Notes under the pieces: model-generated
Seen by the model: only the letters and a program-made list of their open reading frames with translations
The model's database searches: none
What the model was told of the DNA's origin: nothing
NCBI RefSeq assembly: GCF_028368935.1
Contig: NZ_JAQNDK010000004.1
Location: 930,001-994,000 of the forward strand
Origin: Sorangium aterium
GTDB lineage: Bacteria; Myxococcota_A; Polyangia; Polyangiales; Polyangiaceae
Reading direction: 5' to 3'
Length of the DNA stretch: 64,000 nucleotides
Part shown: positions 1 to 64,000 of the stretch, one piece after another
How the letters are laid out: each line of letters starts with the position of its first letter
How positions within the stretch are numbered: position 1 is the first letter of the stretch
Translations under genes and position numbers: made by a program

Positions 1-184
1 GCGCGCCGCCCTCCGTGAGCACGCAGCAGTCGCCGCACACGGGCGCGCCGCAGCGCGCGCACGGCCCCGCCGCCTCGGCGCCGCAGCGCGTGCAGCGCGC
101 GACGGCCCCGCCGCCGTCGTCGTGGAAGATCAGGCCGCCGGACATGGGGCTGCGCCCTTCGGCGGCGGAGAAGAGCGCGTCCAT
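1..184 (-). CDS. Zinc-ribbon N-terminal fragment (cut by window edge)
   Basis: Reading leftward from an ATG at 184, an open frame runs off the window edge. It begins MDALFSAAEGRSPMSGG and continues with regularly spaced cysteines: CTRCG about residue 31, CARCG about 42, then CGDCC. This pattern of CxxC pairs is a treble-clef or B-box-like zinc-binding N-terminus. In myxobacteria such ends often precede a membrane or rhomboid-like domain, but the rest of this gene is not visible, so no function is assigned. A second in-frame ATG at 145 is an alternative start. The roughly 250 bp to the right, before the next gene's stop, shows nothing recognisable beyond a possible promoter for this gene. Confidence 0.6.
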   Translation of the reverse strand, partial: MDALFSAAEGRSPMSGGLIFHDDGGGAVARCTRCGAEAAGPCARCGAPVCGDCCVLTEGGA

Positions 185-435
185 GACCGCGGGCGCGCGC
201 GAACGGGGGGCTCCTCGTGGACGGGCACGGACGTCTCCTCCGCCGCGATTCTGCAAGCTTTGGGGGCTCGAGACAACGCTGGAGACCGCAGGGCGCGCCG
301 GGCCTTCTAAGCTATCCCGTCGCGCGGTACGGTGGAGGGGTATTCAACGATCGTGCGATACGTAGGTTGAATGAGGGCGATGGCGGGCGAGCACCCGAGG
401 CGTCTCGCTCGATCGTCCGTTGCGGGCTGTGCTCC

Positions 436-954
436 TCAGCGCAGGCCCGGGAGCGGCAGGCCCGGGAGCGAGTTGCCGATCGCCGTGACGAGCTGCTCGT
501 GCGTGATCGTCCCCGCGAGGCGGAACGGCACGTCCACGTTGAGCGTCTCCCCGCCGATCGCGACGGTGCCGCTCACCTGGTACGGGATACCGCGGCTCTG
601 CGCCGCCAGCGCGGCGATGCTCGTGAGGTCCTTCCACTTCACCGAGAGCGGCGCCTCGATACGGGTCCACTTCTTCGCGGGCAGATCGAGCGGCGTGAGC
701 GCGGTGACGGTGCCGACGTCGTACTTGCCGTCGAGCAGCACGCTCGCCTTCATCGAGCGCGTCGAGAGATCGATGCTGTTCGGGTTGTACGCCTGGATCT
801 GGACCCGCAGATCGATGCCCTGGGCGGTGACGGCGGTCACCGCCGCGAGCTCGGGCTTGAGCGTCGGCGGCTCGGGGCGCGAGCACGCGATCAGGGTGAT
901 AGCGGCGGCGAGGAGGGGCGATCGCACGGCGGGAGATGTGGCGCGGATCTCCAT
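436..954 (-). CDS. LEA type 2 (WHy-domain-like) family lipoprotein
   Basis: This is a 172-residue protein with a short signal peptide ending in a lipobox (LIAC, lipidated Cys about residue 24), so it is expected to sit on an outer or inner membrane leaflet. The mature part resembles the LEA type 2 / WHy beta-sandwich: a segment of the form LRVQIQAYNPNSIDL, followed by alternating hydrophobic strands and a conserved 'NPN' turn. The family is linked to desiccation or stress protection, but the bacterial members have no defined reaction. A TTG at 963 in the same frame is an alternative start; the ATG at 954 places the signal peptide better. It appears monocistronic, divergent from the hydrolase at 1082. 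Confidence 0.75.
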   Translation of the reverse strand: MEIRATSPAVRSPLLAAAITLIACSRPEPPTLKPELAAVTAVTAQGIDLRVQIQAYNPNSIDLSTRSMKASVLLDGKYDVGTVTALTPLDLPAKKWTRIEAPLSVKWKDLTSIAALAAQSRGIPYQVSGTVAIGGETLNVDVPFRLAGTITHEQLVTAIGNSLPGLPLPGLR

Positions 955-1081
955 GGAGCTCAACGGAAATCGGGCGCGCCCCCGGACCTCGTCCGCGGCC
1001 CGCCGAGCGCCCGACAGCCCGCGCGCGCGGGCCCGTGCTTCCGCCCCCGCGGGAACCCTTTCGATCTGCTATGCCCGGCGC

Positions 1082-1987
1082 ATGGGCATCCTCCCGCTCG
1101 CCGAACGCCTCGCCAAGGAGGCGCTGAACAGGTCCGGGGTGCAGAGCCGCTGGGTCGACACGTCGGTCTGCCGGCTGCACCTCTACGATGCTCCGGGCAC
1201 GGGCCCGCTCCCGACGGTGGTCCTGCTCCACGGCATCGGCTCCTCGGCGCTCCCGTACGCGCCGGTGCTGCAGCGACTCCGGCGGCGCGCCCGCCGCGTC
1301 ATCGCCGCGGAGTCGCCGGGGCACGGGTGGAGCGCGGCGCCGGCGTCGGCGTTCACGCCGGAGTGCCTCGCCACCGCGATGCACGAGCTGCTCGACCGCG
1401 AGCTCGACGAGCCGGCGATCGTGGTCGGCAACTCCCTCGGCGGCGCGGTCGCGGTGAGCTACGCGCTGAGCTCGCCGGGCCGCGTGCGCGCGCTCGTGCT
1501 CGCGTCGCCCGCCGGCGCCGGCATGGAGCAGGCTGAGCTCGCCGAGCTCCTCGCGGTGTTCAACCTGCGGTCGCGGGCCGACGCCCACGCGTTCTTCGCG
1601 CGCCTCTACCACCGCGTCCCCTGGTTCACCCCCCTCATCGCAGGCGACGTCGTGCGGACGTTCTCGCGCGAGACCATCCTCTCCTTCAGGCGCTCGGCCC
1701 GGTGCGACCACGCGTTCACGCCGGAGCAGCTGGGCGCGCTCTCGATGCCGATCCTGCTGATCTGGGGCCGCTCGGACCGCCTGATGCCGAGCGCCAACCT
1801 CGAGTACTACCGGCGGTACCTCCCTCCGCACGCGGAGATCGAGGAGCCCGAAGGCATCGGGCACTGCCCGCAGGTCGACGACCCGCGCCGCTTCGCCGAG
1901 CGGATCGCGGCGTTCGCGTGGGCGACGCGCTCCACGGCGTCACCGGGCGTGGCGCCGCCGCCCACGAGCGCAGCGCCGGCGGCATAG
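1082..1987 (+). CDS. Alpha/beta-fold hydrolase
   Basis: This is a 301-residue alpha/beta hydrolase. It shows the oxyanion-hole HG of LLHGIGSS near residue 50, the nucleophile elbow GNSLGG with Ser about 118, the acidic residue in LLIWGRSD (Asp about 232), and the catalytic His in GIGHCPQVDDP (about 261), so the triad is complete. The length and lid region fit the small-molecule esterase / C-C hydrolase group, but the substrate cannot be read from sequence. There is no signal peptide, so it should be cytoplasmic. I chose the ATG at 1082 because the open frame upstream overlaps the divergent lipoprotein gene antisense and shows no domain. The low-complexity Ala/Pro C-terminus runs into a 40-bp tandem repeat that contains its stop codon. 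Confidence 0.85.
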   Translation: MGILPLAERLAKEALNRSGVQSRWVDTSVCRLHLYDAPGTGPLPTVVLLHGIGSSALPYAPVLQRLRRRARRVIAAESPGHGWSAAPASAFTPECLATAMHELLDRELDEPAIVVGNSLGGAVAVSYALSSPGRVRALVLASPAGAGMEQAELAELLAVFNLRSRADAHAFFARLYHRVPWFTPLIAGDVVRTFSRETILSFRRSARCDHAFTPEQLGALSMPILLIWGRSDRLMPSANLEYYRRYLPPHAEIEEPEGIGHCPQVDDPRRFAERIAAFAWATRSTASPGVAPPPTSAAPAA

Positions 1988-2060
1988 GGGACGGCGCCGG
2001 CGCCGGGAGAGGCGCCGGCGGCGTAGGGGGGCGGCGCCGGCGCCGGGAGAGGCGCCGGCG
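1971..2060. repeat. 40-bp GC-rich tandem repeat between convergent genes
   Basis: About 2.25 copies of a 40-bp unit (1971-2010, 2011-2050, then ten more bases) span the stop codon of the hydrolase and end at the stop of the beta-lactamase gene. Each unit contains ggcgccggcg stretches that can pair with one another, so the block may act as a bidirectional terminator between the convergent genes. The two full units differ at only a few positions. Confidence 0.7.
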
Positions 2061-3041
2061 TCAGGCGTCTTCGGGGAGCGCGCCGTGCCGCTTGAGCAGG
2101 GCGCGGGTCAGGCTGCGGCGCAGCGGCATGATGCGCTCGCCGTCGCTGCCTGTGCCGAGGAGCACGGTCGCGAAGAAGTAGGTGTCTGCCCCGCGCTCGA
2201 CGTAGCCGACCAGCCAGCCGGTGCTCGATCGCTCATCCATCTCCATCCCCGTCTTGCCGCGCAGCGTGTAGGCCGGCGTCTGCTCCAGCACGAGGATCCG
2301 CTTCACGATGTCCAGGCTCCGCGCGGAGCAAGGCAGCGCGCCGGCGTGGAGCCGCCGCAGGAAATCGATCTGCTCGTGCGGGGAGATGCGGAGCCCCCCG
2401 GTCAGCCAGAACTGGTCGATGCCCCCCGAGATGTCGCGGTTGCCGTAGCCGAGCGCGTCGAGGTGCGCCTGCATGCGCTCGGCCCCGATCCGGCGCGCGA
2501 CCTCCTGGTAGAACCAGACGACCGAGTGCTTCATCGCCGACGCGAGATCGTGATCGCGGTTCCAGTCGGGCACGCGGCGCTGCACCCCGTCCCACCGCAG
2601 CGTGAAGCGCTCGTCCGGGATGACCCCGGTCTCCAGGCCGATGATCGTGTTCGGGATCTTGAAGGTCGAGGCAGGCACGTACCGCGCCGCCGCGCGGTCG
2701 GGGTTCACGACGCGGGTGACGCCCCGCGCGGCGTCGAACAGGACGAACGCGCCGTCCACGCCCTCCGCGCGGAGGAGCGCCGCCCCGCCCTCGTCGATCT
2801 CGGTCCGCGTCGCGGCCGGCGCGCTCGCTCCCGGCGTCGCTGCCGGCGGGGCCGCCCCGCCGCCCGCCGGCGGGGGAGGTGGCGGCGGTGGCGGCGCCGT
2901 GGCGCAGGCGCTCGCTGTCGCGACGATCGCGAGGAGCGCGCAGGAGAGCAAGGGACGCGCCGAGACGAGGGCGCGGCGCGAGAGGCATCCAGGGAGCAGA
3001 GAAAGCATGGCGCCCTCAACGCGGGCGGGGGCCGCGCTCAT
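2061..3041 (-). CDS. Class D (OXA-type) beta-lactamase, predicted lipoprotein
   Basis: This serine beta-lactamase has the class D signatures in order: STFK (nucleophile Ser about 125, Lys about 128, the residue carbamylated in this class), SVV (about 173-175), YGN (about 199-201) and KTG (about 263-265). The WFYQEVARRIG stretch after SVV is typical of OXA enzymes. The N-terminus has a hydrophobic segment with a lipobox (ASAC, Cys about 46) and a long Pro/Ala-rich tether, so it is probably a lipid-anchored periplasmic enzyme. The ATG at 3041 overlaps the stop of the upstream MutS-like gene (ATGA), implying translational coupling; an ATG at 3008 is the alternative start and would remove the overlap. 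The spectrum cannot be predicted, and a role as sensor or penicillin-binding protein is possible. Confidence 0.9.
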   Translation of the reverse strand: MSAAPARVEGAMLSLLPGCLSRRALVSARPLLSCALLAIVATASACATAPPPPPPPPPAGGGAAPPAATPGASAPAATRTEIDEGGAALLRAEGVDGAFVLFDAARGVTRVVNPDRAAARYVPASTFKIPNTIIGLETGVIPDERFTLRWDGVQRRVPDWNRDHDLASAMKHSVVWFYQEVARRIGAERMQAHLDALGYGNRDISGGIDQFWLTGGLRISPHEQIDFLRRLHAGALPCSARSLDIVKRILVLEQTPAYTLRGKTGMEMDERSSTGWLVGYVERGADTYFFATVLLGTGSDGERIMPLRRSLTRALLKRHGALPEDA

Positions 3042-4990
3042 TCCCGCGCCGCTGCCGCGGCCGGAGCGCTCGCTCCCGGCGCCGCGGTCGCCGCCGCCGC
3101 CGTCCGCTCCCCCTCCGAGAAGTCGACGTCGATCCCGACGATCTTCATGAGCCGCAGCGCGTTCGCGCTCGTCACCACGCCGGGCTTCAGCTTGTAATCG
3201 AAGGTCATCCTGTCCTCGACCACGAGCTCCTCGAAGTGCATGTTGCGCACCCGCCCCGCGGTCTCCTGCTCCAGCACGGCGAGCCCCATGTCGTGGGACG
3301 ACACCGCGCCGATGGCGCCCTGCGCGACGAGGTGCCGCACGACCGCCCTCGCCCCGATCTGGCGCTCCCGCGCGTTCGTGCCGTGGAGGATCTCGTCGAG
3401 CAGGAACAGCACCCGCTCGCCGCCGTTCGCGCCGTCGACGACGCGCTTCAGGCGGGTCAGCTCGGCGTAGAAGTGCGAGACGCCGTGCTCGAGCGAGTCC
3501 TTGATCCGCATGCTCGTCCGCACGCGGACCGGCGACAGCGACAGCGACGACGCGCAGACCGGCGCGCCCGCGAGGGCGAGGGCGGCGTTCACCCCGACGG
3601 CGCGCAGCAGCGTGCTCTTGCCCGACATGTTGGACCCCGTCACGAGCAGCGCGGCGCCCGCGCCCTCCAGCGAGACGTCGTTCGTCACCCGCCGATCGCG
3701 CGGGAGGAGCGGGTGGCCGAGCCCCGCCGCCGTGAAGCGCGGCTCGCCGTCCTTCACGTCGGGGTACGCGTAGTCGGGGTTCTCGTGCGCGAACGTCGCG
3801 AGGCTCGCGAGCGCCTCCATGTGCCCGAGCGCCCGCATCCACGCCTTCACGTGCCGGCCCGCGCGCAGCTTCCACCGCTCCAGCGCGAGGGCGCACCACA
3901 CGTCCCAGAGCAGGAAGAGGTCGGCGAGGATGTGGATGAGCCCGCTGTGGCGCAGGTCCGAGTAGCCGACCCGGGTCTCGAGCGCCGTCATCTCCCGCGA
4001 GGCGAGCACGCCCGAGGGCCCGGCGAGCTCGGCCTTGAGCTCGCGGAGCAGCGCCGACGAGAACGCCTGCTCCTCGATGCGGGCGAGGAGCGGCCGGTAC
4101 CGCGCGAACGGCGCCTCGCGCGACGAGGCCGCGGCGAGGATGGGCTCGCACGCGGGCCGCAGCAGGACCAGCACGAGGACCTGCGCGGCCAGCGGCAGGA
4201 GGAACGCGTGGCGGAGCAGCCCGAGCTGCTCCGCGGGGATGAACCGCGGCGCGGCGAGCAGCGCCAGCGTCAGCGGCACGAGCACCTTCGCCGCCGTCAG
4301 GAGCGCGCTCACCGGCAGGCCGCCCGAGCGCGCCTCCGGGCCGAGCAGCGTCGGGGGCGCCTCGGCCCACGCGATGAGCGGGCCGGCCTCGCGCCCGCGC
4401 GCCCCCGCCTGCATGCCCACCACCGCGAGATCCTCCCGGAACGCCCCGAGGCCGGCGAGCTCGCGCACCGCCTCCTGCCGCGCCGCCACGGCGGGCGCCG
4501 GGGCGGGCTCCGCGAGGAAGGCCGCGAGCGTGGCCTCGCCCTCGCCCGTCTGGGCCACGTCGAGCAGCTGGAACAGCGACGCCTGCCCGAACACGTCGAG
4601 ATCGCCCGCATAATCGTGGTCCGGCGCGGCGAAGCGATCGCCGCGCTCCGGGAAATCGGCGAAATCGCCGGCGACCCGCCGCTTCCCGCGCACGTAGAGG
4701 CCGATGCGCTGCTCGAGCTCCGTCATCCGGGTGACGAGGCGCGCGTGCGCCACGAGCAGCCCGAGGAACACCGCGGTCACCGCCCCGGCGGCGTACGCGA
4801 CCCACCGCGGCACATCGCCGAAGAGCGCGTACCCCCCGGCCACGGCCGCCGCCACGAACGAGATCCCGCGCAGCAGCGAGAACGTCTTCGATCGGCGATC
4901 GAGCGCGCTGGCCTCGGCGCGCAGGACCGAGAGGCGGTCATCGTAGGCGGACAGGACGCGCTGCGCGACGGCGTTGGGGGGCTGCTCCAC
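3038..4990 (-). CDS. Membrane-associated MutS-family ATPase
   Basis: This is a roughly 650-residue protein with a C-terminal MutS ATPase domain: Walker [10 protein letters not shown] (about 452-460), then [10 protein letters not shown] as Walker B plus the dimer-contact region (about 530), and SSHD as the later switch. The N-terminal half lacks the MutS mismatch-recognition domain. It carries two hydrophobic stretches near residues 45-85 and another pair around 240-300, the layout of the transmembrane MutS-related proteins. Its role is unknown; it is unlikely to be a canonical mismatch-repair protein. I prefer the GTG at 4990, preceded by GGAGAGGG, because the ATG at 5095 would leave almost no room for the divergent transaldolase promoter. 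The 3' end overlaps the beta-lactamase start by 4 bp. Confidence 0.85.
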
Positions 4991-5103
4991 GGGGCCCTCT
5001 CCATAGGCCACCGCCGGCCGTGCATCCAGCCGGAGGGGGGTCCTCACACGAAGGCCACGAAAGCTTTGAAGCGTCCTGGCTGGCTGCTCGTACAATGGCG
5101 CCC

Positions 5104-6093
5104 ATGGACCAGAACCTGCTGGAGCGCCTCAAGGCGTACACCGTCGTCGTCGCGGACACCGGCGACATCAACTCGATCGAGAAATTCCGCCCCCAGGACG
5201 CGACGACGAACCCGTCGCTCATCACCGCGGCGGCCCAGATGCCCGAGTACGCCGACATCGTGAGCGGCGCGCTCGCCTGGGGCCAGAAGGAGGCGGGCCG
5301 GGGCAAGGGGCCGGACGACGTCGTGGGCCTCGCGTTCGAGCGGCTCGCCGTCGACTTCGGCCTGCGCATCCTGAAGATCATCCCCGGCCGCGTCTCGACC
5401 GAGGTCGACGCGCGCCTCTCCTTCGACACCCAGGGGACCATCGAGAAGGGCCGGAGCATCGTGCGCCTCTACGAGGAGGCCGGCGTCTCGCGCGAGCGCG
5501 TCCTCATCAAGATCGCCTCGACGTGGGAGGGCATCCGCGCGGCGGAGGTCCTCGAGAAGGAGGGCATCCACTGCAACCTCACGCTGCTCTTCGGGCTGCA
5601 CCAGGCGATCGCGTGCGCCGAGGCCGGCGTGACGCTCATCTCGCCGTTCGTCGGGCGCATCCTCGACTGGTACCTGAAGGACACCGGCCGCACGAGCTAC
5701 GCGCCGGCCGAGGACCCCGGCGTCGTCTCGGTCACGAAGATCTACAACTACTACAAGAAGCACGGCTACAAGACCGAGGTGATGGGCGCGAGCTTCCGCA
5801 ACCTCGACGAGATCAAGGAGCTCGCCGGCTGCGACCTCCTGACGATCTCGCCGAAGCTGCTCTCGGAGCTCTCCTCCGCGCGCGGCGACCTGCCGAGGAA
5901 GCTCGACCCCGACGCGGCGCGCGCCCTGCAGATCGCGAAGATCCCGATGGATGAGGCGGCGTTCCGCGCCATGCACACCGCCGACCGGATGGCGAGCGAC
6001 AAGCTGAGCGAGGGCATCGACGGCTTCGCGAAGGCGCTCGCCTCGCTCGAGGTCCTGCTCCGCGAGCGCCTCCAGAAGGGGGCCGCCTCCTAG
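5104..6093 (+). CDS. tal: Transaldolase
   Basis: This enzyme transfers a dihydroxyacetone unit from sedoheptulose-7-phosphate to glyceraldehyde-3-phosphate in the non-oxidative pentose phosphate pathway. The roughly 329-residue protein has the classical class I features: ADTGDI near residue 17-22 with the catalytic Asp, DATTNPSL near 32-39, and the Schiff-base Lys in RVLIKIAS (about 136). The tail, with [20 protein letters not shown] and a C-terminal KLSEGI-type helix, matches the TalB-like long form. The ATG at 5104 matches the usual N-terminus; an ATG at 5095 adds three residues. It is transcribed alone, divergent from the MutS-like gene across about 110 bp that must hold both promoters. 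Confidence 0.95.
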
Positions 6094-6210
6094 CGCTGGC
6101 GACGCGCGACCGCTGCGCGGGGTGGAGCTCCGGGGAGCGGGCCCGGGCGGCCCCGCGCAGGCGCGGCGACCCCGCGCCGCGTGGGGGTGCGCCTGCGTGC
6201 GCCTGCGCTG

Positions 6211-6250
6211 AGGAACGTCGAGGAACGTCGAGGAACGTTGAAGAACGTTG
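6211..6250. repeat. Four tandem 10-bp repeats
   Basis: Four consecutive decamers of the form A(G/A)GAACGT(C/T)G, at 6211, 6221, 6231 and 6241, then decay. The period is close to one helical turn, so a protein binding each unit would bind one face of the DNA. The repeat lies about 190 bp upstream of the methyltransferase operon. Confidence 0.75.
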
Positions 6251-6313
6251 AAGAGCGGAGGCGCGGGAAGAAGGCGGAGGGCCGGCTTGCATGTGAGCCG
6301 CCCGGTCCTCTAG

Positions 6314-6335
6314 GATTCGTCAAACTGGACGAATC
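6314..6335. promoter_or_regulatory. Perfect 8-bp inverted repeat, possible operator
   Basis: GATTCGTC (6314-6321) and GACGAATC (6328-6335) are exact inverses separated by six bases. The element is about 100 bp upstream of the start at 6438, a position that suits a regulator binding site. It lacks a T-run, so a rho-independent terminator for the transaldolase gene is less likely. Confidence 0.45.
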
Positions 6336-6437
6336 TCGGGCAGCATTCGATCGCCCGCGCCGCGCGTGGTCGACTGCGGTTCTCCGGGAGGCTCCTCGTG
6401 GAGCCGCCCTTTTCGCGATGGCATCGAGGAGGCGACG

Positions 6438-7202
6438 TTGAAGCTCACGTCACAGGAGTACTGGGAGAACCACTGGAAGGGCTACATCGGCACCGACGAT
6501 CTGGGGGGCGGCTGCGAGATCTACGACGACGTCGCTCCCTTCCTGCCGCGCGGGGAGGGGCTGTCGTTCTTCGAGATCGGCTGCGCGCCGGGCCGTATCC
6601 TGGTCGACTTCTGTGGGCGCCTGGGGTTCACGGCGTACGGCCTGGATTACGCCTGCGACCCGGAGGTCGTCGAGCAGGAGATCCGGAAGCGGGGCATCAA
6701 GGTCGGCAAGATCGAGAAGGGGGATTTCTTCAGCTGGAAGCCCCAGCAGAAGTTCGATATCGTTGCTTCCTTCGGGTTCATCGAGCACTTCGATGACGCG
6801 GCGGCGGTGATGGATCGGCACTTCGAGCTGGTCAAGCCGGGAGGCACCGTGGTCGTGGGCATGCCGAACTTCGCCGGCGGGCAGAGGGCGCTCCACTGGC
6901 TGCTCGATCGCAAGAACCTGAAAGGCCACAACACCCGCATCATGAATCTGCCGTTCCTGGAGGCCGCCGCCCGCCGCAATGGCGCCGAGATCGTCCAGGC
7001 CCGATACACAGGCGGCCACTTCGATTTCTGGCTGGACGATGAGGCGCCGCTCCTGGCGCGGCGCGCCGTCTGGAAGCTCGTCGGGCCCCTCAAGGCGATC
7101 GCGCGCCGGGTGGTCCCCGGCGAGACGAACCCCTGGTTTTCGCCCTTCCTGTTCGCCATTTACCGGGCGCCCCTGCTGCCCGCAGGGACAGCCGACGCTT
7201 GA
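6438..7202 (+). CDS. Class I SAM-dependent methyltransferase
   Basis: This roughly 254-residue methyltransferase has SAM-binding motif I, FFEIGCAPGRIL (about 44-55), an acidic motif near YGLDYACDPEVV, and a motif VASFGFIEHFDD typical of the Methyltransf_11/12 group. The acceptor is unknown. The start is a TTG at 6438 preceded by GAGGAGG at good spacing; the open frame upstream of it has no domain. It opens a tight operon with a second methyltransferase and a polysaccharide deacetylase, so methylation of a glycan or glycolipid is a reasonable guess. The C-terminal residues are hydrophobic and basic, which could allow membrane contact. Confidence 0.8.
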   Translation: MKLTSQEYWENHWKGYIGTDDLGGGCEIYDDVAPFLPRGEGLSFFEIGCAPGRILVDFCGRLGFTAYGLDYACDPEVVEQEIRKRGIKVGKIEKGDFFSWKPQQKFDIVASFGFIEHFDDAAAVMDRHFELVKPGGTVVVGMPNFAGGQRALHWLLDRKNLKGHNTRIMNLPFLEAAARRNGAEIVQARYTGGHFDFWLDDEAPLLARRAVWKLVGPLKAIARRVVPGETNPWFSPFLFAIYRAPLLPAGTADA

Positions 7203-7213
7203 TCCTTTCCACG

Positions 7214-8062
7214 ATGAGCGAGCCGAGCCAGAGCGTCGCCACCCCGCCGGCTGTCCGAGACGCAGACGCCGATCGCCGCTTCCGCGAGTGCGCGCGGCGC
7301 CACGGCTGGGATCCCGACGACCCGTGGGTCGGGGGGTATGCCACGTGGGAGTGGCGGCGCAGCCGCCACGCCTACGACGACCTCTTCACGTCGGTCCGCG
7401 GCAAGAAGGTGCTCGAGTTCGGCTGCCACTTCGGTGGGACGGCGATCGTGCTCGCGACCCTGGGCGCCGACGTGACAGCGCTCGATATCGATCCCATGTA
7501 CGTCGAGCTGGCGCAGCTGAACGCCGAGCGCCACGGGTTGTCGGACAAGATCCGCGTTCATCACGTCCCCGACACGACCGCGATGCCGTTCGCCGACGGC
7601 GAGTTCGAGCTCGTCTCCTGCAACAGCGTGCTCGAGTACGTCCCGCCTGAGCGCCTGCCGATCGTCCAGCGCGAGATCGATCGGGTGCTCGGGCCGTGGG
7701 GGTTCATCGTCATCCTGGGCACGAGCAACCGCCTGTGGCCGGTCGAGTGCCACAGCGGTCGCGCCCTGATCAATTATGTGCCTCGGCTGCTGCGCCCGCT
7801 GTTCCCGGGCAGGTCGGTCTACAGCGTATTTCCCTGGCAGCTCCGGCGCGGGTTCGGCGATTATGTCGACATCTCGCAGCAGGATCGGGGCCGGCTGATC
7901 GTCGACCTGAAGGCCAAGATGGGGCTGTCGGGGCCGCGGCGCATGGCCTTCTCGGCAGCGAACCGGCTGCTCGGCCCGCTCGGGATGCACGTGGGCTTCG
8001 TGTCCCCGACGATCACGATGGTTCTTCAGAAGCGTGGCGAGGGAGGAGCTGGCGATGGCTGA
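7214..8062 (+). CDS. Class I SAM-dependent methyltransferase
   Basis: This is a roughly 282-residue methyltransferase of the Methyltransf_11 type. Motif I is VLEFGCHFGG (about 67-76), followed by VTALDIDPMYVELAQ as the ribose-contacting acidic region and PFADGEFELVSCNSVLEY as motif II/III. It differs from the neighbour upstream and is not an obvious duplicate of it. The upstream gene ends at 7202. A TTG at 7199 overlaps that stop by four bases and is the alternative start; the ATG at 7214 is chosen as the stronger codon, though neither has a strong ribosome site. Its stop overlaps the deacetylase start by 8 bp. Substrate unknown. Confidence 0.8.
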   Translation: MSEPSQSVATPPAVRDADADRRFRECARRHGWDPDDPWVGGYATWEWRRSRHAYDDLFTSVRGKKVLEFGCHFGGTAIVLATLGADVTALDIDPMYVELAQLNAERHGLSDKIRVHHVPDTTAMPFADGEFELVSCNSVLEYVPPERLPIVQREIDRVLGPWGFIVILGTSNRLWPVECHSGRALINYVPRLLRPLFPGRSVYSVFPWQLRRGFGDYVDISQQDRGRLIVDLKAKMGLSGPRRMAFSAANRLLGPLGMHVGFVSPTITMVLQKRGEGGAGDG

Positions 8063-9110
8063 CGGGAGGACGCGGGTATACATCACCGTGGACGTGGAGT
8101 GCGCCGAGGAGCGCATCCTGGGCGATACCAAGTCTCCCGCGATGGGCTACGATCTCCGGATCTGGGGCCGCTTCGTCAACCAGCGCGACCCCCTCGGGAT
8201 CGAGCTCATCATGCGCGAGCTCGAGGCGTACGGCCAGCGCGGGACGTTCTTCGTCGAGGCCATCGGCTCGTACAGCTTCGGGATGGACGGGCTGACGAGC
8301 GTGTGCCAGGCGCTCCACAGCCGCGGCCACGACGTGCAGCTGCACGTGCACCCCGTGCAGCGGCGCGCGGACTGGCACACCCGGGGCGAGCCCCGGGTCT
8401 CCGACGACATCGCCGACTACCCGGTCGAGGAGCAGACGCGGCTCCTCCTGGAGGGGCGCGACCTGCTCGTGCGCGCGGGCGTCCCGGCGAGCGAGCTGCT
8501 CGGCTACCGCGCCGGCAATTTCGGCGCGAACAACGACACCTGGCAGGCGATGAAGCGGGCGGGGCTCGTGCTGAGCAGCAACTACAACCCCTGCTACTTC
8601 AGCAAGAACTGCAAGATGCAGTATCCGGGCGCGCGGCTCGGCCTCTTCGAGACGCCCGAGCCCGGGGTGTACGAGCTGCCGGTCACGAACTTCATCGAGC
8701 CCACGAAGCGCTTCAGGCACCTTCAGATCACGGCGGTGACGCTCGACGAGATCAAGCACTGCCTCCTCCGCTACCGCGCCCTCGGGGTGAAGGAGGTCAC
8801 GCTGGTGACGCACTCGTTCGAGTTCTATTTCCTCGACTCGGCGGAGGCGCGCCGCGGCTTCCCGAACCGGCTGAACGTCGAGCGGCTCCGCGGGCTCTGC
8901 CGCTTCCTCGACGAGAACTCGAAGGACTTCGAGGTCGACACCGTGGGCGCCCTCGCGCGCCGGCTCTCGGACGCGGCGTCTTCCACGCACGGCGTCGACG
9001 AGGTCGCGCCGCCCTCGCTGCAGTTCCCCCACTCCAACCCGATCCACCACGCCCGCCGCGTCGTCGAGCAGGCGTACAAGCGCGTGGCGCAGCGGTTCAC
9101 GTTCGGCTAG
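8055..9110 (+). CDS. Polysaccharide deacetylase (NodB-type) family protein
   Basis: This is a roughly 351-residue NodB-homology protein. The catalytic-base/metal Asp lies in YITVDVEC (about Asp13) and the metal-binding His pair in HDVQLHVHP (about His97 and His99). The later segment LLGYRAGNFGANN corresponds to the conserved RxPxG-like motif. Such enzymes remove N- or O-acetyl groups from chitin-like, peptidoglycan or exopolysaccharide chains. With no signal peptide, it may act in the cytoplasm on a lipid-linked or nucleotide-linked sugar. The ATG at 8055 follows GGGAGGAG and overlaps the methyltransferase gene by 8 bp, so the three genes from 6438 are very likely one transcript. Confidence 0.85.
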   Translation: MADGRTRVYITVDVECAEERILGDTKSPAMGYDLRIWGRFVNQRDPLGIELIMRELEAYGQRGTFFVEAIGSYSFGMDGLTSVCQALHSRGHDVQLHVHPVQRRADWHTRGEPRVSDDIADYPVEEQTRLLLEGRDLLVRAGVPASELLGYRAGNFGANNDTWQAMKRAGLVLSSNYNPCYFSKNCKMQYPGARLGLFETPEPGVYELPVTNFIEPTKRFRHLQITAVTLDEIKHCLLRYRALGVKEVTLVTHSFEFYFLDSAEARRGFPNRLNVERLRGLCRFLDENSKDFEVDTVGALARRLSDAASSTHGVDEVAPPSLQFPHSNPIHHARRVVEQAYKRVAQRFTFG

Positions 9111-9260
9111 CTCCGTCGGCCAGGGGCGGCCGGGCTCCTGCGCCGCCGCGCGGCGCGCGGTGCGTCGTCGAACGCTCAGCCGGCGCTCGTGCCCCTGCTG
9201 CCCTCCACGCTCGCGAGCGCCGTCGGCGATCGCGCGCCGCCGCGGTGCTAAGTAGCGCGT

Positions 9261-10280
9261 ATGCGGCTCATCGGACAGATCCACGTTTCGCTCAAGGGCA
9301 GCATCATCCAGCGCAACCCCACCGTCTGGGAGAAGCTGAAGCGCAGCTTCGGCGCCACGGTGGATCTCGACACCGATCGTGTGCGCGTCGAGCTCGAGGC
9401 CACCGCCGTGGTCGATCAGGTGCGGCGGGCGCTCGTCCAGCTCGGGGTCACGAACGCCCTCTCGCTCGTCATCGATGACACCGTCATCTTCCAGGACACC
9501 GACGGGAAGCCGGACGATCTTCCCGATCTCGTGCTCGCGCTGTCCGAGCATTCCGCCGTGTTCGGGCGCGGCTTCAGCGAGCTCCGGTTCGCCGCCGAGC
9601 ACGAGGAAGCAGGGCTGCACCTCGTCATCGAGACGCGGGCGCGCACCGAGCACACCGACGACGAGCCGGCGGGGCTCGTCTCCATCGGCGGGCGCCTGCG
9701 GGACCTCGAGCCGAGAGCCGGCGAGTCCGGAGAGGACTACCGCCGCCGCGTCGAGCCCCTGGCGAAGGATCCGGCGCTGTTCGAGGCGGCGCGGCTGCAG
9801 TTCGAGTCCTTCGTCGGTCGGGTCGAGGGCGCCCTCAAGGCCACGATGCCCGAGGCGCGCGTGGAGCATCACCACGCCGACGCGCGCGTCGTGCACGCGC
9901 CGGCGGCCGACGGCGCGGGCGCCGAGCGGCCTCCCGTGAGCCCCACGCACCCGGGCTATGATCCGTTCGTCGTCTATTACCCACCCAGCCCGCTCGGGAT
10001 GATGCTGGACGTGATGCTCATCACCTCGTTCATGCACATGCTCACGCCTCCAAACGTCCTCCTCGTGAACCCGGCGGGCACGATGCTCGGCACAGCGCAG
10101 GAGGCCGCCGAGAATCCTGACCTCTTGAACGACGCGGATCGCGGCGGCGACGACCTCTCGACGGGCGACGAGGGGGATGAGGCGGATGACGGCGAGCCGT
10201 GGGGCGATGACGGCGACGGGGTCGATGACGGCGGCGGGTTCGATGACGGCGGCGGGTTCGACGGCGATTTCGGCGATTGA
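9261..10280 (+). CDS. Conserved-looking protein of unknown function, acidic C-terminus
   Basis: This is a 339-residue protein I do not recognise. The first 190 residues look folded, with alternating strands and helices and a segment RVELEATAVVDQVRRALVQL. Around residues 235-270 there is a hydrophobic stretch rich in Met, Pro and Tyr (PLGMMLDVMLITSFMHML) that could insert in a membrane. The last 55 residues are almost entirely Asp, Gly and Glu (DDGGGFDDGGGF-type repeats), a disordered or metal-binding tail of the kind seen in DUF1517-like and similar proteins. The gene stands alone, with about 150 bp before it and 260 bp after it. Confidence 0.7.
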   Translation: MRLIGQIHVSLKGSIIQRNPTVWEKLKRSFGATVDLDTDRVRVELEATAVVDQVRRALVQLGVTNALSLVIDDTVIFQDTDGKPDDLPDLVLALSEHSAVFGRGFSELRFAAEHEEAGLHLVIETRARTEHTDDEPAGLVSIGGRLRDLEPRAGESGEDYRRRVEPLAKDPALFEAARLQFESFVGRVEGALKATMPEARVEHHHADARVVHAPAADGAGAERPPVSPTHPGYDPFVVYYPPSPLGMMLDVMLITSFMHMLTPPNVLLVNPAGTMLGTAQEAAENPDLLNDADRGGDDLSTGDEGDEADDGEPWGDDGDGVDDGGGFDDGGGFDGDFGD

Positions 10281-10544
10281 GCCGCTCGCGCCGGGCCGCG
10301 GCGAGGCGCCGCGGCTGGGCCTCGCGCGTCCGTCGCGCGTCTGTTGCGCGTAGGTTCCGGCGCGCGCAGCGCGCCAGCGCGCCCGCGACGCGCTGACCTC
10401 GCGGTCGAGCGGGCTCGTCCGGCCATGGACGACGACTGGCGATCATGGTACGTCGCGCTACGGCCGTGACCGGCGCTGGCATGAGCATCTATCGCGCTGG
10501 CGTGCTGAAGGTCGCGCGCGCCGAACCCTGGACTGGAGAGCGCG

Positions 10545-10871
10545 ATGAACAAGAGCGAGGCGGCGCTTCGGAAGCAGCCGCAGGCGGCGGGCGGGGGAGA
10601 TCCGGAGATCGCCAGAGAGGTCCGCACCATCATTGCAGAGCGATGTGGGATGAGCGTCGATGCCGTGACTCCCGACCTGTCGCTCGAGAGCGGCCTCGGC
10701 GTGGATTCACTGGCGCTCATCGAGGTCAACGTCGCGCTCGAGGAGCGATTCCAGATCGTGGCGCCCGATTTCGCGGCGCCCGATCAGGCGCAGATCAGCA
10801 CGGTCGGTGACGTCATCGCCTTCGTCGAGGCGCAGATCGCGGCGCGGGGCGGCCGGGGAGGGGCGCCTTGA
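10545..10871 (+). CDS. Acyl carrier protein
   Basis: This is a 108-residue phosphopantetheine carrier. The attachment Ser is in GVDSLALIE (about Ser55), set in the usual four-helix pattern with the acidic second helix (EVNVALEERF). An N-terminal tail of about 20 residues is longer than in the housekeeping AcpP, and the housekeeping fab genes are absent here, so this is a specialised carrier. It starts at an ATG preceded by a GAGAGCG-type ribosome site and is followed, with a TTGA overlap, by a methyltransferase and then by an adenylating enzyme. The likely job is to receive a fatty acyl chain activated by the last gene of the trio. Confidence 0.9.
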   Translation: MNKSEAALRKQPQAAGGGDPEIAREVRTIIAERCGMSVDAVTPDLSLESGLGVDSLALIEVNVALEERFQIVAPDFAAPDQAQISTVGDVIAFVEAQIAARGGRGGAP

Positions 10872-11812
10872 TCGCCCCGCGCACGCGCGCCGAGCGCGAG
10901 GCCGCCGTCCGGACGCCCGAGGAGCAGCGGGAGCACGAGCGGCGCGAGGTCGCCGCGCATTACCAGAACGACCCGGAGATATTCTCCATGGTCCTCGACA
11001 GCCGGCTGGCCTACGCGACGGGCATCTTCCTCGATCCCGCCGAGAGCCTCGAGGCGGCGCAAGAGCGGAAGTACGACTGGGTCCGCCGCGAGCTCGACAT
11101 CCACCCCGGAGAGCGCGTGCTCGACGTGGGGTGCGGCTGGGGCTCGAACCTCATCTATCTCGCCGAGCGCACCGGCGGGAGCTTCCAGGGCGTCACGCTG
11201 AGCGACAAGCAGCGGCAGGAGGCGCTCCGCCGCGCCGATCGGGCGGGGGTCGCCTCGCGGGTCCGCATCGATCTCGCGCATATCGAGGACATCGACCTCG
11301 CGCCCGAGTCGCTCGACGCCGTGCTCTTCGTGGGCAGCATCGTGCACATGCACAACCGCGAGCGGATCCACCAGAAGATCGCCGCCGCGCTGCGCCCGGG
11401 CGGCAGGCTGCTCATCTCCGACTGCTATTTTCCGGCGCGCGCCCGCGGGGACCGGGAGAGCGCCGCGACGCAGTACATCTTCGTCGAGGCGCTCGGCTAT
11501 TGCCGTCTGATCTCGCTGGCCGAGGAGCTCGGGCTGATCGAGCAGGCCGGCCTCGATGTCCGGCGCGTCGAGGATCTCACGAGCTCGTACGTGCACACGG
11601 TCGCCCGGTGGATCGACAACGTGCGCGCGAACCGCGCCCGGATCGACGCCCGCGCGCCCGGCTTCTCGCGGCTGCTCCAGACGTACATGACCGTGGGCCG
11701 GCTCTCCTTCGCGCGCCGCACCGCGCTCGAGTACATGATCGTGGCGACGAAGGGCGGCGGCCGCGAGCGCCTCGGCGTCGCGCCCTCGCCCGAGCCGAGG
11801 CAGGCGCCGTGA
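10868..11812 (+). CDS. Cyclopropane-fatty-acyl-synthase-like SAM methyltransferase
   Basis: This is a 314-residue protein of the mycolic-acid/cyclopropane-synthase superfamily. It has the N-terminal AAHYQNDPEIFSMVLD-type segment, motif I VLDVGCGWGS (about 84-93), and GVTLSDKQ (CFA family 'GxTLSxxQ', about 108-115). These enzymes add a methylene or methyl group to an unsaturated acyl chain, or methylate an activated carbon of an acyl or polyketide chain. The TTG start at 10868 overlaps the ACP stop by 4 bp and follows GGGGAGGGG. The arrangement suggests that the substrate is bound to the preceding carrier protein or is a lipid containing it. The product is unknown. Confidence 0.85.
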   Translation: MIAPRTRAEREAAVRTPEEQREHERREVAAHYQNDPEIFSMVLDSRLAYATGIFLDPAESLEAAQERKYDWVRRELDIHPGERVLDVGCGWGSNLIYLAERTGGSFQGVTLSDKQRQEALRRADRAGVASRVRIDLAHIEDIDLAPESLDAVLFVGSIVHMHNRERIHQKIAAALRPGGRLLISDCYFPARARGDRESAATQYIFVEALGYCRLISLAEELGLIEQAGLDVRRVEDLTSSYVHTVARWIDNVRANRARIDARAPGFSRLLQTYMTVGRLSFARRTALEYMIVATKGGGRERLGVAPSPEPRQAP

Positions 11813-13482
11813 GCCGCGGGCTCGCTGCGCGGACGGTCGCGGGCCTGCTCAGGGCGCGCGCCGAGGCGACGCCGGAACGATTCGGGTTCTATCACAAGCA
11901 GCAGGGCGAGTTCGTCGGCTGGTCGTGGGCGGAGTACTGGCGCCGCGCGTGCGCGGCGGCGTCGGGCCTGCTCGCGGCGGGGGTGCGCCCCGGCGATCGC
12001 GTGCTCCTGCTCGTGACGGACGTGGAGGTGGCGGTGCCGTGCCTCTTCGGCGTCTGGGTGCTCGGCGCGGTGCCGATCCAGGTCGGGGTGCCCTACCGGC
12101 TCACGGACGTGCCGGCGTTCCTCGGCGAGCTCCGGCGGACGGCCGCCCGCGTCGGCGCGCGCGCGCTCGTTGTCTCGTCCGCGCTGCTCGGCTTCGCGCA
12201 GGGCGAGGAGGGGGCGGACGGCCTCCTCCAGCTCGCCGCCGAACCGCTGCTCGACGCGCCCCTCGCGGGCTCGCTGCCCGATCCGGAGCGCGCGCCAGGG
12301 CCCGCGCTCATCCAGCTCACGAGCGGCAGCACCGGGCACCCGCGCGGCGTGGTGATCCCGCACGAGCGGCTGATGCTGCACCTCGACGCGATGAGCCAGC
12401 GGCTCCCGGTGCGCGGCGAGGGCGCGGGGGGCGTCTCGTGGCTGCCGCTCCACCACGACATGGGCCTCGTCGGCGGGCTGCTCTTCCCGCTCTTCAACGA
12501 CTTCCCCGTTCACATGCTCTCGCCGCTCGAGTTCCGGACGCGGCCGTTCTCGTGGCTCGCGGACATGTCGAGCATCCGGGGCGCCATCTCGCTCGGGCCG
12601 CCGAGCGCTTATGCGATCTGCATCGGCCTCGCCCGCCGCGCCGTCGAGGCGGGCCTCGATCTCGGCGCGTGGCGGTGCGCGATGATCGGCGCCGAGCCGA
12701 TTTCCCCCGCCTTGCTCCGCCGCTTCGCCGAGGCGTTCGCGCCCTGCGGCTTCCGCATCGAGGCGTTCTTCCCCGTCTACGGGCTGGCCGAGGCGACGGT
12801 CGCCGTGACCTTCCCGGACCTCTACGCCGAGCCGCGCGCCCTCACGGTGGATCGCGGCCTGCTGGAGCGCGAGGGGCGCGTCGAGGAGGCGGCGCCTGGC
12901 CCCCTCTCGCTGGAGCTCACCGGCGTCGGCAGGCCGATCCCGCACACGGAGATCCGGATCGTGGACGCCCAGCGCAGCCCGGTTCCGGAGCGCACGGTGG
13001 GGGAGATCGAGGTGCGCTCGGAGACGGTGATGGAGGGCTATTTCAACGAGCCCGAGGCGACGGCCGAGGCGCTCGTGGGCGGGTGGCTGCGGACGGGCGA
13101 TCTCGGGTTCATCGATCGAGGGACGCTGTTCGTCACCGGCCGGAAGAAGGAGGTGATCATCAAGGGCGGTCACACGATGATCCCCGCCGTGATCGAGGAG
13201 ATCGCCTCCCGGGTCGACGGGATCCGGGCCGGGTGTGTGGTCGCGGTCGGGCTGTTCGTCGAGGAGCGCCAGACCGAGTCGGTCTATGTCGTGGCCGAGA
13301 CGCGCGCCGAGGCGTCCGAGCACGCCGGCCTCGCGGAGCGCGTGCGGGAGGCGCTGCGGGCGAACGGCGTCACGGTGGACCAGGTCGTTTTGGTTCAGCC
13401 GGGCGAGCTGCCCAAGACGACGAGCGGCAAGCTGCGACGGCGGGAGGTCGCTGAGCGGCTGCGCGCGGGGGGGCTTCGCTGA
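11809..13482 (+). CDS. Fatty-acyl-AMP ligase-like (AMP-binding) enzyme
   Basis: This is a 557-residue member of the ANL adenylate-forming superfamily. P-loop motif TSGSTGHPRG lies at about 171-180, WLPLHHDMGLVG (about 211-222) is the signature found in fatty-acyl-AMP ligases, followed by YGLAEATV (about 324-331), RTGDLGFI, GRKKEVIIKGG and the C-terminal catalytic Lys in LPKTTSGKLRR. It probably activates a fatty acid as acyl-AMP and loads it on the ACP encoded two genes upstream. An acyl-CoA ligase role cannot be excluded without checking the FAAL-specific insertion. The GTG start overlaps the methyltransferase stop (GTGA), so ACP, methyltransferase and ligase are translationally coupled. Confidence 0.9.
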   Translation: MSRGLAARTVAGLLRARAEATPERFGFYHKQQGEFVGWSWAEYWRRACAAASGLLAAGVRPGDRVLLLVTDVEVAVPCLFGVWVLGAVPIQVGVPYRLTDVPAFLGELRRTAARVGARALVVSSALLGFAQGEEGADGLLQLAAEPLLDAPLAGSLPDPERAPGPALIQLTSGSTGHPRGVVIPHERLMLHLDAMSQRLPVRGEGAGGVSWLPLHHDMGLVGGLLFPLFNDFPVHMLSPLEFRTRPFSWLADMSSIRGAISLGPPSAYAICIGLARRAVEAGLDLGAWRCAMIGAEPISPALLRRFAEAFAPCGFRIEAFFPVYGLAEATVAVTFPDLYAEPRALTVDRGLLEREGRVEEAAPGPLSLELTGVGRPIPHTEIRIVDAQRSPVPERTVGEIEVRSETVMEGYFNEPEATAEALVGGWLRTGDLGFIDRGTLFVTGRKKEVIIKGGHTMIPAVIEEIASRVDGIRAGCVVAVGLFVEERQTESVYVVAETRAEASEHAGLAERVREALRANGVTVDQVVLVQPGELPKTTSGKLRRREVAERLRAGGLR

Positions 13483-13522
13483 AGAGCGCGCCGTCCCCGC
13501 TACCCCACCACCCGTCACCAAC

Positions 13523-13758
<236 letters not shown>

Positions 13759-13949
13759 GTTCGGATGTAGGAGGACGCGGCGCGAAGCTTGGTTAACGAG
13801 CTTCCGGGGGACCGTCCTTTAAAGGTGGTTTCCGTTCGTCTCAACCATGGACAGACGCGGCGCGGCACGGCCGATTTCGCGGGCGCTACAGGGCTGTGCG
13901 CGATAGATCCCGGAATCGCTCTCCGGAGCACAACCGAACGGGACCGTCC

Positions 13950-14135
13950 ATGTTGAGCAGCCTGAGAGACCACAAGTCCATCTGTCCCGCCCCGCTTTCG
14001 CCCGAGGCGCGCGCGTGGGAGCTGGAGCAGCTACGGGCGCTCGGACTCGAAGACGACGACTGGAGCCCGGACGATCAATGCCCCTTCTGTGCCGGGCGGC
14101 CCCTGTCCGTGGAGGGCAAACGAGCGCACGGGTGA
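13950..14135 (+). CDS. Small hypothetical protein with CxxC
   Basis: This is a 61-residue frame beginning MLSSLRDHKSICPAPLSP. The middle is a well-formed amphipathic helix (ARAWELEQLRALGLEDDD) and the end has CPFCAG, a possible half zinc site. The amino-acid composition is protein-like, unlike spurious frames in this DNA, but there is no strong ribosome site. The frame stays open to 13896. It is convergent with the cellulase gene. Function not known. Confidence 0.4.
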   Translation: MLSSLRDHKSICPAPLSPEARAWELEQLRALGLEDDDWSPDDQCPFCAGRPLSVEGKRAHG

Positions 14136-14195
14136 GCGGCGCCCTCGGTCGGGGGGCGGGTCACCGGCGCGAGCGGCCGGCGACCCGCGCGCGGA

Positions 14196-15419
14196 TCACT
14201 CTGCGATCTTCCCCTTCACCCACTTGCCCGACTCGGTGAGGTCGTTGTCGCTCCAGTTGCCCATCGGGTTCGCGTTGGGCCTGAGCGCGGAGCACGCCTC
14301 GGCCTTGTCGCCCAGCGACCAGTTGGCCCAGCTGATGTTGTGTGCGTCCAGGAAGTCGAGCCAGGTCTGCGACTCGCCGAGGTTGAGCTGGCCGTTGCCG
14401 TCGGCGGAGCAGGTCCCCCACTCGGTCACGAAGAGCGCCAGCTTCTTGTTGATGGCTTTCTGGGCCTTCTCGCGGAGCGACGCCTTGTGCGTGTTGGCGT
14501 AGAAGTGGAGGGTGTACGCCACGTTCTGATCGCTGAGCGGATTGTCCGCGGCGATGTCGACGTCCTGCGACCAGTTCGGCGAGCCGACGATGATCAGGTT
14601 GTTCGCGCCCTGGCCGCGGATCTCGGAGATCACCGCCTCGGCGTAGGACTTCACCGCGGGCCAGGTGTTGGTGTTGAGGGGCTCGTTGAAGACCTCGAAG
14701 ATGACATTGGGCACGTTCTTGTAGGCCTGCGCCACCTCGCGGAAATAGTTCCTCGACTGGTCCAGGTGCTGGTGCGCGTTGTGGTCGTGCCAGTCGAGGA
14801 TGACGTAGATGCCCTTCGCGATCGCCGCGTCGGCGATGGTCTTCGCCTTGGCCTTCTGGGCGCCCGCGTCCTGGAGGTACCCGTCCTCGCCCTCGATGCC
14901 CATGGCAGCGCGGACGACGGTCGCGTCCCAGTTGTCCGCGATCGAGTTGACGACATTGCCGTTGTAGTAGTTGCTCCACTGGCTCCAGAACAGGCTCATG
15001 CCCTTGAGCTGGACCGGGGACCCGTGCTCGCCGACGATGTTGCCGTTCATGACCCGGAGCCGGCCATGACGCTCGACCGGCGTGCCCTCCGTGGGCACCC
15101 CCCCGGTGCTCGCGCTCGTCGTGGACGAGGCCGAGGTCGTCGCCGAGGTCGTCGAGGCCGAGGTCGTCGAGCTGGCGGAGGTCGTCGAGGCGCTCGACGT
15201 CGTCGAGCTGGCGGAGGTCGTCGAGGCGCTCGACGTCGTCGAGCTGGCGGAGGCCGCCCCGCCGACGCCCGCGCCGCCGGCGCCGCCCGCGCCGCCCACG
15301 CCGTCGTCCGTCGCCGTGTCACCGCAGCCGATCAGCACGGTGGCTTGCAACGCAACCACCGCAAGGCCGAATGACCACCTCGACCTGCCAAGCACACCGC
15401 GAAGCAAAACACTTTTCAT
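14196..15419 (-). CDS. GH5-family endoglucanase (cellulase), predicted lipoprotein
   Basis: This is a 407-residue secreted glycoside hydrolase. A signal peptide ends in a lipobox (LIGC, Cys about 32), followed by about 70 residues of Ser/Thr/Ala linker with SASSTTSAS-type repeats, then a GH5 barrel of subfamily-2 type. Seen motifs are VRAAMG, ILDWHDHNAH, the acid/base Glu in FEVFNEP (about Glu246) and the nucleophile Glu in LFVTEWGT (about Glu333). It should cleave internal beta-1,4-glucan bonds at the cell surface. GGAGG precedes two adjacent ATGs (15422 and 15419); the second has the better spacing. It is monocistronic and lies outside the pectin region. Confidence 0.92.
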   Translation of the reverse strand: MKSVLLRGVLGRSRWSFGLAVVALQATVLIGCGDTATDDGVGGAGGAGGAGVGGAASASSTTSSASTTSASSTTSSASTTSASSTTSASTTSATTSASSTTSASTGGVPTEGTPVERHGRLRVMNGNIVGEHGSPVQLKGMSLFWSQWSNYYNGNVVNSIADNWDATVVRAAMGIEGEDGYLQDAGAQKAKAKTIADAAIAKGIYVILDWHDHNAHQHLDQSRNYFREVAQAYKNVPNVIFEVFNEPLNTNTWPAVKSYAEAVISEIRGQGANNLIIVGSPNWSQDVDIAADNPLSDQNVAYTLHFYANTHKASLREKAQKAINKKLALFVTEWGTCSADGNGQLNLGESQTWLDFLDAHNISWANWSLGDKAEACSALRPNANPMGNWSDNDLTESGKWVKGKIAE

Positions 15420-16002
15420 CATGTCCTCCAAGGAAAGTATCCGGATGGCGCGGCATTAAAAGGGCAGTTCCGCGCCATGGCAAGCCCTCTGCGTGCCCCT
15501 GAATAAGAGATGAACTCGATGCTGTTTGTGTGATGAAATACAGTGTCAGTGCGTGCAGGGCCCAACCGCGGCCGGTGGTCTCCGGCGGGAGCGTGAGGCG
15601 AAGCCTTCACGGGCGCCGATTCGAGTGAGCTGTGGTGTGCAGGCACCGAAAATTCCGCAAAAAATATGCCAGTTGGCGGAGCTCGTGGAGCGGGCGCTGC
15701 TGCGCTGCGTCTCTGGCCTGTGTGGGGGGCTGTCCCGCGCGGGTCCACGCAGGCTACAGTGCTCCCCTTGGTGGTCGGGTGACCACCCTGGGCAACCGCG
15801 TATCCATGCGCAGGGCGTCAATATCGCTCAGGAAATCGCGAGCGAGCGCCCCGGAATGTCGAGCCTCCAGCGCCGCGCCCGGCTCGTCTCGGCGCCCGCC
15901 GCCGTGGTCCGGCTCGCCTGGCGTCCGGCGCCTCTTCGTCGACAGCCACCATGACCACCGCAGGCCCCGGAGAGGGAGCTCGCCGCGCCGTCGAGGCGCT
16001 CG
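15420..16002. other. Intergenic region, no gene recognised
   Basis: These 580 bp contain the upstream region of the cellulase gene; the part at 15440-15560 is less GC-rich, as expected for a promoter. They also contain the downstream region of the next minus-strand gene. A perfect 7-bp inverted repeat, GGTGGTC gggt GACCACC, at 15770-15787 could be a terminator stem for that gene, but it has no T-run. Open frames crossing the region have no protein-like composition. Confidence 0.5.
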
Positions 16003-17493
16003 TCACCTCGGCACGGGCACCGGCGGCGGCTCGTCGTCCGGCGCGATGCAGGCCGACAGGTCGAACAGCATGAAGAGCAGCGCCTTCTCCTGCGCGGTCA
16101 GCTCATGCGTCGCCCCGCCGCGGTCTTGACAGCCGCTCGGGAACGGCGCCCCGGCGACGTCGCTCGCCGCCACGTGGATGTCCGTGTACACGAACCTTCC
16201 GCACTGCTCCTCTTCCGGCGCGCCGATGGGCGTGTTGAACGTGAAGTATTTGACCCCCGCGGGCGCGTCGAAATCCGCGTTGGCGTCGTTGTAGAGCCAC
16301 CGCGTCGCGATCTCCTCGTTCACCGAGTCGACCCAGTGCTGCGGATCGTTGATCTCGATCTGCCCGGGCACGGTCGACGCTCCCACGTTGGCGAGCCAGT
16401 CCCGGAGCGCCAGGCCCTTCGGGAACGTGGTGTCGACGAGCACGGGGAGCCCGTCGTCGGGATCGCTCTCCTCGTCCCATGTCGCCGTCTCCGGGAACCG
16501 CTCCGGGCCGAGCCGGAGCCAGGTGTTGTGCCAGTGCGACGCGAACACGCGGCCTCCCGCGGAGGCGTAGTCGAACATCGCGCGCCGCGCGGCCTCCGGC
16601 TTGTCGTCCCCGAACTCGGAGCCTTCGCACGACAGGATCACCATGTCATATTGCCTCAGGTTGTCGAGCGAGCTCCAGAACCCTCGCGCCGGCGAGAAGG
16701 GCGCGCCGTCGTTCAGGCCGTCTCGGTACCTGCTCGTCGCGCTGTCGCCCTCGATGGCGCGCCCGACGAACAGGTTCACCCGCCCGTCGCCCGCCTCCGG
16801 CGTGAACTCCGACGCGTCGATTCCCATCTTGTACAGAAGGCACTCCAGCACGTCCGAGCCGCCGGTCGTCAAGGCGATCTTCGGGAGGTGACCCTCGGCC
16901 TTGCTGCGCGGCAGGCGGACCGTCCTGTCCACGGTCGGGTTGTCGACGCACCCCTCGACCTTCGGCAGGGTGATCTGGCGCCGCCATTTGCCGAGCTGGA
17001 CGACCAGCGGGATGTCCTCCCCGACCGGCACGTTCTCCAGCACGAAACGCCCGTTCGTGTCCGTCAGCGCGGTCGCGATCGGATCGCCGGAGAGCGTCAC
17101 ATCGCATCGATCGCAGCTCGCGCCGTCGGTGATGGGCTCGAGCGCCCTGTTCGGGACGTACACCGTGACGTTGTACAGCGGGAGTTTGCCCCCGGGCTCG
17201 TACACGGTGCCGCTCACGGTGGTCTTGCCGCCGCCGGGACAGGCGATCTGCTGGCACTCGAGCCCCTCGCACCCGCCGCCCCCGACCCCTGACCTGCCGC
17301 TCCCCGCCAGGAAGGGGATTCCCCCGGAGCCGCCGCCCCCCGCGCTCTGACCCCCTGCGCCCAGGTCGGCTCCGCCGCCGGACGTGGCGCCGATCGTCCC
17401 GCTGGCATCGCCGCAGGAGCATCCGCCAGCGACAGCCGACGCCGTGGCCGCCGCGGCCAGGAGCCATCGGGCGCTGCCGTGCAATATCCCCAT
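16003..17493 (-). CDS. Lipoprotein with carboxypeptidase-regulatory-like domain
   Basis: This is a 496-residue predicted lipoprotein (signal ending VAGGC, Cys about 25) with a Gly/Ser-rich spacer. Residues about 85-220 form a carboxypeptidase-regulatory-like / transthyretin-like beta-sandwich, with TVSGTVYEPGGKLPLYNVTVYVPN and TDTNGRFVLENVPVGEDIPLVVQLGKWRRQ-type segments (quoted in parts). The C-terminal half includes DMVILSCEGSEFGDDKPEAA and GGRVFASHWHN, which look like a glutamine-amidotransferase/ThuA-like fold used for binding rather than catalysis. The family is abundant in myxobacteria and has no known reaction. The ATG at 17493 is preceded by GGAGGATC. Confidence 0.8.
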   Translation of the reverse strand: MGILHGSARWLLAAAATASAVAGGCSCGDASGTIGATSGGGADLGAGGQSAGGGGSGGIPFLAGSGRSGVGGGGCEGLECQQIACPGGGKTTVSGTVYEPGGKLPLYNVTVYVPNRALEPITDGASCDRCDVTLSGDPIATALTDTNGRFVLENVPVGEDIPLVVQLGKWRRQITLPKVEGCVDNPTVDRTVRLPRSKAEGHLPKIALTTGGSDVLECLLYKMGIDASEFTPEAGDGRVNLFVGRAIEGDSATSRYRDGLNDGAPFSPARGFWSSLDNLRQYDMVILSCEGSEFGDDKPEAARRAMFDYASAGGRVFASHWHNTWLRLGPERFPETATWDEESDPDDGLPVLVDTTFPKGLALRDWLANVGASTVPGQIEINDPQHWVDSVNEEIATRWLYNDANADFDAPAGVKYFTFNTPIGAPEEEQCGRFVYTDIHVAASDVAGAPFPSGCQDRGGATHELTAQEKALLFMLFDLSACIAPDDEPPPVPVPR

Positions 17494-17820
17494 TTGATCC
17501 TCCAGGCGCAGAAGGACGAGTGTGCCCTGTTCCGCCCATTCCCAGAGTAATCGATACGCAAGGATGCGGGAAGGGACAAGCATGCAACGGTGCGAGCGAG
17601 AACACGCTCTTGCGTGTGTTGCCGGAGGCCCTCCTCTCCGTCTGCGCCGCTGAGGGCGGCGCGGGGCGGTCGGGTGTCATTCTCTCGGTCTCGCGCGGTC
17701 TCGCTGGGTTGCCGTGCGATCGCGCGGGTCGTGAGGAGATAGGCGACAGCGGCACCAATCTTCGTTCCGCGTACGACCGCGGCCGCGCTACGCGCTACGC
17801 GCGACGGCGCTCGCGTGGTC
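17494..17820. other. Divergent promoter region
   Basis: A 327-bp gap between two divergent genes. It must hold the promoters of the lipoprotein (leftward) and the MATE transporter (rightward). No repeat or RNA gene was seen. Confidence 0.4.
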
Positions 17821-19254
17821 ATGCTCCGTCGTGGCGAGATGCCCCTCGGCAGAGTAGGATGCGGCGCTTTGCAATCGGTCCTACCTGCCCCCGTTCTTCC
17901 TCGCCCGCGTTTGCTGGAGATCACCTGGCCCATCTTCAGCGAGAACCTGCTGCACATGCTCGTCGGCGTGTTCGGCGTATGGCTGGTCAGCCGCCTGTCG
18001 GACGAGGCCGCCGCCGCGTACGGGCTGTCCAACCAGATCATGTTGACCTTCATGATCACCTTTCGCTTCGTCAGCGTCGGCGCGAGCGTTGTGGTCACCC
18101 AGTATCTCGGCGCGCGGGACCGGGCCGGCGCGGAGCAGGTCGCGCGCGCGTCGCTCGCGGCCAACCTCTGGCTCGGCGTCTTCAGCTTCGCCGTCATCGC
18201 GATCGGCGCGAGGCCGCTGCTCGAGCTGATGCGCCTGCCGCCGTCCCTGTTCCCGATCGCGGAGCCTTACCTGATCGCGGTCGGCGTGATGCTGGCGTTC
18301 GACGCGGTGAATTTCTCGATGGGCTCGGTGCTGCGCGCGCACACCTACACCCGCGACACGCTGCGCCTCATCGTCGTCATGTACATCGTGCAGCTCGCGC
18401 TCAGCCTGCCGCTCATGTTCGGTGTCGGCGGGGCTCCTGGGCTCGGCATGATGGGGCTCGCGCTCGCCGCGGTGGTCGGACGCGCGCTCTCGTTCTGGAT
18501 GCACCGGCAGCTGTGGATCTCGCGCCTCGGAATCCGCCCGACCTTCGAGGATTTCTGGCGCATTCGCCCCGATCGCCTCCGCGAGATGCTGCACATCGGC
18601 CTGCCGGGGGCGGGCGAGAACGTGGTCTATCGCATCAGCTTCATGATCATCCTGGCGATGGTCGCCAACATGGGGCAAACGGCGCTCACCACGCATACGT
18701 ACACGATGCAGATCGTGCACTTCCTGCTCCTGTTCGGCATGGCGATCGGCTTCGGGACCGAGATCGTGGTCGGGCACCGCATCGGCGCCGGCGATCTGCA
18801 GGGCGCCGATCGCCTGGTGCGCGGCGGCCTGGCGATCGGGTTCTGCGTGTGCGTGAGCCTGGTGATCGCCACAGCGCTCCTCGGCCCCCACCTGCTCGGC
18901 CTCTTCTCGCGCGATCCCGAGGTGATCGCCACAGGCTCCCGGCTGCTCTGGCTGACCCTCCTCGTCGAGCCGGGCCGCACGCTCAACCTGGTCGTCATCA
19001 ACGGGCTCCGCGCCACCGGCGACGCCCGCTTCCCGGTCGGGTTCGGCGTCTTCTCGATGTTCGCCGTGGCCGTCGGGCTGTCCTGGCTGCTCGGGGTCCA
19101 CTTCGGCTGGGGGCTCGCCGGCGTCTGGGTCGCCTACGCCGCCGACGAGTGGGTCCGCGGGCTGGTCATGGCCGCGCGCTGGCACTTCCACGGCTGGGTG
19201 CCCCACGCGCGGCGCACCTTCCGCCGGGTGCGGCTGAACAGCCGCCCTGCGTGA
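17821..19254 (+). CDS. MATE-family multidrug/toxin efflux transporter
   Basis: This is a roughly 477-residue inner-membrane protein with about 12 hydrophobic helices in two similar halves, the MATE (MatE x2) layout. Seen features are the first-repeat segment PIFSENLLHMLVGVFGVWLVSRL, the VVVTQYLGARD loop, and in the second half GTEIVVGHRIGAGD, the matching loop with conserved G-x-GxxD. MATE proteins expel cationic or aromatic compounds using Na+ or H+. A GTG at 17815 and an ATG at 17839 are alternative starts. It is transcribed alone, and no regulator is adjacent. Confidence 0.9.
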   Translation: MLRRGEMPLGRVGCGALQSVLPAPVLPRPRLLEITWPIFSENLLHMLVGVFGVWLVSRLSDEAAAAYGLSNQIMLTFMITFRFVSVGASVVVTQYLGARDRAGAEQVARASLAANLWLGVFSFAVIAIGARPLLELMRLPPSLFPIAEPYLIAVGVMLAFDAVNFSMGSVLRAHTYTRDTLRLIVVMYIVQLALSLPLMFGVGGAPGLGMMGLALAAVVGRALSFWMHRQLWISRLGIRPTFEDFWRIRPDRLREMLHIGLPGAGENVVYRISFMIILAMVANMGQTALTTHTYTMQIVHFLLLFGMAIGFGTEIVVGHRIGAGDLQGADRLVRGGLAIGFCVCVSLVIATALLGPHLLGLFSRDPEVIATGSRLLWLTLLVEPGRTLNLVVINGLRATGDARFPVGFGVFSMFAVAVGLSWLLGVHFGWGLAGVWVAYAADEWVRGLVMAARWHFHGWVPHARRTFRRVRLNSRPA

Positions 19255-19341
19255 GCGCTCGCGCTTGCGCTTGCCGAACAACCGCCCGAGCGAGGGTGAA
19301 GCGCCGCCCCTCGGAGGGCAGGCGGGGAGGCCGGGCGCCGG

Positions 19342-19998
19342 TCATCCCGCGGGCGCGCCCACCTTCTCGGTGACGGCCATGCACAGCGCGGCCACGCCGC
19401 GCCTCGGGACGGTCACGAGCTTCTCGCGGAAGCTGGCGCGCTGATCGGTGTAGAGCTTCGACACCTTGTGCGAGAGGATCGTCGAGCTCCAGACCGCGAC
19501 CACGTCGGCCCAGCGGAGATCGGCGTCGGCCTTCGCCGCATTGCGGTGGCCCTCTCCGTCCACGATGCGGATGTCGACCTCGCCCGCGAGCAGCTGCCGC
19601 AGGTCCTCGGACGTGCCTGGCCCGCCGCCGACCACGAGCAGCCTCCGCAGCCCGCGCGCGCGGAACGCCCCGATCATCGCGAGCGCCGCCCGCTTGTTCG
19701 CCGAGCTGCCGCACAGGTCGCAGACGGCGTCGGCGCCGACCTCGACCACGCGGAGCCCGGCCTTCGCCGGGAGCTTCACGCACTCGGCGCAGCGGCGCTC
19801 GATCGGCTCCTCCGCCGGCGCCGACGGCGGGGCGCGGCCGAGCGCCTGCTGCGCCTGCCCCGCGAGCTCCGCCGGGAGGAAATCCGCGGGGTGGCGGAGC
19901 TCCGTCGTTGGCGCATGCTCCGCGAGCCAGAGGAGCAGATCGGTTTCTGAAATATTCAGAGATTTTGCGAGGTTGCGCACACGGACGGATCGCGCCAT
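19342..19998 (-). CDS. Zinc-site protein with DUF2325-like C-terminus
   Basis: This is a 218-residue cytoplasmic protein. The first 35 residues (VRVRNLAKSLNISETDLLLWL) resemble the small helical IF2 N-terminal domain, which binds nucleic acid. Two cysteine pairs, CAEC (about 70) and CDLC (about 93), could hold a zinc ion. The last 115 residues read as a Rossmann-like half fold (RRLLVVGGGPGTSEDL, RIVDGEGHRNAAKADADLRWADVVAVWSS, ILSHKVSKLY in separate pieces) that resembles DUF2325, a family of unknown function. These assignments are by eye. It lies between the MATE gene and the sigma-54 activator, convergent with the former. Confidence 0.75.
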   Translation of the reverse strand: MARSVRVRNLAKSLNISETDLLLWLAEHAPTTELRHPADFLPAELAGQAQQALGRAPPSAPAEEPIERRCAECVKLPAKAGLRVVEVGADAVCDLCGSSANKRAALAMIGAFRARGLRRLLVVGGGPGTSEDLRQLLAGEVDIRIVDGEGHRNAAKADADLRWADVVAVWSSTILSHKVSKLYTDQRASFREKLVTVPRRGVAALCMAVTEKVGAPAG

Positions 19999-20107
19999 TG
20001 CGACGCGACTGTGACATGTGCAGCACCGCTGCGCCCTGTTCTATCGCAAGAGCGGCGGCCTCCGGTTGGCCCCGCTACAGCTAGCGCGGTGGCCGCCCGC
20101 GCGCGGC

Positions 20108-21538
20108 TCAGTCGAGGGCGGCGGCTCGGCGCAGCCCGTGGCGCTGGAGGAGGCGGTGGAGGTACATCCGGTCGAGCCCTGCCTTGCGGGCGGCGCGGCT
20201 CACGTTGCCGTTCGACCACTCGAGCAGGGCCGCGAGGTAGCGCCGCTCGAACTGGTCGATGATCGCGTCCTTCGCCTCCTTGAAGGGCATCTCGATGTTG
20301 GCGGCGGGCTCGCCGGGCGCGGCGCCCTGCGGCGCGGCGCCCGGGGGCGGCGCGGAGCTGCGCTCGGACGGCGCCGTCGCTCCCATGGCGGCGCCCTCGC
20401 CGAGCACGACGCGGCGCTCGACGTAGTTCCTCAGCTCTCGCACGTTGCCGGGCCAGTCGTAGCGCTTCATGTCCTCGATGACCTCGGGGGGGAAGAGGTG
20501 CACCTTGTCGATGGCGCCGAGCTCGTTCAGGAAGCAGTGGACGAGGAGGCCGATGTCCTCCTTGCGCTCCCGGAGCGGCGGGACGCGCACGGTGAGCACC
20601 GAGAGGCGGTAATAGAGGTCCTCGCGGAACCGGCCGCTGTTCACCTCGCGCTCCAGGCGCCGGTTCGTGGCGGCGATCACCCGGATATCGACCTTGCGCA
20701 CCCGGCTCTCGCCGAGCCTGCGCACCTCGCGCGAGGCGAGGGCGCGGAGGAGCTTCGGCTGCATCTCCAGCGGCAGCTCGCCGATCTCGTCGAGGAAGAC
20801 GGTGCCGCCGTCCGCCTCCTCGAAGGCGCCGGCGCGGTCGCGCGTGGCGCCCGTGAAGGAGCCGCGCACGTGGCCGAACAGCTCGCTCTCGATGAGGCTC
20901 GGCGAGATGGCGCCGCAGTCGACGATGACGAGCGGCTTGTCGGCGCGGGCGCCGCGCTGGACGAGCTCGGTGGCGATGACCTCCTTGCCCGTGCCGTTCT
21001 CGCCCTCGATCAGCACGTCGGGCGCGCTCTTCGCCACGCGATCGAGGACGGGGAAGAGGCGGCGCATGGGGACCGACACGCCCTGGAGCGCGCCGAAGCT
21101 GACCGCGCGCGCGAGCTCGGTCTCGGCGACGGCGTCGGCGTCGCGGATGCGCACGACCGACTCGCCGAGCTCGATGCGGCACTCCGGCAGGATGGCGTCG
21201 GCGTCCCGCACGCGGACGCCGGCGATGGTCGTCCCGTTGAGCGAGCCGACGTCCGTCAGCCGGAACGTGGACTTCACGCGCTCGAGGATGCAGTGGAAGC
21301 GGGAGACGGCGCGGTCGGCGAGCACGAGGTCGTTGCTCTGGTGGGAGCCGATGCGGATGAAATCGCCGTCGAGCACCATGGCCCGGCTCGCGGGCTTGCC
21401 CGCCTCGCGCTCGACGCACAGCTCGATCCGGGGCACCGCCAGCACCTCGCCCTTTGTCATGCGAGGCTCCGTGGAGGCCGCGAGGCTCGGCGGGCCGGGG
21501 TCGTCGGGCGTGGCGGGGGGGCGCGGCATGCGCGCCAT
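20108..21538 (-). CDS. FHA-domain sigma-54-dependent transcriptional activator
   Basis: This is a 476-residue enhancer-binding protein. An FHA domain lies at about 40-132 ([13 protein letters not shown], then SRFHC and GSLNGTTI, the phosphothreonine-binding loops). The AAA+ sigma-54 interaction domain spans about 145-390, with Walker A GENGTGKE (179-186), GSFTGA (226-231, a Ser variant of the usual GAFTGA sigma-54 contact loop), Walker [14 protein letters not shown] and arginine-finger region [10 protein letters not shown] Fis-type helix-turn-helix closes it ([21 protein letters not shown]). There is no receiver domain, so the input is probably Ser/Thr phosphorylation read through FHA, a common myxobacterial design. 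A histidine kinase gene lies 81 bp upstream on the same strand. Confidence 0.93.
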
Positions 21539-21619
21539 CTTACGCGTGAGCCTGGGGTCGTCCAGAGGAGCGCCGCGCTTGCAGGCGCGGAGGGCGTTTG
21601 CGCCGCCACCGCAGCGCGA

Positions 21620-22873
21620 TCACAGCTCGTCCCGACGAACGGGCGGTCCGCTCGCGGGCAAGCTCAGTCGGAACGTCGCGCCGTTTCCAGGAGGGGAGCT
21701 CACGGCCAACGTGCCCCCGTGGGCGGCGGCGATCCTGCTCGCCAGGTACAGCCCGAGGCCGATCCCCGACGCATGGCCGTTCGTGACGAAGCGGTCGAAG
21801 ATGCGGGGAAGGATCTCCGGCGGCACGCCGGATCCGCGGTCGACGATGTCGACGTGGGCGTACTCCATCCCCTTTATCAGCTCGCTGGTGAGCTTGATGA
21901 GGACCCACGTTCCCGGGGGCGAGTGCTTGATCGCGTTGCTGACGAGGTTCTCCTGGGCCTGGCGGAGGCGATCCCTGTCCGCCACGACGACGAGCTCCGG
22001 CGGGCTCTCGACGCGGATCTCGACGCTGGGTGTACCGAGCGCAGCGGCGATGTCCCGCGCCAGCGAGGCGAGGTCCATGGGCGCAGGGGCGATCTCGAAG
22101 AGCCCCTGCTCGATGCGCCCCACGTCCAGCAGATCCGAGATGAGCTGGCCGAGCCGCGCGACCGAGCCGATCGCCCGGTCGGCGTCGCGCATGTCGTCGA
22201 CCCGGCCGTCGAGCTCCGCGCGATGGTGGAGCATACCAAGGCGGCCCATGAGCGGGCTCAGGTAGTTCCGCAGATCGTGCGCCAGCACGGTGATGAGCTC
22301 CTCCGCGGCCTGGCGCCGGCCTTGCGCGAGCGCGGCGGAGGTGACCTGCTCGACGAGCTCCGCCCGGTGCGTCAGGGCGCCGATCCAGTGCGTGACCGCG
22401 CCGAGGAAGCGGAGATCCTCGTCGGAGAAGAACTCCGGCGCGGCGGAGTGAGCAGAGACGACCCCGCGCCGCTCGCCCTCGACGACGAGCCTGACCGCGA
22501 TGTGCGACCGGACGCCGAGCTCGTGGACAAGGCCGGGCAGCTCGCCGGGCTCCTGCTCCGAATGCCCGGTGATGTAAGGATCACCGGTCGTGAAGACGCG
22601 GGCGATCGAGCCGCCGTTGGCGACCGGGTGGATGTCGAGCCCGAGCGATCGCTGGAGCCGGCCCATGGGCGTCTTGCTCGTCCCCAGGGCACGCAGCGTG
22701 TTCCTGCTGGCGTCGAAGAGGAAGATGTCGATCTTGTCGGCGCCGAGAGCGCCGGCGAGGAGGTCACTCGCCTGGTTGAGCGACTGCCTCAGGTTGGCCG
22801 CCGGCAGCTCGAGCAAGCGCTCGAGCGTCGATATCAGCCTGCCTTCCTTCGAGGAGGCTTCCTTTCCGGACAT
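21620..22873 (-). CDS. GAF-domain sensor histidine kinase
   Basis: This is a 417-residue soluble kinase. A GAF sensor domain covers about 20-170 (DKIDIFLFDASRNTLRAL to FFSDEDLRFLGAV). The dimerisation/phosphoacceptor helix has the H-box ITVLAHDLRNYLSPL (His about 199). The ATPase domain shows N-box QENLVSNAIKHS, G1 VDRGSGVPP, the F-box and G2 GIGLGLYLA. No transmembrane segment is seen, so it senses a cytoplasmic ligand. It lies 81 bp upstream of, and is probably co-transcribed with, the FHA/sigma-54 activator, which lacks a receiver; its phosphotransfer partner must be encoded elsewhere. Confidence 0.92.
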   Translation of the reverse strand: MSGKEASSKEGRLISTLERLLELPAANLRQSLNQASDLLAGALGADKIDIFLFDASRNTLRALGTSKTPMGRLQRSLGLDIHPVANGGSIARVFTTGDPYITGHSEQEPGELPGLVHELGVRSHIAVRLVVEGERRGVVSAHSAAPEFFSDEDLRFLGAVTHWIGALTHRAELVEQVTSAALAQGRRQAAEELITVLAHDLRNYLSPLMGRLGMLHHRAELDGRVDDMRDADRAIGSVARLGQLISDLLDVGRIEQGLFEIAPAPMDLASLARDIAAALGTPSVEIRVESPPELVVVADRDRLRQAQENLVSNAIKHSPPGTWVLIKLTSELIKGMEYAHVDIVDRGSGVPPEILPRIFDRFVTNGHASGIGLGLYLASRIAAAHGGTLAVSSPPGNGATFRLSLPASGPPVRRDEL

Positions 22874-23242
22874 GCTGTTTTCTCGCTCCGTGATCGGCTC
22901 GACACCGTGCGCTCGGCAGCAGAAGCGCGAGCCGGCGGTGGACGGTGGATTGGGTCGTTATGACGACGCTGTCGCCCGATCGGTAGATGTGCGCGGCGCT
23001 GGCCGCCGCTCCGGCGCGGGTCCACGCGAGCGACCGGCGACATGGCCGAGCTCGGGGCGACGCGCGCGGCATGTCGGACGCAACGACGCGCGCGGTCCGA
23101 TGCGCGCACGCGGTGAGCTCGCCGGCGTCGTGGCACCCGCGTATCTCACGGGCACGGCGTGCCAGCGCGGAGGCGGGACGCCGGCCAGCCACGATTGACT
23201 CGCACGTACGGGCCTGCGATCGTCTCGCGCGAAGACATCGCC
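22874..23242. other. Divergent intergenic region, no gene recognised
   Basis: These 369 bp separate the histidine kinase and the thioredoxin-fold lipoprotein, which diverge. Frames crossing it are Arg/Ala-rich shadows. It should hold both promoters, but I could not assign a -10/-35 or -24/-12 pair with confidence. Confidence 0.4.
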
Positions 23243-23899
23243 ATGCTCACTCGCTTGCTTTCGCTGCCCCTCGCCGCGCTCGCCCTCGCGTGCGCCTCCC
23301 CGGAGCCAGCGCCCGCGGCCTCGCCTGCGGGGCCCGCTGCGCCTGCGCCGCCTCCCGGGAGCGCCGCTCTCCTGTCGAGCGGTGACCCGGGATTCGACCA
23401 CGATGTGTCGGGCGTCATCGGGGCGCCGCCGCCTGCGTGGGACGTGGGGCCCTGGTACAACTCGCCGCCGCTCACGCTGGCGGCGCTGCGAGGCAAGGTC
23501 GTGCTGGTCCGGTGGTTCACGTCGCCGAGCTGCCCGTTCTGCAGCGCCACCGCCCCGGCGCTCAAGGCGCTGGACGAGCGCTATCGGGAACGAGGGCTCG
23601 TCGTCGTCGGGATGTACCACCACAAGGATCCCGAGCCCCTCGACACCGAGGCGGTCAGAGGCTACCTGGCGCACTTCAAATACACCTTCCCGGTCGCGAT
23701 CGACCCGGACTGGCGCACGTTGAAGCGCTGGTGGATGGATGGCCATCCCAAGCGACAATACACGAGCGTCAGCTTCCTCCTCGATCGAGCGGGGCTCGTG
23801 CGGCACGTGCACCTCGGGGGCTCGCTGGAGCCCGCCACCCCCGAGTTCGCGGCGGTCGAGGGGCGCGTCCGCGCCTTGCTGGACGAGACTGCGCGCTGA
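23243..23899 (+). CDS. TlpA/redoxin-like thioredoxin-fold lipoprotein
   Basis: This is a 218-residue lipoprotein (signal ending LALAC, Cys about 17) with a Pro/Ala spacer and a thioredoxin fold. Features are PPAWDVGPWYNSPPLTLAALRGKVVLVRWF, quoted here only as the AhpC/TSA-TlpA entry region, and the redox motif SCPFC (Cys97 and Cys100). The later cis-Pro region (YTSVSFLLDRAGLVRHVHLGG) also matches TlpA-like proteins. It probably reduces or oxidises thiols in the periplasm. A spacer motif of Pro-Phe rather than Pro-His suggests a reducing, TlpA-like role. The ATG at 23243 is where the signal peptide begins. Confidence 0.85.
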   Translation: MLTRLLSLPLAALALACASPEPAPAASPAGPAAPAPPPGSAALLSSGDPGFDHDVSGVIGAPPPAWDVGPWYNSPPLTLAALRGKVVLVRWFTSPSCPFCSATAPALKALDERYRERGLVVVGMYHHKDPEPLDTEAVRGYLAHFKYTFPVAIDPDWRTLKRWWMDGHPKRQYTSVSFLLDRAGLVRHVHLGGSLEPATPEFAAVEGRVRALLDETAR

Positions 23900-23943
23900 C
23901 GCCACGTCGAGCATCGTCTCCACCTCGGGCGGTGGACTGGCCC

Positions 23944-25069
23944 TCAGGGAGAGTGTGTCGGGATGCTCTGGGCGAAGCGGAAGACGTTCTGCGGGTCGTA
24001 TTTCTGCTTCACGGCGACGAGCCGCGCCAAGTTGCTCCCGTAGTAGGCGGTCGGCCAGTCCTTCTGGTCGGCGTCGATGTAGTTCGGCACGGCGAACCTG
24101 GACGCGTACGACCGCAGTTTGTCACCGAACGCCGTCATCCAGGCCATGGCGTCGTCATGATTCGTGCTCGCGTCGGCCTCGAGGTAGATTTGCATGCTGA
24201 ACATCGTCTTCCTGTGGACGAACGCCGTCGCGTCCGGGGCCACGGCGCCGATCGCGCCGCCGTAGGTGTTGAAGATGAGGTCGGGGCCGAGCCCCGTCCC
24301 GGCCAGCGACTCGACGATCATATCGACCCCTTCCGAGGAGAGCGGGGCGTCCAGGTACACCGACTTCGCCTTGAACCAGACCGGTTCGATCACGAGGCGC
24401 TCGGGCGAGAGCACCTTCGGGTCGGTCGTCGGGAGGCCGGCGAAGAAGAGCACCGACTCGATGAAGGGCATCTCTTCGAGAAAGAGCGTTTTCGGGCCAG
24501 GCACCATCCAGGCCGACGCTCGGGTAACTGCCTGCCACGAACGCCAGGCGCGCCTGCTGCCACACGGCGTAATAGAGCGGGCCCAGGCGCCACCCGGCGC
24601 CCACCGTCGCCGTCTTTCGGTCCTTGTCGACGGCGAGGTCGGTCATGCCGGCAAGATCGATGATCATGCCGCCGTCCTTGCCAAGCGAGTAGCCCTCGTA
24701 GCTGTGGCCGCCGGAGCGAACCGCGATGTTCAAGCCGAGGCGACGGGCGCACCTGACCGCAGCTTGGACCTGCGGGACGTTCACGGGGTGGACGATCACG
24801 CCCGGAAGGACCTGGATACGGAGGTTGAAGCCACGCCGGTCGTGGTCGTAGCCCGCCGAGCTCGGAAAGACCGTCCTGGGCGCGGCCGGGGCGAGGCACC
24901 GCGCGATGGCATCTTGCATCGGCGCCTGCGCGTCTGGCGCTCGGTCCATGGGCGAGGTCCGGTCGGCGGCCGCCGGTGGCCGGCAAGCGCTGGCCAGGAC
25001 CACGGCGGCCCACAGCAGGGAGCACTGCAGACGGCGAGGCCATTGAACCCTCGGATGGGGCGCGATCAT
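23944..25069 (-). pseudogene. FAD-binding (BBE-type) oxidoreductase with internal deletion and frame change
   Basis: Two frames together make the ends of one berberine-bridge-type oxidase. The 5' part, from an ATG at 25069, has a signal peptide (ASAC) and the FAD_binding_4 start, with PQVQAAVRCARRLGLNIAV and RSGGHSYEGYS, whose His would bind FAD covalently. It stops being sensible after GSYPSVGLDGAW near 24510. The 3' part, in another frame, starts near 24507 and carries the family C-terminus, with FKAKSVYLDAPLS and the BBE-domain end YYGSNLARLVAVKQKYDPQNVFRF. Roughly 150 residues that normally lie between are absent. The second covalent-FAD Cys position reads GSYPSVG (Tyr). A sequencing error alone would not remove the middle. 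It lies 27 bp after the lactonase-like gene and was probably co-transcribed. Confidence 0.8.
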
Positions 25070-25096
25070 GAGGTAGCTCCTCCCCGAGGTCGATTT

Positions 25097-26311
25097 CTAC
25101 CGTGGCGCCGGCTGGCGGTGGCCCGGGAAGCGGAACAACCCGACATACGTGACGCCCGGCGCCTGCGCCTCGACGCCGAGCGGCACGGGCTTGCCGTCGG
25201 CCCCGATGCGGAATGCCACGAGCTGACCGGAGCTCTGGTTGGCGGCATAAAGGAGGTGGCCGTCAGGCGATAGCGCGAAGCTGCGTGGATTGTGCGGACC
25301 GTCGCCGCGTCCTGACGGCACCTCGGCGAGCGGCGAGAGCTTCCCGGACGAAGCGTCGACCGAGAAGACAGCGATGCTATCGCGCCCGCGATTGGAGCCA
25401 TAGACGAACCTGCCGGTCGGGTGCACCGCGATCTCGGCCCCGGTGTTTCGTCCCGAGTACCCCTCGGGCAGGGTCGAGGCCGTCGCGATGGGTGTCAGCC
25501 GGCCCGAGGCTCGCTCGAATCGAAACGACGTGATCGTGCTCGCTGTCTCGTTGATTCCAAAGGCAACCGCGCCCTGCGGATGAAACACGAGGTGCCGCGG
25601 ACCGGAGTTTGCCGGAAGGCCCGCGCTCGGGACCGCGTTGGGCTCGAGCAGACCCTGGATGCTGTCGAACGCATACTGGGCGATCATGTCTGCGCCCAGG
25701 CAGGGCACGAAGGCATAGGCGCCGCTCTGATCGGTGATCGCCATGTGGGCCCTCGCGCCTGGACTCTCGGTGTCGGTGGCGTTGCCAAGAGCCCCGTTCC
25801 TCGCGACAGGGATCACCGATACGCTGCCGCCCTCGTAATTGGCGACCAGCAGCCAGTTCCCGGCCGTGGAGAGCGACAGGTGGGCTGGGCCGTCGCCCTG
25901 CGCGCTGACCGTGTTGATCGGGGTGAGGACGCCGCTCTCCGCGTCCAGCTCGAACGAGCGGATCAGGGCGTTGTCCTCGTCCACGGCGAACAGCAGGGCC
26001 CGCGCCGGATCCACGGCCAGGAAAGACGGCAGCCCGTCCGTGGCGTTGGCCTGGAGCAGCGCCAACCCGCCGCTGCGCTCGTCGACCGAGTAGACGCGGA
26101 TCTTCCCCTCCTTGCCGCTCACGAAGGCGAGGAGCGAGCCTCCCGCGGCGGTGGTGGCCGGCGTCGCGTCAGGCGCGGACGCGATCTCCCCGGGGCCGCC
26201 GGCCGGCTGGTTGCAGGTGGTGCTCCCGCAGGCGGCTCCGAGGAGCGAGATCACGCAGAGAGCGTACCCACCGCCGAGACGAACCCTGGCAGGGGCATGG
26301 CTACGCGGCAT
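25097..26311 (-). CDS. Lactonase-family seven-bladed beta-propeller lipoprotein
   Basis: This is a roughly 404-residue lipoprotein (signal ending LLGAAC, Cys about 28) with the 6-phosphogluconolactonase / YbhE-type propeller. It has repeated blades of the form IRVYSVDERSGGL, IRSFELDAESGVL, ITSFRFERASGRL and IAVFSVDASSGKL, and the family motifs GDGPAHLS, NSGPRHLVFHP and GDGPHNPRSFAL. Family members hydrolyse lactones or bind sugars; a secreted copy is more likely to act on an extracellular lactone. The next gene downstream is the remnant of a sugar/oligosaccharide-oxidase-like FAD enzyme, whose products would be lactones, so the two once formed a sensible pair. The start at 26311 puts the signal peptide first. 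Confidence 0.85.
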   Translation of the reverse strand: MPRSHAPARVRLGGGYALCVISLLGAACGSTTCNQPAGGPGEIASAPDATPATTAAGGSLLAFVSGKEGKIRVYSVDERSGGLALLQANATDGLPSFLAVDPARALLFAVDEDNALIRSFELDAESGVLTPINTVSAQGDGPAHLSLSTAGNWLLVANYEGGSVSVIPVARNGALGNATDTESPGARAHMAITDQSGAYAFVPCLGADMIAQYAFDSIQGLLEPNAVPSAGLPANSGPRHLVFHPQGAVAFGINETASTITSFRFERASGRLTPIATASTLPEGYSGRNTGAEIAVHPTGRFVYGSNRGRDSIAVFSVDASSGKLSPLAEVPSGRGDGPHNPRSFALSPDGHLLYAANQSSGQLVAFRIGADGKPVPLGVEAQAPGVTYVGLFRFPGHRQPAPR

Positions 26312-26382
26312 GCCGCCCCGACGCGCGGCGTGGCGTCCCGCTTGCCGCGCGCGCTCCTCCACACCACATCCCCACGACCCGC

Positions 26383-27873
26383 ATGGCCTCAGAACGCACG
26401 ACCCACCGCGCCCTCACCGTCGCCGGGCTGATCCTGGCCCTCGCCATGGCCGCCCTCGAATCTACCGTCGTCGCCACCGCGATGCCCACCGTGATCGGCG
26501 ATCTCGGCGGCATTCACCAGTACGCCTGGGTCACCACCGCCTACCTGCTCACCTCGTCGGTGCTGGTGCCCATCTGCGGCAAGCTGTCGGACATCTACGG
26601 CCGCAAGCCGATCATGCTCTTCGGCATCGCCGTCTTCCTGCTCGGCTCGATCGCGAGCGGCGCGGCGCGATCGATGCCGCAGCTCATCGCCTTCCGCGCC
26701 CTCCAGGGGGCCGGCGCCGGGGCGATGCAGCCGATGGCGATGACCATCTCGGGCGACATCTTCGATCTCAAGGAGCGCGCGCGGATCCAGGGCGTCTTCG
26801 GGGCCGCCTGGGGGCTGTTCGGCATCATCGGCCCGATGGTGGGCGGGCTCATCGTGCACTACTTCTCGTGGCGCTGGGTCTTCTACATCAACATCCCGTT
26901 CGGCGCCGCGTCCGTCGCGCTCGTGGCGACCTCGTTCCACGAGCGCATCGACAGGCGGCCTCACGAGCTCGATTTCCTCGGCGCGGCGCTCCTGACCGCC
27001 GGCGTGGTCGCGCTGCTGCTCGCCACCGGGAGGCTGGGCGGGGAGACGACGCTGCTCGCGGCGGTCGCGTCGGCGGCGCTGTTCGCCGTGTTCTTCGCTG
27101 TCGAGCGCCGGGCCCCCGAGCCGATGATCCCGCTGCCGCTCTTCCGGCGCCCGGTGATGTTCATCTCCAACGTGGCCGGCGCGATCCTCGGCGGCGCGAT
27201 GATGGGCACGATCACGTTCGTGCCGCTCTTCGTGCAGGGCGTGCTCCGCGGCAGCCCGACCGACGCCGGCAGCGCCATCGCGCCGATGCTCATCGGCTGG
27301 CCGATCGCGAGCGCGATCGGCGGGCGGCTCATCCCCCGGGTCGGGTTCCGCCCGCTCATCTGGATCGGCCTCGGCGTCACGGCGGCGGCGGGGCTCGCGC
27401 TCGCGCTCGGCGGGACGCACGACACGCCGCTGATGCTCCGCGCGACGACGCTGGTCTTCGGCGTGGGCATGGGGCTGTCCAACGTCGCGCTGCTCATCGC
27501 GGTGCAGAGCAGCGTGGCGTGGGAGCAGCGCGGGATCGCCACCGCGAGCACGATGTTCTCCCGGCTGCTCGGCGGCGTCGTGGCCGTGGGCATCATGGGC
27601 GGCGTCCTGACGGCCCAGCTCGCGAAGGACCCGTCGATCCCCGCGGACGCGGCGAGCCGGCTCCTGACGGCGGAGGGGGCGCGCGGCCTCGATCCGTCGA
27701 TCGTCCAGCACCTCGGGGAGGCGCTCACGTCCGGCCTCACGACGGTGTTCTGGATCATCGCGGCCATGGGCATCACCGGCTTCATCGCGGCGCTGTGGTT
27801 CCCCCGCGTGCCGATCGAGGCCGCCGGGGGAGACGCGGCCGTCGGGCCGCCCAGCGAGGCCGGCATCGGGTGA
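26383..27873 (+). CDS. MFS drug exporter of the DHA2 (14-helix) type
   Basis: This is a 496-residue inner-membrane transporter. Motif C-like and motif A features are visible: LALAMAALESTVVATAMPTVIGDL in helix 1 (family motif D1, quoted partly), then GKLSDIYGRKP (motif A, about 65-75), RALQGAGAGAMQPM, and GPMVGGLIVHYFSWRWVFYIN (motif C to helix 6, in parts). Length and helix count match the EmrB/QacA-like DHA2 group, which exports drugs by proton antiport. It is divergent from the lactonase-like gene and is followed after 68 bp by a PD40 lipoprotein. No adjacent TetR- or MarR-type regulator is present. Confidence 0.92.
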   Translation: MASERTTHRALTVAGLILALAMAALESTVVATAMPTVIGDLGGIHQYAWVTTAYLLTSSVLVPICGKLSDIYGRKPIMLFGIAVFLLGSIASGAARSMPQLIAFRALQGAGAGAMQPMAMTISGDIFDLKERARIQGVFGAAWGLFGIIGPMVGGLIVHYFSWRWVFYINIPFGAASVALVATSFHERIDRRPHELDFLGAALLTAGVVALLLATGRLGGETTLLAAVASAALFAVFFAVERRAPEPMIPLPLFRRPVMFISNVAGAILGGAMMGTITFVPLFVQGVLRGSPTDAGSAIAPMLIGWPIASAIGGRLIPRVGFRPLIWIGLGVTAAAGLALALGGTHDTPLMLRATTLVFGVGMGLSNVALLIAVQSSVAWEQRGIATASTMFSRLLGGVVAVGIMGGVLTAQLAKDPSIPADAASRLLTAEGARGLDPSIVQHLGEALTSGLTTVFWIIAAMGITGFIAALWFPRVPIEAAGGDAAVGPPSEAGIG

Positions 27874-27941
27874 GGCGACCCGCCCGCGCCGGCAGGGACG
27901 GGGCTCGATCCAGCGCACGTCGGCGGGTAGGAGCGTGGTGG

Positions 27942-28856
27942 ATGAGGTGGCGGTCCCGAGGGATCACGGCGGCGTGGGCGCTCTGGCTCGCGCTCGGCGG
28001 GGCGGGGTGTGAGGACCAGCGCTTCGTCATCGGCATGCTCGCGCCGGGGCAGGGCGGGGGAGGGGGCGCGCCGGAGCGGCCGAGGTTCGAGGCGCCGACG
28101 GCGATGACGGAGCTCAACAGCAGCAAAAGGGAAGAGGACCCGACGCTCACGGACGATCTGCTCGAGATCTATTTCATGTCCGATCGCGAGGGGAACCGGG
28201 ACATCTGGACGTCGCGGCGGGCAGGGGTGGGCTCGCCCTGGGACCCGCCGCACGCCGTGGAGAACATCAACCTGGCCGAGAGCATCGAGGATACCCCCTG
28301 CGTCTCCGGGGATGGGCTCCGGCTCTGGTTCTACAGCAGGCGCGAGCCGGAGGGCACCTGGCTGGCCGAGCGCGCCAGCCGGGGCGACCCGTGGGGAACG
28401 CCGGCGCACGTGGACTCCCTCGCCGTCGAGGGCGCCACGGTGATGGGCGCTCAGGTCGATCCCACAGGGCTCCACGTCGTGACCGGCGTCACGCCCGCGG
28501 ACGCGGAGACGTACCTCGCGATCGCATCGCGCGAACGCCCGGAGGACGACTGGAGCGCGCTCATCCCGCTCGCCGGGCTGGACGGCCCGGGCGACGAGGG
28601 TGGCCCGTTCCTGTTCGACGACGGCAAGCAGATGCTGTTCCGATCGAGCCGCGCGGGCGAGGGAGACCTGTTCTGGGCACGGCGGGCAAGCGCCGAAGCG
28701 GCGTTCGAGGAGCCGGTGCCGCTCGAGGAGCCGGTGAACCTCCCCGGGGAGCGCGACACCGATCCGCACCTCTCACCGGACGGCTCCGTCCTGTATTTCG
28801 CGTCGACGCGGACCAGCGTCGCCGACCTCTACGAGGCCCGCCGCGCCGCGCCTTGA
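27942..28856 (+). CDS. PD40 (TolB-like) beta-propeller lipoprotein
   Basis: This is a 304-residue lipoprotein (signal ending GGAGC, Cys about 23). The mature part has WD40-like PD40 repeats: LEIYFMSDREGNRDIW, LRLWFYSRREPEGTW, KQMLFRSSRAGEGDLFWA and SVLYFASTRTSVADLYEA. This propeller type is found in TolB and in many myxobacterial surface lipoproteins, usually for protein or peptide binding. The ATG at 27942 follows AGGAG at nine bases. It may share a transcript with the MFS gene 68 bp upstream. No catalytic motif is seen. Confidence 0.85.
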   Translation: MRWRSRGITAAWALWLALGGAGCEDQRFVIGMLAPGQGGGGGAPERPRFEAPTAMTELNSSKREEDPTLTDDLLEIYFMSDREGNRDIWTSRRAGVGSPWDPPHAVENINLAESIEDTPCVSGDGLRLWFYSRREPEGTWLAERASRGDPWGTPAHVDSLAVEGATVMGAQVDPTGLHVVTGVTPADAETYLAIASRERPEDDWSALIPLAGLDGPGDEGGPFLFDDGKQMLFRSSRAGEGDLFWARRASAEAAFEEPVPLEEPVNLPGERDTDPHLSPDGSVLYFASTRTSVADLYEARRAAP

Positions 28857-29036
28857 TCCGACTCCTGATCTCGCGCGGCGCGGAGCGCGACGTGGATCCC
28901 GCTCGCCGCGCCGGACGAGGCGGCGGCAAGATACCTCCCGGAAGCTCACGACGCGTGGATCTGCGGCATCCTGTGCCGGTGTAAAAGTCTTGCTGGGCGT
29001 GAAATTCCCCAACTTCACGGGAAATTGGAGCGACCC

Positions 29037-29046
29037 GTGATTGATC
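29037..29046 (+). promoter_or_regulatory. GTGATTGATC box upstream of the GH43 gene
   Basis: This is copy 1 of a conserved element. GTGATTGATC is followed by GCGGGCGCTCC and preceded by an AAATT block and GCGACCC. It lies about 56 bp before the GH43 start codon and points toward it. Six related copies occur at 33637, 39027, 46534, 46759, 55174 and 62493. Confidence 0.6.
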
Positions 29047-29101
29047 GCGGGCGCTCCGGTCCACCTGGGAAAGCGGGACCAAGGGAGCTCCAGGAGATTC
29101 G

Positions 29102-30355
29102 ATGCATCCTTTGCTTTGCCGGCCGTGGCGACGATGTGGGTCTGCGCGTACATGGGGCGTCATGATCGGCGCCGTCGCAACGCTCGCGAATTGCAGCACG
29201 GAGAGCTCGGCGCCGGGCTCCGGCTCAGGGGGGCAGGACAGCGGCGCCGCCGGCGCTGATGCCACGACGACCGCCTCTGCCACCACGGCGGGCAGCGGCG
29301 CGGGAGGCCATCCGGGCGCGACGGCCGGAGGGGGCGGCGCCGAGGGCGTCGGAGGGAGCGGCGGCGCGGGCGGGAGCGGCGGCGCGGGCGGGGGCGGCGG
29401 CGCGGGAGGCGCCGCCGACAGGTGCGCCGATGCCCTCTACGACCCGGCGAGCCCGCCCAAGGCGCTGCGCTTGTCCGGGAACCTCGGGACCCACGACCCG
29501 TCCGTCATCCGGGCCGGCGACCGCTATTACCTGTTTCATACGGGGGACAGGATCCCGATGAAGGTCTCCTCGGACCTCCTCGCGTGGCAGGCCGCCGGCC
29601 GGGTGTTCGACGCCAGGCCGGCCTGGCTGGCGGAGAAGGTCCCGGGCGTGAGCGATCTGTGGGCGCCCGATATCTCGCGCTTCGGGGACACCTATCATCT
29701 TTACTACTCCGCCTCGACGTTCGGCAGCAACCGCTCGTGCATCGGGCACGCGACGAAGGCCTCGCTCGACTCGGCAGGTCCGTGGACCGACCGCTGCGCC
29801 GCCATCTGCTCGAACGACGGCGCGGCGCGGGACGACTGGAACGCGATCGATCCCAACGTCGCGATGGATGAGGAGGGCACGCCATGGCTCGTGTTCGGGA
29901 GCTTCTGGAGCGGTATCAAGATGGTGAAGCTCGCCCCGTCGGGGGAGCGGGCCGACGAGGAGCTCCACGCCCTCGCCGCGCGCCCCGACGCCCGCGGGGC
30001 GCTCGAGGCGCCGTTCATCGTGCGGCGCTGCGGCTTCTATTACCTGTTCGTCTCGTTCGACGCCTGCTGCCGTGGGGCCGACAGCACCTACAAGGTCGCC
30101 GTCGGTCGTTCGACGCGCATCACCGGCCCGTACGTCGACGAGGAGGGCACGCCGATGATGTCCGGCGGCGGCACCATCGTCGTGGAAGGTGGCTCCCGGT
30201 GGCGAGGGCCTGGGCACAACGCCGTGTTGTTCGCCGGCGATCGCGCCTACAACGTCTATCACGCCTATGACGCGGAATCGAACGGCGCCCCCACGCTGCG
30301 GATCTCCGATCTGGCGTGGGACAACGACGGGTTTCCGCGCTCCGGAGGGCCGTAG
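29102..30355 (+). CDS. GH43-family arabinanase (endo-1,5-alpha-L-arabinanase type), lipoprotein
   Basis: This is a 417-residue lipoprotein (signal ending LANC, Cys about 31) with a roughly 75-residue Gly/Ala linker and a five-bladed GH43 propeller. The three acidic residues are in place: catalytic base Asp in LGTHDPSVI (about 132), pKa-modulating Asp in WNAIDPNV (about 250) and general acid Glu in ALEAPFI (about 302). The motif order and the C-terminal GPGHNAV segment, with its conserved His, fit subfamilies 4-6, the endo-acting arabinanases that cut the arabinan side chains of pectin. The ATG follows CCAGGAG. Downstream, after 72 bp, comes the ECF sigma operon, and the 3' end of this gene is repeated at 33746. 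Confidence 0.92.
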   Translation: MHPLLCRPWRRCGSARTWGVMIGAVATLANCSTESSAPGSGSGGQDSGAAGADATTTASATTAGSGAGGHPGATAGGGGAEGVGGSGGAGGSGGAGGGGGAGGAADRCADALYDPASPPKALRLSGNLGTHDPSVIRAGDRYYLFHTGDRIPMKVSSDLLAWQAAGRVFDARPAWLAEKVPGVSDLWAPDISRFGDTYHLYYSASTFGSNRSCIGHATKASLDSAGPWTDRCAAICSNDGAARDDWNAIDPNVAMDEEGTPWLVFGSFWSGIKMVKLAPSGERADEELHALAARPDARGALEAPFIVRRCGFYYLFVSFDACCRGADSTYKVAVGRSTRITGPYVDEEGTPMMSGGGTIVVEGGSRWRGPGHNAVLFAGDRAYNVYHAYDAESNGAPTLRISDLAWDNDGFPRSGGP

Positions 30356-30425
30356 TCAGGGCCGTAGTCGCGCTGCCGTCGCCGTGCTCCGGGAGGCGCG
30401 CCTTGACCTGGACTTCCGGGCTCGT

Positions 30426-30446
30426 GCATGCTGGTCGCCAGCATGC
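30426..30446. promoter_or_regulatory. Perfect 9-bp inverted repeat over the sigma gene start
   Basis: GCATGCTGG and CCAGCATGC are exact inverses separated by TCG. The element contains both candidate start codons (30428 and 30443) of the sigma gene, so it could be an operator or an mRNA hairpin hiding the start. In the duplicate gene at 33962 the matching region is altered and cannot pair. Confidence 0.5.
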
Positions 30447-31096
30447 GAAAGCCTGCGACTCACCTCCACGCGCCGCCGGAGGGAGCGCCGCCGGAGGGAG
30501 CGCCGCCGCGGGCGGACGAACTGCTCGGGCTCGCCCGGGCCGCCGCGGCGCGCGATCCGGCGGCGATCCGCACGCTCGTCACGGAGCTCGGCGGCGCCAT
30601 GTTGCGGGGCGTGAGGAAGGTGCTCGGCCCTCATCACCCCGACGTCGAGGACACGACCCAGGAAGCCGTGCTCGCGTTGCTCCAGGCGCTGCCGTCCTTC
30701 CGCGCGGAGTGCACCGTGCTGCATTTTGCCAACCGCATCGCCGTGATGACCGCGCTCGGCGCGCGCCGGCGCCTCCGCGTGCGCGCGCGCTTCGACGAGC
30801 CGGGCGCGCCGATCGACGTGGCCCCGGACGAGGGCGGCGCGTCGCCGTTCGCCGAGGCGGTCTCGAACCGGCGGCGTGAGATGGTGCTCCAGGTGCTCGA
30901 CGGGATGCCCGAGGCCACGGCGGAGGCGCTCGCCCTCCATTTCGTGCTCGGCTACACGGTCGACGAGATCGCGGCGCTCGCCGGCGCCTCTCCGAACACG
31001 GTCTGGAGCCGGCTCCGGCTCGGCAAGGAGGCGCTGCGGCGCGCGTTCGCCAACAACGCGAAGCTGGCCGAGCTCTTCCGGGGGAGGGAAACATGA
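30428..31096 (+). CDS. ECF RNA polymerase sigma factor (copy 1)
   Basis: This is a 222-residue extracytoplasmic-function sigma factor. Region 2 is seen as RTLVTELGGAMLRGVRKVL followed by HPDVEDTTQEAVLALLQALPSF (the DxEDxxQE core helix binding, in parts). Region 4 is a helix-turn-helix, ALHFVLGYTVDEIAALAG then SPNTVWSRLRLGKEAL. A Pro-rich N-terminal tail is unusual. It is followed with a 4-bp ATGA overlap by its probable anti-sigma factor. The position inside the pectin-degradation region suggests control of the surrounding enzyme genes; that is inference. A near-identical copy lies at 33962. Confidence 0.92.
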   Translation: MLVASMRKPATHLHAPPEGAPPEGAPPRADELLGLARAAAARDPAAIRTLVTELGGAMLRGVRKVLGPHHPDVEDTTQEAVLALLQALPSFRAECTVLHFANRIAVMTALGARRRLRVRARFDEPGAPIDVAPDEGGASPFAEAVSNRRREMVLQVLDGMPEATAEALALHFVLGYTVDEIAALAGASPNTVWSRLRLGKEALRRAFANNAKLAELFRGRET

Positions 31097-32148
31097 CGAC
31101 CGACTGCCGGAGCGAGCTCCTCACGCGGGTGCGCCGCGGCGTCGCGACCGAGCCGGACCGGCTCGCCTTCGACGCCCACCTCGACGCCTGCGAGTCCTGC
31201 CGGACCACCTGGGAAATCGCCCAGGATTTCGACGCCGTGGGCGCGGCGGAGCCCGGGGACGCAGAGCGCCTCGCGCGCATCGTGAGCGCGGCGATCGGGG
31301 CGGTTGCGATCGACCAGCGGCGCGAGGGCGCGCCCGTGTGGCCCGCGAGCGCGCCCGTGCGACCCGACAACGACGTCCGGCGCGGGGACGAGGACGCGCG
31401 ACCCGGGGGCGGTCCCGCGGGGCGGCGCGGGGCCGGCTGGCGGCGCAGCGTCTGGCTCTACGCCGCGGCGGTCGTCCTCGCCTGCGGCGTGGCCGCCGCG
31501 ACAACGGCGCTCGTCCGTTCGCGCCTGGAGCCGACCCCGGCGGGGAGCGCCCGTTTGCTCGAGCCCGCGGCGCGCGCGGTGGTGTCCCGTTCGCGTGCGG
31601 TCGCGCTCGCCGAGGCCGTTCCGCCTCCCGGCGAGGCCGCGCCGGCCGGCGCGCGGCCGGCGCAGCCGGGCGCGCCGGCGCCCGTCGAAGCGGCGCTTCC
31701 GGCGCTCGCGGCGCCTGCCCCGAGGCCGCGCGACGCCGGGCGCGGGCCGAGCGCGACGGCGTCCTCCGCGTCGACGGCCGAGCAGCTCTTCCGGGAGGCC
31801 AACGAGGCGCGGCGCGCTGGGAACTCGCAGCGCGCCGTCGAGCTCTATCGCTCGCTCCAGAAGAGCTTCGCGACGTCGCCCGAGGCCACGCTCTCCCTCG
31901 TGTCGCTGGGCAACCTGCTCCTCAACACCGGCGCGCCTGCCGCGGCGCTCGTGCAGCTCGACCGGTACCTCGGCGTGGCCGGCTCACGGCCGCTCGCCGT
32001 CGAGGCGCTCTATGGCCGCGGGCGCGCCTTGCGGGCGCTCGGCCGCTCCGCCGACGAGGCCCAGAACTGGCGGCGGCTGCTCCGGGATCACCCAGGCTCG
32101 CCGTACGTCGAGCATGCGCGCCGCCGTCTCGCCGAGCTCGGAGGGTGA
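31093..32148 (+). CDS. Transmembrane anti-sigma factor with periplasmic TPR-like domain
   Basis: This is a 351-residue protein. The first 45 residues hold a zinc-type anti-sigma motif, AHLDACESC (HxxxCxxC, His about 29). One membrane helix follows (VWLYAAAVVLACGVAAATTALV, about 117-140, quoted in family terms). After a Pro/Ala-rich linker come tetratricopeptide-like helices from about 230 to the end (AEQLFREANEARRAGN, AVELYRSLQKSF, AVEALYGRGRALRALGR). The layout fits a regulator that holds the sigma factor in the cytoplasm and senses through its periplasmic TPR part. Its start overlaps the sigma stop and its stop overlaps the next start (GTGA), so all three genes are coupled. Confidence 0.88.
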   Translation: MTTDCRSELLTRVRRGVATEPDRLAFDAHLDACESCRTTWEIAQDFDAVGAAEPGDAERLARIVSAAIGAVAIDQRREGAPVWPASAPVRPDNDVRRGDEDARPGGGPAGRRGAGWRRSVWLYAAAVVLACGVAAATTALVRSRLEPTPAGSARLLEPAARAVVSRSRAVALAEAVPPPGEAAPAGARPAQPGAPAPVEAALPALAAPAPRPRDAGRGPSATASSASTAEQLFREANEARRAGNSQRAVELYRSLQKSFATSPEATLSLVSLGNLLLNTGAPAAALVQLDRYLGVAGSRPLAVEALYGRGRALRALGRSADEAQNWRRLLRDHPGSPYVEHARRRLAELGG

Positions 32149-33272
32149 TCACGAAGCGAGCGACGGCAGCGCTCGGGCTCGCCGCGGTCGTCGCGCTCTC
32201 CGCGGCGCGCGCCCAGGCGAGCGACGCGACGGCGGCGGCGTCGTCCGGATCGCCGGGGGCGCCGGCGCCCGGCGCGCCGGTGGTGGAGCTCGTGCTCACG
32301 GGCGCCGCGGACAACCTCGGCGCGATCCGGACGGCGCTCGAGTCCCAGGCGCTCTCCGCGTTCACGATCCGCTTTCGGACCGCGCCGCGGTTCGACGCGC
32401 CGGCGCTCTTCGCGACGCGGGCCTCCTCCGGCGTGAGCGTCTCGTGTTGGATCGACGTGAGCGACCCGCGCCGCGCCGCGCTCTACTTCACGGATCCCGT
32501 GGCCGATCGCTTCCTGGTGCGCTCGATCGATCTCTCGGGTCGCTTCGACGAGCTCGATCGCGAGTCCTTGGCGCAGGTCGTGGAGCTCTCGCTCCGGTCG
32601 CTGCGCCTGGACGCGCGCGCCTCGCTCGATCGGGAGCAGGCGCGCGCGCTCATCCTGCGCCAGGCGGCGCCTCCCGAGGCGCCCTCCGAAGCTCCTGTCT
32701 CCGGGGGGGCGGCGCCGGCGCGGCGCGCGCTGGAGCTCGGGCTCTTCTACGGCGTGACGGCGCACTCGGCCGAGGTCGGCTTGACGCACGGCCCCGGCGT
32801 ACGCGTCGCGCTCGGCGGGAGCTGGGAGCGGCACCGGCTCGCCCTCGACGCGCGCTTCCAGTACCAGTTCGAGCGCCGCTACGAGGAGGCGCGCATCGGC
32901 CTCGATCTCCGCACGATCGCGCTCCGGGCCGATGCCTGCTGGCTCTACGCCCTCGCCCCGGGCGTGGCGCCGATCGAGCTCGGCGTGCGGCTCGGCGCGG
33001 GCATCGATCATGTCGACGCCGCGCCGAGGCCGGGCAGCGCTGAGGCACCGGCGGTCGTCCCTGCGGAGGCGAGCGCCTCGAACGCGCTCGTGCTCGTGGC
33101 CGGCTCGGTGGTCGAGCTGGCTCTGAGCCAGGATGTCCGGCTGTTCGCGGAGCTCTTCGCCGAGCTCGACCCGGCGCGCGTCCGCTACGATCTCAGGCTC
33201 GAGCAGGGGACCGAGACCGTCCTCACGCGCTGCCGGCTCCGGCCTGGCGTGCTCCTCGGCATCGAGCTCTGA
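32145..33272 (+). CDS. Secreted protein with beta-barrel-like C-terminus, third gene of sigma operon
   Basis: This is a 375-residue protein of unknown function. A signal peptide (AVVALSAARAQAS) is followed by a roughly 160-residue mixed domain (VVELVLTGAADNLGAIRTALE). Then come alternating hydrophobic strands with aromatic ends (ELGLFYGVTAHSAEVGL, RLALDARFQYQFERR, PIELGVRLGAGIDHV) that look like an outer-membrane barrel. The GTG start at 32145 overlaps the anti-sigma stop. As the third member of a sigma/anti-sigma operon it may be the surface sensor or a pore. Its last codons (RPGVLLGIEL) reappear at 46571 and in the 259-bp cassettes. Confidence 0.75.
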   Translation: MITKRATAALGLAAVVALSAARAQASDATAAASSGSPGAPAPGAPVVELVLTGAADNLGAIRTALESQALSAFTIRFRTAPRFDAPALFATRASSGVSVSCWIDVSDPRRAALYFTDPVADRFLVRSIDLSGRFDELDRESLAQVVELSLRSLRLDARASLDREQARALILRQAAPPEAPSEAPVSGGAAPARRALELGLFYGVTAHSAEVGLTHGPGVRVALGGSWERHRLALDARFQYQFERRYEEARIGLDLRTIALRADACWLYALAPGVAPIELGVRLGAGIDHVDAAPRPGSAEAPAVVPAEASASNALVLVAGSVVELALSQDVRLFAELFAELDPARVRYDLRLEQGTETVLTRCRLRPGVLLGIEL

Positions 33273-33396
33273 GGACGGGTCACCTCAGGTCCCGCGCGAG
33301 CCGCTCTGGCGTTCGACGCGAGCGGCTCCGCGGATTCCTTCGTTGGTGCAATGTGCAGTCCAGGCGACGGCTCCGGTCGCCGCGAGAAATTCGGGC
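33241..33396 (+). repeat. Native relative of the 259-bp cassettes (gene end plus downstream DNA)
   Basis: The last 32 bp of the barrel-like gene and the following roughly 125 bp match the first two-thirds of the cassettes at 46596-46854 and 38941-39199. The match includes the cctggcgtgctcctcgg and gggtcacctcaggt segments and the gagaaattcgg block. The similarity is lower (clear by eye, with many substitutions) and stops before the GTGATTGATC box. This locus looks like the source of the cassettes. Confidence 0.65.
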
Positions 33397-33636
33397 TCCC
33401 CGGCAGAATGTGTGGGCGCATGAGCCGAGCAAGGGCAGAACGACTTGCGGGCATCGGTTCCAGGATTCCGCCGTTCCAGAAGGTCGCACGGACCCTCCGT
33501 GGCCATCGACGCGGAGCGGCGTGGCCGACCTCTGACGAAGCTCGCCGCGTCGCACCTCGATTCGCCTTGATCCTGTGTCGACGCAAAATTGCTGCGAAGA
33601 CGATTCTTGGCGCTCCACGAGAAGGTCGAGCAACCC

Positions 33637-33646
33637 ATGATTGATC
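33637..33646 (+). promoter_or_regulatory. GTGATTGATC-type box before the GH43 remnant
   Basis: Copy 2 reads ATGATTGATC with GTGGGCGCTCCGG after it and GAGCAACCC before it. Box, spacer and ribosome site (CTCAGGAG) all align with those before the intact GH43 gene at 29037-29102. This shows that a whole promoter-gene unit was copied and then lost most of its coding part. Confidence 0.55.
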
Positions 33647-33721
33647 GTGGGCGCTCCGGCCCATGTGGGAGAGCGGGACGACTCGGCGAACGATTCGCCA
33701 AGGGAGCCTCAGGAGTTCAAG

Positions 33722-33913
33722 ATGCGTGTCACGCTTGTCGTGGGAGGCGGCTCCCGGTGGCGAGGGCCCGGACACAACGCCGTGCTGTCCTCCGGCGATC
33801 GCTCTTACAACATCTATCACGCCTACGACGCCGAATCGAACGGCGCACCGACGCTGCGGATCTCCGATCTGGCGTGGGACACCGACGGCTTTCCGCGCTC
33901 CGGAGGGCCCTAG
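33722..33913 (+). pseudogene. Remnant of a second GH43 gene (3' end only)
   Basis: From about 33746 the frame matches the last 55 residues of the GH43 enzyme at 29102: GGSRWRGPGHNAV, YNIYHAYDAESNGAPTLRIS and DTDGFPRSGGP. The propeller and all three catalytic acids are missing. A start codon and ribosome site survive at 33722, so a 63-residue peptide could still be made. It precedes the second sigma gene just as the intact GH43 gene precedes the first. Nucleotide identity with the parent is visibly lower here than in the sigma gene that follows. Confidence 0.85.
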
Positions 33914-34676
33914 TCGCGCCGTCGTCGCCGGGCTCGGAGCTGCGCGCCTTGACCGGGAGTTATGGACTCAACCTTCGTCGCCAGAATGCGGGGGCCTGCG
34001 GCTGACCTCGACGCGCCGCCGGAGGGAGCGCCGCCGCGGGCGGACGAACTGCTCGGGCTCGCCCGGGCCGCCGCGGCGCGCGATCCGGCGGCGATCCGCA
34101 CGCTCGTCACGGAGCTCGGCGGCGCCATGTTGCGGAGCGTGAGGAAGGTGCTCGGCCCTCGTCACCCCGACGTCGAGGACACGACCCAGGAAGCCGTGCT
34201 CGCGTTGCTCCAGGCGCTGCCGTCCTTCCGCGCGGAGTGCACCGTGCTGCATTTTGCCAACCGCATCGCCGTGATGACCGCGCTCGGCGCGCGCCGGCGC
34301 CTCCGCGTGCGCGCGCGCTTCGACGAGCCGGGCGCGCCGATCGACGTGGCCCCGGACGAGGGCGGCGCGTCGCCGTTCGCCGAGGCGGTCTCGAACCGGC
34401 GGCGTGAGATGGTGCTCCAGGTGCTCGACGGGATGCCCGAGGCCACGGCGGAGGCGCTCGCCCTCCATTTCGTGCTCGGCTACACGGTCGACGAGATCGC
34501 GGCGCTCGCCGGCGCCTCTCCGAACACGGTCTGGAGCCGGCTCCGGCTCGGCAAGGAGGCGCTGCGGCGCGCGTTCGCCAACAACGCGAAGCTGGCCGAG
34601 CTCTTCCGGGGGAGGGAAACATGACGACCGACCGCCGGAGCGAGCTCCTCACGCGGGTGCGCCGCGGCGTCGCGAC
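33746..34676 (+). repeat. Segmental duplication of 30189-31148
   Basis: The segment contains the GH43 3' end, the sigma gene and the first 19 codons of the anti-sigma gene, in the same order as 30189-31148. It ends abruptly: both copies read gtcgcgac, then diverge at 31149 and 34677. The sigma-coding part is almost identical, while the GH43 part and the stretch between the genes have drifted. Confidence 0.9.
33962..34624 (+). CDS. ECF RNA polymerase sigma factor (copy 2, without anti-sigma)
   Basis: This 220-residue sigma factor is identical to copy 1 from the PPEGAPPRADELLG segment onward except for two residues (Gly to Ser in MLRSVRK, His to Arg in GPRHPD). The first roughly 17 residues differ. 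Regions 2 and 4 are intact. All domains needed for activity are present, but the following anti-sigma gene is cut after 19 codons. If expressed, this copy would depend on the anti-sigma factor from 31093 for control. The inverted repeat over the start of copy 1 is not conserved here. Confidence 0.9.
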   Translation: MDSTFVARMRGPAADLDAPPEGAPPRADELLGLARAAAARDPAAIRTLVTELGGAMLRSVRKVLGPRHPDVEDTTQEAVLALLQALPSFRAECTVLHFANRIAVMTALGARRRLRVRARFDEPGAPIDVAPDEGGASPFAEAVSNRRREMVLQVLDGMPEATAEALALHFVLGYTVDEIAALAGASPNTVWSRLRLGKEALRRAFANNAKLAELFRGRET

Positions 34677-34770
34677 GAATCGCCTTGCTCCTCCTGCCCC
34701 CTCAGCCGAGGAGCGCCCGCGAGCGGTCACCGCTGCGACTTCTCGACGGATTGCACGTCGAGCTGAATGA
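34621..34770 (+). pseudogene. Truncated anti-sigma factor
   Basis: The frame begins MTTDRRSELLTRVRRGVAT, matching the anti-sigma factor at 31093 except for Cys4 to Arg. It then runs into unrelated sequence and stops at 34770, inside the 3' end of the convergent lipoprotein gene. The zinc motif, membrane helix and TPR part are all absent, so it cannot act as an anti-sigma factor. The ATGA overlap with the sigma stop is retained. Confidence 0.85.
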
Positions 34771-35524
34771 ACTGACCGTTGTACGGCTGGGGCGCCGGCG
34801 CGATGCCGTTCACGACCAGATGCTTGAAGTTGGCGATCATTCTATGGTTCGGATCCTCGCCCTTGAAGGAAACCGTGGCTCCGCCCCGGACCGGAATGGT
34901 CTTCGTGTGGTCGATGATGAACACGTCGTGCCCCACGGTGGGGTTATCGTTGAGGTAATAGGTCTCGGCCGGGTCGGAGACAGAGAAGCTGTAGCGGTTG
35001 TACGTCGGATTGTCGGGTGTACCGCCCACGCGGAAGTGCATGCCGTCGGGCGTGCCGCCCTTGTAGATCTCCGGCTCGACGACGCCGCGGAGCCGGACGG
35101 TCACGTGATAGACCGTGTCGGGCGAGCCGCCGAACGTCTTGGTCTGGTTGATCAGCGTGGACGTCGCACACTCGTCACGGTTGCCCGGGTCTTCGTCGCA
35201 CGGCATCTCCCAGCGGAAGCCGTCGATGCTGGCGGCCGCGGTGCGCAGATCTTCCTCGCCGCTGCCCCCGCCGCCTCCGCCGTTGCCGCCGTTGCCGCCT
35301 CCGCCGCCGTCTCCGTCGCTGCCGCCGTCTCCGTCGCTGCCGCCGGTCCCGCCGGAGCTCGCGCTGCTCGAGGCGCTCGTGCTGACGCTCGTCGAGACCC
35401 CGCCGCCCGAGCCCCCAGCGCCGGTCGTGCTGGAGCTGGCCTGGTCGTCCGAAGGCGGGTCGGAATCGGAGCCGCAGGCAAGAAGGACCATCATCGCAGG
35501 GACCACGATCAGAGAAAGTCTCAT
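34727..35524 (-). CDS. Lipoprotein of unknown function with Gly/Asp-rich linker
   Basis: This is a 265-residue lipoprotein (signal ending LLAC, Cys about 17). A roughly 75-residue linker is made of Ser/Thr and then GGSDGDGG-type repeats. The mature domain (about 90-265) is beta-rich, with TVYHVTVRLRGVVEPEIYK, GMHFRVGGTPDNPTYNRYSF, HDVFIIDHTKTIPV and FKHLVVNGIAP in order, which suggests a jelly-roll or carbohydrate-binding sandwich. I do not recognise the family. Its 3' end overlaps the anti-sigma remnant on the other strand, so the duplication was inserted up to or into its terminator. It is downstream of the DUF1552 gene on the same strand. Confidence 0.75.
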   Translation of the reverse strand: MRLSLIVVPAMMVLLACGSDSDPPSDDQASSSTTGAGGSGGGVSTSVSTSASSSASSGGTGGSDGDGGSDGDGGGGGNGGNGGGGGGSGEEDLRTAAASIDGFRWEMPCDEDPGNRDECATSTLINQTKTFGGSPDTVYHVTVRLRGVVEPEIYKGGTPDGMHFRVGGTPDNPTYNRYSFSVSDPAETYYLNDNPTVGHDVFIIDHTKTIPVRGGATVSFKGEDPNHRMIANFKHLVVNGIAPAPQPYNGQFIQLDVQSVEKSQR

Positions 35525-35609
35525 TGTACACCAGTCCGGCGAGAGCGCCGGCAGTTGAGGCTGGGGACGCGGAACGTCGTTGCGTTGATACCGCGTCTCG
35601 TTCGAATGG

Positions 35610-36992
35610 CTAGGTCAGGTTCGTGAGCGGTCCGGTGCAGTACCGCGGGTCGCCAAAGGTGGTCCTGGTATCGCCGAACAGGTTCAAGATCGAGACGAGC
35701 AGGTTGTTGTGCGGGAGGTGCGAGTACCGGACCCAGCGTCCGGTGCGCAGGCCCCCGCCGCCGCCGGCCAGCAGGAACGGCATGTCGTTCTTCTTGTGCG
35801 ACGGCGGATCCGAGAGCTCGGAGCCGAAGAAGACGACGCTCTCGTCGAGCAGCGAATGCCCGCCCATGTCGATCTTCTCCATCTCCTGCAGGAGGTAGAG
35901 GTGCTGCTTCGAGTACCAGTTGCAAATGCGCTCGCACTCGGCCGGCTTGAAGCCGCCGTCGTGCTGGTAGAAATGGTGGTGCTCGGTCAGGTTGAGCCAG
36001 GGGAAGGTGTGCTTCGCCTCGGTGTCGCTCCACTGAAGGGTGCCGACCGCGGTGATGTCGCAGGCGAGCGCCATCACCAGCATATCGGTCATGAGCTTGC
36101 CGACCTTGGGGATCGCCGCGTCGGTCGAGGTGTCCTTGACGTTGCCCTTGTCGTCCGCGTTGAGCCCGGTGCGCGGGTTGTAGTCGGACGTGTCGACCAT
36201 CGTCGGGGCCTTGCAAGAGCTCATCGTGGTCGGGGTGTCGGTGCTGCTGAGGCTCTGCTCGATCTCGCGGATCTTCGTCAGGTGCTGGTCGATCTTCTGC
36301 TTGTCGGCGGCGCCGAGCGCCGCGGACACGGCGGAGTAGCGCCGGTCGAGGAAGTCGAGGATCGATTGCTGTCGCGCGAGGCGACGGGCGGCGTCGTTGT
36401 TGTCGCTCGGGTTCAGCGTACCGAAGAGCTTGGTGAAGATCTCCACCGGATCGAGGCGCGGCGGGATCGGCTTGTGCGGCGCGGCGTTCTCGTAGTTCGC
36501 AGCGTTCATCGGCGACAGCAGGCCGTGGGCCTTGCCCGTCGCCCAGCGCACCGCGATCTGGATGCTCGCCTGCGCCTTTTGACCAGCGGAGATCCGGGCG
36601 GCGATCACCTGATCGATGGACGGCCCGCTCCCGTAGCCGCCGTTGTTGGCGCCCTCTTGCGCCGTACCGGTGAGCCAGGCGACGATCCCGGCCTGGTGCT
36701 GCTCCCCGAGCGCGCTCTTCATGTCGAGGCCGTCGACGACGAGCAGGCGGTTTTGCACCGGAGCGAGCGGCGCAAGGATGGGGCTCAGGGTGAAGCTCGT
36801 CTCCGTGCCGGTCGGCCTCCAGCGGTTCAACACGGTCCCGCCGGGCGTGTAGACGGCGAGGAAACGCTTGGCGGGCTCGGGGGCCGCGCGCGCGGTGCGT
36901 TCGGGGCCCATGATCTCCAGCCAGGGAAGCGCGACGGCGATGGCGCCGGCACCCCGCAGCATGGCACGTCGGCTCAAGCGATATTTCGACAT
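35610..36992 (-). CDS. DUF1552-family protein, Tat-exported
   Basis: This is a roughly 460-residue protein of the DUF1552 family. The N-terminus is a twin-arginine signal (RLSRRAMLRGAGA), so it is exported folded, possibly with a cofactor. Family features seen are RFLAVYTPGGTVLNRW, LLVVDGLDMKSALGEQHQAG, the His-rich NLTEHHHFYQHDGG, and FFGSELSDPPSHKKNDMPFLLAG. The fold resembles sulfatase/alkaline-phosphatase-like DUF1501 relatives, but the reaction is unknown. Starts at 36998 and 36992 are both possible; 36992 has AGGAG at eight bases. The gene overlaps or abuts the DUF1592 gene upstream, the usual pairing for these families. Confidence 0.9.
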   Translation of the reverse strand: MSKYRLSRRAMLRGAGAIAVALPWLEIMGPERTARAAPEPAKRFLAVYTPGGTVLNRWRPTGTETSFTLSPILAPLAPVQNRLLVVDGLDMKSALGEQHQAGIVAWLTGTAQEGANNGGYGSGPSIDQVIAARISAGQKAQASIQIAVRWATGKAHGLLSPMNAANYENAAPHKPIPPRLDPVEIFTKLFGTLNPSDNNDAARRLARQQSILDFLDRRYSAVSAALGAADKQKIDQHLTKIREIEQSLSSTDTPTTMSSCKAPTMVDTSDYNPRTGLNADDKGNVKDTSTDAAIPKVGKLMTDMLVMALACDITAVGTLQWSDTEAKHTFPWLNLTEHHHFYQHDGGFKPAECERICNWYSKQHLYLLQEMEKIDMGGHSLLDESVVFFGSELSDPPSHKKNDMPFLLAGGGGGLRTGRWVRYSHLPHNNLLVSILNLFGDTRTTFGDPRYCTGPLTNLT

Positions 36993-36997
36993 ACCCA

Positions 36998-38716
36998 TCA
37001 CTCCTGTCCTGGAGCCAAGTAGTGGAAAGCATCCGTCTGCGTGAGCTCGATCAGGAGCTGCTTCACGTTGTAGCCGGACGCCTCGAAGGCGGTCGTGATC
37101 GCCTGTTGGGTGCACCGATCCTCAGCGCGCAGGGTGAGGCCGTAGGCGAACTCGCTCCAGCGCTTTGCGAAGCAGCTCTGAACCTCTTCGGAGCCGGCGA
37201 GCTTCTGCACCAGGTCGATCGGCCCGCTCACGTCCCCCAGCGTCTCCGGGACCGTGCCGCTCGGGTCGATCGTGACGCCGTTTTCGGTGGCGCGGAACAG
37301 CCCGACCGCGTCGTAGTTCTCGAACGCGAAGCCGACCGGATCCATGAACTTGTGGCACCCCGCGCAGACCGGATCCTTGCTGTGCTGGCTGAAGCGCTCC
37401 CGCGCCGTCTTGCCGGAGTAAGGATCCGGCGGCTTGACCTGCTCCAGGATCGCGCCGGTGGGGAGCGGGATCGAGATACACATCAGCTTCTGGAGCACGA
37501 ACGAGCCGCGGACCACGGGGTTCGTGTTGTTCGAGTGCGTCGTGCCGGCCATCAAGCCCCCCTGGGTGAGCAGCCCGAGGCGCTGGGTCGTGTCGAGCCG
37601 TACTTCTCTGAACTCGTCGCCCGTCACCCCGGGGATGCCGTAGAACGCCGCGAGCTGCTCGTTCACGAACGTGTACGGGGCCGTCAAGATGGACGGCCAG
37701 GTGCCGGTCCCCTCGAAGATCTCGTGCTCGAGGAACCGCTGGGTCTCCTCGCGCATCAACGAGCCGATGGTGCGAGAGAAGGTCGGGAAGGCGTCCGCGT
37801 TTCGCTCGAGATCCGCGAGGCTGCTGATGGGGAGCAGGTTGTCGAAGAAGAACCGGAAGGTGGGCCGAGACCGAGGATCGTCGAGCATGCGCTCGGCGTG
37901 CGCGCGCACGCCCTCCTTCGTCGATAGCTCACCTGCCTGCGCGGCCATGCGCAGCTGCTCGTCTGGCATCGTGCCCCAGAGCATGTACGAGAGCCGCGTC
38001 GCCATCTCGTCGCCCGTAGGTCGGCGGAGCTGGGGGCGCTCCGGGTCGGGCGTGCCCTTCTCGATGCGGTAGAGAAAATCGGGCGATTGAAGCAACGCCT
38101 CGATCACCGTCGCGACGCCGGCGGCGAACGTCGCGTCCTTTCGTCCAACGCTGTACAGCGCGAGGAGCTCGTCCGCCTCGCCGGCGGCGACGGGCCGGCG
38201 GTACGCGCGCGGGGCGAGCCTCTCGATGATCGTGCGCGCGCACGCCTCCTCGCTCCCTGCCGTCACGTTGCTCGCGCAAGGGGCGAGCTTCGCGAGCGCC
38301 TCCGGCGTGGCCGTCGCACGCTGGGCGATGCCCTCCGCGACGGTGCCCAGCTGCTCGGCCAGCAGGCTCGAGACCGACAGCGTGTCCGCGTCATTGCCGA
38401 AACCGTTCCCGACATCCTCGCTCGGCAGCGAGAAGGCGGGATCGGTCGTGTCGCCCAGGAGGTCGCGAACGGTGTTGTTGTACTCGAAGCGCGTGAGCCG
38501 CCGCAGCGGCGCTCGCCCGGGGTACACCACGCCGTCCTCGCACACGGGCGGGTCCACTGGGGTGGGGGAATTTTCTTCATCAGGATCAGGTTCGCCCGAG
38601 GTGCCCTGGTTGCCCACGCTTCCAGTGCAGCCGCTGGCGACGATCAACGCGATCGGGATAGCTGACCGACGTCTTCTGAGACGACTCGCTTGCTCATGAT
38701 TCGAGTGCCTAGACAT
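36998..38716 (-). CDS. DUF1592/DUF1588/DUF1585-type lipoprotein with a haem c motif
   Basis: This is a 572-residue lipoprotein (signal ending VASGC, Cys about 30). It carries the chained domains of the planctomycete/myxobacterial type: a DUF1587-like start (LRRLTRFEYNNTVRDLLG), DUF1595 (RTIIERLAPRAYRRPV), DUF1592 (RPTGDEMATRLSYMLWGTMPDE), DUF1588 (RLGLLTQGGLMAGTTHSNNTNPVVRG) and DUF1585 (end). A single CAGCH (Cys451, Cys454, His455) followed by KFMDPVGFA is a c-type haem attachment site. It is probably an extracytoplasmic electron-transfer partner of the DUF1552 protein encoded next. A 259-bp cassette with a GTGATTGATC box lies upstream in the same orientation. Confidence 0.9.
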   Translation of the reverse strand: MSRHSNHEQASRLRRRRSAIPIALIVASGCTGSVGNQGTSGEPDPDEENSPTPVDPPVCEDGVVYPGRAPLRRLTRFEYNNTVRDLLGDTTDPAFSLPSEDVGNGFGNDADTLSVSSLLAEQLGTVAEGIAQRATATPEALAKLAPCASNVTAGSEEACARTIIERLAPRAYRRPVAAGEADELLALYSVGRKDATFAAGVATVIEALLQSPDFLYRIEKGTPDPERPQLRRPTGDEMATRLSYMLWGTMPDEQLRMAAQAGELSTKEGVRAHAERMLDDPRSRPTFRFFFDNLLPISSLADLERNADAFPTFSRTIGSLMREETQRFLEHEIFEGTGTWPSILTAPYTFVNEQLAAFYGIPGVTGDEFREVRLDTTQRLGLLTQGGLMAGTTHSNNTNPVVRGSFVLQKLMCISIPLPTGAILEQVKPPDPYSGKTARERFSQHSKDPVCAGCHKFMDPVGFAFENYDAVGLFRATENGVTIDPSGTVPETLGDVSGPIDLVQKLAGSEEVQSCFAKRWSEFAYGLTLRAEDRCTQQAITTAFEASGYNVKQLLIELTQTDAFHYLAPGQE

Positions 38717-38940
38717 GGCTGTCGCCCTTCGCCCGCCGTGGGCGCGCTAAAGTCCCATCATCCAACAACTGGCTTGTCTTACGAAGTGGTGGAAATATCC
38801 ATGACGCAGCTCTCTCCCGGCGGGGCCTGATGCCGGGCGGGACATGTCGGGTCCGTTCCGGTGGTTCAAGCGTCCGGCGTTCCCGCCCGCCGAGAGCAGC
38901 ACGGCCCCCACGCGTTGCCCGGCCACGGGGCAAGCATTCA

Positions 38941-39199
38941 AGTCCCTGTCAACTGGATGTGGATGAAGAGGGTAGGGAGCCACCGCCAAGCACCGCTCTG
39001 CTCTCCCTGTGAGCTGAAGCGCCCGCGATCAATCACACGTTGTCCGAATTTCTCGCGCGGGGACCGGATCCGTCGTCCGGGATATAGATTTGCACCCAGG
39101 AAGGACGCCGCGGTGCAGCTCGCGTCGAACGACAGCCCGCTCGCCCGGTACCTGAGGTGACCCGCCGTCAGAGCTCGATGCCGAGGAGCACGCCAGGCC
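38941..39199 (-). repeat. 259-bp cassette, copy B (minus orientation)
   Basis: Read on the minus strand it starts with the last codons of the barrel-like gene (CTCGGCATCGAGCTCTGA) and continues through GGGTCACCTCAGGT. It then has an AAATT block, the GTGATTGATC box, CAGGGAGAGCAGAGCGG and a final GACAGGGACT. It has the same length as copy A at 46596-46854, with no gap needed to align them and only scattered substitutions. It lies between the DUF1592 gene and the SDR gene. Confidence 0.9.
39027..39036 (-). promoter_or_regulatory. GTGATTGATC box upstream of the DUF1592/DUF1552 operon
   Basis: Copy 3, inside cassette B, points toward the DUF1592 start about 310 bp away. It is preceded by GACAAC and an AAATT block and followed by GCGGGCGCTTCAGC. 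Confidence 0.55.
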
Positions 39200-39261
39200 G
39201 TCGGCGTGATCGTCAGGCTCGTCCACCGCGGGAAGGGGCCGCCGTGGGGAGGCAGGGCCCA

Positions 39262-40254
39262 TCAACCGGGGTACCACGTGACGCGCGGGTCATCGGGCGC
39301 GCGCACGTAGTCGAAGGCGGCATCCGTGAGCCTCGCCAGGTCGTACTGCGGCCGCCAACCGAGCAGAAACTTCGCCTTCGAGTTGTCCAGCCACGTCGAA
39401 TGGAACGGCGTCTTCACCCTCACGCTCGGCAGGCCCCGCGTCGCCTCCAGGTAACGCGCCAGCTCGCCGTAGTCCACGGGCTCATCCATGCAGATGTTGA
39501 AGGTCTGCTGGCGAGCCTTCTCATGATGGATGGCCTTGAGGATCGCGGTGACCAGATCCTCCACATGCACGAAGTTACGCTTCACCGGCTCGCCGCGGCG
39601 GTCGAGCATCACCGGCACGGCGTCCGAGCGGACGTACCCCTCCGATGCCTCGGCGCCGACCAGATCGCGCCACCTCGGCCCTCCGAACACGTCGTCGCCG
39701 AAGGACAGCTGCGCCTTGAAGTCGTCCTTCTCCATGATCCAGGGCGCGCGCAGGCAGCATCCGTTGAGCTCATATTGAATGTAATATTGCTCGAGCATGA
39801 CCTCCTCGAGCACCTTGGACAGCGCGTAGCAGCCCGGGTAGGCGCTGTGCCGCTGGGTCTCCGTCACGGGGACGGGGTGCGGATAGAAGAAGTGGCCCAT
39901 CCCGGCGTCGCCCCCGACCAGGATGAATTGCTCGAACGTGGGGCTGACGCGGCAGGCCTCCAGCAGCCAGAACATGCCTTTGACGGCTACGTCCATGATG
40001 CTCTCGGGGGTCTCCTTGCTCGTCGCCAGGTGCAGCACGTGGCTCACCCCCTCGGTCGCCTCGTTGACGACGGCCCTGTCCTCGATGGTCCCACGCAGCA
40101 CCTCCACGCGCGCCGTCCGCTCCAGCATGCGGTTGTGGCACAGCGCGCGGACCTTCCACCCCTCGAACGCGGGGTCCGACAGGAACCTTCGGATGAATGT
40201 CTGGCCGACCTTGCCCGCCGCCCCGGTGACCAGAATTCGCTTGGCCTCGATCAT
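39262..40254 (-). CDS. Extended-SDR NAD(P)-dependent sugar epimerase/dehydrogenase
   Basis: This is a 330-residue extended short-chain dehydrogenase. The nucleotide-binding motif is RILVTGAAGKVGQ (about 6-18), and the active-site Tyr and Lys are in YALSK, with the Ser/Thr partner upstream in LVGGDAG. The C-terminal substrate region (FVHVEDLVTAILKAIH) is typical of the NAD-dependent epimerase/dehydratase family. It is the last gene of the sugar ABC-transporter operon, 24 bp after a permease. It therefore probably oxidises or epimerises an imported sugar from pectin, for example galactose, arabinose or a uronate. A uronate-dehydrogenase-like role is one possibility. The exact substrate is not readable. 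Confidence 0.85.
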   Translation of the reverse strand: MIEAKRILVTGAAGKVGQTFIRRFLSDPAFEGWKVRALCHNRMLERTARVEVLRGTIEDRAVVNEATEGVSHVLHLATSKETPESIMDVAVKGMFWLLEACRVSPTFEQFILVGGDAGMGHFFYPHPVPVTETQRHSAYPGCYALSKVLEEVMLEQYYIQYELNGCCLRAPWIMEKDDFKAQLSFGDDVFGGPRWRDLVGAEASEGYVRSDAVPVMLDRRGEPVKRNFVHVEDLVTAILKAIHHEKARQQTFNICMDEPVDYGELARYLEATRGLPSVRVKTPFHSTWLDNSKAKFLLGWRPQYDLARLTDAAFDYVRAPDDPRVTWYPG

Positions 40255-40278
40255 TCTATCGCTCCTCGCTCTCCGGCA

Positions 40279-41283
40279 TCATCGATGATGACCGTACTCC
40301 ACCCCCCTGGCTGCAGGGGCCGATCGGATCAGGACCTGCTGCATGACGATGAAGACGAGCAGCAGCAGCCCGATGCTGATGTGGTGCCAGGGCGACGGCA
40401 GCCGTCCATCCAGGTTGATCACCGCTCGCACGATGCCCGTGATCATCACGCCCATCACGGTGCCGACGACGCTGCCAGCCCCCCCGGTCAGCAGCGTTCC
40501 ACCGATCACCACCGAGGCGATGGCCTCGAGCTCCAGCCCCGCGCCGATGTTCGGCTTTCCGGCGCTGTCGATCAGCGCCGTCGTGACCCCGCCGAGGCCC
40601 GCGCACAAGCCGCACAACGCATAAAGACACACCGTCGTGGCGCCCAGCGGCACCCCCATGAGCAGCGCGGCCTGCCTGTCCCCGCCGATGGCGAGGACGT
40701 TCCGGCCGAAGCTCGTGCTACGGCCGAGGATCACGCCGAGCACGAGGACGATCAAGAACAGGAGCGCCGTCGCCGGGACCCAGGTCCGGTCCAGGCCCGG
40801 GATCGCCAGCGCGAAGCCGAGCTCATCGACGATCCAGTCCAGCGCAGGGTGATCGATGCCGATGGGCTGCATGCTGACGAGGAACGCCGCGCCGCGGGCG
40901 AAGAACATGCCCGCGAGCGTCACGAGGAACGGGGGCAGAGAGAAACGATGGATCAGGTGCCCCGTCATCGCGCCGAACGCGACCGACACCGCGAGGCCGA
41001 CACAGAACGCCACCACCGGGTGGCAGCCACCGGCGACCAGCGTGCCCACGAGGACCGTCGTGAGCGCGACGACGGAGCCGACCGAGAGGTCGATGCCCCC
41101 CGACAGGATGACGAAGGTCATCCCCACCGCGCAGAGGCCCATCGCCGCGTTCCCCTTGATCAGGTCGACCAGGAAACGCAGGCTGCGCGCCGCGTCGTAA
41201 CAGACCAGCACCCCCGAGTAGAGCGCGATCAGGAGGACCGCGGTCACCATGAGCGGCAGATCCCGCCGATCCCAGCGGAGCAT
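40279..41283 (-). CDS. Sugar ABC transporter permease 2
   Basis: This is a 334-residue membrane protein of the BPD_transp_2 family (ribose/galactofuranose type), with about nine hydrophobic helices. The family segments GMTFVILSGGIDLSVGSV and IGGTLLTGGAGSVVGTVMG are present. It starts two bases after the stop of permease 1, so the two form a heteromeric channel, as in the YtfT/YjfF arrangement. It belongs to the operon 45026 to 39262. Confidence 0.9.
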   Translation of the reverse strand: MLRWDRRDLPLMVTAVLLIALYSGVLVCYDAARSLRFLVDLIKGNAAMGLCAVGMTFVILSGGIDLSVGSVVALTTVLVGTLVAGGCHPVVAFCVGLAVSVAFGAMTGHLIHRFSLPPFLVTLAGMFFARGAAFLVSMQPIGIDHPALDWIVDELGFALAIPGLDRTWVPATALLFLIVLVLGVILGRSTSFGRNVLAIGGDRQAALLMGVPLGATTVCLYALCGLCAGLGGVTTALIDSAGKPNIGAGLELEAIASVVIGGTLLTGGAGSVVGTVMGVMITGIVRAVINLDGRLPSPWHHISIGLLLLVFIVMQQVLIRSAPAARGVEYGHHR

Positions 41284-41285
41284 CC

Positions 41286-42368
41286 CTACTGCCCCCGCTT
41301 GAGGCCGAGCAGCTCGAGCAGCCGCCGGCGCGACTCCTCCGAGACCAGCAGACAGCTGAGCAGCATCACGCCGGCCTTGGGCATCGGCTCGATCTCCGAG
41401 GGGACATGCTGGATGTACATCGTGGTGGAGAGCGTTTGTATCAACAACGCTCCTATCAGGGTGCCACCCAGGTAGAAGCGCCCGCCGGTGAGCGCCGTAC
41501 CGCCGATCACCGCGGCGAAGATGGCGTCCAGCTCCCGCAGGCGCCCCACGCGATCGGGGTCGGCCGTGGAGATGTACGAGGCGGCCACGAGGCCGGCGAT
41601 GCCGGCGCACAGGCCGGAAAAGCCGTACAACCAGAGCTTGATGCGGCGGTCGTCGACGCCGGCGAGCCGGCTCGCCCGCTCGTTGTCGCCGATCGCTTCC
41701 ATGAACAGGCCGAGCGCCGTCCTCCGGCAGAGCAGCGCGGCGACGACGAACACGGCGGCCACCAGCACCATGGAGAACGGCAAGCCACCGACGTGACCGT
41801 TGCCGATGAACGCAAACGTCGCATCCGTGTGCGTCACGGGCTCGGCGCGGGTGATGAGCATGGCGACGCCGCGGACACCGACCATGCTGATCAAGGTCAC
41901 GATGATGGGCTGGATGTTCAGCGCCGTCACCAGCGCGCCGTTGAACAGACCGACGCCGCCGGCGACGGCGAGCGACAAGAGCGCAGCCAGGAGCGGCCCG
42001 CAGTGAGCCTCCTTCATCAGGATCACGCAGGTGGCGCCAGACAACGCCATGACCGAGCCGACCGATAGATCGATGCCCCTCACGGCGATCACCAGGGTCA
42101 GGCCGATCGCGAGGAGCATCACCTCCGAGCCCTGGTTGAGCAGGTTGATGGGCGTCCCGTAATAAGCCCCGTCGCGCTCGACGATGGAGAAGAAATTCTT
42201 GGACAGGACCGAATTGAACAGGAGGAGCGCCAGGAGGCCGAGCAAAGGCCAGGCCTCGCGGCGCCCGCGCAGGAGCAGCAGGGCGCCGGCGCACCCGGTG
42301 AAGAGGAGGATTGCGATGCCGGTGAGGTTGGCGTTCGTGGGCGCCGCTTCCGTGATCTTCTCAAGCAT
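41286..42368 (-). CDS. Sugar ABC transporter permease 1
   Basis: This is a 360-residue inner-membrane permease of the same family as its neighbour. The characteristic GLTLVIAVRGIDLSVGSVMAL and IGGTALTGGRFYLGGTLIGA segments (quoted in parts) are seen. The start overlaps the ATPase gene by 8 bp. The C-terminal tail (EESRRRLLELLGLKR) is longer than in permease 2. With permease 2 it forms the membrane channel for the sugar bound by the lipoprotein encoded at 43998. Confidence 0.9.
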   Translation of the reverse strand: MLEKITEAAPTNANLTGIAILLFTGCAGALLLLRGRREAWPLLGLLALLLFNSVLSKNFFSIVERDGAYYGTPINLLNQGSEVMLLAIGLTLVIAVRGIDLSVGSVMALSGATCVILMKEAHCGPLLAALLSLAVAGGVGLFNGALVTALNIQPIIVTLISMVGVRGVAMLITRAEPVTHTDATFAFIGNGHVGGLPFSMVLVAAVFVVAALLCRRTALGLFMEAIGDNERASRLAGVDDRRIKLWLYGFSGLCAGIAGLVAASYISTADPDRVGRLRELDAIFAAVIGGTALTGGRFYLGGTLIGALLIQTLSTTMYIQHVPSEIEPMPKAGVMLLSCLLVSEESRRRLLELLGLKRGQ

Positions 42369-43899
42369 CGGACGGCGCCTCCTTCTGATGGGCGATGGCC
42401 TGGATGATGGACGAAGGCGTCACGGACTCTCCCACGAGCTCGCCCTGCTGCTTGCGGTCTCTCAGGACCACCACCCTGGAGCAGTTGCGCGCGACCTCCT
42501 CGAGCTCCGACGAGATCAAGACCGTGGCGACCCCCTTCTCGCTGAGCGACTTCACCAGCGCCTCGATCTCCAGCTTGGCGCCGATGTCCACGCCGCGCGT
42601 GGGCTCGTCGAGCAGCAGGATCCGCGGCTGCATGGCCATCCAACGCGCGAGCAGCACCTTCTGCTGGTTGCCGCCCGAGAGCAGCTTGACGGGCGTCTCC
42701 GGGGACGGCGTCTTGATGCTCAGGGTCTTGATGTAGTGCTGGACCAGACGCTCCCGCTCGTGGCGCGGGAGCACCCGCAGCGCCCCCTGGGAGGCCTGCA
42801 AGGCGAGCAGGAGGTTCTCTCGCACGGAGAGGTTCGGGATGATGCCATCCACCTTGCGGTCTTCCGGGCAGTACGCGAGGCCGGCCCGGATCGCGTGCCG
42901 TGGCGTCTTGATCTCGGTCGCGCGTCCGTTCACCGCGAGCTCGCCGCGATCGGCGGGCTCGATCCCGAAGAGCATCCTGGCGGTCTCGCTTCGACCCGAG
43001 CCGAGCAGCCCCGCCAGCCCAACCACCTCGCCGGGCCGCAGCGCGAACTCGATGGGTCCGATGACCCCCTTTCTCTCGAGGCCGCGCGCGGCGAGCGCCG
43101 GCTCCGCGGCGCTCGCCTCCCCTCCCGGACCGGCGGGGCCGCCTGGCGCGGCCCTGTCTTTCGCGCCGAGCTTGACGCCCAGCATCGCCTGGACGAGCTC
43201 CAGGCGAGGCAGCTCGCTGCTCGCGTACTGCCCCACCAAGCAGCCATTCCTGAGCACCGTGATCGTGTCGCTGACCGCGTAGACCTGATCCAGGAAGTGA
43301 GTCACGAAGAGGATCGCCAACCCCTGCGCCTTCAGCCCCCGCATGACGTCGAAGAGCCGCAGCGTCTCCGCTTCATCCAGGCTGGAGGTGGGCTCATCCA
43401 GGATCAGGATCCGCGCGTCCACGGCGAGCGCGCGGGCGATCGCGACCATCTGCTGCAGCGCGGTGGGCAGCGCCGCCACCGATCGCGACACGTCGAGATC
43501 CAGCGAGAGGCGCGCGAGGGCCTCACGCGCCTTCGCGCGGACGGCGCGCCCGTCGATCAGGCCGAAGCGCCGAGGCTGCCGGCCCAGCATGATGTTGTCC
43601 GCGATGGAGAGGTGCGGGATCAGGCTGATTTCCTGGTGCACCGCGCTGATCCCCAGCGATTCAGCGTGGCGGGGAGAGGTCGGCCGGATCACCGCGCCGC
43701 CGAGGCGCAAGGTCCCGGCGTCGGGAGAATAGACGCCGGTAAGCAGCTTGATCAGCGTCGACTTGCCGGCCCCGTTCTCCCCCATCAACGCCTGGATCTC
43801 GCCGGCGCGCGCCTCGACGTGCACGTCGTGCAGAGCGCGAACTCCGGGGAACGATTTGCTGAGGCCCTCGACAGAGAGCAAGGCTTTCGAGACAGGCAT
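42361..43899 (-). CDS. Sugar ABC transporter ATP-binding protein (two-domain)
   Basis: This is a 512-residue double nucleotide-binding protein of the RbsA/MglA/YtfR class. The first domain has Walker A GENGAGKST and Walker B ILILDEPTSSLD, with the signature loop degenerate (PTALQQMVAIARAL). The second domain has a non-canonical P-loop, GLLGSGRSE, a full LSGGNQQK signature and ILLLDEPTRGVD. This asymmetry is normal for the class. It powers import by the two permeases encoded downstream. A Gly/Pro-rich insertion (about 245-265) links the domains and is longer than usual. Confidence 0.93.
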   Translation of the reverse strand: MPVSKALLSVEGLSKSFPGVRALHDVHVEARAGEIQALMGENGAGKSTLIKLLTGVYSPDAGTLRLGGAVIRPTSPRHAESLGISAVHQEISLIPHLSIADNIMLGRQPRRFGLIDGRAVRAKAREALARLSLDLDVSRSVAALPTALQQMVAIARALAVDARILILDEPTSSLDEAETLRLFDVMRGLKAQGLAILFVTHFLDQVYAVSDTITVLRNGCLVGQYASSELPRLELVQAMLGVKLGAKDRAAPGGPAGPGGEASAAEPALAARGLERKGVIGPIEFALRPGEVVGLAGLLGSGRSETARMLFGIEPADRGELAVNGRATEIKTPRHAIRAGLAYCPEDRKVDGIIPNLSVRENLLLALQASQGALRVLPRHERERLVQHYIKTLSIKTPSPETPVKLLSGGNQQKVLLARWMAMQPRILLLDEPTRGVDIGAKLEIEALVKSLSEKGVATVLISSELEEVARNCSRVVVLRDRKQQGELVGESVTPSSIIQAIAHQKEAPSDA

Positions 43900-43997
43900 G
43901 CGGCTGCTGCTCCGTACGTGAGCGCCGCGCGACGAGCGAGCTCACGAGCGTGATGGCGCTCGCGCCGCCCCAGCGGGGCGCCAGCGCCGATCTCTCC

Positions 43998-45026
43998 TCA
44001 GTAGGGCCGCGAGCCGATGGCCGCCGCCGCCTGCTCGCGTTCGAAGATCTGGCCAGGGACGATCGTCCGCTTCGGCACCTTCTCACCGCGCACGATCTTG
44101 TCGATCGTATCGAAGAGCAGGGGGCCGTGCAGGGGGTTGCACTCGACCGTCGCGTTCAGCTTCCCCTCCATCATGGCCTCGAACGCCGGCTTCACGGCGT
44201 CGATCGATATCACCTGGATATCCTGCCCGGGCTTCAACCCCGCCGCCTGGATCGCCTGAATCGCCCCGAGCGCCATGTCGTCGTTGTGCGCGTAGACGGC
44301 GTTGATCTCGCCCTTGTGGGCCGCGAGCAGCGTCTCCATCACGGCTTTTCCCTTGGTGCGCGTGAAGTCACCGCTCTGGCTCGCGATGATCTTCATGTCC
44401 GGGTGCTTCGCGATGGCCTCGGCGAAGCCGGTCTTGCGCATCACCGCCACGTCCGCCGCCGGCGTGCCCACGAGCTCGATGATCCGCGCGTTGCCGTTCG
44501 TCTGCTTCGCGAGCCACTCCCCTGCCCTGCGCCCCTCCCAGACGAAGTCCGCGACCATCACCGTCTCGTACAGATCTTCCTCGGCGTCCACGCCCCGGCT
44601 CGTGAGCACCACCGGGATCCCGGCGCGCTTGGCCTCCTTCAACGTGGGCTTCCAGCCCACGGATTCTTGCGGCGCGATGACGATGACGTCGACGCCCTTG
44701 GTGATGAACCCGTTGACGGCGTTGACCTGGTTGTTGTGCACGTTCTGACCGTCTGCGAAGAGGAGCTGCACGTGGCGCTTCTCCGCTTCCTCCTGGATCG
44801 ACTTGCTGTGCGCGATCCTCCAGGAGCTCTCGGCGCCCGTCTGCGAGAAGCCGACCACGATCTCGGACAGCTTCTTCGGCTTCCGCCCCGCGGCATCGGC
44901 CTCCGACGCCGGCTTCTGGGAGGCGCGCGCCGCGTCGCTCTCCTCGCGGGAGCAGCCGGCGGCGACGGACGCCGAGCCCAGGATGGCCAGGAAGAGCCTC
45001 CGTGACACGTGGTTTTGAGGGTTCAT
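43998..45026 (-). CDS. Sugar ABC transporter substrate-binding lipoprotein (YtfQ-like)
   Basis: This is a 342-residue periplasmic-binding protein of the Peripla_BP_4 family. The signal peptide has both a lipobox (VAAGC, Cys about 25) and an arginine pair (SRRLFLAIL). The mature sequence has the YtfQ/galactofuranose-binding pattern: VVGFSQTGAESSWR, ADGQNVHNNQVNAVNGFI, VIVIAPQESVGW, VMVADFVWEGRRAGEWL, YAHNDDMALGAIQAI and ISIDAVKPAFEAM. The likely ligand is galactose in a furanose or pyranose form, or arabinofuranose. It is the first gene of the transporter operon and lies directly downstream of the galactanase gene, 68 bp away on the same strand. Confidence 0.92.
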   Translation of the reverse strand: MNPQNHVSRRLFLAILGSASVAAGCSREESDAARASQKPASEADAAGRKPKKLSEIVVGFSQTGAESSWRIAHSKSIQEEAEKRHVQLLFADGQNVHNNQVNAVNGFITKGVDVIVIAPQESVGWKPTLKEAKRAGIPVVLTSRGVDAEEDLYETVMVADFVWEGRRAGEWLAKQTNGNARIIELVGTPAADVAVMRKTGFAEAIAKHPDMKIIASQSGDFTRTKGKAVMETLLAAHKGEINAVYAHNDDMALGAIQAIQAAGLKPGQDIQVISIDAVKPAFEAMMEGKLNATVECNPLHGPLLFDTIDKIVRGEKVPKRTIVPGQIFEREQAAAAIGSRPY

Positions 45027-45094
45027 GTACTTTTCCCTTCCTGCTACGCCGTCCCCAAGGTTGCCATCCGGCCGCTTCACCAGCAGCAGCACGG

Positions 45095-46426
45095 CTACTG
45101 GCACGTCGTTCCCTGGAGCCTTTCGGCAGGGGTCGATGGCACAGGAAGGCCATAGGACTCGGCCAAACGTGCGTACGCGGCCATGTTGGCGTTGGTCGTG
45201 TACGTATTGTTGTTGAAATCAAAAAGCCTACGATCACCGTACGCCGTCGGCTCCCAAAGGAATGTGCCCCTGCCCATTTGGTTCGGGAAGGCGCGCATGA
45301 TGGGATTGATGAGATCTCTGCGGTCATCGGTGTACTCGCAGCTCATCACGGGCAGCTTGTAGGTGTTGATGATGTACCCGAACTCCTCCCTCCAGTCCTG
45401 GCCATTGTTGGTGGTTCCGTAGGTCGAGCCGCAGATTCCATCTGCGTCGATGTGCGGATTGTTGGTCAAGTACGCGTCCACCCAGGGGCGGAAGTCGCCG
45501 TCAGGTCGCGGTCGACCGTGCTGCGCCCACACGATGATGTTCGGGTCGATTTCGCGCACGGCCCGGATGCCGGCATTGACGAGACCGGAGAAGTTGGCCC
45601 AATTGCTCATGGACACTCCCGACATGCGTGAGTTGGTCTCGTTGCCGACCTGGACCATGTCCGGTTTCACGCCAGCCGCCACCATTTCATCGAGCACGCC
45701 TTTCACGTGGTCGTAAGCGGCCGCCTGCATTTGAGGCGGATTCATCCCAGCCCAGGCGGACGGTACGTCCTGGTGACCGATGGACGCCCACGTGTCGCTC
45801 ATGTGAAAGTCGAGGAACAGGCCCATCCCGCAGGCTTTGACCCGTTTCGCCATGGCGATGGTGTGAGCGGTGTCACAGAAGGCCTCCGTCGGGCGAGCAC
45901 CCGAATAAAGTTCCGAGGTATAGCCTCCGGGACAATCCGGGCACACGAAAGTCCGGAGTCGAATGAAGTTGAACCCGTGATCGACAAAGATCCGCTCGAT
46001 GGATTTGGTCTGGCCCTTGTCTCGATAGCTCCGGCCAATCGACTCCTGTTCGAGGGTCCATGAGATATCTGCACCCAGGATATACGGAGGGTTGAAGATT
46101 TCGCCGGTGCCGGAACCGGCGCCCCCGCCTCCCGAGGCACCACCGCCCGTGCTGGTCCCGCCGGTCGCTCCCCCACCTGTGGTCGTCGCGCCACCCGAGC
46201 TCGATGTTCCGCCGGAGCCGGTGGACCCGCCGGAGCCGGTGGACCCGCCGGAGCTCGATGTTCCGCCGGAGCCGGTGGACCCGCCGGAGCCGGTGGACCC
46301 GACCGAGCTGGAAGCGCCGCCGGTTCCGTTACCTGGTGTGCCGCCGTCCTCCTCTCGGGGGGCACCACTGCAACCTAGCGCGACGAGGATGGGGAGAAAG
46401 ATGCTGGCGCTGAGCTTGAGCTTCAT
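45095..46426 (-). CDS. GH53 endo-beta-1,4-galactanase, lipoprotein
   Basis: This is a 443-residue lipoprotein (signal ending ALGC, Cys about 19), with a roughly 85-residue Gly/Ser/Thr linker and a GH53 (clan A) barrel. It shows the family start YILGADISWT, then FIRLRTFV, LFLDFHMSDTWA, the acid/base Glu in VQVGNETN (about 263) and the nucleophile Glu in VMSCEYTDD (about 364). It should cut the beta-1,4-galactan side chains of RG-I to oligosaccharides, which the transporter genes just downstream could take up. The linker contains an exact-period 54-bp repeat. A GTGATTGATC box lies about 110 bp upstream. Confidence 0.93.
   Translation of the reverse strand: MKLKLSASIFLPILVALGCSGAPREEDGGTPGNGTGGASSSVGSTGSGGSTGSGGTSSSGGSTGSGGSTGSGGTSSSGGATTTGGGATGGTSTGGGASGGGGAGSGTGEIFNPPYILGADISWTLEQESIGRSYRDKGQTKSIERIFVDHGFNFIRLRTFVCPDCPGGYTSELYSGARPTEAFCDTAHTIAMAKRVKACGMGLFLDFHMSDTWASIGHQDVPSAWAGMNPPQMQAAAYDHVKGVLDEMVAAGVKPDMVQVGNETNSRMSGVSMSNWANFSGLVNAGIRAVREIDPNIIVWAQHGRPRPDGDFRPWVDAYLTNNPHIDADGICGSTYGTTNNGQDWREEFGYIINTYKLPVMSCEYTDDRRDLINPIMRAFPNQMGRGTFLWEPTAYGDRRLFDFNNNTYTTNANMAAYARLAESYGLPVPSTPAERLQGTTCQ
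46201..46308. repeat. 54-bp tandem repeat in the GH53 linker
   Basis: Two copies (46201-46254, 46255-46308) encode GGSTGSGGSTGSGGTSSS-type units in the linker between lipid anchor and catalytic domain. The second copy has drifted at its end. The repeat is in frame, so copy-number change would only alter tether length. Confidence 0.75.
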
Positions 46427-46460
46427 GGATTGCTCTAGATGCCAGGGTTCGCTGGCGACC

Positions 46461-46565
46461 AGGATGTGGATGAAGAGGATACGGGGCCACCGCCGGGCGC
46501 CGCTCTGCTCTCCCTGTGAGCTGAAGCGCCCGCGATCAATCACATGTTGTTTGAATTTCTCGTGA
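46461..46565 (-). repeat. Partial cassette copy C (minus orientation)
   Basis: On the minus strand this matches the box-containing half of cassette A: the AAATT block, the GTGATTGATC box, GCGGGCGCTTCAGC and CAGGGAGAGCAGAGCGG, ending near CTCTTCATCCACATCC. With copy A it forms a roughly 100-bp inverted repeat, so the divergent GH53 and PL11 genes have mirror-image promoters. Confidence 0.85.
46534..46543 (-). promoter_or_regulatory. GTGATTGATC box upstream of GH53
   Basis: Copy 4, preceded on the minus strand by AAACAACAT and followed by GCGGGCGCTTC. It lies about 110 bp before the GH53 start. Confidence 0.6.
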
Positions 46566-46570
46566 CCGAC

Positions 46571-46627
46571 GCGGTCCTCACGCGCGACCGGTTCCGGCCT
46601 GGCGCGCTCCTCGGCATTGAGCTCTGA
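46571..46627 (+). pseudogene. Remnant of the 3' end of the barrel-like gene
   Basis: Nineteen codons read AVLTRDRFRPGALLGIEL and a stop, matching the end of the protein at 32145 (TVLTRCRLRPGVLLGIEL). Only the 3' tip remains. It shows that a sigma-operon end once lay directly upstream of the PL11 gene. Confidence 0.8.
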
Positions 46628-46854
46628 CGGCGGGTCACCTCAGGTCCCGGGCGAGCGGGCTGTCGTTCGACGCGAGCTGCACCGCGGCGTCCTTCCTGGG
46701 TGCAAATCTACATCCCAGGTGACGGCTCCGGTCCCCGCACGAAAAATTGGGACAACGTGTGATTGATCGCGGGCGCTTCAGCTCACAGGGAGAGCAGAGC
46801 GGCGCCCGGCGGTGGCCCCGTACCCTCTTCATCCATATTTAGTTGACAGGGACT
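46596..46854 (+). repeat. 259-bp cassette, copy A (plus orientation)
   Basis: This is nearly identical to 38941-39199 read in reverse, over the same length with no gaps. It runs from the last codons of the barrel-like gene through GGGTCACCTCAGGT, the AAATT block and the GTGATTGATC box to GACAGGGACT. It ends 100 bp before the PL11 start codon. Confidence 0.9.
46759..46768 (+). promoter_or_regulatory. GTGATTGATC box upstream of PL11
   Basis: Copy 5, inside cassette A. It is preceded by AAATTGGGACAAC and followed by GCGGGCGCTTCAGC, and it points to the PL11 gene about 187 bp away. Confidence 0.6.
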
Positions 46855-46954
46855 CCATGATCGCTCGGCGGGCGCGCTCGCGCCCGTCGAGCGACATGCA
46901 CTTACCGGTCGCCCTGCGGCGCCGCGCGCCGATGGCCGGGGAGGAGAGAATCTG

Positions 46955-49039
46955 ATGTCTCGATCAACCTTTCTTCTGTTCAGACGATCCGTGGTTTCTT
47001 TGCATGCGCTGCTCTCGGCGGCCCTCCTGTCCGCATGCGGCGCCGAAGACAGCTCGGCCGGCGTCGGCGGCGCGGCGGGCCATGGCGGCGGCGAACCGTC
47101 GGCCAGCGCTGGCGGCAGCAACGGCAGCGGCAGCAGCAACGGCAGCAGCAACGGCAGCGGCAGCAGCAACGGCAGCGGCAGCAGCAGCAACGGCGGCGGC
47201 AGCAGCAGCAGCAGCGCGGGCGGCACCTCGGCAACGGCCACCGGGGGAGCGGGCGGCGGGAGCAGCGTGGACGCCTGCGTCGGCGCCGGGCAGGAGCCGA
47301 CGGCGCGGCTCATGGAGAACCTCGGGCGCGGCCTGGTCGCGGTGAGGACGAGCGACGGCGTCTACGTCGGCTGGCGCCTGCTGGGCACGGATCCCACGGA
47401 CGTGGCCTTCAACCTGTACCGCGACGGGGCCAGGATCAACGCCGAGCCGATCGCGACGTCGACCAACTACGTCGATCGCGACGGCGGCGAGAGGTCCTCG
47501 TACGAGGTTCGACCCGTCGTCCGCGGGCAGGAGCAGCCGGCGTCGAAGCCGGTGACGCCGCTCGCGCGCAACTACATCACGGTTCCCCTGCAGACCCTCC
47601 CCGGCCACACCCCGAACGACGCGTCCGTCGGGGACCTCGACGGCGACGGGGAGCTCGAGATCGTCCTGAAGCAGGAGCAGACGCCCCGGGACAACTCGCA
47701 GAAAGGGACCACCGGCGAGACGAAGCTCGAGGCGTACGAGCTCGATGGGACCCTCCTGTGGAGGATCAACATGGGCCGCAACATCCGGGAAGGCGCCCAT
47801 TACACGCAGTTCATGGTCTTCGACTTCGACGGCGATGGGCGGGCCGAGGTCGCGGCCAAGACCGCGGACGGGACCGTCGACGGAAAGGGCAAGGTCCTCG
47901 GCGACGCGAACGCGGACCACCGGAACGGCGACGGCTATGTCCTGCGCGGCCCGGAGTTCCTCACCCTCTTCGACGGGAGGACCGGCGGCGAGCTCGCCAC
48001 GGTCGATTACATCCCGGCCCGGGGAAACGTCGGCGACTGGGGAGACACCTACGGCAACCGCGTCGACCGCTTCCTCGCCGGCGTGGCGTACCTCGACGGC
48101 AAAAGGCCGAGCCTCGTGATGTGCCGTGGATACTACACGAGGACCGTCCTCGCCGCGTGGAACTGGAGGGATGGCCAGCTGAAGAACGTCTGGACGTTCG
48201 ACAGCAACAACGGGCACCGGGACTACGCCGGGCAGGGCAACCACCAGCTCAGCGTCGGCGACGTCGATGCCGACGGCAAGGACGAGATCGTCTATGGCTC
48301 GATGGCGATCGACGACGATGGGTCGCCGCTGTGGAACGCCCGGTACGGGCATGGGGACGCCATGCACCTCACCGACATCGATCCGGACAGGCCGGGTATC
48401 GAGGTGTTCGACATCCAGGAGCCGTTCGGCGACGCCGGCGCCCACCTGAACGACGCCCGGACCGGGGAGACGCTGTGGAAGAAGGCGTCGGTCGCCTCGG
48501 GAGATGACGGGGAGGGGCCTGGTCGCGGCGTCGCGGCCGATCTGGATCCGGCGCACAGGGGGCTGGAGATGTGGGTCGCGGGCGCCGGTCTGGGCGGCTC
48601 GCTCTGGAACGTGCGCGGAGCCAAGGTCGGCGACGCTCCTTCCTCGTGCAACTTCTTGGCCTGGTGGGACGCCGACCCGCTCCGCGAGCTCCTCGATCGC
48701 AACCGGATCAGCAAGTATGGCGGAGGCAACCTGCTGACGGCGGACGGGTGCGACTCGAACAACGGGACCAAGGCGACCCCTGCCCTCAGCGCGGATCTCT
48801 TCGGTGACTGGCGCGAAGAGGTGATGTGGAGGACGACGGACGGCAAAGCCTTGCGCATCTACACGACGACGATCCCCACGGACCGGCGCATCCACACGCT
48901 CTTGCACGATCCCCAGTACCGGCTCGCGATCGCCTGGCAGAACGTCGCCTACAACCAGCCGCCGCACACGAGCTTCTACCTGGGCGACGGCATGACCGAC
49001 CCGCCCGCTCCGGAGATCTCGGTGCCCTGCTTGCCATGA
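46955..49039 (+). CDS. PL11 rhamnogalacturonan lyase, lipoprotein
   Basis: This is a 694-residue lipoprotein (signal ending LLSAC, Cys about 28) with a Ser/Asn/Gly linker (GSSNGSG repeats) and a full PL11 domain from about 115. The family pattern is clear: MENLGRGLVAVRTSDGVYVGWR, NLYRDG, calcium-binding SVGDLDGDGELEIVLKQ and FDFDGDGRAEVAAKTADG, GDWGDTYGNRVDRFLAGVAYLDG, MCRGYYTRTVLAAW and DLFGDWREEVMWR (all quoted in short parts). Such enzymes cut the rhamnose-galacturonate backbone of RG-I by beta-elimination (YesW-like endo type). GGAGGAGAG precedes the ATG. It is divergent from GH53, sharing a mirror-image promoter region, and is followed 176 bp later by an acetylesterase gene. Confidence 0.95.
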   Translation: MSRSTFLLFRRSVVSLHALLSAALLSACGAEDSSAGVGGAAGHGGGEPSASAGGSNGSGSSNGSSNGSGSSNGSGSSSNGGGSSSSSAGGTSATATGGAGGGSSVDACVGAGQEPTARLMENLGRGLVAVRTSDGVYVGWRLLGTDPTDVAFNLYRDGARINAEPIATSTNYVDRDGGERSSYEVRPVVRGQEQPASKPVTPLARNYITVPLQTLPGHTPNDASVGDLDGDGELEIVLKQEQTPRDNSQKGTTGETKLEAYELDGTLLWRINMGRNIREGAHYTQFMVFDFDGDGRAEVAAKTADGTVDGKGKVLGDANADHRNGDGYVLRGPEFLTLFDGRTGGELATVDYIPARGNVGDWGDTYGNRVDRFLAGVAYLDGKRPSLVMCRGYYTRTVLAAWNWRDGQLKNVWTFDSNNGHRDYAGQGNHQLSVGDVDADGKDEIVYGSMAIDDDGSPLWNARYGHGDAMHLTDIDPDRPGIEVFDIQEPFGDAGAHLNDARTGETLWKKASVASGDDGEGPGRGVAADLDPAHRGLEMWVAGAGLGGSLWNVRGAKVGDAPSSCNFLAWWDADPLRELLDRNRISKYGGGNLLTADGCDSNNGTKATPALSADLFGDWREEVMWRTTDGKALRIYTTTIPTDRRIHTLLHDPQYRLAIAWQNVAYNQPPHTSFYLGDGMTDPPAPEISVPCLP

Positions 49040-49215
49040 TCCTCGCCGAGCGGCGGCAGCGCGCTCGCTCCGGGGCGGCCGCGCTGCCGCCGCTCGCTTC
49101 TCGAGCGGCCGGCCGCCGTGCATCCGCGGGCGGACCGGCGCCTGTCACTTCGTCTATTCTCCCGGCACCCCCGAGGTGCGCTGGTGCGTGTATCGTGCTC
49201 TCTCAGGAGCTTGTC

Positions 49216-50214
49216 ATGAACGTTCGACCCATCTTCTTGACCGTCGTGCTTTCTTCCCTCGTGTGCGGCCTCGCTGCAGGGGGGTGCGACTCGGGAGGCG
49301 CCGACGACCAGCCCGTCGCGCAGGGCAGCGGCAGCGATGGCAGCACCAGCAGTGGCAGCACCAGCGCCGCCAGCGGCAGCGGTGTGGGCGGTGCGGGCGC
49401 AGGAGACGGCGGCGGCGCCGGCGGCACGGGTGTGGGCGGTGCGGGCGCAGGGGACGGCGGCGGTGGCGCTGCCGGAGGACCGACGGGCGCCGCGGGAGGC
49501 TCGGCAGGCGGCGGCGAGGGCGCCGAGCTGCCGGATGTCTCGGTTTACGTCGCCGGCGACTCGACGGTCCAGACCTATGTGAACAGCCCCATTCACCAGG
49601 CGGGCTGGGGTCAGATGCTCGGACAGTACTTTGACGAGCGGGTGCACATCGAGAACCGGGCCATCGGCGGCCGCACCGCGCGCCGGTTCATCGAGGAGGG
49701 GCATCTGACCGACATCCTCGACGACATCCGGAGCGGAGATTACTTGCTGGTGCAGTTCGGCACCAACGACAGCAACAAGACCGCGACCTACCAGCGCGAC
49801 GGCAAGACCATTCCCTACTACCTGGACCCCGCGACCGACTTCAAAACGTATCTCAAAGAGTACATCGCGGGCGCGCAGGCGCACGACGCGAACCCCGTGC
49901 TGGTCACCCCGCCCCCGCGGCGGTCGTGCACCGGGGACAGCCACGATTTCGGCAACGGCCTCGCCGCGTATGCGCAGGCGATGCGGGAGCTCGGAGGCGA
50001 TCTGGGCGTGCCTGTCATCGATCTCAACGAGAAGACGCTCGTCTATCTGAGGTCGATCGGATGCGTGGCGGCGGGCAAGGACTTCTTCCTCGTCAAGGCG
50101 GACGGCTCGGTCGACGGCACCCATTTCCAGGAGACCGGCGCCCGCATCATGGCGGGCTTCGTGGCCGACGGCACCGCGGACGCCGGCCTGCTGCTCGCGC
50201 GGTACCGGAAATGA
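49216..50214 (+). CDS. SGNH-hydrolase (CE12-like rhamnogalacturonan acetylesterase), lipoprotein
   Basis: This is a 332-residue lipoprotein (signal ending AAGGC, Cys about 24) with a long Gly/Ala linker (GVGGAGAGDGGG repeats). The SGNH fold is complete: block I YVAGDSTVQ (nucleophile Ser about 116), block II Gly in IGGRTARR, block III GTNDSN, and block V DGTHFQ (Asp about 300, His about 303). This pattern is that of RG acetylesterases of family CE12, which remove acetyl groups from galacturonate so that lyases such as the PL11 encoded just upstream can act. AGGAG precedes the ATG at 49216. It may be co-transcribed with PL11. Confidence 0.9.
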   Translation: MNVRPIFLTVVLSSLVCGLAAGGCDSGGADDQPVAQGSGSDGSTSSGSTSAASGSGVGGAGAGDGGGAGGTGVGGAGAGDGGGGAAGGPTGAAGGSAGGGEGAELPDVSVYVAGDSTVQTYVNSPIHQAGWGQMLGQYFDERVHIENRAIGGRTARRFIEEGHLTDILDDIRSGDYLLVQFGTNDSNKTATYQRDGKTIPYYLDPATDFKTYLKEYIAGAQAHDANPVLVTPPPRRSCTGDSHDFGNGLAAYAQAMRELGGDLGVPVIDLNEKTLVYLRSIGCVAAGKDFFLVKADGSVDGTHFQETGARIMAGFVADGTADAGLLLARYRK

Positions 50215-50311
50215 GGCAGCGCTTCAGCCTGCCACCCTCTGCTGAGCCCTGAGCGCGAGGCGACCGGCGGCTCGGCCCCCGCCTGCGCTGGAACGGTGTC
50301 CCGGAGGTCTC

Positions 50312-51418
50312 TTGCGCTGCTTCCTGTCGTCCATGTCGGTCGCGCTGGTCGCGCTGCTCTCGGCTGACAGCGCGCTCGCGCACGATCCCTTCGAGATCAC
50401 CACGGAGGCGAGCTTGCTCGCCGACCGGCTGGAGGTGCAGATCACGATGGCACGCGGGACGGCCGCGACGTCGTGCCCCGACGCGGCCGGCGGGCGGCCG
50501 AGGGAGGGGCCCGCCTCGCTCGAGGCATGGCGCTCGCGCATGGAGGCGTGCGCGCCGCGCCTTTACGAGGTCACCGCCGGCGGTGAAGCGTTGCGGCCCA
50601 GCGCGGCGCGCGCCGCGTTGACCGTGGAGAACGATGCCGAGATGACCCTCGTCTACCCGCTACCGGCGAGAGGGCCGCTCAGGTTCGACGCCGTGCTCCT
50701 GAGGCAGCTTCCCGAGCCGACGTTCGGCGCGGAGATCAGGGTGATGCGCGAGGGGGCGCTCCTCGGCCAGCAGCTCCTGCGCGCCGAGGCGTCGACGTTC
50801 GAGATCGACATCGCCGCGCCGGCGCCCGGCGCGGGAGCCCCGGCGCCGGCGCGGCCCGAGATGCCTTCCTTCGGACAGTACCTACGCCTCGGCGTGGAGC
50901 ACATCCTCACGGGGTACGATCATTTGCTGTTCCTCACCGCGCTGCTGGCGGTATGCCGCAGCGTCCGTTCGGTGCTCGGCATCATCACCTGCTTCACGCT
51001 CGCGCACTCGCTCACGCTGGTGCTCGCCGTGCTCCAGGTCGTCACGATCTCGAGCCGCGTCGTCGAGCCGCTCATCGCCGCGACCATCGTGTTCGTGGGG
51101 GCCGAGAACCTGCTCCGGGGCGAGGAGCCGAAGGGACGCTGGGCGCTCACGTTCGCCTTCGGGCTCATTCACGGCCTCGGCTTCGCGGGCGTGCTGAGGG
51201 AGCTGGGGCTCGGCGAGGGCGGCGGCTCGATCGTGGTCCCGCTCCTCTCGTTCAACCTCGGCGTCGAGCTCGGACAGCTGGGGATCACCCTCCTGTTCTT
51301 GCCGATCCTCTGGAGGTTGCGGGCCGCGCCTGCGTTCGCGCGCCACGGCCAAAGGGGTCTGTCCCTGGTGGTCGTTGCCCTGGGGCTCTACTGGCTTGTC
51401 GAGCGCGCGGTGTCGTGA
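50312..51418 (+). CDS. HupE/UreJ_2-family membrane protein
   Basis: This is a 368-residue protein. A signal peptide (ALVALLSADSALA) leads to a periplasmic domain of about 160 residues. A C-terminal part with about six helices carries the HupE/UreJ_2 signatures: GVEHILTGYDHLLFL, FTLAHSLTLVLAV, FGLIHGLGFAG and FNLGVELGQL, with conserved His and Asp residues that may bind a metal. Related proteins are proposed metal (Ni or similar) transporters. Its link to the pectin genes is not obvious. The TTG at 50312 has GGAGG just upstream; an ATG at 50333 is the alternative. It is convergent with GH115. Confidence 0.85.
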   Translation: MRCFLSSMSVALVALLSADSALAHDPFEITTEASLLADRLEVQITMARGTAATSCPDAAGGRPREGPASLEAWRSRMEACAPRLYEVTAGGEALRPSAARAALTVENDAEMTLVYPLPARGPLRFDAVLLRQLPEPTFGAEIRVMREGALLGQQLLRAEASTFEIDIAAPAPGAGAPAPARPEMPSFGQYLRLGVEHILTGYDHLLFLTALLAVCRSVRSVLGIITCFTLAHSLTLVLAVLQVVTISSRVVEPLIAATIVFVGAENLLRGEEPKGRWALTFAFGLIHGLGFAGVLRELGLGEGGGSIVVPLLSFNLGVELGQLGITLLFLPILWRLRAAPAFARHGQRGLSLVVVALGLYWLVERAVS

Positions 51419-51499
51419 GCGATCGAGCGGACGCTCTCGCGCGCAGGCGGGCCGGTCGCCGGGCGCGAGGCCGCGGGGCGACCGGCCCGCCTGGCGCAG

Positions 51500-54400
51500 T
51501 CAGTTCCGGTAGCTCTCGGGCGGTCCGAGGTACGAGGGCATCAAGCCGCCGGTGTCGATCACGATGCGGTCGATCGCGATCGAGGGATCGACTTTCCAGA
51601 TCCTGAGCGTGTGGTAGCCCGGCGTGCTCACCTGGATCGTCGTGGAGAGCTTCTCGATGTGCTCGATCACGTTCGTCTCCCAGGTCGGATCGTCCGTCGC
51701 GTCGGCGCCGCGCAGCGTCGCGACCGAGCCGTCGTCGAGCGCGAGCGCGAGCCGGCACGAGCCACCGCTGTTGAGGGTCGGGATGCGGAACACGGTGACC
51801 GGGAACGTGCCGGTGCTGAAGAAGTAGATCTTGTAGGCGAGCTCGGGCGCGCTGGTCGCGTGGTTCGCGGTGATGCTCGGCGCCACGTCCGGAAAGACCT
51901 TGACCGAGTCGCCGCTGCGGCCGAGAGCCGTGAGCACGCGCCACTCCGAGCCGCCGCGCGGGATCGCTTCGCTGAAGTGCTCCGCCTCGATCGCGACGTA
52001 GCCGTTCGCCTCGACGTAGCCGTCGAGATCCTTGCGGCTCGGCGTGGCCGGATTCGAGACGGTGACGTTGATGGTCTTCGACGACGAGGCCCCGCTCACG
52101 GTCACGGTGCCCGTGCTGGTTCCCGCAGGCGCGCTCGCCCAATCGATGCTCACCCGGATGCGCTCTTCGTCCGTGATGGTGCCGCTCGCCTTGCCGAGCT
52201 TGATGAATGGGTGCGACGCGGACGCGGTCCAGCTGAACCCCGAGTCGCCCTTCGTGAACACGTCCACGAAGCGCACGTCTTCGGTGTAAGACGAAAATCT
52301 GAGGTTCGCCGGCTCGGCGCCCGTGGTCTGTCCTTCCACGACCACGCCGAGCGCGGAGCCCGACGCGGCGCGGGGCACCGCCGCGAGCGTCGGCATGGCC
52401 TCGATCGTCGGGAGCGACCTGTTGTATGGATTCATGATCCGCTGCCACTTCCCGGAAGCGAGCGTGTCGTTGTAGTAGGTTAGATCGCTGCGGATCGTGT
52501 CGTACGCCGCCGTGGCGAGCGCGCGATATTTGGCGACGCTCGCCGTGCGCCCCTGGCCGGCGTAGAGGTCGGTCTTCGCCGCGCCGACGTACTTCTCCAT
52601 GGTGAGCTTGCTCGCGCGGAGCGGGTACAACACCATCTCGTAGAACGCATCGCGCTTGCCCGCGGGCAGCGCCTCGGAGACGGCGGCCGCCCGCGCGAGC
52701 AGCGCGGAGAGCTCGTTCAATCGCCGCTGCCCTTCGTCGCCGTAGTTCACCAGGTTGTACACCGACTTCCTCATGAACTCCGGACGCCGCGCGATGTTGA
52801 TCTGGTAATACGCCAGCACGATCTCCGCGATCTCGCGGCCGTGGGCCGCGCCGAAATCGCGCCCGACCTGCCAGGCGAGCTGATCGAGCACGTTCGTCTC
52901 GGTGAGGTCGTCGATCCGGTACGCCAGGCGCATGGCGTATTCGATCGCGATCTCGGACGGCTTGATGTCACCGACGTTGATCACCCACAGCCGGCTCGCG
53001 CCGGCATCGAACGATTTGCGGAGCTCTTCGCGTACCAGGCTAGGCGGCGTGGTGTTGATCCACAAGTAGCTCTCGGGTTTTCCGTAATACGAGAGGTGAT
53101 AATACGCGCCCGCGCCGCCGGAGCGGCGGCGCTCCGCGTCGTTCGGGATCTGCCGCATGTAGCCGTGGTTGTCCTCGGCCCACAAGATCGTCGCGTCCTC
53201 GGGCACCTCGAGCCCCGAGTTGTACAAGGTCAACACCTCCTTGTACGGCGTGAAGACCTGAAACACCCGGGTCGGATCCGGGTCCACGCGCGCCGCCAGG
53301 ATCTCGCGCTGAGCGGCAAAGATCCTCTGCATCAGCGTCACCTTCTCCGCCGTCGTCCTCGCGTTGGCCGCCACCAGGCCGCTATCGTGCTCGCCGCGCA
53401 TCCCGATCGAGTACGCGTTCTCGTACTTTCCGTTCTTCTCCACGCGATAGTCCCAGTAGTCGTGGATCACCTGCGGGTTGACGCTGTAGTCGTACGCCGG
53501 CGTCCTTCCGCCGCTCGCGTGGCTGCTCGCCCAGGGCCCCCACTCCTTCACGTTGTTCCGGAGCAGCATCTCCGGATGCGAGGAGCCCATCACGATCCCG
53601 TAGCGGTCCGCGTTCTGCGCGTTTTCCGGATACTTGTTGAACTCGTCGGAGGCCTCGTGCATCGCCGGCCACAAGAAATTCGCCTTGAGCCGCAGCAAGA
53701 GCTCGAAGACCCGCTTGTACGTCTCGGGCCCGACCTTCTTGCCCGCGTCCATCTTCGCCGCCGACCAAGCAGCGAAGTTCTCCTCGTCGTTGATGAAGAT
53801 GCCGCGATACTTGACCGAAGGTTCCCCTTGCTTCCGCAGCGCGCCTTCGACCGTCACCGTCGAAACGCGTTCCGGCGCCACGTCGGCCCACCAGTACCAA
53901 GGCGACACCCCGATCGCCTGCGAGACGTCGTACACGCCATACACCGCGCCGCGCCGATCGCTCCCCGCAATCACGAGCGCCCGCTCCACGCCCGCGACCG
54001 GCGCGCTCACCGCTTGCACCGCGAACGACTCCCATTTCCCGCTCACCCCCTCCACGTCGAGCTTGCCCTGAGCAACGAGCTCGTCGACGATGGCGCTCTT
54101 CCCGAGCGTTCCCACGATGATGGCCCTCGCCGAGAGCCCCGCGAGCGAGCTCTTCACGGCGGGCTTCACTCCGGAGACCCGCTCCACGTCGGCCTGAAGG
54201 TCTCCCACCGCGCGCACGACCGCCGCATGATCCGCCGCGTCGACATAGATATCCACCGCGGCGCCCGACACCACCACGTCGAACGGATCGCGCGGTGCGC
54301 CCCCGGTGCCGCTCGCGTCGCCGCCGCCCTCTCCTCCGCCGATTCCGCCGCCTCCGCCGCCAGCGACAGGTCCGCCGCCGTTCCCGGCCGTCGCCGCTGC

Positions 54401-54514
54401 TTCCTGCCCTCCCTGCGAGCCCCCGCCGCTCGCGCCCGAGCCCGTCCCAGGCGAGCCCTCGCCGCCAGAACAGCCACCGAGCAGCTGCGCGCCGAGGAGC
54501 AGCGCGACCGCCAT
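51500..54514 (-). CDS. GH115 alpha-glucuronidase (xylan side-chain), lipoprotein
   Basis: This is a roughly 1004-residue protein of family GH115. It starts with a lipoprotein signal (LLGAQLLGGC, Cys about 15) and a Gly/Ala spacer, then DIYVDAADHAAVVRAVGDLQ, VYGVYDVSQAIGVSPWYWW, VKYRGIFINDEENFAAW, LKANFLWPAMHEASDEFN, IVMGSSHPEML, GMRGEHDSG and ILWAEDNHGYMRQIP in family order. The C-terminal third has an Ig/BACON-like segment and a GH115_C-type carbohydrate-binding end (GYVAIEAEHF). It removes (4-O-methyl-)glucuronate from glucuronoxylan. The frame is open to a GTG at 54706 and an ATG at 54685; I chose 54514 because the signal peptide starts there, but it lacks a clear ribosome site. Confidence 0.9.
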   Translation of the reverse strand: MAVALLLGAQLLGGCSGGEGSPGTGSGASGGGSQGGQEAAATAGNGGGPVAGGGGGGIGGGEGGGDASGTGGAPRDPFDVVVSGAAVDIYVDAADHAAVVRAVGDLQADVERVSGVKPAVKSSLAGLSARAIIVGTLGKSAIVDELVAQGKLDVEGVSGKWESFAVQAVSAPVAGVERALVIAGSDRRGAVYGVYDVSQAIGVSPWYWWADVAPERVSTVTVEGALRKQGEPSVKYRGIFINDEENFAAWSAAKMDAGKKVGPETYKRVFELLLRLKANFLWPAMHEASDEFNKYPENAQNADRYGIVMGSSHPEMLLRNNVKEWGPWASSHASGGRTPAYDYSVNPQVIHDYWDYRVEKNGKYENAYSIGMRGEHDSGLVAANARTTAEKVTLMQRIFAAQREILAARVDPDPTRVFQVFTPYKEVLTLYNSGLEVPEDATILWAEDNHGYMRQIPNDAERRRSGGAGAYYHLSYYGKPESYLWINTTPPSLVREELRKSFDAGASRLWVINVGDIKPSEIAIEYAMRLAYRIDDLTETNVLDQLAWQVGRDFGAAHGREIAEIVLAYYQINIARRPEFMRKSVYNLVNYGDEGQRRLNELSALLARAAAVSEALPAGKRDAFYEMVLYPLRASKLTMEKYVGAAKTDLYAGQGRTASVAKYRALATAAYDTIRSDLTYYNDTLASGKWQRIMNPYNRSLPTIEAMPTLAAVPRAASGSALGVVVEGQTTGAEPANLRFSSYTEDVRFVDVFTKGDSGFSWTASASHPFIKLGKASGTITDEERIRVSIDWASAPAGTSTGTVTVSGASSSKTINVTVSNPATPSRKDLDGYVEANGYVAIEAEHFSEAIPRGGSEWRVLTALGRSGDSVKVFPDVAPSITANHATSAPELAYKIYFFSTGTFPVTVFRIPTLNSGGSCRLALALDDGSVATLRGADATDDPTWETNVIEHIEKLSTTIQVSTPGYHTLRIWKVDPSIAIDRIVIDTGGLMPSYLGPPESYRN

Positions 54515-54706
54515 CGGAAGGCGGGCTGCGGCGCCGTGTACGGCAAGCCGCCGTCGGCCTGCTGCGAGGGAACGTCGCTGCCGGTTCCGCCGCTGGTCGT
54601 TTCCGAGGACGGATCGCCGATCTGCGGCGCACGCGAGCGCCCACGAACCCAAACGGCGGATCCAGCCAAAAGAGTGAAAGCTCATATCGGATATCCATAT
54701 GGGCAC

Positions 54707-55173
54707 GCGGCGTCGATTGACGCCGCTCCCGTCGAGGAGGTTGAAAGTCCAAACGCTATGCGCAGGTCAAGCGTCTCGTGGCCGCAACCCGTCGCACAGC
54801 CTCGTTGTCGCGCTGTCGTGGCGGACGAAGGTCCCGCTGCGCAAGACGACCCATCCAGAGCCGAGCAGAACGGTGCCCCTCGGGTGGAATGTGAACGAGC
54901 ACATGTCTGATTTCAACTCCAATCGGCCCGCCTGCGGCTCTCCTCGAGCCCGATGGATGATGAGGCCAGCGGGTCTCCTCCGGAGCGCCGCGTCAGGCGG
55001 GGCGGGGGCTGGGCCGCGGTCATGATCGATGTTGCCCGCGCTCGAGGCCCCCTGGCGCCAGAGGACGAGTACGCGAACCGTGGTGGTACATTCGCCAGGA
55101 GCATCTTCCTTCCTCAGCGCAAAAGTACCTTCCGAAGTGATCGCCCCGAGCCCTCACAAAACTCGATCAACTC
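54707..55173. other. Intergenic region between GH115 and CE12-like genes
   Basis: No gene was recognised. The region contains an inverted repeat at 54709-54724 and, at its right end, the sequence leading into the GTGATTGATC box at 55174. Confidence 0.45.
54709..54724. promoter_or_regulatory. Inverted repeat upstream of GH115
   Basis: GGCGTC gatt GACGCC, a perfect 6-bp dyad next to the upstream limit of the GH115 reading frame. It is a possible operator; no other copy was seen. Confidence 0.35.
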
Positions 55174-55183
55174 GTGATTGATC
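55174..55183 (+). promoter_or_regulatory. GTGATTGATC box upstream of the second CE12-like gene
   Basis: Copy 6 is preceded by CGATCAACTC and followed by CGAGGCACCTCGG, a small dyad (CCGAGG cac CTCGG). It is 59 bp before the start codon. The surrounding sequence has diverged from the cassettes, so the core was kept or arose separately. Confidence 0.6.
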
Positions 55184-55241
55184 CGAGGCACCTCGGTTCA
55201 CTTGGACTGCGTACCTCGACGCGGGGGACAGGAGAGAATCG

Positions 55242-56528
55242 ATGCATCAAGCGGGCGTCGTTCCGTGTTTCGCGGTCTTCTGGGCGGTCCTCGGCTTGAC
55301 CGTCGGCTGTGGGAGTGACGCTGTTCCGGGGCAAGGTGGCACGCCCGGCGAGGCGGGTGGCACGCCGGCCGCGGGCAGCGGCGGGATCGCGTCCAGCGGT
55401 GGCACGCCCGGCGAGGCGGGCGGCACGCCGGCCGCGGGCAGCGGCGGGGCCGCGTCCAGCGGGATCACGTCGGGCGGAGGAGACAGAGGAGACGGCGGCG
55501 GCGGAGCCGGCGCGGGAGGCGCCACGGGAGCCGGGGGCACCGCGGACGGAGACTGCGCGGCGCCTCCGGCGTTCGATCCCGCTCTCCTCGCGCGCTGCTC
55601 CGGAAGCAAGGCCCTGACCTGCTCGTTCGGCGGGGCCACGGGCAACTACGACGTCACCGTGCTCGTGGGCGGCAAGTCGGTGGTCACGGCGGAGTCGCGG
55701 CGCTTCTTCTGGGAAGGCTCACCTGCGGACGATCCGCAGTGCGTGAGGTTCACCGTCAACGTGCGGAAGCCGGAGGGACAGCCCATCCAGGGCGGTGACC
55801 CCGGGATCGATGGGCTGAACCTGTGGATTGGTGGGGAGGCGCCCGACCTGCAAGGCGTCAGCGTGGCGCCCGCGGACTCATCCACCGTCGTCGTTTATCT
55901 CGCGGGCGACTCGACAGTATGCGACCAGGATCCTCAGCTGAACCTGCAGCCGCGCGCTCGCTTCACGGGCTGGGGACAGCGGCTGCCGGCGTTCTTCGGT
56001 CCCGGGATCTCCGTCACGAACTACGCGGACTCCGGAGAGGGCACGGCGGCGTTCCGGACCGACGGCGGCGCCCTGTGGGATCGCATCTCGAGGGGCCTGA
56101 AGGCCGGCGACTACGTGCTCGTCCAGCTCGGCCACAACGACAAGTCGACGCCCGCGGCGACGTACCGCTCGCGCATCGAGGGGATCGTCGACGCGACGAA
56201 GAGCGCGCGCGCCAACCCGGTGCTGGTATCACCCATGGTGAGGAACAACGGCGAGCCGCTCGAGCGCCAGCACATCTACGGCGATCTGAATGTCCGGCAG
56301 GTGTTGCTCCAGATCTCCCGCGACAAGGGGATACCGTTCATCGACCTGATGGCCACCAGCGCCGAGTGGGTGGGCAGCATCGGGCGAGCAGAGGCCAGAG
56401 CCTTCTACGTGGACGGCGACGCCACGCACTCGAACGAGGAGGGGGCGAGGGTGTTCGCCGAGCTCGTGGTCGAGGGCATCCGGGCGCAAGTTCCGGAGCT
56501 CGCCGCGCGGCTGCGCGCGCGACGGTGA
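55242..56528 (+). CDS. CE12-like SGNH acetylesterase with N-terminal beta domain, lipoprotein
   Basis: This is a 428-residue lipoprotein (signal ending TVGC, Cys about 23). After a Gly-rich linker with a 21-residue tandem repeat comes a roughly 100-residue beta domain (FGGATGNYDVTVLVGGKS, RFTVNVRKPEGQP) of the kind found before many fungal and bacterial RG acetylesterases. The SGNH domain follows: VYLAGDSTVCDQD, DSGEGTAAFR, VQLGHNDKST and DATHSNEEG (Asp about 393, His about 396). It differs from the enzyme at 49216 in architecture and in the GHND block. It probably deacetylates RG-I or another pectin. ATG at 55242, preceded by GACAGGAGAG. Confidence 0.9.
   Translation: MHQAGVVPCFAVFWAVLGLTVGCGSDAVPGQGGTPGEAGGTPAAGSGGIASSGGTPGEAGGTPAAGSGGAASSGITSGGGDRGDGGGGAGAGGATGAGGTADGDCAAPPAFDPALLARCSGSKALTCSFGGATGNYDVTVLVGGKSVVTAESRRFFWEGSPADDPQCVRFTVNVRKPEGQPIQGGDPGIDGLNLWIGGEAPDLQGVSVAPADSSTVVVYLAGDSTVCDQDPQLNLQPRARFTGWGQRLPAFFGPGISVTNYADSGEGTAAFRTDGGALWDRISRGLKAGDYVLVQLGHNDKSTPAATYRSRIEGIVDATKSARANPVLVSPMVRNNGEPLERQHIYGDLNVRQVLLQISRDKGIPFIDLMATSAEWVGSIGRAEARAFYVDGDATHSNEEGARVFAELVVEGIRAQVPELAARLRARR
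55335..55460 (+). repeat. 63-bp tandem repeat in the esterase linker
   Basis: Two nearly identical 63-bp units encode GGTPGEAGGTPAAGSGGIASS and the same with one Ile to Ala change (residues 32-52 and 53-73). The repeat is in frame in the tether between lipid anchor and enzyme. Confidence 0.85.
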
Positions 56529-56732
56529 GCCTCGACCGCGAAGGCTCTGCAGCGCAGGTAACCGCGAAACGCCCGCTCTACGTACCGGGGCAGCCGCCGC
56601 TCGTCGGTTCCTCTACGGCGATGATTGCATGACGTGCACCTCGCCTCGGGAGAGAACCCCCGCCCAGCGCGACAACCGGCAATCAGGTCAAACGCCTATT
56701 CAACGACTTCACCTTCTCGCGAGGCTACACCG

Positions 56733-58433
56733 ATGAGCATCAATCGAAAGCAGTCTTTGGCAGCAACGTCGATGACCGCCGGCCTCTTCGTGCTGCTGGC
56801 GGCCGGATACGCGCGCGCGGCGGAGTACTATGTGGCGCCGGACGGCGGCGATTCCAATCGCGGGACCATGGACCAGCCGTTCGCCACCCTTTCCAAGGCG
56901 AACGGCGCCGCCGCCGCCGGTGACACCATCTGGGTGCGCGGCGGCATCTACTACATCACGACCCAGCTCGTCCTTTCGAGGGGCGGCACCTCGGATACCA
57001 ACCGTACCAAGATTTGGGCCTATCCAGGTGAGAAGCCGGTGCTCGACGCGTCGAGATACAACACCAGCAACCGGGCCGTCGACGTGCCGGTGGTCCTGGT
57101 GACCGGAAGCTGGATGCACCTTCGAGGGCTCGAGATCGCCAACGCCAAGGTGGGCAGGAGCGGCGACCACTCGTACTCGCTGCTCCGCACCAAGAACTCC
57201 AGCAACAACGTCTTCGAGCTGCTCCACCTCCATCACGCCTTCGGGCCCGCCCTGTTCATCGATACAGGCAACGGCGGCAACCTGATCCTCAACTGCGATG
57301 CGCACGACAACTACGACCAGGACGGCAGCCAGGGCGACGGTCAGAACGGAGACGGCTTCGGGGTCCATTACCAAACGACGGGTCCCAGCACGATCATTCG
57401 GGGATGCCGCGCGTGGAACAACTCGGACGATGGCTATGACTACATCTCGCAGGAGGTGCCGGTCATCACCGAGGGCAGCTTCGCCATGTCGAACGGTCGG
57501 GGCAGCCAGGGCAACGGCAACGGGTTCAAGGTCGGCAGCAGCAAGACGGGCATCCGGCACGTCGTGCGGAACAACGTGGCCTGGAAGAACAAGGCTGCGG
57601 GCTTTTACGCGAACCATTCGTCGGGCGGCAACACCTGGCTCAACAACACCGCGTACAACAATGGAACCCAATACAACATGCTGGCGAGCCCGCCCAACGA
57701 TAGCGGCCAGGCGATCATCTTGACCGGAGAGCTCGCGCACAGAATGCGGAACAACGTCGGCTTCCCGAACAAGAACTCGAACATGGGAGGCGCCGACGCC
57801 GCGTTCAACACGTGGGACCTGAACATCACGGAGGCGAGCGCGGCCTTCGAGAGCACGTCCGACGCCGGTTGCACCGGACCCCGCGAGGCCGACGGCAGCA
57901 TCCCCTCCGCGTGCGCGTTCATGAAGCTCAAGGCTGGGAGCGCTTTGATCGACAAAGGCACGGACGTGCGGCTTCCGTTCGTCGGATCGGCGCCGGACCT
58001 CGGAGCTTACGAATTCGGCGCCGAGCCGACCGAAGGGACAGGTGGCGGTGCCGCCGGTGGCTCTGGCACCGGCATGGGCGGCACGGCAGCCAATGGAAGC
58101 GGCGGCGACGGGGCCGGTGGCACGGTCGGCACCAGCGGTGGAATGGGCGCACAGGGTGGCGCTGGCCAGGGTGGCGTGGTGGGTATCGGCGGCTCCCCGG
58201 AGACCGGCGGCGCTACGGGCGGCACCGACGGCGATTCGGGGGGCCGCGCCGGAGCCGCAGGGGCCTCGGAGGACGACAGCTCCGCGGCGGGTTGCGCTTG
58301 CGCCGTCACTTCCGACGACGCCACCGCCGGTAGGGGCGGGTTCGCGTTTCTCGCCCTTGCCTCCGCATTCGCCGCGCGCTCCCGCGATCGGAGGACGGCG
58401 CGACGGAAGAACGGCCGGTCGTCGAGGTTCTGA
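56733..58433 (+). CDS. PL9-like pectate lyase with MYXO-CTERM-like tail
   Basis: This is a 566-residue secreted right-handed beta-helix. It has a standard signal peptide (FVLLAAGYARA) with no lipobox. The lyase part (about 30-430) shows the PL9 pattern: EYYVAPDGGDSNRGTMDQPF, NGDGFGVHY, GCRAWNNSDDGYD and GNGNGFKVGSS, where the Lys corresponds to the catalytic base of family PL9. After a Gly/Ala linker the C-terminus has GCACA, a hydrophobic helix and an Arg-rich end, the MYXO-CTERM sorting layout. It should cut polygalacturonate by calcium-dependent beta-elimination while held at the surface by a different route from the lipoproteins around it. Confidence 0.9.
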   Translation: MSINRKQSLAATSMTAGLFVLLAAGYARAAEYYVAPDGGDSNRGTMDQPFATLSKANGAAAAGDTIWVRGGIYYITTQLVLSRGGTSDTNRTKIWAYPGEKPVLDASRYNTSNRAVDVPVVLVTGSWMHLRGLEIANAKVGRSGDHSYSLLRTKNSSNNVFELLHLHHAFGPALFIDTGNGGNLILNCDAHDNYDQDGSQGDGQNGDGFGVHYQTTGPSTIIRGCRAWNNSDDGYDYISQEVPVITEGSFAMSNGRGSQGNGNGFKVGSSKTGIRHVVRNNVAWKNKAAGFYANHSSGGNTWLNNTAYNNGTQYNMLASPPNDSGQAIILTGELAHRMRNNVGFPNKNSNMGGADAAFNTWDLNITEASAAFESTSDAGCTGPREADGSIPSACAFMKLKAGSALIDKGTDVRLPFVGSAPDLGAYEFGAEPTEGTGGGAAGGSGTGMGGTAANGSGGDGAGGTVGTSGGMGAQGGAGQGGVVGIGGSPETGGATGGTDGDSGGRAGAAGASEDDSSAAGCACAVTSDDATAGRGGFAFLALASAFAARSRDRRTARRKNGRSSRF

Positions 58434-58453
58434 TCCGAAGGAGAACGACAGAG

Positions 58454-59543
58454 ATGAGATCCCAGGCAAGCACGTGGTTTGGAGTGGTCGCCGCGTTGGT
58501 CGTCTTCCCCGCATGTACGTCCCGAAGGCGACGGCAATGTCGGCGGCGGTGACGCTGGGACGGGTAATTCGACGACTGCGAGCAGCGGCGGCGTAAGCAG
58601 TGGAACCGGCGGCGTAAGCAGTGGAACCGGCGGCGTAACCGGCGTAACCGGCGGAACCGGCGGAGGCGGGACCGGAGGTGGCGGCGCGGGCGGCGGCGGC
58701 AGAGGAGGCACGGGTGGCGGGACGGCTGGAGCCGGCGGGGCGGGCGGGGGCGGAGAGGCCGACGCGATGCCGAGCGCTGGCTGCGGCGAGACCCGCACGT
58801 TGCGAGATGGCCGCATCACGGTTCAAAGCGGAGGGAGGGACCGCACGTATATACTGAAGACGCCCGCCGACTACGATAACCATCGCCCCTACCGATTGAT
58901 CGTTGCGTACCACTGGCTGAACGGAGACGGAATGGCGGTCGCCATCGGTATGAACAGGGACACGGACAAGCCCTATTACGGACTGCTGGAGCTCTCGGAG
59001 AACAGCGCGATCTTCGTCGCGCCGGATGGCCTCGATAAGGGATGGGCGAACACCAACGGCCGGGACGTGGCGTTCACCGATGCCTTCCTCGAGCAAGTGC
59101 AGAACGATCTCTGCATCGACACGACGCGGATCTTTGCGACCGGGTTCAGCTACGGCGCAGGCATGTCGTACGCCGTCGCGTGCGCGCGCCCGACCGTCTT
59201 CCGGGGGGGCGCCGTTTACGCCGCCGCGCTGCTCAGCGGTTGCCAGGGAGGAACCACCCCCGTCGCTTATTTCGGGGCCCATGGCATCAACGACGCCACG
59301 CTCAACTACTCGGGGGGAGAGAACTTGCGCAACAAGTTCGTGACGCTGAACCGTTGTGTGTCGCAGAATCCGCCGAGGGCGCCGAGGGGTGGGCACATTT
59401 GCACGTCGTTTGACGGTTGCATGCCCGAGTTCCCGGTCCGTTGGTGCAGCTACGATGGCGGCCACAATCCGACCCACAAGGACAGCGGCACGCGAGAAAG
59501 CTGGGTTCCGGAAGAAGCCTGGAACTTCATCGCGCAGTTCTGA
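58454..59543 (+). pseudogene. CE1-like (feruloyl/acetyl) esterase with frame break after the signal peptide
   Basis: From an ATG at 58454 (AAGGAG upstream) one frame gives a good lipoprotein signal, MRSQASTWFGVVAALV then VFPAC (Cys21 at 58514). It then reads only Arg-rich codons to a stop. The next frame, from about 58518, continues RPEGDGNVGGG, a Gly/Thr linker and a full esterase: RTYILKTPADYDNHRPY, IVAYHWLNGD, the nucleophile in TGFSYGAGMS, VAYFGAHGINDATL and the His in SYDGGHNPTH. A one-base shift near 58517-58522 would join the two. The esterase resembles LpqC/feruloyl-esterase-like CE1 enzymes. Either the gene is broken at its export signal or the sequence has an error; without the shift a cytoplasmic product from 58479 is the longest frame. 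Confidence 0.75.
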
Positions 59544-59971
59544 TGAGAGATCGCTGCGTCGGAGGTTTCCATCGTCGCTCGCGTAGGTGGCCGGAGGGAC
59601 GACAGCGAGCCGGATGCCTGGCGCGCCAAGGCTCCGGTCCGCGCCGAGGCCTCGGACCGCGGAAGCGTAGTAGAGGACGGTGTGCCCGGAGCGCCCGCCT
59701 TCCGCCAGACGGCAGGCTCAGCGATGCTGGGTGGACTCGCTCGCCGACAACCAGAGCCCGCGGCCTCCGCTGGGGATGAGGCACCAACAGCGCAGGTGCA
59801 ACAACCATGTACTTGCGGTTGCGAATGGGCGCTTGAGCAGATCGGCCGCCGTACTGGAAGAGCACCGTCCTGCGCCGCAAGGCGCTCGGCGACGCCGATG
59901 GGTCCACAGCGCCTGTGGTCTGTGACGGCTGTGAAATGACGAACAGGCGCGTCTGCCTGGCGCTGCCCGTG
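59544..59971. other. Intergenic region between convergent genes, nothing recognised
   Basis: These 430 bp lie between the esterase and the second PL11 gene. Several short open frames cross it, but none has a ribosome site or protein-like composition. No clear terminator stem was picked out. Confidence 0.45.
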
Positions 59972-62353
59972 TCACCTCACGTGGATGTCCGGCTTCGGGG
60001 GCGCCGCCATTCCGCCGCCGAGGTGGAAGCTCGGGTGAGGCGGCTGGTTGTAGGCGGTCTGCTCCGAGCTGACCTGCATCCGGTACTGGGGGTCATGCAT
60101 CAGCGTGTAAAGCCGGCGCGTCGTCACGTTCGTCGTTGTGTACAGCCGCAGCGCCGAGTTGTCGGACTCGCGCCACACGATCTCCTCGCGCCAGTCGCCG
60201 AGCAGGTCGGCCGTGAGGGCCGGCGTCGACTTCGTGCCGTTGTTCGACGCGCACTGGCTGCAGCTGAGGAGCGAGCCGCCGCCGTATTTGGTGATCGACG
60301 TGTTGTTCTGCAGCTCGCGCAGCTCGTCCGCGTCCCACCAGATCAGGAAGTTGACCGACGCGGGCTGGCTCCCGACGTTCGACCCGCTGGTCGCGGACAG
60401 GAGCCCTCCCGTGGAGTTGGTCCACATCTCCGCGCCGGCGCTGCTCGCGAGCACGTCGCCCGCCACCCCGCGCCCGGTGTCGGCCCCCGTGACGGGGCCC
60501 TGCTTGAGGATCGCGCAGGTGTTCGCGTCGTGGAGGTCGTAGGTCGGCTTGGTGCCGTCCTCGTGCGGCATGAACACCTCGAGCCCCGGGCGTGAGAGGA
60601 CGAAGTCGCTGACGTGCAGCGCGTCGCCGTGCCCGAGCGCCGTCGAGCACTTCCGGGTGCCGTTGCTGTCGATCGTCGAGGCCCCGTAGATCACCTCCTG
60701 CGCCCCGTCGGCGTCGACGTCGGCCACGACCATGGAGTGGGCGCCCTGGCCGGTGTAGGCGGTGTTCGCGTTGCTGTCGGCCTTCCAGATCTGGGTGAGC
60801 TTGCCGCCGCGGAAGCTCCAGGCGGTCACGGTGGCTCGCGTGTAGTAGCCGCGGGCCATCAGGATCGCCGGCCTGCCGCTCGCGTCCTGGCCTGTCCCGA
60901 GATCGCTCACGAACGCCGCGCTCGCGAGGAAGCGATCGACGCGGTTGCCGTACGAGTCCCCCCACGAGGAGACCGTCCCGCGGGCCACGTCGAAGGCGAC
61001 GGTCGCGAGCTCCGCGCCGCTCGCGCCGCTGAACACCGTCAGGTACTCGGGGCCGGTGAGCACGTAGCCCGCGGCGTTCCTGTAGTCCGCCGCGTCGTCG
61101 TCGGAGGCCGCGGGACCGCGGCTGAGGTAGGCGCCCGCGCCGTCGCGCGTGCCGGGCGCGGTCTTCACCGCGATCTCCGCGTTGCCGTCGCCGTCGAAGT
61201 CGTACACGACGAACTGCGTGTAGTGCGCGCCCGCCCGGATGTTCCTCCCGAGATCGATGCGGAAGAGGCGCCGCCCGTCGAGCTTGTAGGCGTCGAGGTA
61301 GACAGGCCCCGTGCAGCCAGCCTGGGAGTTGTCCTTGGCGTTCGACGGATCCCACTTGAGGATGATCTCGTACTGCCCGTCGCCGTCGACGTCTCCGACG
61401 CTCGCGTCGTTCGCGGCGTATGAGTAGCTCTCGCCGGCGTTATCGCACTTCGATGGCGTCGTTCCACCCGCGGGCGCCGTGAGAGGGATCCGGAGGTAGT
61501 TCTGGCCCCACGTGGCGGCGGCGGGGGAGGCGGCCTGTGCGACGCCGCCGACCACTGCCCGGATCGTGTAGGTCGACGCGCTGGTGCCGGCGGTATCGAG
61601 GTAGTTGGTGCTGTTCGTGACGTTCGCGATGCGCGTCCCGTTCCGGTACACATCGTACGAGATCGCGCTCGGGTTCGCCGCGTCGTACTCGTAACCGAAC
61701 ATCCTCCATCCGACGTAGACGCCGTTCGAGACCTTGACGGCGACCACGCCGCGATCGAGGTCCTCCATCTGGTAATGCCCGGTCGGCGCGGCGCCGCCGC
61801 TGCCGCCTGCGCCGCCTGCGCCGCCGCTGCCGGTGCTAGCGCTGCTGCTGCTGCTGGCGCTGCTGCTGCTGCTGGCGCTGCTGCTGCTGCTGGCGCTGCT
61901 GCTGGCGCTGCTGCTGCCGGACCCGCCCGCCGTCACGCTGGCGAGCGCTGGGCGCTGGGCAGGGCCGCTCGCGTTGGCGCAGAACCCGAAGCTTGTCGAT
62001 GCGGCCGGCGCCAGGGTCGCGTTGTGCGCCGCGGGCGTGGCGACCAGCTGCGACCCGCTCACGCTCGTGGTGGCGCTCCACGCGTTCACGAGCGTGGAGC
62101 CGTTCAGGTTCGTGGTGATCCGCCAGGTCGTCGTCGTCGCGGTTCCGGTGTTCCGGATGGCGACGTCGGCGCAGTACCCGGTCCCCCAGTCCGACGCGAC
62201 CGTCAGCGTGGCGGTCAGCCCGTCGCCGGTCAGCGGCTGATCCCAGCCTTCCTGTTGCTCGATCTCCCCTTCCGGCCCGTAGGCGTCCTCCACGACGCAC
62301 GCTCCGAGGAGCACGAGGGCGGCGGCGGTCGCCGCCGACAAGCAAGTTCGCAT
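59972..62353 (-). CDS. PL11 rhamnogalacturonan lyase with N-terminal CBM2, lipoprotein
   Basis: This is a 793-residue lipoprotein (signal ending LLGAC, Cys about 19). Residues about 45-135 form a CBM2-type cellulose-binding domain (TATLTVASDWGTGYCADVAI, TTTWRITTNLNG and the paired Cys of CBM2). A poly-Ser linker follows, then a PL11 domain (DRGVVAVKVSNGVYVGWR, ASVGDVDGDGQYEIILKWDPSNAKDNSQ, YDFDGDGNAEIAVKTAPG, GDSYGNRVDRFLAS and DLLGDWREEIVWRE, in short parts). It has the YesW-like longer loops with the NSQ motif. The CBM would hold the lyase on plant cell wall near cellulose. It is only distantly similar to the PL11 at 46955, so it is not a recent duplicate. The Ser linker is encoded by CTG/CAG triplet runs at 61836-61915. 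Confidence 0.95.
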   Translation of the reverse strand: MRTCLSAATAAALVLLGACVVEDAYGPEGEIEQQEGWDQPLTGDGLTATLTVASDWGTGYCADVAIRNTGTATTTTWRITTNLNGSTLVNAWSATTSVSGSQLVATPAAHNATLAPAASTSFGFCANASGPAQRPALASVTAGGSGSSSASSSASSSSSASSSSSASSSSSASTGSGGAGGAGGSGGAAPTGHYQMEDLDRGVVAVKVSNGVYVGWRMFGYEYDAANPSAISYDVYRNGTRIANVTNSTNYLDTAGTSASTYTIRAVVGGVAQAASPAAATWGQNYLRIPLTAPAGGTTPSKCDNAGESYSYAANDASVGDVDGDGQYEIILKWDPSNAKDNSQAGCTGPVYLDAYKLDGRRLFRIDLGRNIRAGAHYTQFVVYDFDGDGNAEIAVKTAPGTRDGAGAYLSRGPAASDDDAADYRNAAGYVLTGPEYLTVFSGASGAELATVAFDVARGTVSSWGDSYGNRVDRFLASAAFVSDLGTGQDASGRPAILMARGYYTRATVTAWSFRGGKLTQIWKADSNANTAYTGQGAHSMVVADVDADGAQEVIYGASTIDSNGTRKCSTALGHGDALHVSDFVLSRPGLEVFMPHEDGTKPTYDLHDANTCAILKQGPVTGADTGRGVAGDVLASSAGAEMWTNSTGGLLSATSGSNVGSQPASVNFLIWWDADELRELQNNTSITKYGGGSLLSCSQCASNNGTKSTPALTADLLGDWREEIVWRESDNSALRLYTTTNVTTRRLYTLMHDPQYRMQVSSEQTAYNQPPHPSFHLGGGMAAPPKPDIHVR

Positions 62354-62492
62354 GGAAAGTTCCTTTCAGAGCACGCGGAGCGCGAGGCGATCCGCGAAAG
62401 GTCCTCGGCCTCCGGCGCCGGCGGCCCTGCGGCCGGTGGCGCTCGGAGACCGAGGATCAATGAATGACCTCCATGGTTGCCCGAGCAGCTCG

Positions 62493-62503
62493 GACCCAAT
62501 CAC
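62493..62503 (-). promoter_or_regulatory. Variant GTGATTG box upstream of the second PL11 gene
   Basis: Copy 7 reads GTGATTGGGTCCGAG on the minus strand, closest to copy 6 (GTGATTGATCCGAG). It lies about 140 bp before the start codon. This is the weakest of the seven matches. Confidence 0.4.
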
Positions 62504-62589
62504 GAAAGCGACGAGAGCCGTGTATTTCGCGGTCGGTCGGAGTTTTTGAGCCGCATCAGAACGACGCCGCTCTCAGCATCCGGCCTACG

Positions 62590-63309
62590 TCAGGACAGCG
62601 CGCGGATATCCATCGTGATGTCGCCCATGACGTCCGCGTAGCGGAGCGCGATGTTTTTGGCGTCGTCGAGAGACGGCACATCGACGATGACGTACCCGCC
62701 GATCAGCTCCTTGGCTTCGGCGAACGGGCCGTCGGTCACCTTGTGCTTGCCGCCGGTCGACACGATGCGAGCGCCCTTCGCGCTCGGCTGCATTCCCTCG
62801 GTCGCGAGCAGCACGCCGGCCCGGGTCATCTCCTCGATGAGGCGACCCATCGACGCCATCAGCTCCGGCGCGGGCGGCGCGTCGCCTCCCGCCTCGTCGT
62901 GGCAGTGGACCGCCATGTACCGCGTCGTCGTGAGCCCCTCGGGCTTCGGCCCCATGCCGAGATCCCACATCTCCGTCACAGGCCGGATGTCGATGTCGAC
63001 GTCGCCGATCAGGGCCGCGAACCGCGACACCCAGCCGATCGCCTCGTCGAGCGACGTGACGCGGAGGACCGCGAAGCCGGCGGGCACCGCCTTTGCGCCG
63101 CCGAAGGGCCCTCGGGTGACGGTGCGCTGGCCGCCGGCGAACTGGAGGCGAACGCCCTCGGAGCTGGGGCGGAGCCCATCGCCGCCGCGCAGCACCCCCG
63201 TCTTCACCAGGTCCCCCATCATCTGCCCCACACGCGCGATGAACTCGGGGCTCGGCATCGCGCCGGCTTCAGTCTGTGCGTTGGTCCTGTGCATGATCAT
63301 GAAACGCAT
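62590..63309 (-). CDS. Double YCII-domain protein
   Basis: This is a 239-residue protein made of two tandem YCII (DGPF-type) domains, about 1-110 and 118-239. Each half has the form MRFMIMHRTN / TRYMAVHCHD, a middle helix pair, the TRGPFGGAKAVPAGFAVLRV / TDGPFAEAKELIGGYVIVDV strand (in parts), and SLDEAIGW / SLDDAKNIA. Single-domain members are common near ECF41-type sigma factors, but none is adjacent here. The family is of unknown function; some members are dehalogenase-like. GGAG precedes the ATG at 63309. Confidence 0.88.
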   Translation of the reverse strand: MRFMIMHRTNAQTEAGAMPSPEFIARVGQMMGDLVKTGVLRGGDGLRPSSEGVRLQFAGGQRTVTRGPFGGAKAVPAGFAVLRVTSLDEAIGWVSRFAALIGDVDIDIRPVTEMWDLGMGPKPEGLTTTRYMAVHCHDEAGGDAPPAPELMASMGRLIEEMTRAGVLLATEGMQPSAKGARIVSTGGKHKVTDGPFAEAKELIGGYVIVDVPSLDDAKNIALRYADVMGDITMDIRALS

Positions 63310-63651
63310 GTCCACATTCTCCTTGGTATGGGCCGACAGGGAGCGCACGAGCTGCCGTCGTCCAGCGCGACGCTCTTCTCGATGTCTCCCGGAGCGGTGG
63401 CCCTCACGCGCCGGCGTGCTCGCTGCAGCCCTGCTCGTTCGTGCCCTCGCTCCGGTCCTGACGCTGTCTGCTCGTACACTCTTCCCACGGGGTCGTTACC
63501 GGGAGGAAGCCCGGCGTTCAGCAGGGCGACGAACGGAAGCGCGCCGGATCGACACGGGGGAGCTTTTTTTTTCGCGCCGCCGCGGGACGCGCCCGGGCGC
63601 GCCGGCCGTACCCTCACGGGCCGCGCGCCTCCGCGGCGGCGCTGGCCGCGG
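63310..63651. other. Intergenic region, nothing recognised
   Basis: These 340 bp contain no protein-like frame. They are expected to hold the promoter of the YCII gene and the end of the DUF2188-like transcript. A T-run at 63565-63571 within GC-rich DNA may mark a terminator for a plus-strand transcript, but no strong stem was found before it. Confidence 0.4.
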
Positions 63652-63876
63652 TCACGCCGCCAGGCGATGCTCGATCTCGATCGGCGTGAGCGGCGGTGGC
63701 AGCTCGTCGATGACGACCGCGCTGCCCGGGTGCTGGCGGACGAGCTCCTCCGTGGACTCGATCGCTTCCTGCACCGTGCCGTACGGGAGCGAGCGGGTGA
63801 CGTAGCCCTCGGCCGCGACCACCCAGCCCCAGCCGTCGGGGTCCGGCATGACGTGGTATGTGAGCCTCTGTGTCAT
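63652..63876 (-). CDS. DUF2188-like small protein
   Basis: This is a 74-residue protein starting MTQRLTYHVMPDPDGWGWVV, with an EA-rich helix (VQEAIESTEELVRQHPG) and a closing strand (AVVIDELPPPLTPIEIEHRL). It resembles the DUF2188 fold, a small domain in which YHV..DGGW and a later EAI..A helix are conserved; the usual final HxxDG is not present. Function unknown. The ATG at 63876 has GGAGGGAGG upstream; a further in-frame ATG at 63924 is less likely. Confidence 0.7.
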   Translation of the reverse strand: MTQRLTYHVMPDPDGWGWVVAAEGYVTRSLPYGTVQEAIESTEELVRQHPGSAVVIDELPPPLTPIEIEHRLAA

Positions 63877-63946
63877 GGTGTGTCCTCCCTCCGGGAGGGT
63901 GAGCTCGGCGCGCGCGAGCAGCAAGAGATCGGCGCTCGCGGAGGCC

Positions 63947-64000
63947 CTACCGCTGGCGGCGCTGCACCTCCTTGAGGGCGAGCTTCGAGATCGCCCTCAG
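63947..64000 (-). CDS. C-terminal end of a gene cut by the window edge
   Basis: On the minus strand the last 54 bases read LRAISKLALKEVQRRQR and a TAG stop. The basic helix looks like a real protein end and is placed just upstream of the DUF2188-like gene in the same direction. Too little is present to name it. Confidence 0.35.
   Translation of the reverse strand: MRAISKLALKEVQRRQR

Follow-up and report, generated by a model that had tools for sequence, protein, structure and literature searches.

Organization of the locus

The window analysed here (the whole stretch of 64,000 nucleotides, C4:930001-994000) lies in the 13.47 Mb genome, assembled in seven contigs, of a soil myxobacterium of the genus Sorangium. 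It contains, among genes for pectin degradation, two copies of a segment that includes an ECF sigma gene: copy 1 at 30172-31148 and copy 2 at 33730-34676. This duplication, which had been reported in the original prediction, is recovered as a BLAST self-match of 30179-31148 to 33737-34676 with 92.4% identity over 970 columns. The features of both copies and their surroundings are listed in Table 1.

Table 1. Features of the two sigma copies and adjoining sequence (positions in the window).
Feature	Position	Strand	Basis
GH43 arabinanase-like gene, copy 1, intact, 417 aa	29102..30355	+	Pfam PF04616, E 4.6e-52
Promoter-like element TTGACC-N14-CGTGCAT, directly upstream of sigma 1	30403..30429	+	Conserved in five Sorangium loci
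ECF sigma, copy 1, 217 aa from ATG 30443	30443..31096	+	Sigma70_r2, Sigma70_r4_2 and TIGR02937 above cut-off
Anti-sigma factor (zf-HC2, one membrane span, TPR repeats)	31093..32148	+	Pfam zf-HC2 and TPR_16 above cut-off
Outer-membrane-like protein, third operon gene, conserved	32149..33272	+	Ortholog downstream of anti-sigma in So0157-2, So ce26 and So ceGT47
PD40-gene tail remnant, old left part of the duplicate	33506..33572	+	81% to 28803-28870
Duplicated GH43 control region with GATTGATCG element	33613..33679	+	82% to 29013-29079
GH43 remnant, start codon fused in frame to final ~60 codons	33722..33913	+	63-codon open frame
Sigma-2 counterpart of the promoter-like element	33949..33975	+	TTGACC kept, CGTGCAT changed to CAACCTT
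ECF sigma, copy 2, 212 aa	33986..34624	+	Both sigma domains (PF04542, PF08281) above Pfam cut-off
Putative gene-conversion tract, minimum extent	34013..34676	+	661/664 to 30485-31148; alignment, permutation, silent-site counts, trees
Truncated anti-sigma copy	34621..34770	+	19 homologous codons, then unrelated; stop after 49 codons (translation)
Lipoprotein-like gene adjoining the right break	34727..35524	-	Paralog on contig C5, homology from 34707

Copy 1 occupies the ancestral operon position. The gene order in relatives is MFS transporter, PD40 protein, GH43, ECF sigma, anti-sigma and outer-membrane-like protein, followed in So0157-2 by genes for a GDSL esterase and a rhamnogalacturonan lyase. 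Orthologs of the copy-1 GH43 gene are found in this order in So0157-2, So ce26, and So0008-312; in So ceGT47, the sigma, anti-sigma, and outer-membrane-like genes are contiguous and GH43 lies approximately 15 kb away. The copy-1 GH43 protein scores 332 bits against the NCBIfam AbnA model, under the cut-off of 480 for that model. The sigma start codon in the relatives is GTG, at the position equivalent to ATG 30443, and the sigma regions recognized in both copies are Sigma-70 regions 2 and 4 only. The copy-1 anti-sigma gene overlaps the sigma stop codon (ATGA) and has orthologs in four relatives. Its product has a membrane span, as read from the sequence, and carries the zinc site HxxxCxxC (AHLDACESC); in most examined loci of distant sigma homologs, a frame with HxxxCxxC lies just behind the sigma gene. 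The outer-membrane-like protein gave no Pfam matches, and an Rfam scan of 28800-47000 likewise returned none.

Each of four Sorangium relatives (So0157-2, So ce26, So ceGT47, and So0008-312) has one sigma gene of this kind. The genome containing the window has two close copies, copy 1 and copy 2, and none besides. Copy 2 forms the start of a block of approximately 16 kb (33273-49203) located between the outer-membrane-like gene and the GDSL esterase gene. This block, which is not present at the corresponding position in So0157-2, encodes a GH53 galactanase, a PL11 lyase, a sugar ABC transporter, and DUF1552 and DUF1592 proteins.

Older homology upstream of copy 2, and the ruin of a promoter-like element ahead of its sigma gene, had gone unremarked in the original prediction. 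The PD40-gene tail remnant matches its counterpart with a local score of 70 (shuffle maximum 29), and the GH43 control region does so with a score of 74 (shuffle maximum 26). The ribosome-binding region ahead of ATG 33722 also matches that of the copy-1 GH43 gene, of which approximately 1.1 kb is gone in copy 2. These remnants keep the operon order (PD40 tail, GH43 control region, GH43 start) and are collinear with 28803-31148, from which it follows that the duplicate once spanned at least this interval and is old. At the other end of copy 2, anti-sigma homology ends at 34676. The anti-sigma copy had been described as cut after 19 codons with the loss of Cys4; the 19 codons are correct, and the lost cysteine is residue 5 counting Met. 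The entire HxxxCxxC zinc site is missing from this remnant.

The TTGACC-N14-CGTGCAT element is kept in all five Sorangium loci within a spacer that otherwise aligns poorly. Each relative genome has a single occurrence, always upstream of the sigma gene, and the genome containing the window has two. Comparison with three relatives indicates that the CAACCTT changes are derived in copy 2, the only copy to have lost the conserved element. We infer that this element is the sigma promoter. A search ahead of more distant Polyangiaceae homologs did not recover the TTGACC-N-CGT motif, which thus appears to be a feature at the level of Sorangium. A scan of 33250-34750 for sigma-70 consensus promoters, a type of scan that covers myxobacterial promoters poorly, found none.

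Identity along the two copies

Identity between the copies is not uniform. Uniformity along the whole segment was the outcome that the original prediction had set against conversion; instead, identity rises from 76–89% in the flank to 99.5% in the core. From 30485/34013 to the right break at 31148/34676, 661 of 664 bases are equal, in comparison with 158 of 177 (89%) in the GH43 tail and 81 of 106 (approximately 76%) in the spacer and N-terminal codons. The GH43 remnant had been noted as more diverged than the sigma gene, and this contrast is also seen at silent sites: 10 of 43 differ between the GH43 copies (23%; non-silent sites, 6 of 122), while the sigma core has no differences at approximately 167 such sites (Fisher p = 5e-8). 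The pattern of substitution in the copy-2 GH43 remnant is one of relaxed change.

The sigma proteins had been said to differ at two residues. This is true of the core, where the changes are G to S and H to R and where silent sites are conserved, as had also been proposed, with 0 differences at approximately 166 sites. It does not hold for the N-terminal 14 or so codons, which differ by K3G, T6A, H7D, H9D, and an indel of 15 nt (five residues); from these differences, the sigma-2 N-terminus appears decayed. The three differences in the core are all non-synonymous; copy 1 has the derived state at one of them and copy 2 at the other two. Copy 1, with its intact GH43 gene, also carries many of the derived changes in the flank. 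Compared with its relatives, the sigma core is under ordinary constraint; its silent sites vary freely between Sorangium strains (pS 0.18-0.30).

The step in identity is also evident in a permutation test and in maximum-likelihood trees. The longest concordant run comprises 89 polymorphic columns (30634-31101), a length reached in 0 of 100,000 shuffles (maximum 64). Copies 1 and 2 are separated by 0.197 substitutions per site in the flank and by 0.005 substitutions per site in the core. The copies are sisters at 100% bootstrap in the flank tree and the core tree alike, and in the flank tree the copy-2 branch is 2.3 times the copy-1 branch. Copy 2 aligns with So0157-2 without gaps from 33944 to 34676, a range that spans the seam between flank and core; the identity step therefore falls inside continuous homology, as conversion predicts.

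Gene conversion and competing explanations

Gene conversion between the copies, raised as one possibility in the original prediction, is well supported and fairly recent, because the distance drops from approximately 0.20 to approximately 0.005 without any break in homology and there is no constraint on silent sites between species. The duplication itself had been called recent. Its flanks (76–89% identity) and the 23% silent divergence of the GH43 tail show instead that it is old, and only the overwriting is recent. Silent divergence since the overwriting is estimated at no more than approximately 2% (rule of three on 0/166) versus 23% in the flank, which would place the overwriting within roughly the last tenth of the life of the duplicate, an estimate made from a single strain of the species. 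Copy 1 is the likelier donor, since it is functional and the core is under ordinary constraint relative to the relatives; the core changes themselves, one of which arose in copy 1 and the other two in copy 2, do not prove a direction of transfer.

The history that we favour, and consider probable, is that copy 2 is a lineage-specific, decaying duplicate that was recently refreshed by gene conversion and is silent or weakly expressed. An old segmental duplication of the arabinanase–sigma–anti-sigma operon, specific to this lineage, placed a second copy just behind the original operon. Copy 2 then lost most of its GH43 gene, the anti-sigma gene beyond 19 codons, and the conserved element upstream of its sigma gene. 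Later, RecA-type gene conversion between direct repeats 3.5 kb apart would have overwritten at least 612 bases, probably with copy 1 as donor, making the sigma coding sequences near-identical again. The second sigma frame would be open through this recent rewriting, and its openness is no evidence on selection. The changes since conversion are few and all non-synonymous, too few for a selection test (expected N:S approximately 2.6:1 from site counts). Sigma 2 is probably weakly transcribed or silent, and any product would be held by the copy-1 membrane anti-sigma factor.

A single recent duplication without conversion, in which the flanks decayed faster once unselected, is scarcely credible. 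The flanks are indeed partly pseudogene and spacer, but this explanation is contradicted by the silent sites: the absence of silent changes at approximately 166 sites in a sigma gene whose silent sites diverge freely between species, set against 10 of 43 in the GH43 tail, is not accounted for by relaxation, nor are the many flank changes derived in copy 1 despite its intact GH43 gene. Two separate duplications, an old one of a GH43 fragment and a later, fresh, non-homologous one of the sigma gene with the start of the anti-sigma gene, would yield an equal identity step. This is very improbable, as a random insertion would have had to hit exactly the homologous base and keep the reading frame, and the old part includes the spacer, TTGACC, and N-terminal codons. 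Fresh insertion beside an old fragment is disfavoured by the collinearity of copy 2 with So0157-2 across the seam. A misjoin of the near-identical 663-base stretch during assembly, or another sequencing artefact, is very improbable: the contamination estimate is 4.6%, but the 13.5 Mb are in seven contigs, both copies have unique flanks, and there are three differences within the tract.

Two further explanations assign a function to the arrangement. The direct repeats (663 bases, 99.5% identical) flank exactly the anti-sigma and outer-membrane-like genes, and the repeats do undergo exchange, as is evident from conversion; they could thus form a contingency site, kept identical by frequent exchange, at which RecA deletes these two genes (3,528 bases) and leaves sigma unrestrained. 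The likelihood of this is slight, given that no variant genome has been seen, that any pair of direct repeats shares this property, and that such a deletion is irreversible. The chief competitor of the favoured history is transcription of sigma 2 from the GH43 control element close by. The GH43 deletion left the GATTGATCG element and the ribosome-binding region approximately 350 nt ahead of the start of sigma 2, as opposed to 1.4 kb in copy 1; the element has also been duplicated ahead of other pectin genes in this strain, and the sigma-2 frame and both its domains are intact. Moreover, the GH43 remnant still has an open frame, its start codon, and its control element, and transcription of sigma 2 might therefore begin in that region. 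Under this explanation, sigma 2 would be co-expressed with the regulon in the absence of an anti-sigma partner, raising sigma dose or acting in a feed-forward manner, and would be kept by selection and homogenised by conversion. We regard this as unlikely: the conserved element of the sigma gene itself is gone, its N-terminus is degraded, the GH43 remnant shows relaxed change, there is no sign of purifying selection after conversion, and the copy-1 anti-sigma factor can probably still bind sigma 2. Slightly less likely again is the specific arrangement in which sigma 2, under a pectin-regulon element and matched to sigma 1 by conversion, is made on demand without an anti-sigma factor and serves as a feed-forward booster.

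Predicted anti-sigma control and comparison with known systems

The original prediction offered selection to keep a second sigma dose as an alternative to conversion. This has no support here: sigma 2 no longer has the upstream element, its N-terminus shows decay, and recent conversion is enough to explain the open frame. The accompanying proposal that an unpaired sigma could escape the membrane signal is unlikely as stated. The intact copy-1 anti-sigma factor should also bind sigma 2 in trans, given the near-identical sigma cores and the interface described for class I sigma/anti-sigma pairs (PMC7406223); with control in trans possible, losing the adjacent anti-sigma gene is not equivalent to losing regulation.

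This is a clear and fairly ordinary case of bacterial gene conversion, a process already well known. Intragenomic conversion between duplicated bacterial genes has been described for the rRNA operons of E. coli (PMC8022953) and for a PE_PGRS duplicated pair in tubercle bacilli (PMC1762029). As in those systems, a near-identical tract lies within more diverged homologous flanks in one genome; unlike them, the tract here is a regulatory sigma gene, the second copy of which lacks both its anti-sigma partner and its upstream element. A literature search for ECF sigma duplication combined with gene conversion found no reports. An intact, near-identical second sigma gene is not in itself evidence of selection, as a copy in decay can be overwritten by conversion and then look younger than it is. 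In genomes rich in duplicates, such as those of Sorangium, claims about dosage or an "orphan regulator" therefore call for caution. If sigma 2 were expressed, nature would have provided here a test of an ECF sigma factor in excess of its anti-sigma factor.

Copy 1 resembles ECF/class I (zf-HC2/ASDI) pairs (PMC7406223) in having sigma2 and sigma4 domains and an overlapping gene for a zf-HC2 membrane anti-sigma factor. It departs from the standard pairs in the C-terminal TPR repeats of the anti-sigma factor, as does copy 2 in being partnerless. ECF groups without a cognate anti-sigma factor are known, with Sorangium proteins in ECF220 and ECF276 (table 2 of PMC8999054). Copy 2 is similar to these in the lack of an adjacent anti-sigma gene; however, the anti-sigma factor is absent throughout those groups, whereas the group of copy 2 has one, lost here by truncation. 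The location of a membrane anti-sigma/sigma pair beside polysaccharide-degradation genes is shared with the clostridial SigmaI/RsgI systems (PMC6056542), which control polysaccharide degradation, although the sigma type and anti-sigma factor are unrelated and the regulon of the Sorangium pair is putative.

Lipoprotein gene beside the truncated anti-sigma copy

The right end of the sigma duplication lies within the second anti-sigma copy (the sigma-2 break), and a lipoprotein gene adjoins it. This gene is 84% identical to a paralog on contig C5 of the same genome, and orthologs occupy other places in relatives. The homology of the lipoprotein gene begins 31 bases from the break; for this reason, arrival of this gene probably truncated the second anti-sigma gene.

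Pectin and galactan genes

The approximately 16 kb block contains GH53, PL11, sugar ABC transporter, and DUF1552/DUF1592 genes, and So0157-2 has nothing comparable at this position. The two PL11 genes share approximately 65% DNA identity, and So0157-2 carries the ortholog of the second.

Upstream element and possible promoter cassette

Pectin-degradation genes are preceded by a conserved element, GTGATTGATCGCGGGCGC, which is found upstream of the arabinanase-like GH43 gene across Sorangium. Clean copies number six in this genome versus one or two in the relatives, and the element is a possible operator for a regulator.

A unit made up of the 3' tail of the outer-membrane-like protein (OMP) gene, the approximately 120 nt that follow it and an attached control module of approximately 100 bp has been copied several times within this genome. 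The relatives have just the original pieces, and the unit looks like a promoter cassette that is multiplying. It forms a divergent pair upstream of GH53 and PL11 (inverted arms 93% identical), and also precedes DUF1592/DUF1552 genes.

Positions of features in the window and on contig C1
Feature	Position	Remark
Lipoprotein gene region	34707-35662	adjoins sigma-2 break
Pectin and galactan block	33273-49203	between OMP gene and GDSL esterase
PL11 rhamnogalacturonan lyase, first	46955-49036	
PL11 rhamnogalacturonan lyase, second	59975-62353	with CBM2 domain
GTGATTGATCGCGGGCGC	29037-29054	
GTGATTGATCGCGGGCGC	33637-33654	
GTGATTGATCGCGGGCGC	39019-39036	(-)
GTGATTGATCGCGGGCGC	46526-46543	(-)
GTGATTGATCGCGGGCGC	46759-46776	
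GTGATTGATCGCGGGCGC variant	at 55174	
Cassette material	46464-46838; 38941-39200; 33209-33394	window
Cassette material	G000:C1:2312172-2312447 (L044)	contig C1, same genome
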